This document shows positions 1 through 46,443 of a stretch of 46,443 nt of DNA, in pieces (position 1 is the first letter of the stretch; each line of letters begins with the position of its first letter). The notes under the pieces were generated by a model. The model searched no databases and was not told the DNA's origin. It saw only the letters and a list, made by a program, of their open reading frames with translations. Made by a program: the position numbers and the translations under genes. The stretch lies in the IMG/VR virus record IMGVR_UViG_3300005606_000002, positions 1 to 46,443 of that record. The stretch is one strand, 5' to 3'. The stretch is from a virus.

Positions 1-2471
1 GTAAAGGTCTTACCAGTAGTATCCATTAAGAAATCATTATGTAGAGTTACATCGTCATCAACATCAAGTGTTGCATTAAGAGTAACATCACCATCTACAT
101 TTAGAGTTTGGTCAAAGTCTACTCCTTGTTTCGTGTTGAGTGTTCCTTCGATAACTGTATTACCGTTATCAGAGTCAACCGTAAACTTGTCAACATTACT
201 AGCAGTACGAATCTTGAACGCTTTTGCATCGGCAGTAACAATTAAATTATCTGTAATTTCAGTTTCTAACTGAACATCTAATGTACCTTCAATAACTGTA
301 TTACCATTATCTGTATCAACTGTAAACTTATCTACACCCGCAGCAGTTTGTATATTAAATGATTTATTATCTGCCTTGATAATTACATTGTTATTAACTT
401 CTGACTGTCCTGCAATAGTAACAGTGCCACCAATATGTGCGTTCTCAGAAAGTCCAAGTCCACCAGTTACAACTAATGTACCAGTTGTAGTTGATGTAGA
501 ACCTGTATTTGTTGTAAGTGCTAAGTTACCTGCAATTAGAGGAGCATCAGTACCAGAAAAAACTTCAGATGTATTAGTTGCATTATATAAGAATCTATAT
601 CCACCTGTACCTGACCAAATATTTGAGTTAGCATAATCTTCATCCCAACCAAAGAATCCAACACGTGCCTGAGTATCGTAGTATTTAATCTCAACACCAC
701 GATCTTTATTATCATCAGTAGTGGGGGCAGTGTCTCCACCAAGAGTAATGATGGGGTCATCTACCGATATTGTCGTACTATTTACTGTGGTTGTAGTTCC
801 GTCTACTTGTAGATTACCACGTACTTGTACTAAACCTGTTGCAGCATCATCGTCACCTGGATCTAATACCATAGTGGCATCACTGGTTCCGATAGTATTC
901 TGCTGTAAGTAGAAATCTTCTACTTGAACTTTTGAAGCAACATTAGTTGCTGTGATAACAATACCATCATCTGATGTTACGTTTATCTTTGCTGTTCCTG
1001 ATCCTGCATTATTTGAGGTAATGTCAAGAGTTCTATTTACAGAAGAGTTTACGTTATGATGAATTAGAAGAGAACCTGATGAACGTTCTATTGTTTGTAG
1101 AGGTGTGTTTCCAGGTCTGTCAAGTTTTATAAGTGCACCACTAATATGAGTATCAACGTTAATATCTACTCCACCTGCACCAGTATTATCTACATTGTTG
1201 GCAGTAAATAATAAATTTCCACTGGTATCATTTACAGTAACATAATTAAGATAATTAAATCCTCTATATCCAGTTGTCGCTGTTAATTCTTGATCTAACT
1301 CAAAAGTTTCTAATGTATTACCATCAGCAAATCCCACTCTAGTGTTTTGCATCTGAGTGTTATCAACTGCAAGTGCTGCAATAGTAACGTGACCATTTGC
1401 ATCTACATCAAAATCTTCTTGAGCAAATGATGCTAAACCTTTCTGTTCTGTAGCAGCAGCAGCGAGGTATCTCCAATTACTTACATCGCCACTTGTATGA
1501 GTAGGTGCTCCTTGTCCTGCACCGATATTTGTTATTGCCTGATATACTTTGCTTGCATTCTCAATAATATCGTATCTATTATATGTTGAACCTGCATTAT
1601 AGGTTGCATACTTTGAACCTTCAGTTGCAGTGGCAATCGGTACATTGGTTGCTTGTGTAATTCTTCCATATCTATCAACGGAAAACTTAGATGCGTTTAC
1701 AGTTTCTGTTCCGAATGGTTCACCATTAGAACCGTTAGTAGATACAGATGTTAATGATTCAACGTTATATGAACCCACAACGACCGCAGTATCAGCAAGG
1801 TCAATAAATGGGTTGGATGATACACCATCAGGTGTAGTAAATATGAGTCTACCTGCACCACCAGTTAGGTTTCTAGTTGTAATTTGTCCTGTAGCAGTTC
1901 TAGTTAACAAACCAAAAGTGGTTATGTTTGCTAATGCTGTTAAGTCACTATCTAATCCTTGTGCGTCAGTAATACCATACTCTGCAAGAGTAGATGCTAA
2001 ACTAGCACCAATAACTCTACCTCTTGAGTCAACTTCAACTCTAGAATACAGAGCAGTTGCATCAGGATCATTAGGATTATAATGTGGAAGAGAAGAAACT
2101 AATTCTAAGTTTGTTGCAAGGTTTAAGTTTGATGAACCGTCAAAAGATCCAGAACCAGTTATAGAACCAGTTAACTGAATTTGTCTTGCAGATGCGAGTC
2201 TCGTAGATGTAGAAGCATTTCCAATCAAGGTTGCACTAATAGCACCCGCCTCAAAGTTACCGTCAGCATCTCGTTTAACAAGAGTGTTAGCAGCATTTGA
2301 TTCAGTTTCTATCGGTCTCTCATATCGCAGAGAGTTCCAAGGTGTAACACCATCTCCGATCTTGATACGTGAAGTATCGATCTCGATTCCCAGTTCACCT
2401 TGAGCAAGTATAGGGTTGATGTTTGCCCATTGTTGAGCACCATCACGTCTTAATTGGAGTCTATTTGCCAT
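1..2471 (-). CDS. Tail fibre-like structural protein, partial (N-terminal 823 residues; 3' end beyond left edge)
   Basis: The frame is open from ATG at 2469-2471 to the left edge with no stop, so the C-terminus is missing. The N-terminus (MANRLQLRRDGAQQWANINP, then AQGELGIEIDTSRIKIGDG and TPWNSL) matches the N-terminal domain of the Bordetella phage Mtd family, common at the virion-proximal end of phage fibres. A segment near residue 100 (QLTGSITGSGSFDGSSNLNL) resembles the short beta repeat of many phage fibres. Residues about 690-780 hold two near-identical repeats built on KFTVDxDNGNTVIEGTL. The rest is Asn/Thr/Gly-rich beta sequence. It is preceded by a perfect T4-type late promoter and a hairpin terminator, so it is probably its own late transcription unit. 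The role is inferred: fibre shaft or adhesin, with receptor-binding part not visible. High confidence for gene and class, low for exact role. Confidence 0.85.
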   Translation of the reverse strand, partial: MANRLQLRRDGAQQWANINPILAQGELGIEIDTSRIKIGDGVTPWNSLRYERPIETESNAANTLVKRDADGNFEAGAISATLIGNASTSTRLASARQIQLTGSITGSGSFDGSSNLNLATNLELVSSLPHYNPNDPDATALYSRVEVDSRGRVIGASLASTLAEYGITDAQGLDSDLTALANITTFGLLTRTATGQITTRNLTGGAGRLIFTTPDGVSSNPFIDLADTAVVVGSYNVESLTSVSTNGSNGEPFGTETVNASKFSVDRYGRITQATNVPIATATEGSKYATYNAGSTYNRYDIIENASKVYQAITNIGAGQGAPTHTSGDVSNWRYLAAAATEQKGLASFAQEDFDVDANGHVTIAALAVDNTQMQNTRVGFADGNTLETFELDQELTATTGYRGFNYLNYVTVNDTSGNLLFTANNVDNTGAGGVDINVDTHISGALIKLDRPGNTPLQTIERSSGSLLIHHNVNSSVNRTLDITSNNAGSGTAKINVTSDDGIVITATNVASKVQVEDFYLQQNTIGTSDATMVLDPGDDDAATGLVQVRGNLQVDGTTTTVNSTTISVDDPIITLGGDTAPTTDDNKDRGVEIKYYDTQARVGFFGWDEDYANSNIWSGTGGYRFLYNATNTSEVFSGTDAPLIAGNLALTTNTGSTSTTTGTLVVTGGLGLSENAHIGGTVTIAGQSEVNNNVIIKADNKSFNIQTAAGVDKFTVDTDNGNTVIEGTLDVQLETEITDNLIVTADAKAFKIRTASNVDKFTVDSDNGNTVIEGTLNTKQGVDFDQTLNVDGDVTLNATLDVDDDVTLHNDFLMDTTGKTF
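140..400 (-). repeat. Tandem coding repeat in tail fibre (two copies)
   Basis: Two adjacent segments encode almost the same peptide of about 40 residues. One copy contains FKIRTASNVDKFTVDSDNGN, the other FNIQTAAGVDKFTVDTDNGN, and both continue TVIEGTL. The DNA shows the same pair near 145-200 and 280-340 (ATAACTGTATTACC followed by related sequence). This is typical of a repeated beta unit in a trimeric fibre shaft; further copies may follow beyond the left edge. Confidence 0.7.
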
Positions 2472-2501
2472 TGTTTATTAAGGACACTATCGCCTCTTTG
2501 A

Positions 2502-2509
2502 TATTTATA
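2502..2509 (-). promoter_or_regulatory. T4-type late promoter
   Basis: The minus strand reads TATAAATA, the exact T4 late -10 consensus, 31 bases upstream of the ATG of the left-edge fibre gene. It lies just downstream of the terminator at 2522-2538, which fits a fresh start of transcription for this gene. Confidence 0.75.
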
Positions 2510-2521
2510 AGCAAAATAGAA

Positions 2522-2538
2522 AGGGACCGACGGTCCCT
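2522..2538 (-). terminator. Rho-independent-like hairpin terminator
   Basis: On the minus strand the sequence AGGGACC-gtc-GGTCCCT forms a 7-bp perfect stem with a three-base loop, followed by a T-rich run (TTCTATTTT). It lies a few bases after the TAA of the 67-aa gene and ends the long run of structural genes on its right. The stem shares its AGGGAC/GTCCCT core with the terminator at 46081-46106. Confidence 0.75.
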
Positions 2539-2543
2539 AACGA

Positions 2544-2747
2544 TTATTCTGCATTTACTTCGTCTACCGTATTAGTTTTTAGGTATTCTAGAGTCTCAAT
2601 AGCACCTTGTAATTTGAGCATTTGAGTCTCATTTTCTTTTACCTTTGCTACGAGTTGTTGATTTTCATCACGTAGTTTGTTGTACCTACCTTTAAAATCG
2701 TCGAGCAGTTGTTGCTCGTCCATTGTCTCAGGGGTGTCTACAGTCAT
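2544..2747 (-). CDS. Small coiled-coil protein of unknown function (67 aa)
   Basis: This is a short acidic protein; residues about 10-55 have a heptad pattern rich in Leu, Lys, Glu and Gln, predicting one continuous coiled coil. It overlaps the upstream 73-aa gene by ATGA (translational coupling) and is followed at once by a hairpin terminator, so it is the last gene of the structural operon. Small coiled-coil proteins next to fibre genes can be fibre-assembly chaperones or connectors, but nothing in the sequence proves that. Function unknown. Confidence 0.75.
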   Translation of the reverse strand: MTVDTPETMDEQQLLDDFKGRYNKLRDENQQLVAKVKENETQMLKLQGAIETLEYLKTNTVDEVNAE

Positions 2748-2965
2748 TGATTTTTCTCCAAGAATGATTTTAGTAGAGATTTGATCTCAGTCAGTTCAGA
2801 TTTTAGCACATCAACGTCAGTTTTTAAATCGGAGAACTCTCCATCTTTTAACTTACGTTTTTTTGCTGCACTACCATTAGTAGCATTAATATTTAGCACA
2901 GCACCAGAAGAGGAATCTCGTACTAAGTTTGGATGACCCTCGACTCTCTGGTATTTTGGTTTCAT
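2744..2965 (-). CDS. Small conserved phage protein of unknown function (73 aa)
   Basis: The N-terminus (YQRVEGHPNLVRDSSSGAVLN) resembles small proteins of T4-like marine phages that begin with a 'rVeGH..LvRD..sgAilN' segment, as far as I recall. A basic stretch (AAKKRKLKD) follows, then a coiled coil in residues about 45-73. The ATG sits in a TAATG junction with the stop of the 2397-aa gene, and the 3' end overlaps the next gene by ATGA, so the three genes are coupled. A structural connector or assembly factor is likely from context only. Confidence 0.75.
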   Translation of the reverse strand: MKPKYQRVEGHPNLVRDSSSGAVLNINATNGSAAKKRKLKDGEFSDLKTDVDVLKSELTEIKSLLKSFLEKNQ

Positions 2966-5900
2966 TACAAATCACTAAGTGCAATAACTCTAAGGTTTTT
3001 GATCTCTGGAACGTAGCACTGATTAGACGAAGTTAAAATAATTTTAACCTGTGCTATCGTAAATTCAGTTCCCTCAAAGGTGTACTCAAAATCTCTATAA
3101 AGGAGACTCTCAGTTTTCTGAATTGTCTTGTCCTCAAGACCATTGCCATTAAAATATGTATAACCGATTTCACTGACTGGAATTGTAGTTCCAACAGGAA
3201 CAATCTTATACATAACTTTTATCTCTGTAGATGGATGTCTCCATCCTTCAAATCTTACCCTAAGTGAATTAGCAGGGTTAAGAAGATTCATTACCTTAGT
3301 AACGTAAACTGCATCATCAAGATCACCTGTAGGACTTTCTGCATTGTTACTACCAATCGCAAGATCATTAACTCTGTTCATAGTAGTAATTAAGGAGCAA
3401 CGATCTGTGTCAAGAACAGGAGATATATTTGCATTAGATGTTGTCATTATCATCTGTACGTTCAATGATTTAGAACCAGATAATTTAGCATCTTCGTTTA
3501 CCTGTGAACAAACCATCTTAGGTTCGTCAAGATAATTATCCTCATTAGGAATCATATCGTAGTAAATACCATCATTAATAAATGATGCTTGAGTTACATT
3601 GTTACCATCCTGTATTGATGTACCAGATACTGCGTTAAGTCTAGGAACAACATCTGTCTCAGGATATACTGTCATTTGTAACTGAGGATATAGTTGATCG
3701 AACTGTATGTTCTGTGTAGCAATTACATCAAAACCACCACTTACAATACCTGCTGAAGATACAGATGAAACTTGTAGTTTATATGTATCAAGTGTTGGAC
3801 TACCAATAGCGGTATGTAACTTATTAATTTCAGTCAAAGGAATACCATCAAGATTGTAACATTCAACTATACTGTTAGCACTGTGTGTAATAGCAGTAGT
3901 TCCTGCTTGTCCACGAGAACCAGATGGTAATGTAAATATTTTACCATCACCAGATATACCAGTATATTCAATAATTTCAAAATGTTGTCTAGGAATTTCT
4001 GGATCACGAATAAGAATATAACCTTTATTAGATGTACTTACTGTAGAACCATTAATAACAGTATGGAATGCAGCACCATCCATAACGTGTAACTGGAATG
4101 AACCTGTTACACCATCACTTGCTGTAATACCATTTGTATGGTATGCAGAGTCTATTAGAGTTGGTGATACTTCAGATGTAACGCCACTTATCAATACTGA
4201 GTTAGTGCCATCGTGCATACAGTGGTTTGAATGACGTACCTTAATTTCAGTTGCTCTGTTAAAGTATGAGATAGGAGCAGATGGATAATCATTAATATCA
4301 TCACCTGTGAAACTTGTACCACTTGTTCCAATAGTTCCTGATCCAGTTGTAGCAGAAGCAATCACCTGAGTGACTGCATCACCATCAGCGAATGTACCTG
4401 TGATAGATTTAACTGTCACAACTCCTGTTCCTGCGTTCCAGTCAGTAACCATTGCAGATGCACCAGTACCATTTGTTACTACTGTACCAGTAGCAAATGT
4501 ACCAGACACACCAGTTAATGTAATAGTACCAACAGATCTTGAAGATACAAGTCTATAGATGTAACTAGCACCAGATGCAACACCTTCTCTAAATGTTCCT
4601 ACAACATCATCAAGTATTAAGTATGCGTTAGATGAACCTGACACACCCTGTACAACTTCACGAACAATAGCAGATGGAGCAGGAGATACATCAGTCTGTG
4701 TAATTTCAGCACCTATTGTAAAGTTAGCAACGTGATCTGCAAGTATTATCTTAATCTCTGGTTTTGTAGTTTCAATAGGATCCAATCTTAGTCTTGATAT
4801 ACCAAAGTTACCTTCTGCAAGTTCTGCGTTATTAAACCAAGCAGTTCCAGATCCACCTGTCTCAAATTGTGCTTTATATAATGTAAACTTAAGGTCTTCA
4901 TATTGATCAGCAGTCCAAGTAGATGCGTTCTGTGACTTGAATAGAACACCTGCATATGGTTGTTCAGATATAGTTCTATCAGATGTAACATCATCTTCAC
5001 CCATTCTTGAGATCCAAAGTTTATATTCATTAGAGTCAGAAAGTATAACAGCACAGTAGTCTCTATTCTCAGCAACATATACAGGTGATGGGAATGTAAA
5101 CTTAGTTGGTATAGTACCATTTTCAGATAAGTTAATATCAGATGGTAATAATGTTACGTCAGAAAAAGCAAGAACTTTTGTAGTTGGATAACCATTTGCC
5201 ATTTCTCTGATCTGACAAGATACAGGGATTCTTTCGTCACGAGTTCTAAAGTAAATATCAATACTTGTTAAGAATGCACCACCCTTAGATTCAACTAAGA
5301 ATGATTGAGCAAGAGGGTCATACCATCCAGTATCTCTAACTGTTAATGATGTGTTATTAACTGTACGATCTTGTGTTACTGTGTCTCTTACAACATCAGC
5401 ATTTCTAACAGCAAGGATAGTTGCTTGTTGTGTTTCTATGACACCAGATGCAACATAATTGTGTTGTGCAGCAGAGTCAACCTCACCAGGAACTCTTGAG
5501 TCAGTTACAGATGTTGTTACACGAACAACTCTTGTACCTGTTGCAAATCTTGGGTTAGTATTAACAGCAGGATTAGGAATCCACATAATACCTTCCATAT
5601 CACCATTAGTATTAGCAACCAATCTCTTAGGTTTAACAACAGCACGAGCACCAGATGTTTCACCTACAAGAATTTCACCCTCTAATGGGTTTCCATAGTA
5701 TGTACCCATAACTGTATCTGACATTGTTCTAGTATCAATGTTTAGATATGGAGTTGTAGAAGCGTAAGATGTAGGTAGTTCAGTCTGATCATAAGGTGAT
5801 AAACCGTCAGTAAATCCACTATTAGGATCAACAAGTTTTAAACGACATTGTGATGTTTGTCCTACAACAGTTTCACCTACAACAAAAGGTGTATCATTAG

Positions 5901-8900
5901 TACGAATATCTTCAATAGTATTCTTAATAACTTCAAGTAGTTTTGGTGATGTATAGAAGTTTACATCAACATTATCAATGAATGAATAAAATCTTGTATT
6001 GGGTTTTAAACGTTGGATCTTAAACGCGATATTTCTAGATCTGATAAACGGAACTACAGTTCTTTCAATAACACGATCACCAATATTTGTACGGTCAATT
6101 CTAGGAGTAATACGAGTTCTTAAACCAGATCTAGTTTGTGAACTTGTTGTATTACTTACATTAAACGTGATCTGTCTAATACCATTTCCACGCATATGTA
6201 AGGTAGAAGAAGACGTTGTTGTAGATGACCAGTTGGTTCTCCAAGAATTCCATTGCACAGGAGCAAATCCAGTATTGGTATCAGCACCACTTGCAACCAT
6301 TGCTGCTTCATAACTACCTTCCATATTTACAACTCTATCAGGAGCACGACGTGTATCTACCCAATCATCAGATGATGGATATAAGTCAAGACGACCAATA
6401 TATGCAAATACGTTAAATGGGTTTACATTCTCAACTCTTGAAGCATAAGGTTGAACAATAAATCTTTTTTCTGTATAAGGTCTTGTAATTGTACCTGTAT
6501 CGTGAACAGTAACACCACTAGATTGTGTAGTGCTAAACTGTAATGATACGTTTGTAGTGTAGTGAGAAGGACGTAAAACACCTTCTTGGAAATCTAACGC
6601 TGCACCAAAATCTTCGTGAGTAGTATCTGTAGAATCAAAACTTGTAAAGTTATCTACAAGGAATCCGTTTTTAAATTTATCAAATCCATCACTATCTTTT
6701 ATAGGTAATGAACTTGTTTCTAATTCAAGTAAACTTAAAGAAGTATAGTACTCTAGTTGGTCAACACGTTTTTCAATAGCACCGATGTCACGCATAGTGA
6801 ATCTACGGTTGTTCTCTCTTGAAATTCTTACATCTTCTGGAGAATATCCATATGGTCTATGAACCATAGTTGCTAGTAACATTGCATTATCAATGTTTGC
6901 AGGGATTTCATTTAGTTCTCCAGATATACCTTTAACAACTTTAAATTGTTGCTGATCTGTTAAGAATACTTTATCTACTCTACCAAGATAGAAATCGTAG
7001 TCACAACGGAAATCAGATTCTGGTTTAGGAATATCGATAATAGTAGCATTGTTTGAAACGCCTCCTGACGCGAAACTGCGGTCTTTAAAGTCTAACGATG
7101 CACAGTTAACAAAGTATGGTGCACCGACGGTGCCTGATCCAGATAATACTGGAGTTACACCTGGACGGAAATCAAGAACATCTCTAAGTTCTTTTGCAAC
7201 ACCGTTCTCAACGTACTGTGGAATATCATCATAATCTACACCAACATATGATTCAGATGCAAAATAGTCACCAGTTGCTTCGTGAACAAACCTATTAAAT
7301 ACAACTTTTAGTTTTCTTAGTGGTTTAGTTGATGATGCAAATCTAATTAATTTTGAAATATCATAGTAATGTCCTTGTTGGTTAGGATCTAAGAAGAATG
7401 ACTGTGTTATGTTCTTACTACCATTGTCAATAGAACCATCAGCATCGTTGATGATACCATTAATTACAACATTGTTAGCATTGAAACCTTGTACAGTCTC
7501 ACCTAACTGGAAGAACTTATCATTCTCATAAACAAAATGACAAACATATGAAACTGAGTTGAAGTTTACAACACGTGCTTTTGCCTTAGATGTTTGTCCT
7601 TCAATAATTGTACCTTTCTGGAAGATGGTAGCATCCTGCATTGTGATGAAAGGAATTTTTGCAGAAAGTTCATCTAGTGATTCATATACTGCGTGTACTT
7701 TATAAACATCAGAAGAACCTAAAGATATTTCTTCATCTTCAATACGTGTACCATATAATGAACCATATGAAAGACCATACTTAGGAGCATCAGAAGATAT
7801 ATTTGTTTTCTCAATCTTCATCACTTCCATTTCGGTAGCGTTCTTTAATTTCTTCTCTGCTTGGTTTTTAGATACAGAGGTAATTAAACGACAAGATGTA
7901 ACACCTGTTAAACCAGAAACTGTTAAAGATGTTCTAGGAGTACCTGTGCTGTTAAATGATAGATTAGGTTCAATATCAATCAAAGTACCTGCTGTAGGTG
8001 CTAATTCTACTAACTGATAATGATCCTTATCATATGCAAGGAACTGTTCATCAGCAGGTAGAGATATTGTAAAGTCATTAGATCCAGTAACTGTTATATC
8101 ATCAAAAGATCTTGCAACTATAACTGATTCATCTGTGATGCTCTTAATAGATTCTTTAGGCATCTCAATTAGAAGATCAGCAGTTTCTTTATCATATACT
8201 TGTGCTCTACGACGAACCATAAATGAGTAATCACCATTACTCAAACCACTTGCAGTACCACTCGCATTTAAAGCAGATGTAATATTATTTGTTATTGTGT
8301 TTGCAGATATAGGATATATCTTATCCATTGTAAATGAGTTCACACCGTTTGGTGTTAGAACATCTCCAGGACGTAAATCAAGAGTAAAGTTTGAGTTTGT
8401 ACCTGTAAAAGCAGTACCATTAATATTAAAGTTAACACCACTAATAATAGTTTCTTGATCAAGAAGTAGATCTCCTGCAAATGTAATTGCATTTGTATCT
8501 GGATCTCTACCAGTTACACCTTTAGCATCTGTAATTTGGAAACTAAATGAGTTTGTGAGAGTTCCAATTTCTACACCATCTTTTTCTATAACTTCTCCTG
8601 CACGGAATGTACCAAATACTTGATAAACTTTGAATACAGTTTGTGCTGATGTAGCATCTACCACAAATGCTTTTGCTCTAGTTGTTCTACCACGAATAAC
8701 AGCACCTTGTCCCGCAGTTACTGCTTGAGACATTTGGAATGTAGTTAGTGGTTGTATATCAAAAATATATGTCTTGAATACAGTTGCAGAAGAAGTTACA
8801 GTTGTTCCACTATGATATTCATATGCAGCACAACGTGCGTATGCTATAACTTCACCTGCTGCGTTTAATGATCCACCTGGGGCTGAGTCTCTAAACTCAA

Positions 8901-10158
8901 GAACTTGATAGTTTGCTGTTACATTATTACCATTAACTATAGGAGAACCTTTTACATTATTCATCAGCATATAGTTGCCGAGTTCAAATGGAATTATAGA
9001 GTTCTGTAATGCTTTTGTGTCTCTTGGTTTTTGTACATCAATAAAAGTAGGAACTAGAGTTTCAATCTCATATCCTCTTACGTACGCTTTTCCTGGAGAT
9101 ACCTCTAACGCATAATATGCAGAACTAGATGCAATTCCACCTGGGGATGTTCTACCTGGAAGATATACACCATTATTTTCACCATCATCTTGATGCTCAC
9201 GCATTCTTAGATCAAATTCTCTAACACTATAGTCACCTGACTCGTCAAATGTTCTACGAGCAAGTTCTCTTTCTATTTCATTATATGCAGTTCTTTCTAC
9301 GAATGATTCTATTGCTGAATCATTGATACGTAATAATTCAATAAAGTTTTTATCTGTATCATCATCAATAACTTTTTTAGTTAATGAACAACGAATTCTA
9401 AATCTATGTGCACCAGGTGCAGAATAGTTGGATGTTCCAGTAGCATTATCATTTAATGATGGATCATCTTCTGGAGTTACAATAGATTCAAATACTTCTA
9501 GACCAACCCTATATGATGGACTATTTGTATATTGATCAAGAATAATTGTTTGCTCACTTACATCTACAAAGTAACCACGTATAAAATATACACCATTAGC
9601 AACTGTAGCAGTAGAACCAACAGCAGTTGCAGTTGTAGGTAACAACTGTGCAAACGGTGTACCAACTTCAATTAGAGTAGATCCAAAAGTAAGTTCTGCA
9701 TCACATACTAACTGTTCATTTGCAGTGAAAGTTCTAGTATCACTATCTGTTCCACCAGATGTAATATATTTTAAATATAGAGTTATATAACCACGTTCTG
9801 ACTCTGTTGCTGATATAGAAAATATAACTTTTGCTTTGATGCCAGTTGTAAGACCTGTAACTATTCTTCCTTCTAACTGTGAACGATATAATTCAACATT
9901 TGTTCCTAAGAAACTTGCTTGTAGTAATACTGCTTTTGCATCTAAATCGTAACCTATCTGTCCAGGGATGACCATTGCACCATCTTTGAACATATGAGTT
10001 CCCATCGACTCAACCTGATTTTGCATCAGTGATTGAAGCGTGGTTAATTCTCTTGCCTGTATCGGATACCCAGGACGGAATAAAACTTTATAGAAGTTAT
10101 TATCCGAACTAAAGTCGTCGTAATAGGGACTGATATTGAGGTTGGTATTCTGTGGCAT
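2965..10158 (-). CDS. DUF4815-family giant virion structural protein (2397 aa)
   Basis: The first about 130 residues (PYYDDFSSDNNFYKVLFRPG, then YPIQARELTTLQSLMQNQVE and FKDGAMVIPGQIG) match DUF4815, a family known from large tail/baseplate structural proteins of T4-like marine phages. The block around residues 340-400, with YALEVSPGKAYVRGYEIETL, belongs to the same domain. The rest is beta-rich and Gly/Thr/Ser-rich. The C-terminal 250 residues hold a part with NLLNPANSLRVRFEGWRHPS, typical of the end of this family. No membrane segment or enzyme motif was seen. The start is three bases after the stop of the gp8-like gene, so the two are probably translated together. Likely part of the baseplate periphery or fibre attachment (inference). 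Confidence 0.9.
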   Translation of the reverse strand: MPQNTNLNISPYYDDFSSDNNFYKVLFRPGYPIQARELTTLQSLMQNQVESMGTHMFKDGAMVIPGQIGYDLDAKAVLLQASFLGTNVELYRSQLEGRIVTGLTTGIKAKVIFSISATESERGYITLYLKYITSGGTDSDTRTFTANEQLVCDAELTFGSTLIEVGTPFAQLLPTTATAVGSTATVANGVYFIRGYFVDVSEQTIILDQYTNSPSYRVGLEVFESIVTPEDDPSLNDNATGTSNYSAPGAHRFRIRCSLTKKVIDDDTDKNFIELLRINDSAIESFVERTAYNEIERELARRTFDESGDYSVREFDLRMREHQDDGENNGVYLPGRTSPGGIASSSAYYALEVSPGKAYVRGYEIETLVPTFIDVQKPRDTKALQNSIIPFELGNYMLMNNVKGSPIVNGNNVTANYQVLEFRDSAPGGSLNAAGEVIAYARCAAYEYHSGTTVTSSATVFKTYIFDIQPLTTFQMSQAVTAGQGAVIRGRTTRAKAFVVDATSAQTVFKVYQVFGTFRAGEVIEKDGVEIGTLTNSFSFQITDAKGVTGRDPDTNAITFAGDLLLDQETIISGVNFNINGTAFTGTNSNFTLDLRPGDVLTPNGVNSFTMDKIYPISANTITNNITSALNASGTASGLSNGDYSFMVRRRAQVYDKETADLLIEMPKESIKSITDESVIVARSFDDITVTGSNDFTISLPADEQFLAYDKDHYQLVELAPTAGTLIDIEPNLSFNSTGTPRTSLTVSGLTGVTSCRLITSVSKNQAEKKLKNATEMEVMKIEKTNISSDAPKYGLSYGSLYGTRIEDEEISLGSSDVYKVHAVYESLDELSAKIPFITMQDATIFQKGTIIEGQTSKAKARVVNFNSVSYVCHFVYENDKFFQLGETVQGFNANNVVINGIINDADGSIDNGSKNITQSFFLDPNQQGHYYDISKLIRFASSTKPLRKLKVVFNRFVHEATGDYFASESYVGVDYDDIPQYVENGVAKELRDVLDFRPGVTPVLSGSGTVGAPYFVNCASLDFKDRSFASGGVSNNATIIDIPKPESDFRCDYDFYLGRVDKVFLTDQQQFKVVKGISGELNEIPANIDNAMLLATMVHRPYGYSPEDVRISRENNRRFTMRDIGAIEKRVDQLEYYTSLSLLELETSSLPIKDSDGFDKFKNGFLVDNFTSFDSTDTTHEDFGAALDFQEGVLRPSHYTTNVSLQFSTTQSSGVTVHDTGTITRPYTEKRFIVQPYASRVENVNPFNVFAYIGRLDLYPSSDDWVDTRRAPDRVVNMEGSYEAAMVASGADTNTGFAPVQWNSWRTNWSSTTTSSSTLHMRGNGIRQITFNVSNTTSSQTRSGLRTRITPRIDRTNIGDRVIERTVVPFIRSRNIAFKIQRLKPNTRFYSFIDNVDVNFYTSPKLLEVIKNTIEDIRTNDTPFVVGETVVGQTSQCRLKLVDPNSGFTDGLSPYDQTELPTSYASTTPYLNIDTRTMSDTVMGTYYGNPLEGEILVGETSGARAVVKPKRLVANTNGDMEGIMWIPNPAVNTNPRFATGTRVVRVTTSVTDSRVPGEVDSAAQHNYVASGVIETQQATILAVRNADVVRDTVTQDRTVNNTSLTVRDTGWYDPLAQSFLVESKGGAFLTSIDIYFRTRDERIPVSCQIREMANGYPTTKVLAFSDVTLLPSDINLSENGTIPTKFTFPSPVYVAENRDYCAVILSDSNEYKLWISRMGEDDVTSDRTISEQPYAGVLFKSQNASTWTADQYEDLKFTLYKAQFETGGSGTAWFNNAELAEGNFGISRLRLDPIETTKPEIKIILADHVANFTIGAEITQTDVSPAPSAIVREVVQGVSGSSNAYLILDDVVGTFREGVASGASYIYRLVSSRSVGTITLTGVSGTFATGTVVTNGTGASAMVTDWNAGTGVVTVKSITGTFADGDAVTQVIASATTGSGTIGTSGTSFTGDDINDYPSAPISYFNRATEIKVRHSNHCMHDGTNSVLISGVTSEVSPTLIDSAYHTNGITASDGVTGSFQLHVMDGAAFHTVINGSTVSTSNKGYILIRDPEIPRQHFEIIEYTGISGDGKIFTLPSGSRGQAGTTAITHSANSIVECYNLDGIPLTEINKLHTAIGSPTLDTYKLQVSSVSSAGIVSGGFDVIATQNIQFDQLYPQLQMTVYPETDVVPRLNAVSGTSIQDGNNVTQASFINDGIYYDMIPNEDNYLDEPKMVCSQVNEDAKLSGSKSLNVQMIMTTSNANISPVLDTDRCSLITTMNRVNDLAIGSNNAESPTGDLDDAVYVTKVMNLLNPANSLRVRFEGWRHPSTEIKVMYKIVPVGTTIPVSEIGYTYFNGNGLEDKTIQKTESLLYRDFEYTFEGTEFTIAQVKIILTSSNQCYVPEIKNLRVIALSDL

Positions 10159-10161
10159 TTT

Positions 10162-11697
10162 TTAGAACTCTACAACGATTTTGATGTCTTCAATTTGGTC
10201 GCCCGCCCTAGAGATTGCTCTCCTATTGTCTATGTAAATTACTTTACCTGAATCCTTTTTCACTTCAGGTTTGGCGTAACCAGATGTGAATGACATACCT
10301 AAATCATATTCTGTGTTGTTTATAACACGTGTTGCTTCACCAGGAACTACAGGGAAGTTGATGTCAGGGTCAACAGATGTACCTGATCCCGAACCAACGA
10401 TGGTGTTACCACCAGAGAACTCAACTTTGTTACCAGTAATCTCAGGGAATATACCATCAACTCTGTTTTGATAAAATTTCAAAACTTTAGTTATAGAGTT
10501 CCAAGAAACTACACGACCACGAGCAGTGACTTGTTGTCCACCCACAGTACGAGTTTGAGTTATGATTTCATCAGTATTAAATGATCCTGTGAAATCTGGA
10601 GAAAATATTACAGCGTTTGATGCTGACAAAGTAATCGCATCTGCCAATTCTTCTGTACCATACTTAAATGGGTTTAGAACTAAACCAATACGACGATAAT
10701 CATTATCAGTAGGGAAGTCTCCAGATCCCTCTGAGTATGTAAATTTAGTGTTGATCATTACACGGAAACCACCTAACTCAATAGCAGGAGTAGATCCGTG
10801 ACCACCTTTAGGTGGAATAATAACGTCAATGGCACCACCAGATCCTGTACCAGAACCAATACCATTAACTTCATCAACAACAATCTTACCGAAGGAATAG
10901 TTAGATCCTCCAGAAGTTACAGTTGCAGATACTATACGACCACCATCAACAACGATAGAAATACGTCCACCAGTTCCATCTCCTCTTAGAGGTATGTTTT
11001 CATATGTACCATTGTTATAACCAGAACCAGATGATTGGATAACAACAGTATCTATCTCTCCTCCTACAGCATCTGACTGAACAGCAGTATCAATTAATAC
11101 AGGCATATAGTCTGCTGAGAAGAATTTTAGAACCTGCCCCACTGGGATGGTGTACATATACTTCCAACGATAACCATCAGCAGTGGTGATAATAGAAGTA
11201 GAAGTGCCAGTGGGTTCGATCGTACTAGGTTTACCGTTCGGATCAGAGGGTGACGTTCCATTGTAGATACATTTGTAAACTTGATATGAACTGTTAACAA
11301 CGTAGAAATCAGCATCATATAGTTTAGTAGCACCACTAGAAGCAGTCTTACTAGATGAGTAGTCATTACGATACATATCGTAAACATAACCTAAACCACC
11401 AGTAGTTTGTTCTGGGGGTATCCAGTCAATACGACGTACAACTTGAATAGCGTCACTAGCAAGGACACGTTTCATAGAAATCATATCGTCATATGAATCT
11501 GAAAACTCTTGGAAAGAGTCAATAGGAGTAGGAGGATTATTCTCGTTATCCCACTCTTGAGGACGACCAATGAAAACATACAAACGGTCACGATTTGCAC
11601 CCGCAACGATGTCACTCTGAGTCGAATCTGGTCCCTCAAGTGATTTGATGAATTTTTCAGCGGTGAAAATTCTAAATTGATCGGTAAGTAATGCCAT
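10162..11697 (-). CDS. gp8: Baseplate wedge subunit gp8-like (511 aa)
   Basis: Several blocks align by eye with T4 gp8. The N-terminal part carries LYVFIGRPQEW (T4: ITFGRSEPW), VVRRIDWIPP and DGYRWKYMYTIPV (T4: DGYVWEYLFEIPP). The last 30 residues (SGKVIYIDNRRAI, then DQIEDIKIVVEF) match the T4 end SGEMIYMENRPPI...DQTEEINILFTF. T4 gp8 is 334 aa; the extra length is partly a glycine-rich insertion at residues about 215-305 carrying GSGY/GSNY motifs like those in neighbouring proteins. In T4, gp8 dimers join wedge arms and bind gp10. A perfect late promoter lies 23 bases upstream. The gene order gp25-gp6-(giant)-...-gp8 follows T4 with large insertions. Confidence 0.85.
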   Translation of the reverse strand: MALLTDQFRIFTAEKFIKSLEGPDSTQSDIVAGANRDRLYVFIGRPQEWDNENNPPTPIDSFQEFSDSYDDMISMKRVLASDAIQVVRRIDWIPPEQTTGGLGYVYDMYRNDYSSSKTASSGATKLYDADFYVVNSSYQVYKCIYNGTSPSDPNGKPSTIEPTGTSTSIITTADGYRWKYMYTIPVGQVLKFFSADYMPVLIDTAVQSDAVGGEIDTVVIQSSGSGYNNGTYENIPLRGDGTGGRISIVVDGGRIVSATVTSGGSNYSFGKIVVDEVNGIGSGTGSGGAIDVIIPPKGGHGSTPAIELGGFRVMINTKFTYSEGSGDFPTDNDYRRIGLVLNPFKYGTEELADAITLSASNAVIFSPDFTGSFNTDEIITQTRTVGGQQVTARGRVVSWNSITKVLKFYQNRVDGIFPEITGNKVEFSGGNTIVGSGSGTSVDPDINFPVVPGEATRVINNTEYDLGMSFTSGYAKPEVKKDSGKVIYIDNRRAISRAGDQIEDIKIVVEF

Positions 11698-11719
11698 TGG
11701 ATACTATGTACCTTCCTTT

Positions 11720-11727
11720 TATTTATA
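11720..11727 (-). promoter_or_regulatory. T4-type late promoter before gp8-like gene
   Basis: The minus strand reads TATAAATA, an exact match to the T4 late consensus, 23 bases upstream of the gp8-like ATG, in the short gap after the stop of the 623-aa gene. Confidence 0.75.
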
Positions 11728-11732
11728 GTAGT

Positions 11733-13604
11733 TTAGTCAGGTTCGTTTCGGATATAGGATGGATAATTTATAAATTGGATAACACCTATGGCACCTGACG
11801 TACCTCCAGTGATATTTTCGTTCTTATTCCAAAGATAATTTCCTGAGTTTGCAACTGGATTATTAACAACAAGAACCTTTGTAGTTGCATCCCAAGATAC
11901 AACTGTTGCTGCTACTCCACTTAAACTTCCTGTGACAGTTTCACTCTGTGTAAAATTATAAGAGTTATTCATAACACGGAAAGTAAACTCAATAGTTGCT
12001 AGGTGTAGTTCTCCATCACCTAAAGCACCTGCAACTGTGACAGTAGGAGATCTAGAAGGAAGAGACGAGTCTGTCATTTGGTCTCCAACTTGGAACAATG
12101 AAGTGTTTTGTCCACCCAATGTTTCCTCAATACCATATAGAGATGATGCAATACCACCATCAAGACTGATAGCATTTGCAAATTCTGTATTAGTATTTAC
12201 TAGATCAGGAATACCATCTCCTGCTCCTTGTAATTCATCATCATCTTCAAATTTTTTGTCTTGTATTAGACCAATAGGATCTGTTAACTGAACAATAGTA
12301 TCACCTATAGAATCAACTAATACGTGTGGTTCAACACCAGTTTCACTAGATGCTGCTACACCACCAATAAAGTCAATAACTTGAGATAAAGTATTTGATG
12401 ATCCACCGTCAATAAATGCTAATTTATCAACTTCAAATACCAAATATAGTGCATTGATCGCAGGTTTCCAGTCATATACACGAGCAATTTTGTTACTTGA
12501 ACTTTCAGATGTTCTTATAACACGATCTCCAACATTAAAAATATATTGACTAATACCATCTGCATTGTCAGCAAGTGAATCTAATGTAACTTTTTGATCA
12601 TATCTAAAATTAACAGCACGGTCACATCCTACAAAAGATGTAGCAGTTTTACCCGTATATCTAATAACTTCATTACCTATTAATATTTTTCCAGATCCAG
12701 GATAGGGTGCAGTAGTTTCGACAAATACTGTTTGATCAGAAATACCTACATTATTAATAAGACCAGTTAAATTATATAAGAATGAGTTAAATGCTTGTCT
12801 GTTTCTAGACCTTTTTATTAAATCAGTATTCCTAGTAAAAATTACTTGGGGTTCTGATGAAAAACCACCACCAGGATCAAGAATATCGATTGAAGTAATA
12901 GCACCAAGATCGACAGTAGCAAGTGCTCTAGCACCACCACCTCCACCACCATTGAGTAAGATAACGGGAGGTGTCTGGAAAAACTCACCCGCACTCGATA
13001 TGTTTATCTTTTTAACAATACCAAATTCATCTACTTCTGCAACACCAGTAGCACCCTGTCCACCTCCACCAGATACAATAATATTAATATCACCATTCTC
13101 ATAATTAGCACCAGTATCTTCTAATGCTAAACCAGTAATTAATCCAGTAACAGGTCTGAGTTCAGCACCTGATCCACCACCACCTTCTATTACAGCAGTT
13201 GTAGCATCATTAAAATATTGATCACCATTCGACAACATCTGAATGTATTGAATAGAACCCGCAGGAGCAATCAGTGTTCCATCAGGTGCAACTTGATCAG
13301 TGTCATATAATAATGCTTTTGCCTTCGCACCATATCCAATTCCTGTTGTTTCAAGTTTAATTCTAAATGGATCGTATCCAGTTCCAGGATCTAATACTTT
13401 AACAGCAGCAATTTGTCCGTTAGTAATTACAGGTTCAAGTATTGCTTCTCTTAAAGGTGTACCACAATTAGTAACTTTTAATTCTGGTGGGTCGCCCGCA
13501 ACATATCCAGTCCCTCCATCATTAACAAATACGTCCTTTATTCCGAACGTACTGTTAAAGATAGGTTCAATAACTGCTCCTGATCCTGGGACTGTTCTTG
13601 CCAT
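11733..13604 (-). CDS. Glycine-rich beta-repeat structural protein (623 aa)
   Basis: The first about 270 residues are a run of repeats of 35-45 residues that combine a 'dxGxGY' turn, a 'P.v...gGGGgGA.A.A.v' stretch and a short strand (examples: VNDGGTGYVAGDPPELKV, ISGGGGQGATGVAEVDEFG). Residues about 300-350 carry a module seen also in the giant protein: a strand, then GKILIGNEVIRYTGKT and FVGCDR. Residues about 560-600 (ATVVSWDATTKVLVVNN) resemble a part of the gp8-like protein. No enzyme motif, signal peptide or membrane segment was seen. The start is a TAATG junction with the preceding gene. A virion structural role, probably fibre or baseplate decoration, is inferred from context and shared modules. 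Confidence 0.8.
   Translation of the reverse strand: MARTVPGSGAVIEPIFNSTFGIKDVFVNDGGTGYVAGDPPELKVTNCGTPLREAILEPVITNGQIAAVKVLDPGTGYDPFRIKLETTGIGYGAKAKALLYDTDQVAPDGTLIAPAGSIQYIQMLSNGDQYFNDATTAVIEGGGGSGAELRPVTGLITGLALEDTGANYENGDINIIVSGGGGQGATGVAEVDEFGIVKKINISSAGEFFQTPPVILLNGGGGGGARALATVDLGAITSIDILDPGGGFSSEPQVIFTRNTDLIKRSRNRQAFNSFLYNLTGLINNVGISDQTVFVETTAPYPGSGKILIGNEVIRYTGKTATSFVGCDRAVNFRYDQKVTLDSLADNADGISQYIFNVGDRVIRTSESSSNKIARVYDWKPAINALYLVFEVDKLAFIDGGSSNTLSQVIDFIGGVAASSETGVEPHVLVDSIGDTIVQLTDPIGLIQDKKFEDDDELQGAGDGIPDLVNTNTEFANAISLDGGIASSLYGIEETLGGQNTSLFQVGDQMTDSSLPSRSPTVTVAGALGDGELHLATIEFTFRVMNNSYNFTQSETVTGSLSGVAATVVSWDATTKVLVVNNPVANSGNYLWNKNENITGGTSGAIGVIQFINYPSYIRNEPD
12840..13560 (-). repeat. 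GxGY / GGGGxGA coding repeats
   Basis: A series of about six imperfect repeats of 35-45 residues with a GxGY turn followed by a Gly/Ala-rich strand. The same repeat occurs in the gp8-like, 1104-aa and 6603-aa proteins, which suggests repeated duplication and transfer of one beta unit. Confidence 0.7.
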
Positions 13605-15283
13605 TACCTAATTTCTATAGTTCCATTCATAGATGAGTGGATTGTGCATTGATAATATAGAGTGCTTGGTGCATCAAAAGGAACTGTAAATGACTGCATA
13701 GAAGTTTGCGATCCAGAAATACCTGTAGTATATGGAGTTCCTGATAGTCCAGTTGTGGACTGAATTCTTAGTGGATGAGATGCTCCAGTAGTATTATTAA
13801 AATCATATGTAAATCCACGATAAAGAATTATATTAGGATCTGTAGATCCTCCTGATGGTAATCCAGGTCCATTAACTGTATAGTTTGTTTGTCCAACTGC
13901 ACTGAATGAATATAAAAGTGTTGGAGATGGTTTATATACAGTTGCATTATTATATCCTTTAATAACACTTGCTCCCGCAGGTGCACTAGAACCTTGACGT
14001 TTGAATCCTCTATCAACGTCTTCAAAAGTTGTACCATCATTAGCAACCTGTAGTTCACCATTAGTATCAATTTTAAGTTTTTTGGTACCAATATGAATTT
14101 CAGTTCCTGTAGGAAGAACTAAGTTGTTACTTCCATCAAGTGATATTTTCTTAGTACCACCACTACCAAATCTTATCTCAGAGTTTTCTGGAACCTCTAA
14201 ATTACCAGATCCGTCAAACTTAATAGACTTAGCAGCATCACCACCAAAACGAATATCTGTTCCTGTAGGTAAATCTAGGTTATTATTTCCGTCAAACTTA
14301 AGTTCTTTAGCAGAACCAGTAGTACCAAAACGGATAGAACTTGAAGCAGGAAGTTCAAGAATTCCATCAGTATCAAATGTTATATCACCAAAACCGAACT
14401 TTAATTTCTGTGCACCAAGATCTACAGCACCATCTTCTTGTTCAGTAATTAATTTATTTTTAGATGAAATCTTAACATTACCAGATACTGCTAGTTCTTG
14501 TGTTTGGTTAGCAGTTCCTGTAGCACTAACTGTAACAGTACCACGAGTAGCACCTGCTTCAGCAGTAAATGATGCGAATGTTGCTTCAATTTTATTGCCA
14601 TTAACATCCTCAATTTCTAAAGGTGTTCCTACTTTCATCGCACCAAAACGTAAACGAAGACCCTCTTCTTCTGTAGAGTTTTCTGACGCTAATTTAGACG
14701 TGATAGTACGAGTAGCACCTGTGTCTATACTATGAACAGTATGTTCTTTTCTCTTTCTACGAGTAATCTCTTGATCAGATCCTATAGAAATACCTGTATC
14801 ATCCATCCAAATAGTAGAACTGGATAGATATAAATCCCTAAACTTAAGTGAAGTACTACCTAAGTCATATGTGTTGTCGGTGTTTGGTAGAAAATGAGTT
14901 GAAATAACAACGTTATTAGAACCATTGTTAGTCAAGTTAGTAATGGCATTGCCCCCACCGCCACCACTACCTTGTAGGTCATCACCAGGTTGGAATCTTG
15001 AGTTTGCTGTATTCCATTTCAATACTTGACCATTACCTATACCAGTCAAGTCAACATCAGTCAAATTAGATGATGCCAGATCTCCTTCAGTAAATACTGA
15101 TCCATTCCATTTAAGGACTTGGTTTGTTGATGGTGATCCAACACTAATTTGCAAATTAGTATTATCACCAAGTTGGGTGTATAACTCGTTAATTACATTA
15201 TTAACTTTTATAGCACCGTCTCTGAGGGTATCTCCTGTACCATCATTTGCCGATAGACCGACGTTTACATTCTGCTTAGCCAT
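13604..15283 (-). CDS. Repeat-rich fibre-like structural protein with C-terminal cupredoxin-like domain (559 aa)
   Basis: The N-terminus (MAKQNVNVGLSANDGTGDTL, then RDGAIKVNNVINELYTQLG) resembles the start of structural proteins in T4-like marine phages. Residues about 305-415 hold four to five tandem units of about 26 residues of the form 'LPxxxxIRFGxxxxKxIKFDGxxN'. The last about 110 residues look like a cupredoxin: a strand with LYRGFTYDFNN, His503 (SHPLRI), and a C-terminal loop with Cys546-x2-His549-x2-Met552, the order of type-1 copper ligands in plastocyanin-like proteins, though the C-H-M spacing is shorter than in plastocyanin. Copper binding is inference; the fold could be used purely structurally. 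The gene has a late promoter and overlaps the next gene by TAATG. Confidence 0.8.
   Translation of the reverse strand: MAKQNVNVGLSANDGTGDTLRDGAIKVNNVINELYTQLGDNTNLQISVGSPSTNQVLKWNGSVFTEGDLASSNLTDVDLTGIGNGQVLKWNTANSRFQPGDDLQGSGGGGGNAITNLTNNGSNNVVISTHFLPNTDNTYDLGSTSLKFRDLYLSSSTIWMDDTGISIGSDQEITRRKRKEHTVHSIDTGATRTITSKLASENSTEEEGLRLRFGAMKVGTPLEIEDVNGNKIEATFASFTAEAGATRGTVTVSATGTANQTQELAVSGNVKISSKNKLITEQEDGAVDLGAQKLKFGFGDITFDTDGILELPASSSIRFGTTGSAKELKFDGNNNLDLPTGTDIRFGGDAAKSIKFDGSGNLEVPENSEIRFGSGGTKKISLDGSNNLVLPTGTEIHIGTKKLKIDTNGELQVANDGTTFEDVDRGFKRQGSSAPAGASVIKGYNNATVYKPSPTLLYSFSAVGQTNYTVNGPGLPSGGSTDPNIILYRGFTYDFNNTTGASHPLRIQSTTGLSGTPYTTGISGSQTSMQSFTVPFDAPSTLYYQCTIHSSMNGTIEIR
14040..14372 (-). repeat. 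Tandem ~26-residue 'IRFG...KFDG' coding repeats
   Basis: Units include SSIRFGTTGSAKELKFDGNN, TDIRFGGDAAKSIKFDGSGN, SEIRFGSGGTKKISLDGSNN and a shorter last unit EIHIGTKKLKIDTNGE. The regular length and alternating strand pattern suggest a beta-helix or fibre shaft. Confidence 0.8.
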
Positions 15284-15307
15284 AGTAGGGGGTTTTTTCT
15301 ACAGTTT

Positions 15308-15315
15308 TATTTATG
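15308..15315 (-). promoter_or_regulatory. T4-like late promoter (one mismatch)
   Basis: The minus strand reads CATAAATA, one mismatch from TATAAATA, 25 bases upstream of the 559-aa gene's ATG. It overlaps the stop of the upstream YHYH gene. The spacing agrees with the other late promoters in this window. Confidence 0.6.
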
Positions 15316-16678
15316 TCATATCAAAAGATTCTGACGTATTATCCAGAAAAACATCTTGTCTAGTAAAATCAGGATTGTTATTGTCCCGATCAAATGTAAC
15401 TGGAGTCATATCGTACTTTCCAATACCAGTATCAAATTTAAGGATAGTGGAATAATCTATAGACGTTCCAGAACCTGTTACAGTAAGGATCGCCAGATTG
15501 CTTATTAAGGGTGAGTTTTGTGCCTGAGTAGATGCACCAACTGGACCAGTCAATACACATCTATAACGATAACCAGTCATAAATGGTTGAGCATTTATTG
15601 TTAACGTTGCTGATGTATCACCAGTCAAATTAGACCAAGCAAATCCACCGTCTGTTGATACTTGCCACTGATATGCAATAGTATCATTTTGTGGTTGTAT
15701 CTCTGCCAACAAACTAAACTGTTGTGTGTTACCACTTTGAACAGTAGCATTTGTTGGTTGAAGTGTTATTACAATACTAGGGGGTTGAGAAGGAGTATCG
15801 CCACCATCATCAGTAGGTGGTGCAGTTTGTGTGAAACCATCATTAGCGGGTACTACCATTGCCTCTTTCGAGGTCAAACCCATCATAAAAGGAAATACTG
15901 GATTTCCAGAATTATCTTCAGTAAGAAAGTATGCAAAAGTACCACTAGGATACTCAGGTGTTACACAATATCTACCATTATGTGTGTCTAACTTACCTGT
16001 TCCACCAGTGTATTCATAATCTTCCATAAACACACCTGCGGGGTATGTTGTATCATATACAGGTCTTCCAGGTGCTTCTTGGACTCTTACTGTCCATCCA
16101 GAAGACATTCTGATTACAGGTGTAGTATTATCATTAGCATTGGTATATCCGTAAGGACCATACACAGGATAACCATCAAAACTAAAACCTATTATTTTAG
16201 AATGACCATCAGGGTGTCTAATATTATCACCATTATATTGAGATGAACCATAGTAATCATTGTATCCTGCCATCACTTGATTGGCATTCCAACAATCTAT
16301 GAAGTCGCTGTCATTATAACTGTACTGACCACTTGACTGAGGATAACCACCACAACTATCTTCTCCATAATTAACAGCAGAACCAATACCCGCTGCCACG
16401 TAGGAAAAACCCGACGGGGGAGACCCATCAGTTCCTGCACTAGGATTAAAGAAGACGACACCGTTTGCAGCAATACCAATAGCACCCAAACCGACAACCC
16501 CAGAATCAGACGTGTTTGATCCACCTCTGTAAACAAAGTTGTGGTTGAAAGAATATGATGTAATTGTGTTTGAATTGTTAGCATTAGGAAAAGTTCCTGA
16601 GTTCACTGGAGTTGGTAAACCATCACCAGTTACTGTTAGGACATTATTGCTACTATTATAGGATCCATTTGCTGCCAT
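15311..16678 (-). CDS. YHYH-domain structural protein with Ig-like domain (455 aa)
   Basis: Residues about 80-275 form a YHYH domain: characteristic blocks are DGHSKIIGFSFDGYPVYGPY, GVFMEDYEYTGGTGKLDTHN, GRYCVTPEYPSGTFAYF and NPVFPFMMG. Residues about 295-395 form an Ig-like domain with the pattern VQSGNTQQFSLLA...YQWQVSTDGG followed by a Y-R-C strand. A tail (TILKFDTGIGKYDMTPVTFD) follows. The function of YHYH domains is unknown to me; they occur in several copies in marine phage structural proteins. The gene starts 8 bases after the stop of the giant gene, which carries its own YHYH domain and an Ig-like C-terminus, so the two proteins look related by module duplication. Likely a fibre or baseplate decoration protein. 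Confidence 0.85.
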   Translation of the reverse strand: MAANGSYNSSNNVLTVTGDGLPTPVNSGTFPNANNSNTITSYSFNHNFVYRGGSNTSDSGVVGLGAIGIAANGVVFFNPSAGTDGSPPSGFSYVAAGIGSAVNYGEDSCGGYPQSSGQYSYNDSDFIDCWNANQVMAGYNDYYGSSQYNGDNIRHPDGHSKIIGFSFDGYPVYGPYGYTNANDNTTPVIRMSSGWTVRVQEAPGRPVYDTTYPAGVFMEDYEYTGGTGKLDTHNGRYCVTPEYPSGTFAYFLTEDNSGNPVFPFMMGLTSKEAMVVPANDGFTQTAPPTDDGGDTPSQPPSIVITLQPTNATVQSGNTQQFSLLAEIQPQNDTIAYQWQVSTDGGFAWSNLTGDTSATLTINAQPFMTGYRYRCVLTGPVGASTQAQNSPLISNLAILTVTGSGTSIDYSTILKFDTGIGKYDMTPVTFDRDNNNPDFTRQDVFLDNTSESFDMT

Positions 16679-16686
16679 AGTAGTAT

Positions 16687-19600
16687 TTAGTCGTCGTCGA
16701 AGATTTGTGTAGGTGTGAAGTTGTCAACCGTTGTTGCACCGATGTTGACGGTAAGAACAGCAGCAGTTGATAGAACAGGGATTGCACCGTTAGATGTGAT
16801 ACCAACACGATATTCATCATTTGTATCTGCCTGTGTAGTTCCAGGAGTTTCGTATGTAGCACTGGTTGCTCCACTGATATTATTCCAACTATTTGTTCCA
16901 TAATCTTTCTTCTGCCACTGATATGAAAGAGTTCCGTTATTAACGTTAACTGCTGAACCCATATACTGATGATTGCCACATACGTAATTAAGAGTAGCAG
17001 GAGCATCTGATGCAACTGTGATGCTGACACTACGTGTTGTAGCAGCAGCAAATCCTGCTGCGTATGTTGCATAATCTGCAACTTGATTTCCATTAAGACG
17101 ATATACAACACCAGTCTCATATCTTTCAGTTCCACCGTATGCGTCTGCATTCTCACTGAAGTAAATTGCGTGAGTAGTATTAGATACGTCATTTTGATTG
17201 AACTGATAAGTTGCTCCACGAACAAATGTAAGTGTTGGTGCTTCAGTATTTTGTGTAAACTGACCTCCTGTGAGGTAGTATCCTTTACCAGATCCTTGAT
17301 TGTAGTAAGGATGATTTACAGATTTACTATCAACTAAGACTGAGTAAGCAACAACATTAGATATTGTTACTGTTGCTGCAACTTGGAAGATAGCAGTTTG
17401 ACCTTGGTTGACAGTAATATTTCTAGGTGCTTCAGTGATTGTTATAAAGTTCTCAATAACTCCTGTTCCACCAGTCTCAGGTATAAAGTTAGGATCGTAA
17501 ATATCAATACCACCATTTAATGCAGGTCCTGTAGGTCCTAAGAAATCATCTGCAACAGTTGTGTTTGCAGTAATTGCAGGTAATGAATAACCTTGACCTG
17601 CGTTCTTAACATCAATCCTTGCAACACCGACAAGTGCTTTAATACGTCCACCAAATCCTGTTGAAGATATAACATCAACTTGTGGTCTTGTACTATAACC
17701 ATCACCAGAGTTTGTTAATATCGCATTAGTAATACGTCCCTTCTCAATCTCAGCAAGTGCAGAAGCATTACGTCCTTTAACTGCTCCACCGTACTCAAAT
17801 GTAATTAGAGAGTTAGATGATTCAATAAGAGCAACTGTTCTTGTTTCTTCTTCACCATCAATTCTAAGTTCATCACCTGCTTCAATAGGTGGTACAACTG
17901 TTGCTGCGATAACGTCAACATCAGAACCAACATAAGAGAATGCAACAAAGGTTGAACCTGCACGAGGAACTTCAGAGAAGATAATTCTAGAACCAACAAT
18001 TTCAAAACCAATTCCAGGTTCCTGTATAACACCATTTAACTGACATATAATATTATTCTCAGGTAAGATTGTATTTGACTGTACACCATCAGTTAGAGTC
18101 AATGAGTAGAATACTCCATTTAACTTCAAGTTGAATGAGTTACGTAATGAGTCAAAGTCGAATGATATATCATCTAATTGTCTTAACTTACCTTTATATA
18201 CACCGTGGAATGTTGATCCTATAGCAGGTGCTTCAGTAAATTGTATATTATCTGAGAATGCAGTAAATGCGTAATCAGCACCAGGTGGTTGTAAGATACC
18301 ATTTACAAAGATCATCATATGTCCTGCGGGATCTGGGAAGTATTGTGTACCATTTCCTTGAGTTAGTTTGAATGCAGTTTGTACACCATCAAATCCTCTA
18401 AAGAATCTACGTACTCTACCTCTCAATGATCTAGCAGATGAACAAGCACCTCTGAAACCATTATCTCCAATAATTTGTGAGTTCTTCTGGAATGTTCCTT
18501 GTGTTGCTTCTAGATGTAAAACAGCACGAGTACCAAACTGTGTAATCTTAGCAATCTTACCATATGCAGTTGTATCTGTTATTGTGACTGCACCAATAGT
18601 TGTATATACAGATGGGAATAGAGTTCCGACTGGTACTTTTGCTAATTGATATTGTGTATTACTTGCAATATCGCTTATTGTCACACCTTCTGGAGTTCCA
18701 GTTTCATTTGCAACATATACGTAATTAGTGTTTGTATCAATCTCAGTAACAGTCACTGTCCAACCAATACTAATACCACCAGATTGAATTTGTAACACGT
18801 CACCAACGTTAAATGTATCACTAACTCCAGTATCAGTAATTAATGCAGTATATGTAAGTCTTGTAATTTGCCTACCGTGTACATATTCACCGAAGTTAGG
18901 TAATGTAACGAACGATTCAATCTCAATAATTTGATCAGTAACAGATCCATAGATAACGTCTTGGGGTTTAAACTCTCCAGTTACTGTGGAGATGTCGTAA
19001 GTGATTCTACCACTCTGATTATCAATTAGTGCACCGTTATTGTTTCTAACAATTAGAGCAGTTGCTTTAGATCCAGTATCTGTAGAGAAGAACTTATCAG
19101 TTGCAATAAATTCACCCTGACGGAAGTTAACAAGAATCCTATCGTGCTCTCCAACATATGTACAGGTACCACCAGATGTAATACCTTCAATAATGTCACC
19201 TGCTGTAAATGTTCCATTATAATCAATTAGTTTAATATATGTCTCGTTATCGGTAGCAAGAACTTTACCAGTATTTGATGTAGCACCTTGAACAACAACC
19301 ATCTCACCATTCTGAATCTTAATACCAGTTCCACCACCTTGTGCAGAGAATGTATTGCAGGTCATATACTTTGCCTGATACATAACGTCTGCTAAATTAT
19401 CTTCCATACGAACTATCTGAGCAGTAGCACCAGAGGTTCCACCGTAGATAACATCAGCAAGGTTGAAACCTGCTTTGATTGGTGTTGGTACATCACGTGT
19501 TCCAAAAGTTGTAGGTACACGATCTACACCTGGATCTACACTAACAACAAGTGTATGTAATTGTGATGGAGTTCCTGGAGTTAGAACTATTGGTTCTCCA

Positions 19601-22600
19601 TCAATGTATTCTGTAAGAACTATTTGAGTAGGTGTTGAATTAGGATGGATATAGTAAACTGATCCGTCTAGTTCTGCAATATTAGATCCAAGAACAATAT
19701 ACTCAACTCTGTCATATGGTTCAAAGTTATTAGCAACGTTTATAACTCCATTAGAAACAGCAACACCTGCATCGAACTGTGTTCTTAAGTATGTTGTTGG
19801 GAATTCTGAGTATTGTAATGCAACTATTATTAAATGGAATAGTTGATATAACTTATGGCAAGCAGTTGCAGTAGGACGTAATTCTCTATCAGGATTAGTT
19901 CCATCAATAGTGTAAAGAGGTTGGTTAGCAAATGTGCCAGGTGCGGGAGCAGTTCCTTTCAATATATGATCCATCAAGTCTTTAATCATCCTTGCGTGAT
20001 AAAGAAGACGAGTTCTGAATAAGTTTGGATATGCTACGAAATTGCCATCAGCGTCAAACCAAGAATTGATGAGTTGCAGTGTTCTAGCATTACCATTTGT
20101 AATGAAATCATATACAATCGCTTTCTGTATTGGTTCAGCAAACGAAGCATCTCCTGCATAACCTGGATATTGACTTAATGTATTTTCATATGATTCTAAT
20201 CTAGTATATGTGTCATTGTACATTAACAATCTTGCAGATTGCTTATACATCTCTGTACCACTTCCAAGACCGTGAAGAAGTATTTTGAATAGTACGTGTG
20301 CAGCAGATGTAACATCGTAACAAGTTCCACCTTTATATACAGTGTTAGTAGTAACAGGTGCAGTTCTAGTTATAGTTGCAAGATGACTTCCATTACCCGC
20401 TGCTGCTGTGGTAATAGTATTAATAAGTATCTCCCAAAGGGTATTAATGGCAGAACTCTGTGTGGTGCAGTTTCCGTTACCTGCTGAGTCGTAAGTTATA
20501 GTTACGTCACGTCTAATAGCACGTTCACCTGTAAGTGGCCATTCTAGTGGTAGTGTTCTTGTTATACCAGTTAAGTATGCTGTAGGATTGCTTGTATTTG
20601 AACTATCAAAGAGATTAATAGGAATACCCATCAATGAAGCGATTGATGCTGCTTCGTTTACACAACGTGTTTGAGCACCACCTGTATATACAGATACTGC
20701 ATTTGCCTGAGCACTTACGAATGAGTGAGCGTAGTTACCTGCTGTTGTAGTTCCTACAAATACTGTAAATGTATTTGTGGTTGTAGCAGTAATCGGTAAG
20801 TTTGCATTTGCAGCAGGGTCTGTGATACGAGGGTAACTATGGTTTGTAGAATCACCATCCATAGTGCAAGTAAATACAATACTATTTGTTCTAATTCTAA
20901 TACTATCATTTGTTGTAAATGTGTGTCCATTAGATGTGATTCGTAAGTTACCTGATGTTGGGAAATATTCTACATTTGTAGGAGTTATAGTTGTATTACC
21001 AGAACTTTGATCAACGGTAATTGTTCCGTCATATACAGCATTACCTTCAGTTACACCATTTGTAGTAATAATTTCCTGTCTCATTACTTGAGTAGCAATA
21101 TCTCTTGCTTCTTGGAAGATATATTTAACTTCTGCTGCTTGGTTGCTGATATGTTGTATAGCATTACCAACTGTGATGTAGAACTCACTTGAATACCACA
21201 TACGGTTGTTACCACCGTGTTTTAAGTTAAAGACTAATGCTTCAAGTAAATCTACAACGTCATCAACACAAGACTGATAATCATAACCACCAGAGAATGC
21301 CAATCCTGGGTATTGTGACATACCACGACCAACAGCGGTTGTAGCAATAAATCTTATATTATTCTCAATCTCATTAGCAGCATCATAGTAACCATTAGTT
21401 GTAGCATTTTCATAATAATCATCTCTTGGTGCTGCTTGCCCTAAACCACTTGTTGCTGCTTCATCCTCATAGGGAGTAAACCCTAAACGGTTTCTGATGG
21501 CGAGTATGCACATATCACGTGCTAACTTAAAGGCATAAGTTGTTTCATCAGATTGAGCAGTTACGTGACTTAATTGCAAATCAGTATTCAAATATAATGC
21601 AGCAGCATCATATGATTCACTGTTACCACCAAATCTTAAATCGTGTGCTATAGATTCAATAATATCAACTATATCATCTTCACAATTAACTTTACCACCT
21701 GGAACTCTGAAACCTTTAGATTGTGCAAATGATGTCTTAGTTAAAATATCAACTGCCTCACCCGCAATAGTTTTAGCATTCTGTACTAAAAGATTAGCAG
21801 CATCAAGATCTCTATCAGATCCTGTATATGCTTTAGGATCTATTGTAATAGTCTCATCACGATATACAGGTTCATCTGTGTATAACATCTGATAGTAATC
21901 AGAGAAATCAAGAGCAACTTGAGCAGGGTTCTCATTTCTACCAATCAATAAACCTTGTATTGCTTTTTGTGCTAACTTCTTAGCATATTCAATCGCATCA
22001 ATCATCGCAAGCAATTCATCTTCAATATAATTGATGTTAGTCTCATTATCGAGATAACTATCAATCATTGCTTGAGTTTCAAAGTTACCACCTGTAACTA
22101 AGTCACCTGCAATGGCAGGAAGTATATGATCTCTAATATCTCTTACACATTTTGCTCTATTAGGTATTGTTAGTTTATTTACTGTTGAGAAACCAACTTG
22201 TACTTGATATTTGTTCTCAATGTAGAATACTGATTCATCAGCGATTGCTTTTCTATTAAAGTAAATTAAATCAGCACCATCTCTAAATCTATGACCTGTA
22301 GGTCCGATAACATCTAGTAGATCATCTACAAGAGTCATAATATCATCTTGTATTGTTTGAGATGCAGGAGATGAGAAGTAATTAGGAACACGAACCTTAG
22401 TTGAGTATGTTCCTTCTAAATTTGTCTCATCTAATGTAATTACATCAATACAAAGTTTTGCAACTTCTCTCCAAGTATAGATTGATTGTAATTGCTCACC
22501 ACCAATATGTTGTAAGGCACCAGATCCTTCAATGTAAGCACGACCAACAATAGTTGTTTGGAAGTTACCACCTGATATAAGGTCATCAATAATAGCAGGT

Positions 22601-25600
22601 ATAATATATGATTTTGTATCTCGTAAACAAACATTTGATCCATAACCACTCATACCACCATCACCAGGGATTACGAAATCAGGGTATCTATATTTAAGAC
22701 GACCAACTGCTTCTTCAGCGATGTAATCAATATTTTTCTTTATTATATCAGCACATAATCTATATTCTTCACGACTTAGATCAACACCCTCAGTAGTAAG
22801 TTCAGAACGCCATAGTTCAACTTCATCAGCGTTAGCAGTAGATATTATGTGACTAACGTATGTTGCATATACTGCACTCTGTTCCATAGGGAATGGTGCT
22901 TCGCCAAGAAGTGCGAATGATACGTTTGTACTATCGTTGAAGATAATAGGGGGAGTAAAACTACTATTGTACTGGGAGATTCCTTTGTAGATTACAAGAT
23001 TATCAATCCAACCATTGAAAGGATTACCATTATTCCATCCTGCACCAACAGTGATCTTACTATTTGCGTTGTAATTATTTGTATCGGTATATGTGCCAAC
23101 CTCTGAACCATTTACATATAATTTAGTAACACTTGTAGAACGAGATACTGCAATATGATACCAAGTATTGATTGTAGTAATAGCAGAACTAGCAGTAATT
23201 ACATCACTTGCTCCAATGGATAAACGAAGTGACTGACCAGACATTAATATACCTAGTTTAGCATCAGATGAAGATTCTCTAAGGTCAATAAGTCTCTGTA
23301 CACCAGTAACTGAAGCAGGACGTATCCATAACTCCATTGTATAGTCACCATTAGCAGCATCTGCTCCATCACCAAATACCACAGCGTTACTTGATGGGAA
23401 AGAAGTATATGAACCAGATCCAGTAAATCTTAGTGAACCAGTATCAGTTTTAAATGTTAATTTATCTTGAGATACGTTTGCATATGTAAGTTTAGAGTTG
23501 GTTATTAATTCACCTGCTTGTAATACGCCACTGATTTGTTTTGAGAAGATCCACTTGTTACCTGCATTAGATCCTATAACATCATATGTTGCACCAGATG
23601 TAATTGCTTTTATAGTATCACCAAATCCAAATTGTCCACCACTTGATTTGTCTTGGTAGGCGTGTTTTGCACAACGTAAAGTCTCACCATCTACAAAAGC
23701 GTAAGGAGGAAGAACACGAGGTACATTAGTAATTGACCATTGATATGTTGCAGGATCTCCACCTGTAGGATCTTCTAGAGTATCAGTAATGATTCTCATA
23801 AAGGATGTTATAGCGTTTGCCTGATTAACACAACTATTAGTGTATCCCGCATATGCAGCAGAAGGTGCAGTCTCAGTTACTGCTGCTTCAAATGCTGCTA
23901 CTGTTCCTGGAGATGCAGTTGATCCAAGATTAGTAATCAAAATATTCATTAATGTAGTAATTGCTGATGCAACTGCCTGACAAGTTGGATTTGCAGGATC
24001 AGCAGTTATTGTTAGATCTTTTACTTGATTCCAGTTATGAGATCCTGCTTTAGTCCAAGTATTGTTTCTCATTACCTCAATGGCAATATCTCTTGCCTTA
24101 GTAAAAGCATTTACAATAGTATCTCTATCACCAGATGTTACACCATACTGTAGAGTTTTCTTAGTTGCTTTATAAACAAAGTTATTACCACCGTGTGCTA
24201 AGTTATAAACCATCGCTTCAAGAACATCAACAATATCAGATAAACAATGAACATCTCCACCTGATACGTTATATCCTGGATTTTGTGTTTTAGCATAATG
24301 TAATGCTTCATATGCAATAAACCATTTATTAGCAAGAATTAGATCTCTTGCGTCACCGTGACTATTGCTTATAACAGCAAACTCTGCGGTAATAGTAGGA
24401 TCTCTGTATTGTGGTAAATTTGTTGTATTAGTATTAATTACTTCATTACGAATACACTGAATTGCTAAATCACGTGCTTTATTAAAGGCATAAATTGTTT
24501 GTGCAACTTCACCATCAACGTGATATATTGCATTACCTTGTACATATGTGTTAGCAGCATCCCAGATTTCTGAGTTGCCATCAACTTCTAATTGATATGC
24601 AACGATATTTAAAATATCTACAATATCATCTTCACAATCTCTATCTCCACCTAATGATGGTACTGTAAATGATGGATAGAATGCTTTCATCAATCCAACT
24701 GCTTCTTCAGCAATGAATCTATCATTCTTTCTTATTAAAACAGCAGCATCAAATGAACGTTGATCGTCTACACCTACTAATGAAGCATTATCATAGTAGA
24801 TTTGTTTATTACGTATTGAGTCACCTGCTGTAAATTGTGATCCTGACAGATAATTATACCTAATTTCTTGGTTTCTTACCTCTTCAAAGTCTAAGAAGTC
24901 TTGGTTATTAGCAGTTCCTGCCTCATATAATTCTTCTGGATTGATAACTGTCTCAGAAATATTGTCTAAGATAGTATTTGGATATGTAATTGAAGGAACA
25001 CGTTGGAAAATAAGACCAAAGAATGATGATGGAGGTGATAAATCAACAGTATCAATGATTTGTTGTGATACATCGTCTGTATATGGTGAAATTACAGTAA
25101 CTCTTGCAGCAATTTTAGATGCAGCAGAGTAAATTGTATCATTAAATCTGATATTAAATTCACCAGTTTCAAATGCAGCAGTACCAGATGTACGAGAAAC
25201 AACTAAATTAGCATCTACAACACCATCTCTAAGGTTATTTTCTTCAATAATTGCAAAATCACCTTGTAAATTTGTAATTCTTTCACCTTGCTCATATATT
25301 GTCTTACTTGTTATACCATTTACAGCACTTAATACACCATCAAATCCAGTAGATGATGCTAAAACATTGTCATTTATTTGGAAACTACCATTCTGATCAA
25401 TAATATCGATATAATCTACACCAGTATCAATAACAGTTGCAGTTCCTTCATTCTGTAAAGATCTTACAGTCTTACCTGTTGTTGGGAAAATACCAGATGT
25501 TGTACTAAATGTAAATCTTGTGATATTAATTTGAGAGAATGTAAGATTTCTAAACTTAATTCTTGAAGGTGCTTTAGGTGGTTCAGAAAATACGACAGAT

Positions 25601-28600
25601 GGACCAGATGTTGTGAATGCAGTTCCAGGAGATTGAGCAACACCATTAATAAGAATTAATAATTGATCATCAGTTGCAGTTACAGAGTCACCTTCTACTG
25701 TCAATGCAAATTGTGTCTTAATTCCATTGAAATCATTTTCAATATTATCTAATTTTTTAACAATAGAAGTTAAGATTTCTTCAGAGTTAGTAAGTCTTCT
25801 TTGTCTGAATAATACTTCAGTGTTATTAAACTCTGTATATATTGGTTGTGAGTTAGCAAAAGAAGTGATTTGATTAATATTAGTAGCACTAAAGATATTA
25901 ACTTCTTTAACAAGATCGGATACAACTTTTCTTCCAGATATATCTTTACCTGCTGCAAGTGCCAGTTCACCAAACATATTAAATCCAACTGGATGGTTAG
26001 TTTCTAGAATACTCTTTCTCCAGTCATTAATAGGAGTTTGTGATTTAATCACATAAGAGAAATTCTGATAGAAGTAACTATCTTGAATTTTTTGAACAAT
26101 CTCAGATGGTTTACCAACATCATCAATAAACTGACCAGTGGTAGTTGTCATTGAGTCAATATTCAATGTACCACGAGCAATCGATAAGTTATCAATTAAA
26201 CCAGATGCACGAGATACCTGTGCAGTAACACGCTCTCCAGTTGTCCAAGTTCCAGTGTAATTTTCTAACTTAAGGATTCTAGGTCCAATCTGCCAACCTT
26301 CATTTTCTGATACATATCCTATTGCAGTTGCTGTTTCTAAAGATAAACCTTGATATACGAGTTCTCCTCTTAAGAAACGTGATGTCTCAACTATGGCAGT
26401 TGCTAAACCACCAAATACCTCGGTAAGAAGAATCTGACGACCATCACCTTGAGTTAAGAATGTAATAAAGTTACCAGACTCAGCATCAACCTGTGTTAGT
26501 GCTATTCTAAGTTGATCTGCCTCAAGTGAATTTGCTTCACCTGCAATAGCATAGTAAGTAGTTGTAGAACTCAAACTAACCAAACCTGCTGAACTTGGTT
26601 TTGGTAGAATACCAACTGTAGATCCTAAATCTTCTGCTCTAAGTTGAATAGCAGCACCAGTTGTAATACCGTGTGGGAAGTTAAACTGTAGATAACCCAA
26701 GTCAAGGTTTACAACATAGTTAAATTCTGATTTAAGTGTAACTGTTGGTTCAGAAGAATATCCAGATCCAGGATTCTTAATTAAAACTTCAGAAAGTCTA
26801 TTATTTTTGATAATTGCTTCTGCTTCAGCACCTGTTCCACCACCACCTTCAATGACAACTCTAGGAACAGATGTGTAACCAGAACCAGGATTGGTAATCT
26901 TAATTTCAGATAAAAGAGCAGTATTGAATAGTTGTAAGTTAACTGGGAATGTAATCTCAGGTCTTAAGGTGTAATCGTGAGAATAACCAAAACCAAATTC
27001 GTTATTTTTAAGTTTCTTAATCTTACCGATACTTGTACCTTGTAAGAATACAGATGCACCAGATCCTTCATTAGGAATTACAACTTGTAAATCACCACCA
27101 GATCCTTGTAATAAAGATCCTAATATTCCTGGAATTTTATCAATATCAATAGATGCAGTAGTATATCCTTTACCTGGAGATGTTAATTCAACAGCAGTAA
27201 TAACACCTGTCAACTCACCATCATCTGAAACTGTAATATTACATAGACCACCTTCACCATCTCCGTCAATAACAACATTATAGTAAATACCATTAATGTA
27301 TTCTGTACCACCAGATAAGATACGAATCTTCTCAATTTCTCTGTTAGATGCTATATCAGTAACAATAGGTAACTTCTGATAGAATCCACCTGGATTTACC
27401 AGTTTGATATTTGAAATAGGACCGATTGCTTTAGTGGAAGTTGTGCTATAAGATGCTCTTGAAACTCCTGTTTCAGTTACTCCTAAAGGAGCATTTGTTT
27501 TTTCTGGTTCTACAAGAAGTGGGAATGTAAATTCGGTATCACTTACTATATTATTAATTCTAAATGTACCTTTGTAAGGTGTTTGTATAACGTCAATAAA
27601 TGAGACAGGACCAACAGGTGAATTAGATGGAAGAGTTCTTGATGGATCAAAGTAATATGAAATATTAGTAACATCCTCATCAACAATAAACTTAACAAGT
27701 GGTTTAGGTGATGTTTGGTCAGTTAAACCTGGGATACCTTCTCTAACAATGTTTACAAAAGGATATTCCAATTTATATTGGTTATCCTTAGAGAATGACA
27801 TATAATATCCAAAGTTAGATGGATCGTCAAGGTCAAATATGTATTGATGTCCACGAACAAATAATAATTCTGGATGTTTAGCGTAAATATTAACGTTTGA
27901 TACTGATGAACTTGCAAATGTAGGATCTTGTACAGCAGTTGATCTTAATCTATATGTAAATGTTCTAGTATCTAATACCTCTTCTATAAAGAATGATCCA
28001 CCATATTCTGTAGTAGTAAATCCTTCTACAAATATAATTTCGTTTGCACTAAAATTGTGCTTACTATTAGATACACAGAATACTAAATCTGTAAATGTTA
28101 GTGCACCAGATGGTATTACATCTTTAGCAAGATTAGATGTAAGATGGAATTTCTTAACACCAACTAAACCTGCTATTGTTATAATCTTACCAGTTGCATC
28201 AAATGTTGCAGATAAACCAACTGCCTGTGCATCAAGAGTATCACCCTTAATAAAGTTTGAATCTGAATATACTGCTTCAATTTTTATAATGTAATCTTCA
28301 GCAACAAATGGTTGCCAAGTAGCAAATTGTCCTAGATTGCCAGTAGAGAATGGAGTATTTGCTAAATCAACATCAAAACTACCTGCGTCACGAGTATATA
28401 CCCAGTTAATATTACCATCAGTTACAGTACCAACTGTATGAACTGGAGCAGTAACACCAGAAACTGCTGTAGTTCCTGATGTGTAAATCTTTCCATCATT
28501 ATAAACCTCATCACCAACTGTATAAGGATTATTTGTTACCCACTGAGGTATTGTTGTCTCAACTAAAAATGTTTGTGCTATTGTGTTTCTATCATTTGCA

Positions 28601-31600
28601 CTAGATTTAAGTAATTTTGTAGTATCAAATGTACCGATAATATTACCAATATCAACGCTATCAGTTCCAACATTAACGATAGTACCATATGCACTAACTA
28701 CATCTTGACCACCAATTACAGAATACTGTTGTAGTAAAGATCCTTTTGTAAAAGATGCTGTTTGATTAAATGATACTGTCTTAACAGTGTCTATTGACTG
28801 ATATACTGCATCACGAATATAGAATTTGGGAATAACAGTTGTACTTAATAGAAGTTTTCTACCAAGAGGAGTTGGAATAGTAGCAGTTCTACTCTCAAAA
28901 ATTTGATCTGTAGATACAAATGAGTAAGTTCCTTCAACATTATTTGATACAACATCAGCATAATCAAGTATTTGTAGACCCGCAGGACCTAATGTCCAAT
29001 CCCCAGAAGTAATCACTTGGGTATTAAACGTAAAGTCGTTCACAGCGGCTGCGACTGTTATCTGCATACCTGCTTCAACAGTGCTTAGTGTATATGTTCC
29101 AGTTTTAGTTTGTTCCCTGTCTAACTTGAAGCAGAATCCTGCTACCTTTTTATTAGAACCAACTGCCTGAGCAGGAGTAAATGTATCTGTATATTTTGCA
29201 AGACCTGATACAGAAATATTATCTACCCAACCACCAATAGAAGTAGCAACAGCAGGAGATGATTTACCAAATAATAGTATAGATTTAAGTTGTGTATCTA
29301 TGGTTGTACTTGTTACATCAATTTGTTCAACACCGTTAATGAATACTTTATAAACGTAAGTACCAACACCAGGTGTTGACTTAACAAGAGCAACGTGTAT
29401 AAATGCTTCGTTATTAAATGTTGACCAGTTAGTTGTGGATGTAGATAGGTAAGTATTAGAACCTAACTTTAAACGAACTTTACCAAAATCAGCACTTGTA
29501 GAATCACCTTCTAATTCTACAACTGCATTATCACCTGTAGTAGGAGTAACATCAAAAATATTTGGTGTAGAACTTTGAGCATTATATTGTGCTTGCCCAA
29601 TAGCAATCCACGCTTCAACTGTATAATTTGTTGCTACATCAGCACCCCAATCCAATGACAGTCTATTTGCAGCAGCACTTATATTTGCTGACTGTGCACC
29701 ATACTTCCATTTAGAAGTATCTAATGTAGGATCTACAGACCATCCTGCTGTTAAATTATTGTCATATGTATCATCTCCAGTTATGGTTGATTCAAAGTTT
29801 AATATTGCCAATTCATTTGATTCAATCTTATCACCTGCAATTAAAGTATCGCCAGAATTGTCGTTTGTAATTGTAGTTGGATGGAAACCAATACCACTAT
29901 CTTGTTTTAATGATGCAGCACTTAGTATATTACTTGTATTCCAAGAAACTTTAAATATAATCGCTCTATGATCATTAAAGGCATATTTAACGTATGCACC
30001 AACATCAACATTACCAAATATATCAAATTGTACACCAGTTGCTTTAATATCTTCAAATGTTCCAGTAGGAGCAAGCATTTTAACTACTGAAGGTGTCTTA
30101 TAATCAGTAGGTGCAAACTTCATATACAAAATACCCACATTCTTGGTATTTGATATTGAATATGCAGTAGCAGTTACATATCTAGAACCATAATCATCAA
30201 TAGTAATCTTAGGATTGCTGAATCTATATGAAGTATTGCCAAACTGTCTACTCCACTGAACTTCAATAGTAGCAGTATCATAAAAAGTTTCACCAATTAT
30301 TATTTCACCAGTTCCCGCAGGATCATTAACACCAACAAATATAGAAGTATTATTACTTGTAAATTTAAGATCAGTCATTTGTTCTGACCCTGCTGCTGTA
30401 CAGATCTTACGTTTTTCTTTAATGGAACCGTCTGTATCTAACAGTGCAATCCACATATCATCTGGATTAGGTGAGTTAGTATCAGTTGTACCACCAATAT
30501 AGATCTGACCATCAGAGTCAATAGTAAGAGATGAAATATAATCTCTTCTAGTAGAACCAGATATACCTGCTATTTCACGTTGCCATACAGGAACAGCAGT
30601 AGGATTATTGAATCCATCAAAACCAGAGGTGTATTTGGCAACAACTAAATCTGGATTGTATGTAAGGTTTACATTATTGGGTATTGTTTCACCAACAACG
30701 TAGATAGAATGTGGAGATGTATTTTCTAAGTAAATTCTGTTGAACACACAACGTTTGTCACCCGCAGCAGGTTGTAGTGGTGCCATTGTTCTTGTCCACA
30801 ATAATCTACCATCACTATTGAACTTAGCAATTAAACCTGCCGAATCACCATCAAGATCATCTGCTTCACCAACAACATAGAATGTTCTATCATCAGCAAT
30901 AGCAATATCTCTAATTTTTACAATTTTTTCAACACCACTTGTATTTTCATTTAATAATGTAAGAGCATAATTTGCTTTTTTATATCTTTGTGGATGAGAA
31001 ACCCTAACTTCTGGAGGTGTTGATGCTGAATACTCAGATCCAGAGTTTATAATATTAACATTATTGACTGCACCAGACTCTTCTCTAACAAGTTCTAACT
31101 TAAAATCTTGACCAGTTCCACTAACAATTTCATAATTAGGTGGTATATCTTCATTGTAACCTAGACCTTGTTGACTTATAGTTACTGTCTCAACACCCGA
31201 TACAACTTTTACTCTATATGTTTTATTAGTTTGATCAATAATAGGAATACTATCAACAATAATTTCATCACCAACTCTTAAATCGTGCTCATCAGCGGTT
31301 GTAATTTTTCCCAATGGAGCATCATTTACCATAGATGATGTATATTGAGTAATATCAATACCTTTTACAGAATCAACTTTAGCAGATGCACCATATCCGC
31401 CAGTATCAGTGTTATCAAAGAATAACTTATCGTTAACTTTATATGATATACCTGGGTTTTCAACTACAAATCCACTAATCTTAGCATCTTCAAATTTAGT
31501 AGTAGTATCAATTTCAATATCAACCTGTGATCTTGTAGAAACTCTAGGGTAGTAATCAAATAATTGTAGTACAGGTTCTTCTGAGATATAATTTAACTCA

Positions 31601-34600
31601 TCTTGCTCTAACTGTGATATGACACCATCACGGTTTGTATCTTCTATTTCAAAGATAAACTCTTCTCCTAGTTCTGTTACAAGAGTATCTGTGTCTTGGT
31701 TAGGTGTACGATCAATATCAATATCAACATCTTCATATGGATCACGGAATCTAACAACATCAAGAGGAATATTTGTTTGCACAGCATCTTGACTGTAGTT
31801 CCAAGTATCAGGTTGTGAGTATAGTTGTGGACCACATACATATGGAAATACAGGTAAACCTGCTTCTGATGCGTCTATAGAAACAAAGTAAGCGTAAGTA
31901 CCTTCAGGATATTCAGGTGTTTTACAAAAACGTCCATTGTATTGGTCTAAATCACCTGCTTGGAAAACATACTCATAGTCTTCTATGTAAGTTCCTGCGG
32001 GTTTGTCTGATAGTAAAGGTCCATCAACACGAACTGGATTTGGGTTAGTGGCAGAATCAAATAATAATATTGGTTTGATTCTGTAAGATGATACACATCT
32101 CTTAATACCAGATGATTGATCAGCAGCATCAATATAACCATATGGTCCGTATATTGGGTTTCCATCAAATGCCCAACCAATAATAGGAGAATGTCTTAAT
32201 CCAGATGATAGTTCTCTAAGAAGACCTGTTGAAGGATCTTTAAATACGTTATCACCAAGAACATAACGTAATTGTTTGGGATCTGATAGGTGAGCATATT
32301 CACCACCATATTGTGTATTATATCCTGCAAAAACATAACCACGAGCAGGGTCTACTAATCCTGATAGTTCAGTTTCTAAGTTTTGTGTCCACTCAAATAC
32401 GTTTGCAGTAAATGATGCACCTTGACCTATAGATTCGCAACGAATAGTTGTAAGACCTGTTGTATATCCTATACCTCTGTTTTCTACAGATATACTTAAT
32501 ACTTTACCTTTATCTTCACCAAATGTTCCAATAGTTGCTTTTGCAACAGCACCATATCCATCTCCATTAATAATAATTTTAGGTGGAGAAGTATATCCAT
32601 TACCAGATGCAATAATAGCAATAGAAACTATACGACCATTAATTATAATTGGTTGTGCAACTGCACCTTCACCAGAATTTAATTTAATATTTGGAGAAGA
32701 TGTATAACTTGATCCTGCTGCATCTACGCTAATAGATTGAATAGGACCTCTTACCTCGGCAGTAGCAGTAGCACCTGTTCCATTGCCTCCTGAGATGCTT
32801 ACAGTGGGTGCTGAGGTGTATCCTTGACCAGGTGTCTCAACAAGTATTTTACTTACAACTCCGTTTGTAATAACAGCAGTCGCAGTAGCACCAAATCCAC
32901 CTCCACCAACAATAGAAACTAAAGGAGATGCGGTATATCCAGAACCACCTGCTGTAACATCAACACTGAAGAGTGATCCATCTACAATAACACTAGCAGC
33001 AGCACCTGATCCACCACCACCAGATATTTCAATAAGTGGTTTAGATGCAGCGTCATATCCTGTACCCGAATTTACAATATCAACACTTGTTATTCCACCA
33101 AACTTAGTCTTAGTTTGAGACTTATAAGACCAAACAGAAACACCATTTACCCAAGCACCAATAGGACCAAATGATAAATCATCACGTCGTGATACAGTCT
33201 CTACAATTCTAGGAAATCTACTTAGTTTTCTTTGGTTTCCTGGGAGTAAAGCAGACCCAATGAACGGACCAACTTGATAGTTTGGAATACCTGTTGTAGC
33301 AACATAAGAGTAATTTGCGTTGAAGAACGTATTTTGTACATTGGTTGTAAACTGATTAATTGAGTTGTTAATTGCTTCTTCTGTTGATTTACCTTTATTA
33401 AGGTCAACAGACATCAAGATATTACCTTGAGGTGCATTAGGTGCAGGGGCAGCAATCTGATATGAGAAAACAGTGTTACTTATACGAGATGTTACAGCAA
33501 ATGTACCGTTAAAGATTGTTGGGTTTGCACCGTATATTGTTACAGAGTCACCAACAAGAAGACCGTGGTTATTTGTAGTATATACAGTTGCAGTTTGATT
33601 GTTAAGTCCACCTGGTTCAATATTTGTTACAGAGATTAATTTCTTAACATTATACAACCAAGATGTAATTCTTTGATCTGTAGATGAAGATCCAAGAGAT
33701 GCAACATTTAATTTATCACTAGGAAGATAATATGAACCAGTATCGGTAAGAACTGTTCCTGTTGCTTCAGCAATACCAAGAACACGTAATTTTACTTCAG
33801 TATCTTGTCCTCTATTGATATAACAGAAAATATCAGAGTATATTGTTGTACCTGCATCCCAATCTTCTACAACACCGTTTTTAGAACGTGTACACTCAAT
33901 AAACTGGTTTAATGATTTTTCTTTGTATTGTATTCTTTCGTTATCACCCATAATGATGATACCGTTCCTTTCTGGCCACCCAATAGTAGAGTCAACAGTA
34001 ATAATAGACTCGGTTGCTGTTAAAGGTTCTACAAGTGTTGTTTTATAAGGTATTGTAAATTTTCCTTCTAAAGTTTCTTCAGATATTGACAATTCATAGA
34101 TTGTTCCAACACCAGTATTGATAGCAATAACGTTTTCAACCAAACAAACCGCATTTCCAACACTTGTATCTACATCATCTGCATATTGGAATAATTGAGA
34201 GTCTAATATATCAACAGGACTTCCACTTATCAATTCTACACGAATAATTGTATCAACAGACCAAGTTGCAGCAGATGGTTTAATTAATTCATCTTTTGGA
34301 TATGAAACATCAACATTTTCTGAGAATAAGACTTTAAATAAGTATTCTGTGGCAGTTTTTGTACCTTTAGACACATAGAAGTCTTTTATTGTCTTAATAA
34401 TCTGTGGAGCATTGATTTTAGTGTAATCAATATCTGCATCAGGTAAGAACTGATTTACAAAACGTTCATATAGTGTTCTAGAGAATAAGGAATCAAGATT
34501 CTCAATAGTGCTTCCAATTTCGTGAGATGATTGAATACTTTGTGCTTCATTTGTAAATACTTGATTTCCTCTAATATCATATGAGGAAACACCTGATACA

Positions 34601-36498
34601 CCTCTCTTACAATTTACAAATTGAGATGGTTGATACTCTGAACCGTGTGAGTGTACTGTAAAACCTGTAACTTCTTGGAATCCAACATCACAAGACGCTG
34701 CTGCTGCTTTTGGACTTGCAATAAAGACTTGTGGTGGTTCATCTTCAGAATATCCGTCACCAAAACTTGTTATATTAATATCAGTAATTTCACCATTGAA
34801 TATAGTTGCTACAGCAGTTGCACCAGTACCACCAATAGGATTACCTGATAAATCTTTTCTATTATCAACAATATAGACAGATGGTGCATCATTGTAACCA
34901 CTTCCACCAGTTAATAGTTGTATATCAGTAAGTTTAGTCCCTGTTACCTTAACGTCTAATATTTGAGCACCCACAGGATCAATAATACGACATCTAGGAG
35001 GAGTTACATATCCTCTACCAGGAGAAATCATTTCAATCCTGTCTACTCTACTCTGATCATCTAAAACTGCTACAGCAGATGCTCTAATACCAATAGGATC
35101 AGCAGGTTCATCAATATAAACTATTGGTGGTGTAGCGTAGTTAAGACCTTTTGTTAATACTGTAATAGATCCATCAACTACCTTACCATCATCATTTACA
35201 TCTATTTGTGCGTCAGAAATAGTTGCACCACCAGGATTTGTAAAACTTATGGATGGAATAGAATCATATCCAGAACCTGATGATTGAACGTTGATTGCTG
35301 TAACTTGACCAGTAGCATCATCAACAGTTACAGTTGCTTTTGCTATAGAACCAGAAGGATCGGCAGGTGTATCAAATACAACTATTGGTGGGTTTGCAGA
35401 TGTATAACCTTGACCACCATCAATTAGTTGTACATTTTTTATACCGTTTATAAGTGCTTGAGCAGTTGCTTCTTTACCAGAAACACCTACAGGAGTTAAT
35501 ACAGTTACTTTTGGTGTAAAATTAATTCTATATCCACTACCACCATCTTTTACTATTAAATCTGTAACTTTATTATCATTGACTCTTGCAATAGCAGAAG
35601 CACCTTTACCAAATTGAGGTGCAATAAGTTCTACAGACCTGATTGTGACTTTATCACCGTCAGAAACTGCTTCTTTAAGTATTAAGTGATCGTTATATAC
35701 TGTAAAATCTGTAAATGCAGTTTTAACTACACCGTTTACTGCAATCAAACAAGAAATTGTAGATAATGGAGAGTATGGAGCAGTATTTCTTCTTAAAGGT
35801 AATATTTTTGCACCATCAAGAGACAAATCTATATTAAGTGTGTCTAAAACTCTAACAGGAACACTTGTATAACCTATAAGATACTCAATTTTAGTTATTT
35901 GAGTAGATCCAAGAGTATTTGTAGGTGGAGTCTGGAATCTAATATTTGACCCATCAAGAAAATAGTCAATATTAGGTTCTAACTGCAAACCATTTATTAT
36001 AACACGTAAATATTCGACAGAGTTTGGTGTTATTGGTGTTCCAAGTAATTTTAATTCAAAACTTGTTTTTACACCATCAAACTGTGTTCTTATATTTTCT
36101 AATTCTTGTATTTTTTTATCAAATTCTACTTGGTTGACACCTGGAGTGAATACAACCTCTGGAGATTTTGTTGTTTCTTCATAAAATATAATTTCATTAT
36201 CAATCTTGATAGTTCCGTCTTTCTCAAGAAAATTATCAACGGTCTCTACAGTAATATTTTGATCAGCAGCACCAACACGATCTAATACAACAGATTCAGA
36301 TGAAATAAAGTTAGGATTATATTCTTCACTCGAAATATCTGTATAACTCAGTATATTGTTTAATATATCATACGGTTTACCACTTTTCTCCTGTGACTTG
36401 TAGTATTGTACTAACAAGTCTACAAAAGACTGATCCTCTTCTTTTATAAACGCAGGGATCTGGTCCTGTAACCGTTGGGATACCTTAACTGACTTCAT
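16687..36498 (-). CDS. Giant modular baseplate/tail structural protein (6603 aa), in the gene 7 position
   Basis: A single uninterrupted frame follows the gp6 gene by 20 bases. The order of modules (approximate residues) is: 137-206 first 'NG..q.P..dy' module; 310-625 GxGY repeats; 670-745 a helical segment (INAPQIIKTIKDFYVSKGTK, then EYLFKVLFSENVDVSYPKDE) possibly related to T4 gp7; 830-885 strand module with GDNERIQYKEKS; 1133-1365 a second GGSGY array; 1385-1570 a YHYH domain; 1855-2195 beta-propeller-like repeats; 2258-2440 and 4353-4517 LamG/concanavalin-like domains; 3056-3251 further GSGY repeats; 3591-3646, 6036-6100 and 6116-6190 more NG modules; 3917-5513 helical Cys repeats; about 6370-6600 an Ig-like domain interrupted by a cupredoxin-like domain. 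No enzyme motif, signal peptide or membrane segment was seen. T4 gp7, by position the counterpart, is about 1030 aa. The gp7 link is inference. Confidence 0.85.
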   Translation of the reverse strand: MKSVKVSQRLQDQIPAFIKEEDQSFVDLLVQYYKSQEKSGKPYDILNNILSYTDISSEEYNPNFISSESVVLDRVGAADQNITVETVDNFLEKDGTIKIDNEIIFYEETTKSPEVVFTPGVNQVEFDKKIQELENIRTQFDGVKTSFELKLLGTPITPNSVEYLRVIINGLQLEPNIDYFLDGSNIRFQTPPTNTLGSTQITKIEYLIGYTSVPVRVLDTLNIDLSLDGAKILPLRRNTAPYSPLSTISCLIAVNGVVKTAFTDFTVYNDHLILKEAVSDGDKVTIRSVELIAPQFGKGASAIARVNDNKVTDLIVKDGGSGYRINFTPKVTVLTPVGVSGKEATAQALINGIKNVQLIDGGQGYTSANPPIVVFDTPADPSGSIAKATVTVDDATGQVTAINVQSSGSGYDSIPSISFTNPGGATISDAQIDVNDDGKVVDGSITVLTKGLNYATPPIVYIDEPADPIGIRASAVAVLDDQSRVDRIEMISPGRGYVTPPRCRIIDPVGAQILDVKVTGTKLTDIQLLTGGSGYNDAPSVYIVDNRKDLSGNPIGGTGATAVATIFNGEITDINITSFGDGYSEDEPPQVFIASPKAAAASCDVGFQEVTGFTVHSHGSEYQPSQFVNCKRGVSGVSSYDIRGNQVFTNEAQSIQSSHEIGSTIENLDSLFSRTLYERFVNQFLPDADIDYTKINAPQIIKTIKDFYVSKGTKTATEYLFKVLFSENVDVSYPKDELIKPSAATWSVDTIIRVELISGSPVDILDSQLFQYADDVDTSVGNAVCLVENVIAINTGVGTIYELSISEETLEGKFTIPYKTTLVEPLTATESIITVDSTIGWPERNGIIIMGDNERIQYKEKSLNQFIECTRSKNGVVEDWDAGTTIYSDIFCYINRGQDTEVKLRVLGIAEATGTVLTDTGSYYLPSDKLNVASLGSSSTDQRITSWLYNVKKLISVTNIEPGGLNNQTATVYTTNNHGLLVGDSVTIYGANPTIFNGTFAVTSRISNTVFSYQIAAPAPNAPQGNILMSVDLNKGKSTEEAINNSINQFTTNVQNTFFNANYSYVATTGIPNYQVGPFIGSALLPGNQRKLSRFPRIVETVSRRDDLSFGPIGAWVNGVSVWSYKSQTKTKFGGITSVDIVNSGTGYDAASKPLIEISGGGGSGAAASVIVDGSLFSVDVTAGGSGYTASPLVSIVGGGGFGATATAVITNGVVSKILVETPGQGYTSAPTVSISGGNGTGATATAEVRGPIQSISVDAAGSSYTSSPNIKLNSGEGAVAQPIIINGRIVSIAIIASGNGYTSPPKIIINGDGYGAVAKATIGTFGEDKGKVLSISVENRGIGYTTGLTTIRCESIGQGASFTANVFEWTQNLETELSGLVDPARGYVFAGYNTQYGGEYAHLSDPKQLRYVLGDNVFKDPSTGLLRELSSGLRHSPIIGWAFDGNPIYGPYGYIDAADQSSGIKRCVSSYRIKPILLFDSATNPNPVRVDGPLLSDKPAGTYIEDYEYVFQAGDLDQYNGRFCKTPEYPEGTYAYFVSIDASEAGLPVFPYVCGPQLYSQPDTWNYSQDAVQTNIPLDVVRFRDPYEDVDIDIDRTPNQDTDTLVTELGEEFIFEIEDTNRDGVISQLEQDELNYISEEPVLQLFDYYPRVSTRSQVDIEIDTTTKFEDAKISGFVVENPGISYKVNDKLFFDNTDTGGYGASAKVDSVKGIDITQYTSSMVNDAPLGKITTADEHDLRVGDEIIVDSIPIIDQTNKTYRVKVVSGVETVTISQQGLGYNEDIPPNYEIVSGTGQDFKLELVREESGAVNNVNIINSGSEYSASTPPEVRVSHPQRYKKANYALTLLNENTSGVEKIVKIRDIAIADDRTFYVVGEADDLDGDSAGLIAKFNSDGRLLWTRTMAPLQPAAGDKRCVFNRIYLENTSPHSIYVVGETIPNNVNLTYNPDLVVAKYTSGFDGFNNPTAVPVWQREIAGISGSTRRDYISSLTIDSDGQIYIGGTTDTNSPNPDDMWIALLDTDGSIKEKRKICTAAGSEQMTDLKFTSNNTSIFVGVNDPAGTGEIIIGETFYDTATIEVQWSRQFGNTSYRFSNPKITIDDYGSRYVTATAYSISNTKNVGILYMKFAPTDYKTPSVVKMLAPTGTFEDIKATGVQFDIFGNVDVGAYVKYAFNDHRAIIFKVSWNTSNILSAASLKQDSGIGFHPTTITNDNSGDTLIAGDKIESNELAILNFESTITGDDTYDNNLTAGWSVDPTLDTSKWKYGAQSANISAAANRLSLDWGADVATNYTVEAWIAIGQAQYNAQSSTPNIFDVTPTTGDNAVVELEGDSTSADFGKVRLKLGSNTYLSTSTTNWSTFNNEAFIHVALVKSTPGVGTYVYKVFINGVEQIDVTSTTIDTQLKSILLFGKSSPAVATSIGGWVDNISVSGLAKYTDTFTPAQAVGSNKKVAGFCFKLDREQTKTGTYTLSTVEAGMQITVAAAVNDFTFNTQVITSGDWTLGPAGLQILDYADVVSNNVEGTYSFVSTDQIFESRTATIPTPLGRKLLLSTTVIPKFYIRDAVYQSIDTVKTVSFNQTASFTKGSLLQQYSVIGGQDVVSAYGTIVNVGTDSVDIGNIIGTFDTTKLLKSSANDRNTIAQTFLVETTIPQWVTNNPYTVGDEVYNDGKIYTSGTTAVSGVTAPVHTVGTVTDGNINWVYTRDAGSFDVDLANTPFSTGNLGQFATWQPFVAEDYIIKIEAVYSDSNFIKGDTLDAQAVGLSATFDATGKIITIAGLVGVKKFHLTSNLAKDVIPSGALTFTDLVFCVSNSKHNFSANEIIFVEGFTTTEYGGSFFIEEVLDTRTFTYRLRSTAVQDPTFASSSVSNVNIYAKHPELLFVRGHQYIFDLDDPSNFGYYMSFSKDNQYKLEYPFVNIVREGIPGLTDQTSPKPLVKFIVDEDVTNISYYFDPSRTLPSNSPVGPVSFIDVIQTPYKGTFRINNIVSDTEFTFPLLVEPEKTNAPLGVTETGVSRASYSTTSTKAIGPISNIKLVNPGGFYQKLPIVTDIASNREIEKIRILSGGTEYINGIYYNVVIDGDGEGGLCNITVSDDGELTGVITAVELTSPGKGYTTASIDIDKIPGILGSLLQGSGGDLQVVIPNEGSGASVFLQGTSIGKIKKLKNNEFGFGYSHDYTLRPEITFPVNLQLFNTALLSEIKITNPGSGYTSVPRVVIEGGGGTGAEAEAIIKNNRLSEVLIKNPGSGYSSEPTVTLKSEFNYVVNLDLGYLQFNFPHGITTGAAIQLRAEDLGSTVGILPKPSSAGLVSLSSTTTYYAIAGEANSLEADQLRIALTQVDAESGNFITFLTQGDGRQILLTEVFGGLATAIVETSRFLRGELVYQGLSLETATAIGYVSENEGWQIGPRILKLENYTGTWTTGERVTAQVSRASGLIDNLSIARGTLNIDSMTTTTGQFIDDVGKPSEIVQKIQDSYFYQNFSYVIKSQTPINDWRKSILETNHPVGFNMFGELALAAGKDISGRKVVSDLVKEVNIFSATNINQITSFANSQPIYTEFNNTEVLFRQRRLTNSEEILTSIVKKLDNIENDFNGIKTQFALTVEGDSVTATDDQLLILINGVAQSPGTAFTTSGPSVVFSEPPKAPSRIKFRNLTFSQINITRFTFSTTSGIFPTTGKTVRSLQNEGTATVIDTGVDYIDIIDQNGSFQINDNVLASSTGFDGVLSAVNGITSKTIYEQGERITNLQGDFAIIEENNLRDGVVDANLVVSRTSGTAAFETGEFNIRFNDTIYSAASKIAARVTVISPYTDDVSQQIIDTVDLSPPSSFFGLIFQRVPSITYPNTILDNISETVINPEELYEAGTANNQDFLDFEEVRNQEIRYNYLSGSQFTAGDSIRNKQIYYDNASLVGVDDQRSFDAAVLIRKNDRFIAEEAVGLMKAFYPSFTVPSLGGDRDCEDDIVDILNIVAYQLEVDGNSEIWDAANTYVQGNAIYHVDGEVAQTIYAFNKARDLAIQCIRNEVINTNTTNLPQYRDPTITAEFAVISNSHGDARDLILANKWFIAYEALHYAKTQNPGYNVSGGDVHCLSDIVDVLEAMVYNLAHGGNNFVYKATKKTLQYGVTSGDRDTIVNAFTKARDIAIEVMRNNTWTKAGSHNWNQVKDLTITADPANPTCQAVASAITTLMNILITNLGSTASPGTVAAFEAAVTETAPSAAYAGYTNSCVNQANAITSFMRIITDTLEDPTGGDPATYQWSITNVPRVLPPYAFVDGETLRCAKHAYQDKSSGGQFGFGDTIKAITSGATYDVIGSNAGNKWIFSKQISGVLQAGELITNSKLTYANVSQDKLTFKTDTGSLRFTGSGSYTSFPSSNAVVFGDGADAANGDYTMELWIRPASVTGVQRLIDLRESSSDAKLGILMSGQSLRLSIGASDVITASSAITTINTWYHIAVSRSTSVTKLYVNGSEVGTYTDTNNYNANSKITVGAGWNNGNPFNGWIDNLVIYKGISQYNSSFTPPIIFNDSTNVSFALLGEAPFPMEQSAVYATYVSHIISTANADEVELWRSELTTEGVDLSREEYRLCADIIKKNIDYIAEEAVGRLKYRYPDFVIPGDGGMSGYGSNVCLRDTKSYIIPAIIDDLISGGNFQTTIVGRAYIEGSGALQHIGGEQLQSIYTWREVAKLCIDVITLDETNLEGTYSTKVRVPNYFSSPASQTIQDDIMTLVDDLLDVIGPTGHRFRDGADLIYFNRKAIADESVFYIENKYQVQVGFSTVNKLTIPNRAKCVRDIRDHILPAIAGDLVTGGNFETQAMIDSYLDNETNINYIEDELLAMIDAIEYAKKLAQKAIQGLLIGRNENPAQVALDFSDYYQMLYTDEPVYRDETITIDPKAYTGSDRDLDAANLLVQNAKTIAGEAVDILTKTSFAQSKGFRVPGGKVNCEDDIVDIIESIAHDLRFGGNSESYDAAALYLNTDLQLSHVTAQSDETTYAFKLARDMCILAIRNRLGFTPYEDEAATSGLGQAAPRDDYYENATTNGYYDAANEIENNIRFIATTAVGRGMSQYPGLAFSGGYDYQSCVDDVVDLLEALVFNLKHGGNNRMWYSSEFYITVGNAIQHISNQAAEVKYIFQEARDIATQVMRQEIITTNGVTEGNAVYDGTITVDQSSGNTTITPTNVEYFPTSGNLRITSNGHTFTTNDSIRIRTNSIVFTCTMDGDSTNHSYPRITDPAANANLPITATTTNTFTVFVGTTTAGNYAHSFVSAQANAVSVYTGGAQTRCVNEAASIASLMGIPINLFDSSNTSNPTAYLTGITRTLPLEWPLTGERAIRRDVTITYDSAGNGNCTTQSSAINTLWEILINTITTAAAGNGSHLATITRTAPVTTNTVYKGGTCYDVTSAAHVLFKILLHGLGSGTEMYKQSARLLMYNDTYTRLESYENTLSQYPGYAGDASFAEPIQKAIVYDFITNGNARTLQLINSWFDADGNFVAYPNLFRTRLLYHARMIKDLMDHILKGTAPAPGTFANQPLYTIDGTNPDRELRPTATACHKLYQLFHLIIVALQYSEFPTTYLRTQFDAGVAVSNGVINVANNFEPYDRVEYIVLGSNIAELDGSVYYIHPNSTPTQIVLTEYIDGEPIVLTPGTPSQLHTLVVSVDPGVDRVPTTFGTRDVPTPIKAGFNLADVIYGGTSGATAQIVRMEDNLADVMYQAKYMTCNTFSAQGGGTGIKIQNGEMVVVQGATSNTGKVLATDNETYIKLIDYNGTFTAGDIIEGITSGGTCTYVGEHDRILVNFRQGEFIATDKFFSTDTGSKATALIVRNNNGALIDNQSGRITYDISTVTGEFKPQDVIYGSVTDQIIEIESFVTLPNFGEYVHGRQITRLTYTALITDTGVSDTFNVGDVLQIQSGGISIGWTVTVTEIDTNTNYVYVANETGTPEGVTISDIASNTQYQLAKVPVGTLFPSVYTTIGAVTITDTTAYGKIAKITQFGTRAVLHLEATQGTFQKNSQIIGDNGFRGACSSARSLRGRVRRFFRGFDGVQTAFKLTQGNGTQYFPDPAGHMMIFVNGILQPPGADYAFTAFSDNIQFTEAPAIGSTFHGVYKGKLRQLDDISFDFDSLRNSFNLKLNGVFYSLTLTDGVQSNTILPENNIICQLNGVIQEPGIGFEIVGSRIIFSEVPRAGSTFVAFSYVGSDVDVIAATVVPPIEAGDELRIDGEEETRTVALIESSNSLITFEYGGAVKGRNASALAEIEKGRITNAILTNSGDGYSTRPQVDVISSTGFGGRIKALVGVARIDVKNAGQGYSLPAITANTTVADDFLGPTGPALNGGIDIYDPNFIPETGGTGVIENFITITEAPRNITVNQGQTAIFQVAATVTISNVVAYSVLVDSKSVNHPYYNQGSGKGYYLTGGQFTQNTEAPTLTFVRGATYQFNQNDVSNTTHAIYFSENADAYGGTERYETGVVYRLNGNQVADYATYAAGFAAATTRSVSITVASDAPATLNYVCGNHQYMGSAVNVNNGTLSYQWQKKDYGTNSWNNISGATSATYETPGTTQADTNDEYRVGITSNGAIPVLSTAAVLTVNIGATTVDNFTPTQIFDDD
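16690..17440 (-). other. C-terminal Ig-like domain apparently split by a cupredoxin-like insertion (in the 6603-aa protein)
   Basis: Ig-like strands A/B (TEAPRNITVNQGQTAIFQVA) are followed not by the expected W strand but by about 130 residues containing LTFVRGATYQFNQND, His6443 (THAIYF) and Cys6507-x2-His6510-x2-Met6513. The Ig pattern then resumes with TLSYQWQKKDYGTNSWNNIS. The inserted part has the ligand order of a type-1 copper cupredoxin, with the same C-x2-H-x2-M spacing as the end of the 559-aa protein. Domain calls are by eye. Confidence 0.6.
19955..24747 (-). repeat. Six (plus one degenerate) helical cysteine-containing repeats of ~100 aa
   Basis: The copies start near residues 3917, 4051, 4580, 4741, 4900 and 5040 of the giant protein, with a degenerate copy near 5420. 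Each begins with an 'I(A)xEAVxxxxxxYP' helix, then a Cys-x2-D core: CEDDIVDILNIVAYQL, CLSDIVDVLEAMVYNLAHGG, CLRDTKSYIIPAIIDDLISG, CVRDIRDHILPAIAGDLVTG, CEDDIVDIIESIAHDLRFGG and CVDDVVDLLEALVFNLKHGG, then G-N, and ends with an 'AxxxARDxAIxxmRN' helix. Copies 3 and 4 form a subgroup. Shorter Cys helices (CQAVASAITTLMNIL, CVNEAASIASLMG, CTTQSSAINTLWEIL) lie between them. A LamG-like domain separates copies 2 and 3. I do not recognise the family. Confidence 0.75.
22950..23440 (-). other. LamG/concanavalin A-like domain (second in the giant protein)
   Basis: Residues about 4353-4517 show the LamG-like order: a strand with NGDYTMELWIRP, a central INTWYHIAVSRS, then TKLYVNGSEVGTY, and a closing GWIDNLVIYKG. 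Such domains bind glycans in many proteins; here a carbohydrate-binding or merely structural role is possible. Confidence 0.75.
29180..29720 (-). other. LamG/concanavalin A-like domain (first in the giant protein)
   Basis: Residues about 2258-2440 contain NYTVEAWIAIGQ, FIHVALVKSTPG, YKVFINGVEQID and GWVDNISVSGLAKYTDTFTP, the same order of strands as the second LamG-like domain. Confidence 0.75.
29910..30925 (-). other. Beta-propeller-like repeats (in the giant protein)
   Basis: Residues about 1855-2195 hold several units with the pattern 'strand - YVVGE/YIGGTT - D..vAK(Y/F) - G...W.R', e.g. TFYVVGEADD, LIAKFNSDGRLLWTRTM, SIYVVGETIP, QIYIGGTTDT and VQWSRQFGN. This resembles SBBP-type beta-propeller repeats. 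The count of blades is uncertain. Confidence 0.6.
31795..32340 (-). other. YHYH domain (in the giant protein)
   Basis: Residues about 1385-1570 include RHSPIIGWAFDGNPIYGPYG, AGTYIEDYEYVFQAGDLDQY, NGRFCKTPEYPEGTYAYFVS and LPVFPYVCG. These match block by block the YHYH domain of the 455-aa protein encoded just downstream. Confidence 0.85.
32397..33100 (-). repeat. GGSGY coding repeat array (residues ~1133-1365 of giant protein)
   Basis: Six units of about 38 residues with turns SGTGYD, GGSGYT, PGQGYT, AGSSYT, SGNGYT and RGIGYT, most followed by a Gly/Ala-rich strand (SGGGGSGAAASVIVDG, VGGGGFGATATAVITNG, SGGNGTGATATAEVRG). This is the most regular array of this unit in the window. Confidence 0.8.
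34640..35565 (-). repeat. GxGY coding repeat array (residues ~310-620 of giant protein)
   Basis: About seven units of 40-45 residues with turns GGSGYR, GGQGYT, SGSGYD, KGLNYA, PGRGYV, GGSGYN and FGDGYS, each followed by 'PP.v.i.dP' strands. They differ from the second array by frequent 'DPxG' instead of the GGGGxG linker. Confidence 0.75.
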
Positions 36499-36518
36499 CT
36501 CTTATTATTCTTGGTGCT

Positions 36519-38606
36519 TTAGAAGCAAGTGTCAAACTCAGGGTAATCAAATACCGTGGTTGGATAATCAATTATATTTATCGAGGTTCCGTCAAAGTTG
36601 ATTGGAGTAAAATCTAACGGATCAAAGTTTGGAACGCTAGTTCCATCAATGGTGTAATCTATAGTGATTACTTGTGGGTTGAAAATAGTTGGATCTACAC
36701 CAGTTCCTATATTTACATTACCACTATCTAGCAGAACTGTAACAGGAATACGTGATGTTCCATCAGGAGTGCTTGCTACGTTTATAGGACCTAGACAAAC
36801 TTCTCCAGTTTTATAATTAACAGTTCCAACACCAGACTTAAGAATAACTTCTTTTTCATCTAGTTTTGTAACCATTATTAATTCACCTCTACCATTATCT
36901 CTCACATTTACTGGTAAAAGAGCACTTGTATCATTTTCTACAAATGTACTAATACTTAATACTGAATTTGTTGTTAACTGTTGAGATGATACAGCAAGAT
37001 CTAATAACGCATCTGTGTAACCTGTAGAATAAAATGTTCCACTCTTTACAGCAGAAAATTTAGGACTACATACTGCCACACCATCACTAGAATTACCAGA
37101 ACCAATATCACCAGGATTTACAATAGCATTACCAAAATCTACACATTGAGTAAATGTAGAACCAAATGGGAATCCAGATACATTTAAACCAAGTGTCATT
37201 GTTGTCTGATTACCAACAATACTATTTTGAGATTGATCAATCATTGTTTGGAACGCAGATGTGTCAATCCTTCCATTGAATCTATTAGAAGATCCTTGTG
37301 TATTAAAGTCATCAATAGCACCAAGAACTCTAGATGCCAATTCATTATTTGATAAGTTTGTTGATGTACCGTCAAAGAACACATATGTCTTAGGACGTAT
37401 GTATAGAGTTGTAGGATCGATAATTACTGGTTCGATCGCTGCCATAGAATACTTCAATAAATCATTCTTAATACGTTTCTTGGTAGTAGCGTTTAACGCT
37501 GCACCAGATTTAGTTTTTACAGCAACAAATACTTTTCCATATACAGGTGGGTAGACTCTTTCTCCACCATAAGCGGTAACAGACTTTGCTTGAGGATAAA
37601 CCAGTTTAGTAACATACTCATAATCGGACTCCGTAACTGCTCTGTTTTGGGCACTGAATGCCCTTGGAGCGTTGTACTTGATAGATATAACATCTTCTCC
37701 TGCTTCACCGTCCTGAGAGGCATCTACGGTTGCTATAGAGATGTTTGCAGCAGGTACATTGCGACCAGTATTATCTGTTACTCTACCTATAAAAGTAAAC
37801 TTCTTACAACCATTTGCTTCTGGTCCATTAGTTCTAACATATTTAAGTCTTATAACCTCACCCGCTATTAACTCTCTACCTATAATACCATCACCAAATA
37901 TTACAGTATATCTAAGATCATCCGTTTCCTCTAAGAAATAACCACGAGTTGTACCATCTACATTTACAATATTTGTAATTTGGTTGTAAGTATCTATTTC
38001 TTCACTTTGAGCATTAGGTGAAATAGACACATAAAGTAAGTCTGTATCTACATTGTCAACAGGAATCTCATATTTTCTTTTTTTAACGTCAGTTACGTTG
38101 TACTCATACTCTAATAAATTACCTTGATATATTACTGTTTTATTAAATGTTGCAAGACCAGTCTGCTGATCTACCATAGAAGTGATTGGTTGTGGAACTG
38201 TGAATGTATATGCTTGACCATCAACAGCAGATACAAATACATCGCCCGCAGGAATAGTTACGGTAGATGGATATGTTGTTCCTGATCCAAGAAAACTTGT
38301 TTGCACTGCAAATGCAACACACGCTTTTGCTGCTTTTATTGATCTAGGTGTATAATTTAATTGTTTTGCTATCTTTACTACGTTGTCTCTTATTGTTGCC
38401 GACTCTAAAAATGCTTCATTCATCGCCATATTAGCGTTGAAAGCAGAATAATAAGTATTGTATGCTAATACGTCTAGAAGATATGACGCAGCAGATCCAT
38501 CAAAGTCGTAATCTGTAAATTCTGTTCTAGTTCTTAGATACGATTTGATGGATTCTTTTATCTCTCCAAAATCAAGAGATGTTAAATTTGATGGTATTGC
38601 GGGCAT
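36519..38606 (-). CDS. gp6: Baseplate wedge subunit gp6-like (695 aa)
   Basis: The N-terminal about 110 residues (LDFGEIKESIKSYLRTRTEF, then DYDFDGSAASYLLDVLAYNT and NMAMNEAFLESATIRDNVVK) match gp6 of T4-like phages, and the length is close to T4 gp6 (660 aa). The central part (YTVIFGDGIIGREL, NRAVTESDYEYVTKLVYPQA) has the features of the baseplate J family, to which gp6 belongs. In T4, gp6 dimers tie the wedges into the ring around the hub. The ATG lies directly after the gp25 TAG, with a GGAG ribosome binding site inside the end of gp25, so the two are co-translated. The giant gene follows 20 bases downstream. Confidence 0.93.
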   Translation of the reverse strand: MPAIPSNLTSLDFGEIKESIKSYLRTRTEFTDYDFDGSAASYLLDVLAYNTYYSAFNANMAMNEAFLESATIRDNVVKIAKQLNYTPRSIKAAKACVAFAVQTSFLGSGTTYPSTVTIPAGDVFVSAVDGQAYTFTVPQPITSMVDQQTGLATFNKTVIYQGNLLEYEYNVTDVKKRKYEIPVDNVDTDLLYVSISPNAQSEEIDTYNQITNIVNVDGTTRGYFLEETDDLRYTVIFGDGIIGRELIAGEVIRLKYVRTNGPEANGCKKFTFIGRVTDNTGRNVPAANISIATVDASQDGEAGEDVISIKYNAPRAFSAQNRAVTESDYEYVTKLVYPQAKSVTAYGGERVYPPVYGKVFVAVKTKSGAALNATTKKRIKNDLLKYSMAAIEPVIIDPTTLYIRPKTYVFFDGTSTNLSNNELASRVLGAIDDFNTQGSSNRFNGRIDTSAFQTMIDQSQNSIVGNQTTMTLGLNVSGFPFGSTFTQCVDFGNAIVNPGDIGSGNSSDGVAVCSPKFSAVKSGTFYSTGYTDALLDLAVSSQQLTTNSVLSISTFVENDTSALLPVNVRDNGRGELIMVTKLDEKEVILKSGVGTVNYKTGEVCLGPINVASTPDGTSRIPVTVLLDSGNVNIGTGVDPTIFNPQVITIDYTIDGTSVPNFDPLDFTPINFDGTSINIIDYPTTVFDYPEFDTCF

Positions 38607-39020
38607 CTATACTTGCTCCAGTAAGAAATCAACGGTTTGCACTAAAGTTTCACCAATAATCTTATAGTCAAGTTCAACACGGAGACTGTTATCATCTTCT
38701 GGATCTTGCTGTACTCTAACCGAACGAACATTTATTCTAGGTTCTAGTCTTGTGCAAACGTTGATGATTTCTTCTTTAATGTCTTGTGCAACAAAAACAT
38801 CATATGGTTCAAATAATAGTTCTCTTAAACGTGATCCAGTCTTAGGTTGAAATGGTCTTTCACCCATTCCAGTTAATACTAAATTACGGACTGACTGTTT
38901 AATAGCGTTTTCATTCTTAACAGTAGTAAAATCCTCAGTATTTGGATTTGGTTTCATCAAAATACTGAAGTCTTTAAATGCTCTACTAAGTTGTCGTTCT
39001 GCTCTGAACTTGTACGCCAT
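38607..39020 (-). CDS. gp25: Baseplate wedge subunit gp25-like (137 aa)
   Basis: This is a full-length GPW/gp25 family protein. Residues about 30-70 show the family core: NENAIKQSVRNLVLTGMGER, PFQPKTGSRLRELLFEP. It ends with a strand-rich part (NSLRVELDYKIIGETLVQTV). T4 gp25 is about 132 aa and sits at the centre of the wedge next to gp6 and gp53, starting sheath assembly. A GATAAATA late promoter lies 27 bases upstream of the ATG. In T4 gene 25 also precedes gene 6 closely; the same order is kept here. Confidence 0.93.
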   Translation of the reverse strand: MAYKFRAERQLSRAFKDFSILMKPNPNTEDFTTVKNENAIKQSVRNLVLTGMGERPFQPKTGSRLRELLFEPYDVFVAQDIKEEIINVCTRLEPRINVRSVRVQQDPEDDNSLRVELDYKIIGETLVQTVDFLLEQV

Positions 39021-39108
39021 TACTCAAAACTTTTATTTGTTTTAAGTATTTATCACGTTCGGGCATAGTTACTAACCACTTGCCACTTTTGACAAATTCT
39101 TCACTCAT
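38986..39108 (-). CDS. Possible small protein overlapping gp25 (40 aa)
   Basis: From ATG at 39106-39108 a frame runs to TAG at 38986-38988, overlapping the first 35 bases of gp25 in another frame. Its first 30 residues (SEEFVKSGKWLVTMPERDKY, then LKQIKVLSNG) have a protein-like mix of residues. The ATG lies 11 bases after the stop of the 45-aa gene, filling an otherwise empty gap. The late promoter for gp25 lies inside it, and no strong ribosome binding site was seen, so it may be only a chance frame. Confidence 0.35.
   Translation of the reverse strand: MSEEFVKSGKWLVTMPERDKYLKQIKVLSNGVQVQSRTTT
39047..39054 (-). promoter_or_regulatory. T4-like late promoter before gp25 (one mismatch)
   Basis: The minus strand reads GATAAATA, one mismatch from TATAAATA, 27 bases upstream of the gp25 ATG. 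It may start the gp25-gp6-giant transcription unit. Confidence 0.5.
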
Positions 39109-39119
39109 ATCAACTCGAA

Positions 39120-39257
39120 TCATTTACCCTGTCCTCGGTAACGTTTTTTTGCTGCATTACGAGAAGTTGCAGAATACTTGCTGTGCTGTCCTCTGCCCTG
39201 TCTTGTTTTTTTAGGTTTGGATTCAATAGTTTGACCCATACTGAAAGTTTTTGCCAT
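39120..39257 (-). CDS. Small, highly basic conserved phage protein (45 aa)
   Basis: ATG at 39255-39257 to TGA at 39120-39122. The product (IESKPKKTRQGRGQHSKYSA, then NAAKKRYRGQGK) is rich in Lys, Arg and Gly, with no acidic patch. Similar tiny proteins with 'KPKKT.qG.g..sKY...kkRYRGQG' endings recur near the baseplate genes of T4-like cyanophages, as far as I recall. The charge suggests nucleic-acid or acidic-partner binding, but the function is unknown. It lies between the 44-aa acidic gene and gp25. Confidence 0.75.
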   Translation of the reverse strand: MAKTFSMGQTIESKPKKTRQGRGQHSKYSATSRNAAKKRYRGQGK

Positions 39258-39316
39258 AGTAATAATGTAGTTTTATAAGAGGGCACTCCTTCTACGTGGA
39301 GATCTTTTGTACTCCC

Positions 39317-39451
39317 TCAGTGTGAATGACTGTAATCTATATCTATATCAATACCAGAACAATCTGGTATTTCAAGATTGTCATCTTCTTGACCTTCCAT
39401 CATCTTTTCTATCCACTCTTCAAAACTTTGTGACTTTCTAGTTTTTTCCAT
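39317..39451 (-). CDS. Small acidic protein of unknown function (44 aa)
   Basis: I take the ATG at 39449-39451, giving METKs-like start MEKTRKSQSFEEWIEKMMEG, because it lies 5 bases after the stop of the PAAR-like gene; an upstream start would overlap that gene by about 55 bases. The middle and end are acidic (EDDNLEIPD, then DIDIDYSHSH). The first half is likely one amphipathic helix. No family was recognised. It sits inside the tail operon. Confidence 0.6.
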   Translation of the reverse strand: MEKTRKSQSFEEWIEKMMEGQEDDNLEIPDCSGIDIDIDYSHSH

Positions 39452-39456
39452 TTGAG

Positions 39457-39984
39457 TTAACCACAGAGAACAGTAGGAGAACCATAGGCAATAACTGATT
39501 TGCAAGGCCAAGATCTAAATCTAGGTCCCACACCCAGTGGATCTAAGATTCTAGCGACTCGTCTTTTAAGGGCGAATACAGTATATGTAGTCGCTGTAAC
39601 AACCCTTTCGTGTCCAATACCACCTTTATCTTCGATCGTTAATATACTTCCTCCAAAAGGTGTGGGTATAATACACATCGCTTTTCCGCACGGGCAAGTG
39701 TAATTTACTATATTCGTCGTAATTGATCTGTGTTGGATAAATGAATCCATTTCCAACATAATGGGAAGTTTATTTACTAACACTGTTGCTCTTAGCGGAG
39801 ATAAACCGACTAGAGGTATCATTGGTGTGGGTGGCCACCAACAAGTTTTGTTTTTTAACTCAATAGTAAATGGTATAGGTGTACTTCCGCAAGGTTGAGT
39901 GTTATGAATAGTTGCAGGTATAGGAATCCCGTGTCCACTACAAGGTAGACCATTGTGACTTGCTACTGGGAGTTTTCCTGGCAT
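39457..39984 (-). CDS. PAAR-like candidate spike-tip protein (175 aa)
   Basis: The start MPGKLPVASHNGLPCSGHGI and the middle ATVLVNKLPIMLEMDSFIQH resemble PAAR proteins, which begin with 'MpgkpaArvGD' and carry 'vlVnGkPvar.GD' later. Possible metal ligands are Cys15, His18, Cys32, Cys48, His85, Cys97, Cys99 and Cys104. In T4 the PAAR protein gp5.4 caps the central spike and helps to pierce the membrane. The last 60 residues (TYTVFALKRRVARILDPLGV and on) fit no PAAR domain I know and may be an extension. It starts in a TAATG junction with the 56-aa gene. The call is tentative: Cys/His-rich structural protein for sure, PAAR by likeness. Confidence 0.6.
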   Translation of the reverse strand: MPGKLPVASHNGLPCSGHGIPIPATIHNTQPCGSTPIPFTIELKNKTCWWPPTPMIPLVGLSPLRATVLVNKLPIMLEMDSFIQHRSITTNIVNYTCPCGKAMCIIPTPFGGSILTIEDKGGIGHERVVTATTYTVFALKRRVARILDPLGVGPRFRSWPCKSVIAYGSPTVLCG

Positions 39985-40154
39985 TAGAAAGATGCGTCCG
40001 CGTAATTTTCTGATGATTCATTAACTACGGTGTAAGTAAGATCCTCTGTAAAATAAGATCTGTATATCCTACCCCAAATAATGTCAAACTCAGATTGGTT
40101 TAGATCTTTGAATAGACAATTTTCTTTCAAATAGATGTGATAAGTTTTTGTCAT
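39984..40154 (-). CDS. Small protein of unknown function (56 aa)
   Basis: ATG at 40152-40154 to TAA at 39984-39986, with TAATG junctions on both sides: its ATG overlaps the stop of the 1104-aa gene, and its stop overlaps the ATG of the PAAR-like gene. The product starts MTKTYHIYLKENCLFKDLNQ and then has SEFDIIWGRIYR. I recall similar short proteins ('YyvYLKdkcifk.L.eeeF...W') in T4-like marine phages, but no function. The tight coupling suggests it is made with the spike proteins. Confidence 0.8.
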   Translation of the reverse strand: MTKTYHIYLKENCLFKDLNQSEFDIIWGRIYRSYFTEDLTYTVVNESSENYADASF

Positions 40155-43100
40155 TAATCGAACCTCAAGTCACATTCATCAAAATAAGGGTTTCCGTAAT
40201 TGTTCATAGTGTCATCTAGTAACTTTGAACCTGCTGTAGAATAGTTCCTATAAAGTAAACTTCCTTCATAGGGACCCATTTCTATATAGTTGTCCGCATT
40301 GATTAGGTTAGGGTCTATAGAAATAGCAGCGTGTACAACCTCATATAGTGCTTGACAACTAGAAAAAGGCGAATCACTACAAAGATCAGTCTGTGCAAGT
40401 GCGTTACCACTTCCGTCATATCCCTTATTAACATCTAGTACACCATCTGTAACAAAGTTGTGCCAACACGGGTTTGGTAACTTCCCTCCACTACAACTAG
40501 GTAGACTTGCGGAGTTATAGTTGTATATCCCCGCATTTCCACTAAATTGAAATGTTTGTGCGGAATAAGACTGAACATTACTTCCCAACCACGTTGCTAA
40601 TTGATCTAATTCCGTAAATCCCGCGTTTAAGGCATAATCAAATGTGTTTTCATCACCAGATAAAGGTACAAATGCGTATTGTCCTGCGGAAGTCTCATAA
40701 CATCTACCCTCTGCATCTCCTTGCTTACAAGGATGAGATTTCTTAGGTGCATTGTTTACTGTAATCAATCTAGGACGTGTTAATGTGGGTTGAGGTAGTG
40801 TTTGTAGGAAATTTAAGAATGACGTGTTTACAGACGCTCCTGCACCGCTTACATCGCCTTCTATCTCCAATGATACACGTATCCTTGCAGTCTCTTCCTG
40901 ACTAGCACAGTACTTAAATGGCATATACCCTTTTACAGACTTTTCACCATCTGCATCCAGTGTTACAAAGGGGCACGGTATATCAAAGAACCTTCTAACC
41001 TCATATAACTGTGGTTGACCCCATTCTTCACATCCCTCTGGGTATAATGAGTTGATTCCTGCTGTATCTGCGTCAACTTCCTTTGATGTTTCGTTAGATT
41101 CTTGCCAAAACTGTGAAATTTCCGCATTTCTCTCGTTAAAGTTAGGTGCATATTGACGCAAGTTAGAAAATAGCGTATCTGGAGAGTAATAATTATTAAT
41201 ATCAGACCATTCTCCAGGCATATCTAGTTTCAAACAGTTCTGCGGAGTCGATTCACAGTCTTTACTTACCTCTTCATCGTTCAAATCTGGCATATCCATA
41301 TAACTTGATACTACAGGATCGTTTTGTGAGTCATCATACTCCCCAATATTTTCATTAAAGGCATCTAAGTTTAAATTTACCTGCTCTTGCATACCAGTAT
41401 CCAGTATTCCTGTCTTCAATAAACCATCATAGTTATTTGCTATTTCCCTTACATTACCTCCTGTTCCAGGTTCTTCCAGATCTTCCTCGTATCTTTGCAC
41501 AACTAATACTCTAGGTTGTGACGAAGGACTGTATCCTTGACCTGGATCATTGATAATTACGTTTATAATACTGCCTTGATCATCTAAAACAGGTGTTAAC
41601 TGTGCTTGTTTGAGCGTTCCTTGGAATCCAGACTCGTTTTTGTACGCTTCATTGAGTATTGCAGCGGTAGATTCCTTATCTGTTAACTCTTGACCTTGAA
41701 AATCTGGGTCATTATACGTTTTATTCTGTAAATTTATACCAGAATCATTAACAAATGTCTCTTGTTGGAACCTTGTAGGGTCAGCAAACCCCATTTCACG
41801 CATTGTTTCGGGAAATTCTATCGCAAGATCGGGATTTTTGTAATCTTTTCCGCTATTGATGATGTTTACTCCTGCAACTTTACCCTTTTCATCAATAATT
41901 GCCTCTATAAATGCCTCACTTAAGTTACGATCTGGTATAAGTGCGTTCTCTTTTAATGAAACACCGAGGTAAGTTACTCTTTTTGGGAACTCATACACTC
42001 CCCAGAACGCTGCTTTGTCCTTTATACCGTATCCTGCTAGTACATTTATACTCCCACCGTTAGATGAAGTAAAAGATTGGTTGTATGTAAACGCATTTCC
42101 CGTAGTTTCATTGCTAATTTGAGTCAATTCCATATATCCACAGTTCATTTCATCACCAAAATAGCGACAAGCAGTAATCATCCACCCATTTATACGCTCT
42201 CCTACTGCAAAAAACCCTGTATTGGATGTATATCTAAAAAATATACGGGGTTCATCTGTATCAGTTCCCCAGAATGACTCATTTGCTCCTACTTGATTGA
42301 ATGGAGCATCTACATACATTCTAGTTTTCTTTGTTACCCACGCACTCTCTTTTATAGTGTAATTGTAAGTATGATACTCAAGAGTGGGTTGTGCGTTATC
42401 ATCATCAAGACAAGGAGCGTCTGTTGTAAGGAAGTTTATACCATATACGGGTCCATTCCACGGATATGACGTATCATAGAGGTAATATACGAATTGTCCC
42501 TCGAAAGCATCGTGAAAATTCAATGATCTTGGTACAGAACCCTTTACTGGTCCGTTTTTTCCGTAAAACCACTCGTAATACGCTGCTGTACTCAATATTT
42601 CTACTGCTGAACCTCCCCAACCCGCTTGAGATGGTGGATCTTGCAATGCAAGGTAGTCTCCTAGTCCAAAACTAGCGTTTTCATCAAAATCATACCACCC
42701 AGAACGATTTACTTCACCTGTATTCCTTGGTTTTCCTAAATTTTCAATCTTTTTTCTACCTCTAGGTGCTCCAGAGGTCATTACGTAACCAATTATACCT
42801 ACAAATGCGTATTGTTGCTGTCTAGGGTCTGAACAATCAGGTACTCCCGCTACTCCAATCTCTAAATTATTCTCTTTTACGGGGTTTATTGTGTAAAAAT
42901 TGTCAGGACCACGGTTTACTCCGCTAGGTAACTTATATTCATACAGAGGAACTGCGGTTTCACCACCTTTCATCAATCCAGATGACGCTGCGTTCGCTGC
43001 GGATGTCCAAATGTACCCTAATAACTCTCCTCCGCTACCTGTAGTCAAGTATGAGTTGTTTCCTGCGGAGTCAAAGTTAGTATAGAGTGCAACAGCACCA

Positions 43101-43468
43101 GTTTGACTGTCCTGCATTATAGTGAAGTACTGTGCACTCCTCTGACGTGGTTCTCTATTGTAACTACGGAAGTCGTAAACGTTATCTTCTAGAGTATCTT
43201 CCTTACTGTATAGGTGATCTCTTAATTTACCACTATAGTATCTGTATATTGATGTTCTTTCTGCATCACAGTTATCTAAACACGTTGCAGTAGGTTCTCC
43301 TAGGTAAAATACCTGATCCTTACCAAACTTAAACCCACCAGGACCTATCCCTTGGAATTGAATGGTGTACCCTGCGGGTATATTAGTTCCAGTATAGACT
43401 TTTGTATAATCTTCTGAGTCAACAGGGTTCATATAAGAACGACCTGTTTCTAGGATCTTAGCGGGCAT
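40154..43468 (-). CDS. Large virion structural protein with DUF5648-like N-terminal part (1104 aa)
   Basis: Residues about 70-205 contain 'YRYYSGKLRDHLYS', 'ALYTNFDSAGNNSYLTT' and 'PLYEYKLPSGVNRGPDNFYT', which follow the 'lYRyyn...dHfYT' pattern of DUF5648-like repeats found in secreted and surface proteins. Residues about 530-690 hold two degenerate GxGY units (NIINSGKDYKNP, IINDPGQGYSPSSQP). The C-terminal third is rich in Cys (for example CKQGDAEGRC and CSDSPFSSC), unusual for this window. No enzyme motif was seen. It lies between the 94-aa coiled-coil gene (11-base overlap) and the 56-aa gene (TAATG), among spike and wedge genes, so a tail or baseplate role is likely; a receptor- or sugar-binding role is possible. 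Confidence 0.8.
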   Translation of the reverse strand: MPAKILETGRSYMNPVDSEDYTKVYTGTNIPAGYTIQFQGIGPGGFKFGKDQVFYLGEPTATCLDNCDAERTSIYRYYSGKLRDHLYSKEDTLEDNVYDFRSYNREPRQRSAQYFTIMQDSQTGAVALYTNFDSAGNNSYLTTGSGGELLGYIWTSAANAASSGLMKGGETAVPLYEYKLPSGVNRGPDNFYTINPVKENNLEIGVAGVPDCSDPRQQQYAFVGIIGYVMTSGAPRGRKKIENLGKPRNTGEVNRSGWYDFDENASFGLGDYLALQDPPSQAGWGGSAVEILSTAAYYEWFYGKNGPVKGSVPRSLNFHDAFEGQFVYYLYDTSYPWNGPVYGINFLTTDAPCLDDDNAQPTLEYHTYNYTIKESAWVTKKTRMYVDAPFNQVGANESFWGTDTDEPRIFFRYTSNTGFFAVGERINGWMITACRYFGDEMNCGYMELTQISNETTGNAFTYNQSFTSSNGGSINVLAGYGIKDKAAFWGVYEFPKRVTYLGVSLKENALIPDRNLSEAFIEAIIDEKGKVAGVNIINSGKDYKNPDLAIEFPETMREMGFADPTRFQQETFVNDSGINLQNKTYNDPDFQGQELTDKESTAAILNEAYKNESGFQGTLKQAQLTPVLDDQGSIINVIINDPGQGYSPSSQPRVLVVQRYEEDLEEPGTGGNVREIANNYDGLLKTGILDTGMQEQVNLNLDAFNENIGEYDDSQNDPVVSSYMDMPDLNDEEVSKDCESTPQNCLKLDMPGEWSDINNYYSPDTLFSNLRQYAPNFNERNAEISQFWQESNETSKEVDADTAGINSLYPEGCEEWGQPQLYEVRRFFDIPCPFVTLDADGEKSVKGYMPFKYCASQEETARIRVSLEIEGDVSGAGASVNTSFLNFLQTLPQPTLTRPRLITVNNAPKKSHPCKQGDAEGRCYETSAGQYAFVPLSGDENTFDYALNAGFTELDQLATWLGSNVQSYSAQTFQFSGNAGIYNYNSASLPSCSGGKLPNPCWHNFVTDGVLDVNKGYDGSGNALAQTDLCSDSPFSSCQALYEVVHAAISIDPNLINADNYIEMGPYEGSLLYRNYSTAGSKLLDDTMNNYGNPYFDECDLRFD

Positions 43469-43742
43469 CCATTTGTGCTAGAGTTTCTTCAATTTTATTT
43501 AGTCTGTCAAAAATAGTATCAAATACCTGTAGCAAATTACTATGTTTATCATTTCCAGGGATCTTATATTGTATCATATCAGCACCTCTACTTAAGAATG
43601 CTTCTATCTGCTGAGTACGATTGGCAATGTTAGTAGCAGTCTTTGCTATCATTCCAAACCTCCACTCGTTCTCCTCTTCTATAGATTTAAACTCAGGTAC
43701 CTCTAAATCTTGAGGTATTACTAGATCTTCTTGGTTTTCCAT
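43458..43742 (-). CDS. Small coiled-coil protein of unknown function (94 aa)
   Basis: The N-terminal 25 residues are acidic (MENQEDLVIPQDLEVPEFKS); residues 30-55 and 70-92 are predicted helices, the second with a heptad-like pattern (LLQVFDTIFDRLNKIEETLA). The ATG overlaps the oxygenase stop (TAATG), and the 3' end overlaps the 1104-aa gene by 11 bases. It could be a structural connector or chaperone; the sequence does not say which. Confidence 0.75.
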   Translation of the reverse strand: MENQEDLVIPQDLEVPEFKSIEEENEWRFGMIAKTATNIANRTQQIEAFLSRGADMIQYKIPGNDKHSNLLQVFDTIFDRLNKIEETLAQMDAR

Positions 43743-44278
43743 TAAAAATAATTAAAATTCAATACTACACGGAACTTTTGGTCTGTGCAACTGGTACCTG
43801 CGTGAGGTGTATTCACCTTAAATTTTAGCAAACGATTTGCCTTACTGTCAACTTTAGTACCGTCTTGAAAGTATGTATAACCATTATTGTCATTTAGATA
43901 GTATATTGCAGTAGTAGCACCATCAAACTCATCAGATCCATACTCACCACAGTCTGTATGGAAGTCATACTCCTGTAGTTTATCTGTATGGTGATTTAGG
44001 TTTGCCTTTATACGTATCAGTGCTCTTGGTTCTAAACGGTTCACTATAGGTAGTACCTTCTCATACTGAGGTCCTAGAGGTTGTCCTCCTCCATATACGT
44101 AGTTTACCATTTGCCAGTTATATATCTCTTTCGCTTGTAACTCAGGATCTACCATTCGGGCAACGTGCATTACCTTCGCTTGGTTTACATACCACGGAAA
44201 GTCTTGTCCCGTAAAGTAGTCTCGGACTTCCTCAAACTCATTCGGGGGGAGGTAGTTATCGATAATTTCAAAGTTCAT
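43742..44278 (-). CDS. 2OG-Fe(II) oxygenase (178 aa)
   Basis: The iron-binding triad and the 2-oxoglutarate residue are visible: His107-Thr-Asp109 (YDFHTD), His159 (VNTPHAG) and Arg170 (FRVVLNF). The strand between them (TTAIYYLNDNNGYTYF) is typical of the prolyl-4-hydroxylase-like group, which is common in T4-like cyanophages. These enzymes hydroxylate proteins, DNA or small molecules using 2-oxoglutarate and oxygen; the substrate here is unknown. I chose ATG at 44276-44278; a GTG one codon upstream is the alternative. The gene is coupled by TAATG to the next gene, so it is expressed with the tail genes; modification of a structural protein is one possibility (inference). Confidence 0.9.
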   Translation of the reverse strand: MNFEIIDNYLPPNEFEEVRDYFTGQDFPWYVNQAKVMHVARMVDPELQAKEIYNWQMVNYVYGGGQPLGPQYEKVLPIVNRLEPRALIRIKANLNHHTDKLQEYDFHTDCGEYGSDEFDGATTAIYYLNDNNGYTYFQDGTKVDSKANRLLKFKVNTPHAGTSCTDQKFRVVLNFNYF

Positions 44279-44348
44279 CACAATTTCAGAATAGTTACGA
44301 CGACGCGGGGGTAACGTTTCTCATCGTCAGACCCCTCTATATGCCTTT

Positions 44349-44513
44349 CTAATGGTCACAAACATAGTTGTGGTTGTATCTGTCTATCGACGGTTGTATT
44401 TTATCCAATATATCTTCACATTCGTCATAAGTCACAGTCTGATACTGAGACAAGTTCTTTTGATACTGTTCTACTGCTCTATACATTAAAGAGAGTTCTG
44501 CTTTGTTAAACAT
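44349..44513 (-). CDS. Small protein of unknown function (54 aa)
   Basis: ATG at 44511-44513 to TAG at 44349-44351. The product (MFNKAELSLMYRAVEQYQKN, then TYDECEDILDKIQPSIDRYN) is probably two or three helices. The ATG lies inside the 3' end of the AbrB-like gene (8-base overlap ATGTTTAA). A 70-base gap follows before the oxygenase, with a weak GGGGT/ACCCC inverted repeat and no gene. Confidence 0.7.
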   Translation of the reverse strand: MFNKAELSLMYRAVEQYQKNLSQYQTVTYDECEDILDKIQPSIDRYNHNYVCDH

Positions 44514-44667
44514 CTGCCTTGGTGATGATTAGTTGTTCGTCGATAATATCATATTGTAACATATCTCCCACTGTCAACGCAAGTTCTTCAACGATCTGAT
44601 CAGGTATCTTAAAAGTCATTTCACCGTAGTCATCTTCCTCAATAGGAACTAGAAATCGTTTACTCAT
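44506..44667 (-). CDS. AbrB/MazE-like swapped-hairpin protein (53 aa)
   Basis: ATG at 44665-44667 to TAA at 44506-44508. The product has the short AbrB-type pattern: MTFKIPDQIVEELALTVGDM, then LQYDIIDEQLIITK, i.e. 'f.iP..iveeLgl..GD.l.....d..liitK'. Such domains form swapped-hairpin dimers that bind DNA in antitoxins and transition-state regulators. At 53 aa it holds only that domain plus about 15 N-terminal residues (SKRFLVPIEEDDYGE). No toxin gene is next to it, so a regulator or structural use is more likely than a toxin-antitoxin pair. It overlaps its neighbours by 8 bases on both sides. Confidence 0.7.
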   Translation of the reverse strand: MSKRFLVPIEEDDYGEMTFKIPDQIVEELALTVGDMLQYDIIDEQLIITKADV

Positions 44668-45079
44668 TCTTTCGTAAAATATAGCGTATCAATGGTATAT
44701 AGGATTCTATGTATTCTAGGTTACTAACGTACGCATACTTGTGTTGAAGTATTAACCCATCCCCCAAATATATCGCTGCGTGCTTGATCTTATCAGTACC
44801 AAATGAGAAGCATATCACGTCGTTCTTTTTCAAAATGTCTGGGTTAAACTCACTGTCACCTTCCTCTTTCTCAAAGACAATACTCCAACCCTCTCTTTCT
44901 ATATCCTCTATCTTATACTGTCTGACTGTAAGAGAGTAGTCCTGAGAGAACTCCTGTACTCCAGTCTCTTTCATATAGTCATAGATGAGTGTGAAACATC
45001 CCCCACCCCTTTGCTGCTTCCAAGGGCGACCTAACCAAGGGGAGTAATCATCCTCGTACTTTTTTAGCAAATGGTCCAT
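44660..45079 (-). CDS. NlpC/P60-family peptidase, tail-associated (139 aa)
   Basis: The catalytic layout of the C40 family is visible: Cys28 (RGGGCFTLIYDYMKETGV), His100 (DKIKHAAIYLGDG) and His113 (LILQHKY). Residue order and length fit a single NlpC/P60 domain. These enzymes cleave peptides of peptidoglycan; in phage tails (lambda K-like) they help local wall digestion during entry. It is the first gene of the tail block here, with a possible late promoter 24 bases upstream, and its 3' end overlaps the AbrB-like gene by 8 bases. The usual Asp before the catalytic Cys is replaced by Gly. Confidence 0.85.
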   Translation of the reverse strand: MDHLLKKYEDDYSPWLGRPWKQQRGGGCFTLIYDYMKETGVQEFSQDYSLTVRQYKIEDIEREGWSIVFEKEEGDSEFNPDILKKNDVICFSFGTDKIKHAAIYLGDGLILQHKYAYVSNLEYIESYIPLIRYILRKNE

Positions 45080-45102
45080 ACGTAAAATTTTTTTTGGGAT
45101 TT

Positions 45103-45110
45103 TTTTTATA
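45103..45110 (-). promoter_or_regulatory. Possible T4-like late promoter before the NlpC/P60 gene
   Basis: The minus strand reads TATAAAAA (one mismatch from TATAAATA), 24 bases upstream of the ATG, the same spacing as the other late promoters. The surrounding DNA is very A-rich, so a chance match is possible. Confidence 0.4.
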
Positions 45111-45215
45111 TATCAGGGTACCTTAAATGCGTTTTCGATAATATAGCAAACCCTATACTTTTGTAGGTTAGACAAAATCGAATTTTTTAATATGCCACTT
45201 TGCCAACTGTCACAA

Positions 45216-45246
45216 GGTGAAAATGGTTATCGTTTTCATTCTCACC
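45216..45246 (-). other. Imperfect inverted repeat between 71-aa gene and NlpC/P60 gene
   Basis: The arms GGTGAAAATG (45216-45225) and CATTCTCACC (45237-45246) pair with one mismatch across an 11-base loop. It lies 18 bases downstream of the 71-aa gene's stop and has no T-run, so it is a weak terminator or an operator rather than a classic terminator. GGTGA also recurs as GGTGACACAGGTGA on the minus strand across its right arm. The rest of 45080-45263 is AT-rich with no gene seen. Confidence 0.4.
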
Positions 45247-45263
45247 TGTGTCACCTCTGAGAC

Positions 45264-45479
45264 TTACATATAAAAAGAATCCTCTGGGAATTGTATTTTA
45301 TCGCCATCTACTAGAATGGCATTACCTTCTTTAAGATTTACATAAAGTTGTGCTAATAATCTTCTAGCACCTACTAGACCTAAATCTTCTATTAACTCAG
45401 CATCTAGTCTTTTCTTGTAGCATTTAGTTTTTTGAAATTCTCTCCAAGTTAGGTGTCTAGCGTATGTAATAGTTTCCAT
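45264..45479 (-). CDS. Small protein of unknown function (71 aa)
   Basis: The product starts METITYARHLTWREFQKTKC and is basic in the first half; a likely helix (ELIEDLGLVGARRLLAQLYV) is followed by NAILVDGDKIQFPED. No family was recognised. It has its own sigma70-type promoter (45507-45536), so unlike its late-gene neighbours it could be read by host polymerase early in infection. No clear Shine-Dalgarno sequence was seen before the ATG. Confidence 0.75.
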   Translation of the reverse strand: METITYARHLTWREFQKTKCYKKRLDAELIEDLGLVGARRLLAQLYVNLKEGNAILVDGDKIQFPEDSFYM

Positions 45480-45506
45480 AATAGGTTAGTTAGTGTTGTT
45501 ATATTA

Positions 45507-45536
45507 ATTATAGCGAATAATTCTGATATATGTGAA
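45507..45536 (-). promoter_or_regulatory. Sigma70-type promoter
   Basis: On the minus strand TTCACA (45531-45536) and TATAAT (45507-45512) are separated by 18 bases: five of six and six of six matches to the -35 and -10 consensus. The -10 ends 27 bases before the ATG of the 71-aa gene, which fits a short leader. The rest of 45513-45698 between this gene and the HNH gene is AT-rich and holds no gene I can see. Confidence 0.65.
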
Positions 45537-45698
45537 TATCTTAGAATATATGTTAAGTTGCAGTTATTATGACAATTCCGTTACATAACACTAGAAAAAA
45601 AATCCGTTTCGTGCTAACTTCCTAAGACTACAATTAACTAGAGATATAAAATTGAAAACTATATTTTTTTATACCTTTTTAATTTATTCTAAATTCAT

Positions 45699-46064
45699 TC
45701 ATTTATACCGTAAATTTTTAAAATGGTCGTTTACTTTGTTCCCATCTATATGTCTCACTTGCCTATGTTCTAGGTTAACAGTTTGGTTACTTTCTATTAT
45801 TTCCGCACTTAAAAAAGCACTTGCAACTAGGCGGGCAATTCTTCTTACAACTGTCTTACCGTTATGCCTTAAAGTTACTCTCTTGTAACCGTTTTCATTA
45901 ATATGAGTCCTAAGTTTTTTCCACTTTCCCCACTTAGTTGAATAGACCTCGCCATTCTCCTTAATGTAATAATCTTCATATAGTGGTAAAGGTTTATAGA
46001 TGTTTCCGCTATCATCAACAAAAGTTTCCGCATCTACTTTTTTAAACGTGTAAATAGTCATCAT
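45699..46064 (-). CDS. HNH endonuclease-like protein, short (121 aa)
   Basis: Residues about 28-75 resemble the NUMOD4-type lead-in of phage HNH homing endonucleases (YYIKENGEVYSTKWGKWKKL, then NGYKRVTLRHNGKTVVRRIA). Residues about 84-120 are the HNH core: VRHIDGNKVNDHFKNLRY, with His105, Asp107, Asn109, Asn112 and Asn117. The protein stops right after the NLRY of the core, where most relatives continue with 'cT..eN' and a DNA-binding tail, so it may be shortened. Such genes are mobile in T4-like phages. Two ATGs are in tandem at 46059-46064; I use the first. It lies 17 bases after a hairpin terminator. Confidence 0.85.
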   Translation of the reverse strand: MMTIYTFKKVDAETFVDDSGNIYKPLPLYEDYYIKENGEVYSTKWGKWKKLRTHINENGYKRVTLRHNGKTVVRRIARLVASAFLSAEIIESNQTVNLEHRQVRHIDGNKVNDHFKNLRYK

Positions 46065-46080
46065 TTTATAGGATAATAAA

Positions 46081-46106
46081 AAAGGGACTAGGTTAATAGT
46101 CCCTTT
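46081..46106 (-). terminator. Perfect hairpin terminator after the ArdA-like gene
   Basis: Arms AAAGGGACTA (46081-46090) and TAGTCCCTTT (46097-46106) form a perfect 10-bp stem with a 6-base loop; on the minus strand it is followed by TTTTATTATCC. It lies about 30 bases after the stop of the ArdA-like gene. It can also work as a loop in the other direction, but no plus-strand gene ends here. Confidence 0.8.
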
Positions 46107-46137
46107 ATATATAAGATTAATTAAAACCCTTTTTTAC

Positions 46138-46443
46138 TTAGAAATTGCTAAAAATATGGTTATCCCATTCGCAATAGTCGTAACTTAGTGAATGATTCCA
46201 AATTTTTTCGTAGTCGATACAGTTTTCTATCCAACTAGGTAAAGAGTTAGAGATATAACCACATTCTGAGATTATTTCCTCTGTAAACTCTGCTCCGCTG
46301 TAGTATTTTCCTCTGTAAGACTCTTCTAAGTGCATTAAGTCGTTTATACTGAATAAGTTAATAAATGCTTCAATAATCTCATCAACTGGGGAATCGAAGT
46401 ATCTTAACTCATTACAAACATTTTCATAAGTGTCAATTTCTTC
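46138..46443 (-). CDS. ArdA-like antirestriction protein, partial (C-terminal 101 residues)
   Basis: The frame is open to the right edge, so the start is missing. The visible part reads CNELRYFDSPVDEIIEAFIN, then the ArdA-type C-terminal pattern: EESYRGKYYSGAEFTEEIIS, LPSWIENCIDYEKIWNHSLS and YDYCEWDNHIFSNF. ArdA proteins mimic DNA with acidic side chains and block type I restriction enzymes; the 'Y.G.y.s..dF.ee', 'IDYe.i' and final 'vF' are family landmarks. The segment is rich in Glu and Asp as expected. It ends before a strong terminator. In a phage this would protect incoming DNA. Confidence 0.75.
   Translation of the reverse strand, partial: EEIDTYENVCNELRYFDSPVDEIIEAFINLFSINDLMHLEESYRGKYYSGAEFTEEIISECGYISNSLPSWIENCIDYEKIWNHSLSYDYCEWDNHIFSNF

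Follow-up and report, generated by a model that had tools for sequence, protein, structure and literature searches.

The closest described relatives of the domains considered here are the subunits of phycobiliproteins (phycoerythrin, phycocyanin, allophycocyanin), separate alpha and beta chains with a globin-like core. Small domains of the same kind, smURFP and allophycocyanin-derived biliproteins (6fzn, titled a biliverdin complex; 6hrk, titled a fluorescent biliprotein from an allophycocyanin subunit; 7uqa), are among the closest matches in both sequence and fold, but differ in being stand-alone, engineered and non-viral, smURFP being an engineered protein in origin. The protein that harbors the phage domains has its counterpart in gp7 of phage T4, which is about 1000 aa long. 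In phycobiliprotein beta subunits, position 153/155 is a bilin site (PMC2327270, available sections), and the T-type lyases, to which CpeT is assigned, include CpcT, the enzyme for Cys-beta153/155 (PMC2327270, PMC10452541, available sections). Phage bilin genes (CpeT, PebS, PcyA, Ho1) have been discussed as acting on host phycobiliproteins, with no phage-encoded acceptor named in the available parts of that literature, and in the available sections of PMC3037559 the purpose of cyanophage pcyA and pebS is called a mystery and that of cpeT is left unresolved.

The window analyzed here is a stretch of viral DNA of 46,443 nucleotides (IMG/VR record IMGVR_UViG_3300005606_000002, positions 1 to 46,443), in which a tandem array of phycobiliprotein-like domains lies within a single minus-strand ORF (36498..16687) encoding 6603 aa. 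The features, listed in the direction of transcription, are:

38607..39020, minus strand: gp25-like baseplate wedge gene (phrog_261; order gp25-gp6-gp7 in P-HM1)
36519..38606, minus strand: gp6-like baseplate wedge gene (phrog_219; PF21379 Gp6-like)
16687..36498, minus strand: giant baseplate protein at the T4 gp7 position (ORF; phrog_701, virion structural protein)
24442..24762, minus strand: copy 1, aa 3913-4019 (Cys3955, codon 24634-24636, C-E-D-D)
24061..24366, minus strand: copy 2, aa 4045-4146 (Cys4085, codon 24244-24246, C-L-S-D)
23923..23982, minus strand: Cys-headed helix H after copy 2, aa 4173-4192, Cys4173 (helix-H HMM i-E 4.4e-8; candidate beta-Cys153-type site)
23776..23832, minus strand: second Cys-headed helix, Cys4223 (helix-H HMM i-E 0.24, marginal)
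22984..23391, minus strand: LamG/concanavalin-like domain between copies 2 and 3 (PF13385, E 1.8e-21)
22429..22770, minus strand: copy 3, aa 4577-4690 (Cys4624, codon 22627-22629, C-L-R-D; under the PF00502 match)
22300..22362, minus strand: predicted helix H of copy 3, aa 4713-4733 (pair model; i-E 3.4e-8; Ser for Cys)
21949..22293, minus strand: copy 4, aa 4736-4850 (Cys4784, codon 22147-22149, C-V-R-D)
21487..21816, minus strand: copy 5, aa 4895-5004 (Cys4939, codon 21682-21684, C-E-D-D; weak PF00502 match)
21073..21396, minus strand: copy 6, aa 5035-5142 (Cys5077, codon 21268-21270, C-V-D-D)
20611..20664, minus strand: Cys-headed helix, Cys5279 (helix-H HMM i-E 0.08, marginal)
20407..20469, minus strand: Cys-headed helix H-like element, Cys5344 (helix-H HMM i-E 7.5e-5)
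20263..20322, minus strand: Cys-headed helix, Cys5393 (seen by eye only; no helix-H model match)
19951..20253, minus strand: copy 7, degenerate, aa 5416-5516 (Phe for Cys; Asp also lost)

The 6603-aa gene lies between the gp6-like gene and further baseplate genes assigned by PHROGs, its homologues in P-HM1 and P-HM2 are annotated gp7, and the gene upstream of gp6 is called gp25-like because of the gene order in P-HM1. By gene order and orthology, the protein is the gp7-position baseplate protein of a T4-like cyanophage, although, unlike T4 gp7, it carries LamG, YHYH and phycobiliprotein-like domains. Purified S-SM1 particles contain a member of orthologue group T4-GC969 (PMC3037559, available sections), a label also borne by the domain-bearing gene of S-SSM5, so that virion presence is given by orthologue group only.

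An earlier note, made from the letters of the window, had described a helical repeat with one conserved Cys per copy, in six C-x2-D copies, within a beta-rich fibre protein; the helicity, the repetition, the single Cys and a protein of fibre or baseplate type all hold, and the six Cys codons were located in the ORF. Copies 3 and 4 form the proposed subgroup, sharing C-x-R-D and IIPAI/ILPAI...GGNF, and the LamG domain falls where it had been placed. A seventh copy, lacking the Cys, was recovered with a family HMM, whose scores for the seven copies (i-E 1e-20 to 3e-40) are partly circular because the HMM was seeded with them. In tblastn, 320 phage records matched a query of copies 3-4 alone at E <= 1e-5. 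From its sequence, the repeat is not due to chance. The unit, put at about 100 residues in the earlier note, proved longer, with five helices and a linker helix H making up about 160 aa.

Nor does the repeat lack a named family, as had been thought: a Pfam search of positions 19951-24750 matched PF00502 (Phycobilisome) at 29.5 bits against a curated cut-off of 22.2, a significant match to a known domain and thus the outcome that the earlier note had named as refuting its reading; copy 3 alone (17.8) and the window's six-frame match (17.5) stay below that cut-off. Across 18 cyanophage genomes, PF00502 exceeded the cut-off in three and reached E <= 0.001 in 11; at E <= 1 it matched 20 of 56 copies, and every other Pfam family at most one. 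The alignment behind the 56-copy test (A2), also used for a PDB profile search and for the domain scans of genomes, comprises the six Cys-bearing window copies and 50 of 64 copies from named phages, and leans to Cys-bearing copies because eight of the 14 omitted are without Cys84; another PDB profile search used an alignment (A1) of all seven window copies. Four profile searches of all PDB sequences gave, in the best 60 of 69, 168, 131 and 144 matches, respectively, only phycobiliproteins or fluorescent proteins (smURFP, "bacterial" and "near-infrared fluorescent protein"), with a best E of 4.3e-7. The alignments displayed place the repeat Cys on Cys84, the Asp on Asp87 and the glycines ahead of GGN on A-G-G. 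An HMM-HMM comparison with 60 cyanobacterial CpcA/CpcB plus typed CpcB sequences gave E 1.3e-9 (one comparison), and 7.2e-6 with CpcB-type sequences alone. Conversely, the cyanobacterial CpcA/CpcB HMM was weak on viral ORFs, so that the link needs phage-side profiles: it gave nine matches at i-E <= 0.01, all within repeat domains, which make up 9.1% of residues, and none at that threshold in the window (best i-E 23). Significant sequence homology covers mostly helices A-B-E, with the Cys84-x-[R]-Asp87 motif and the A-G-G/GGN turn in common, and the remainder of the likeness rests on the predicted fold.

An AlphaFold model of a single copy (copy 3, model m6d95c4bac245; pLDDT 82.7) matched phycobiliproteins with Z 11.8-12.7, a range in which caution is advised for helical bundles (Z under ~13), the match at Z 12.7 having 3.1 A over 117 residues; all 50 matches listed were phycobiliproteins, one titled "bacterial fluorescent protein", and the loop ahead of the last helix was of low confidence. 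For the pair of copies 3-4 (pLDDT 80.5), Z rose to 15.2-16.5, and a phycoerythrin chain from a cryptophyte superposed at 2.5 A rmsd over 145 residues; all 50 matches listed share the phycobiliprotein fold, and the alignment extends via the linker helix to the last residues of phycobiliprotein subunits. Foldseek E-values were weak, none <= 0.001, with 48 of 50 rows being phycobiliproteins in one listing. The alignments behind the models (A4, A5) consist of chosen rows, with most Cys-less copies omitted and the copy 2 row in A4 N-terminally shortened. Together, the models predict a compact globin-like phycobiliprotein fold with helices A-B-E-F'-G in the array domain and H supplied by the following linker. 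In models starting at copy 3, the aligned ranges begin at about residue 22-34 of phycobiliprotein subunits, and N-terminal X-Y helices were not seen. The phage domains differ from the subunits in a shortened F/G region and in their tandem arrangement within one giant baseplate protein.

Could the resemblance be fortuitous, a convergence of helical proteins without common descent? Single copies do score under the Pfam cut-off, helical folds match easily and the single-copy Z values fall in the cautioned range, but sequence and structure searches independently yield phycobiliproteins, the HMM-HMM comparison is significant and the host range fits, making this already disfavored reading exceedingly improbable, and homology of the repeats to phycobiliproteins nearly certain. 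The predicted compact fold also tells against the helical stalk proposed earlier, whose regularly spaced Cys would form disulfides or bind metal. Six of the seven copies do have their one Cys at a constant position, which would suit such a stalk; we know of no metal site with C-x2-D alone as its pattern, however, and the Cys sits at the bilin site, coupled in phycobiliprotein-like fashion to an Asp three residues on, which argues for bilin attachment over metal or disulfides and leaves the stalk very unlikely.

The coupling extends well beyond the window, where Cys84 and Asp87 occur together in six of the seven copies. In a non-redundant set of 126 copies (those with <80 matched residues, with any X or >75% identical having been removed), 95 have Cys84, invariably alongside Asp87 (95/95), whereas of the 31 without Cys84 only 10 keep the Asp. 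As most domains keep the pigment-holding Cys, light-absorbing pigment may be part of the virion itself. The principal competitor of this bilin-binding reading is that a gene piece for the phycobiliprotein fold was captured from the host and duplicated repeatedly to serve giant baseplate and tail-fibre proteins as a stiff helical spacer or as an assembly module, free of bilin, its Cys and Asp kept for packing or through recent ancestry. In keeping with such a building block, the domain occurs among further structural modules (LamG, YHYH), its number varies from 1 to 13 profile matches per domain-bearing genome (partial ones included), and Cys-less copies remain intact domains, as seen in copy 7, in the 31 above and in P-SSM3. 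Chief among the facts against bilin binding, along with the scarcity of CpeT in partial relatives of the window (below), is that P-SSM3 has CpeT and a bilin reductase yet lacks Cys84 in all three copies; S-MbCM6 keeps it in one of three copies examined (four matched). Yet a merely structural module sits uneasily with the strict Cys84-Asp87 linkage among highly diverged copies, with the retention of a second Cys in many of them and with the co-occurrence of a bilin-lyase family, adjacent to the domain in four genomes, both described below; we regard it as a serious but lesser possibility.

The second Cys concerns the shorter Cys helices that the earlier note had glimpsed in the linkers, of which five Cys-headed ones exist (aa 4173, 4223, 5279, 5344 and 5393). 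Many phage copies have a Cys before helix H, a candidate counterpart of beta Cys153/155. After removal from the 126 copies of seven with <30 downstream residues, 119 were examined and 44 had a detectable helix H, headed by Cys in 39, a count biased by the helix model, whose training rows mostly carried the Cys. In the pair alignment, the Cys153 position holds Cys in 17 of 26 rows and lacks it in nine, copy 3 and its seven nearest rows being without it. Because the global HMM-HMM alignment did not reliably align helices F-H, the equivalence of helix H and Cys153 rests on the pair model and its register, established from the first and last aligned residues only: the Cys column (residue 144) lies 19 residues ahead of residue 163, which ends opposite 172 in several phycocyanin beta chains or 177 in several phycoerythrin chains. 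If helix H is ungapped, as assumed, the column would correspond to position 153 or 158, respectively, the latter likewise a bilin site. A further alignment (A7), with rows picked by eye for Cys-headed helices, was set aside as no evidence for an invariant second Cys.

Apart from one "Marine virus", the phage records matched by repeat-only queries all bore cyanophage names, and none was named Pseudomonas, Acidovorax, Erythrobacter or Variovorax; a query including LamG also drew in five, two, one and one records so named, respectively. The domain profile found no match in T4 or Pelagibacter phage HTVC008M. CpeT is encoded by many of the domain-bearing phages, a bilin reductase by some. Among 24 marine T4-like genomes, counted without regard to kinship, CpeT was found in all 20 domain-bearing ones (two at the relaxed threshold only) and in none of the four without the domain, possibly of few lineages, which gave not even a first-look candidate; the threshold was E <= 0.001, relaxed to E <= 5 only for S-SSM4, ACG-2014d and six IMG/VR records. 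In S-PM2, S-H9-2, ACG-2014j and Syn1, cpeT lies directly upstream of another domain-bearing tail gene. Syn1 cpeT is in the GenBank record, followed here, with none in Table 3 of PMC3037559. S-SKS1 has one domain copy, with CpeT not found, and among six partial IMG/VR records related to the window (75-187 kb), in which no match does not amount to absence, CpeT was found in one and not in that of 171,756 bases (completeness not given). The bilin reductase link is weak, with only 4 of 18 domain-bearing phages having one; P-SSM2 and S-SSM7, listed with pebS (Table 3, PMC3037559), gave no domain in the profile search. A genome set based on gp23, intended to be unbiased, consisted of contigs of 2 to 81 kb and was dropped.

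That the domain is confined to phages of bilin-making cyanobacteria would also be expected of a host-directed decoy or docking device, engaging host lyases, linkers or phycobilisomes by mimicry, or titrating CpeT, with no role in the free virion; S-PM2 is claimed to raise host phycoerythrin, an effect attributed to cpeT (PMC2984593, available sections). The domains lie, however, in gp7-position structural proteins whose orthologue group was detected in purified particles, and Prochlorococcus is described as without phycobilisomes (PMC2984593, available sections), yet its phages P-HM1, P-HM2 and P-TIM40 carry the domain. A decoy is thus quite improbable.

The reading we prefer, that the repeats are homologous to phycobiliproteins and also bind bilins, has in our estimate a probability of about 0.52. 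The gp7-type baseplate protein of T4-like cyanophages would have incorporated phycobiliprotein-derived domains, and newly made gp7 would bind bilins covalently inside the infected cell, at Cys84-type sites through host lyases or unaided, and at those of the Cys153 type through the phage T-type lyase CpeT. The virion baseplate would thereby carry bilins, for which the chances appear evenly balanced, and the pigmented domains would stiffen the outer baseplate or decorate it, and might tune its behavior to light. A light-sensing role of the baseplate domains is speculative and unlikely, as is the version in which bilins loaded onto gp7 and tail-fibre domains by CpeT and host lyases sense light or serve as an energy sink, rendering attachment light-dependent.

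In the literature searched, a scope outside which lay most subscription papers and all preprints, no published description of a phycobiliprotein-type domain in a virion was found; to our knowledge this would be the first. With an acceptor-type domain in the phage's own baseplate, tracking cpeT among the marine T4-like isolates examined, the question of phage bilin genes becomes testable on particles. Light-dependent adsorption has been reported for cyanomyoviruses such as P-HM2, and not for P-SSP7. The domain is a physical candidate for this behavior, and bilin-loaded virions with light-dependent attachment, if real, would account for what phage CpeT acts on as well as for light-dependent adsorption of the P-HM2 kind. 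P-SSP7 is without the domain. Automatic PF00502 labels for such proteins may already stand in databases.

The repeat described in the earlier note is real, and its observation is confirmed: the giant protein that holds it contains six copies with C-x2-D, and a family HMM finds seven copies in all, the last with Phe in place of the Cys. The consensus of the aligned copies is N...IA.EA....YP......C..D...I..A...DL..GGN...........Y, followed by a long final helix. The LamG-like domain noted between copies 2 and 3 is found there, and the "shorter Cys helices" of the linkers are recovered as Cys-headed helices.

Repeat copies (family HMM) and linker helices in the giant protein, in residues
3913-4019, copy 1, C-x2-D present
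4045-4146, copy 2, C-x2-D present
4173, Cys at the head of the helix following copy 2
4223, 5279, 5344, 5393, further Cys-headed helices
4577-4690, copy 3, C-x2-D present
helix following copy 3, Ser instead of Cys at its head
4736-4850, copy 4, C-x2-D present
4895-5004, copy 5, C-x2-D present
5035-5142, copy 6, C-x2-D present
5416-5516, copy 7, Phe in place of Cys

The same note could name no family for the pattern, but there is one. The array scores 29.5 bits with Pfam PF00502 (Phycobilisome; E 8.4e-7), above the cut-off of 22.2; the match has its centre at copy 3, which alone reaches only 17.8 bits. When 56 copies from the window and named phages were scanned singly, 20 matched PF00502 at E <= 1 and every other family was matched by at most one copy. 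NCBIfam returned only CpeA, ApcB and ApcA for the copy 3-4 piece, all sub-threshold, and no match for the other two pieces. Profiles of the window copies (best E 6.8e-5; best 60 of 69 matches listed), of the 56 copies (best E 4.3e-7; best 60 of 168) and of longer units (best 60 of 131 and best 60 of 144) were searched against all PDB sequences, and every match listed, 60 per search, is a phycobiliprotein or a fluorescent protein (smURFP, "bacterial", "near-infrared fluorescent protein"). In the displayed alignments the repeat Cys lines up with the bilin-site Cys of C-x-R-D, which counting along the chain places at residue 84, and the turn preceding GGN lines up with A-G-G. HMM-HMM comparison with CpcA/CpcB, spanning helices A-B-E, gave E 1.3e-9 (for that single comparison), and with CpcB alone E 7.2e-6.

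Predicted structures point the same way. For the AlphaFold model of copy 3 (pLDDT 82.7, 79 aligned rows), all 50 rows listed by Foldseek are phycobiliproteins or smURFP/fluorescent relatives (best TM 0.72, with weak E-values, the best 0.03), as are all 50 listed by VIA-align (Z 11.8-12.7). For the copy 3-4 pair (pLDDT 80.5, 26 rows), the 50 rows listed by VIA-align again belong to these proteins (Z 15.2-16.5, the best superposing 145 residues at 2.5 A), as do 48 of 50 listed by Foldseek, the remaining two being long, low-probability polyprenyl synthase matches. Pfam, PDB profiles and structure thus concur that the repeat is homologous to phycobiliproteins, to which we assign a probability of about 0.97. 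The family itself is already known; the surprise is to meet it inside the baseplate protein of a virus, where the bilin site is retained and a lyase gene lies alongside.

The window is one complete virus record of 46,443 bases, in which the giant ORF is surrounded by a T4-type baseplate operon, with baseplate and tail genes (PHROGs) on its downstream side.

Genes and domains around the array
39020..38607, gp25-like gene, upstream of the giant ORF (PHROGs)
38606..36519, gp6-like gene, upstream of the giant ORF (PHROGs and Gp6 domains)
36498..16687, minus strand, giant ORF of 6603 aa holding the array
31873-32313, minus strand, YHYH domain PF14240 inside the giant protein (E 1.9e-31)
15311-16678, minus strand, YHYH domain PF14240 in the next gene downstream (E 3.9e-32)

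A match to phrog_701, "virion structural protein", covers most of the giant protein. Of the related genes at the equivalent position, those of P-HM1 and P-HM2 are annotated gp7, those of P-SSM3 and S-RIM2 bear the note "similar to gp7", and those of further phages are labelled "baseplate wedge initiator" or structural protein. From operon position, phrog_701 and gp7-annotated relatives, the giant protein is therefore cyanophage gp7, much enlarged. Near its C-terminus (16690-17250, minus strand) runs the segment THAIYFS...NYVCGNHQYMG, with the Cys6507 codon at 16978-16980, whose His and Cys-x2-His-x3-Met spacing makes it a candidate type-1 copper (cupredoxin/plastocyanin-like) site; Pfam gave no match over this region, and a PDB sequence search gave only a weak Ig-like one.

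The HMM, run over 178 sequences, yielded 738 domain matches, overlapping loci included, reduced to 126 non-redundant copies at 75%. Asn12 is present in all 122 copies having a letter there. Of the 126, 95 have Cys84, and all 95 have Asp87 with it; Asp87 is kept in 10 of the 31 copies that lack the Cys. 50 of the 95 Cys copies read C-x-R-D, the same form as in the displayed PDB alignments. C-x-[RD]-D is found in every examined site-covering copy of S-PM2, S-H9-2 and Syn1, and likewise of P-HM1 and P-HM2, where the gp7 copies alone were examined; contrary cases are P-SSM3 (Cys84 in 0/3 copies) and S-MbCM6 (1/3 examined copies).

A second Cys may mark a further site. Residues 1-163 of the pair model superpose on phycobiliprotein subunits up to the subunits' final residue (172 or 177), so that in the model the linker helix that follows copy 3 stands in for helix H. 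A Cys heads this helix (GITNDPGG-C-ANVKSAIDTL) in 17 of 26 rows of the pair alignment, but not in the row of the window or the seven rows nearest to it. In 119 copies the sequence continues far enough downstream to look for helix H; a helix model lacking the Cys column detected it in 44 of them, and 39 of the 44 are headed by Cys, which has a background frequency of 0.7%. This enrichment is suggestive only, since most rows used to train the model bear the Cys. If helix H aligns ungapped, the Cys column would correspond to residue 153 of phycocyanin beta and residue 158 of phycoerythrin beta, the latter presumably a bilin site. T-type lyases serve position 153/155, according to PMC2327270 and PMC10452541.

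Repeat-only queries matched 320, 286 and 349 phage records, cyanophages by name bar one "Marine virus" per query. The domain profile found no match in T4, P-SSP7, P-SSM2, S-SM2, S-SSM7, S-CBWM1 or HTVC008M, a Pelagibacter phage assigned to Kyanoviridae by its record. Among the 24 marine T4-like genomes surveyed, the domain is present in 20 (18 named isolates, joined later by P-HM2 and Syn1). CpeT (PF06206) was detected at E <= 0.001 in 16 of the 18 named domain-bearing isolates, plus P-HM2 and Syn1, while the divergent CpeT frames of S-SSM4 and ACG-2014d pass the cut-off only with pieces summed and a relaxed E-value; the domain-less P-SSM2, S-SM2, S-SSM7 and HTVC008M gave no CpeT candidate (18/20 vs 0/4, Fisher p 0.0014, kinship uncorrected). 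Neither domain nor CpeT was found in T4, P-SSP7 and S-CBWM1. In S-PM2, S-H9-2, ACG-2014j and Syn1, a giant tail-fibre gene carrying several copies of the domain has cpeT upstream of it, within about 0.3-1.7 kb. Against the link, of six IMG/VR records related to the window, 75-187 kb long and of unstated completeness, only one showed CpeT, and one of 171,756 bases had none; S-SKS1, whose record does not assign Kyanoviridae, yielded no CpeT despite one domain copy, in a tail fibre. Bilin reductases also count against it: one occurs in only 4 of the 18 named domain-bearing isolates, and pebS is carried, according to Table 3 of PMC3037559, by P-SSM2 and S-SSM7, neither of which gave a domain match. 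A cpeT gene is annotated in Syn1 (L350, 2974-3513), although the same table has none for it. In the L013 record, a relative of the window, two adjacent CpeT-like frames (147 and 162 aa) occupy 90543-91368.

We propose that a phycobiliprotein gene was captured and then multiplied within structural genes; it was probably of beta type, because those of the pair model's best rows that have named chains are of the beta subunit, and a Cys precedes helix H in many copies. The domains would be synthesised in a cell rich in bilins and lyases, and most likely receive covalent bilins at Cys84; copies that have the helix-H Cys would carry a bilin there too, this Cys being a natural substrate for phage CpeT. 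A phycobiliprotein domain as small as about 132-147 residues can hold a bilin, to judge by the PDB titles of 6fzn and 6hrk. The domain-bearing gene of S-SSM5 is labelled T4-GC969, an orthologue group that PMC3037559 reports from purified S-SM1 particles as one of 41 proteins; PMC10665884 places an intermediate baseplate wedge protein, possibly of this kind, in S-CREM2 particles. Whether bilin travels in the virus particle is, in our judgement, an even bet. A literature search, over sources available in part, found no description of phycobiliprotein domains in phage structural proteins.

It is unlikely, though conceivable, that such a pigment gives light control of attachment or light-sensing. 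Jia et al. (2010) reportedly described light-dependent adsorption of cyanomyoviruses, and PMC2984593 reports it, from a thesis, in several of them. Model fits in PMC7112961 indicate poor dark adsorption for P-HM2, which has the domain, and a constant adsorption rate that could not be rejected for P-SSP7, which gave no match to the domain profile. Host photosynthesis is the alternative offered for light-dependent adsorption in the review PMC9229316.

Beside the gp7-type protein, S-PM2 (L178, 8208-12230), S-H9-2 (L179, 6746-11413) and Syn1 (L350, 4219-10677) encode another giant tail-fibre protein with phycobiliprotein-like copies, whose gene has cpeT and a 2OG-Fe(II) oxygenase gene in its vicinity. 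Sixteen tRNA genes are annotated within the frame of the S-PM2 giant tail-fibre gene S-PM2p218 (L178, 10557-15384), perhaps through misplaced or overlapping annotation. Short units, about 43 aa long and matching only the domain's first (A-B helix) part, occur at L057 12523-12903, L060 11263-11391 and L179 6746-7000, and look as if half-domains had been multiplied.
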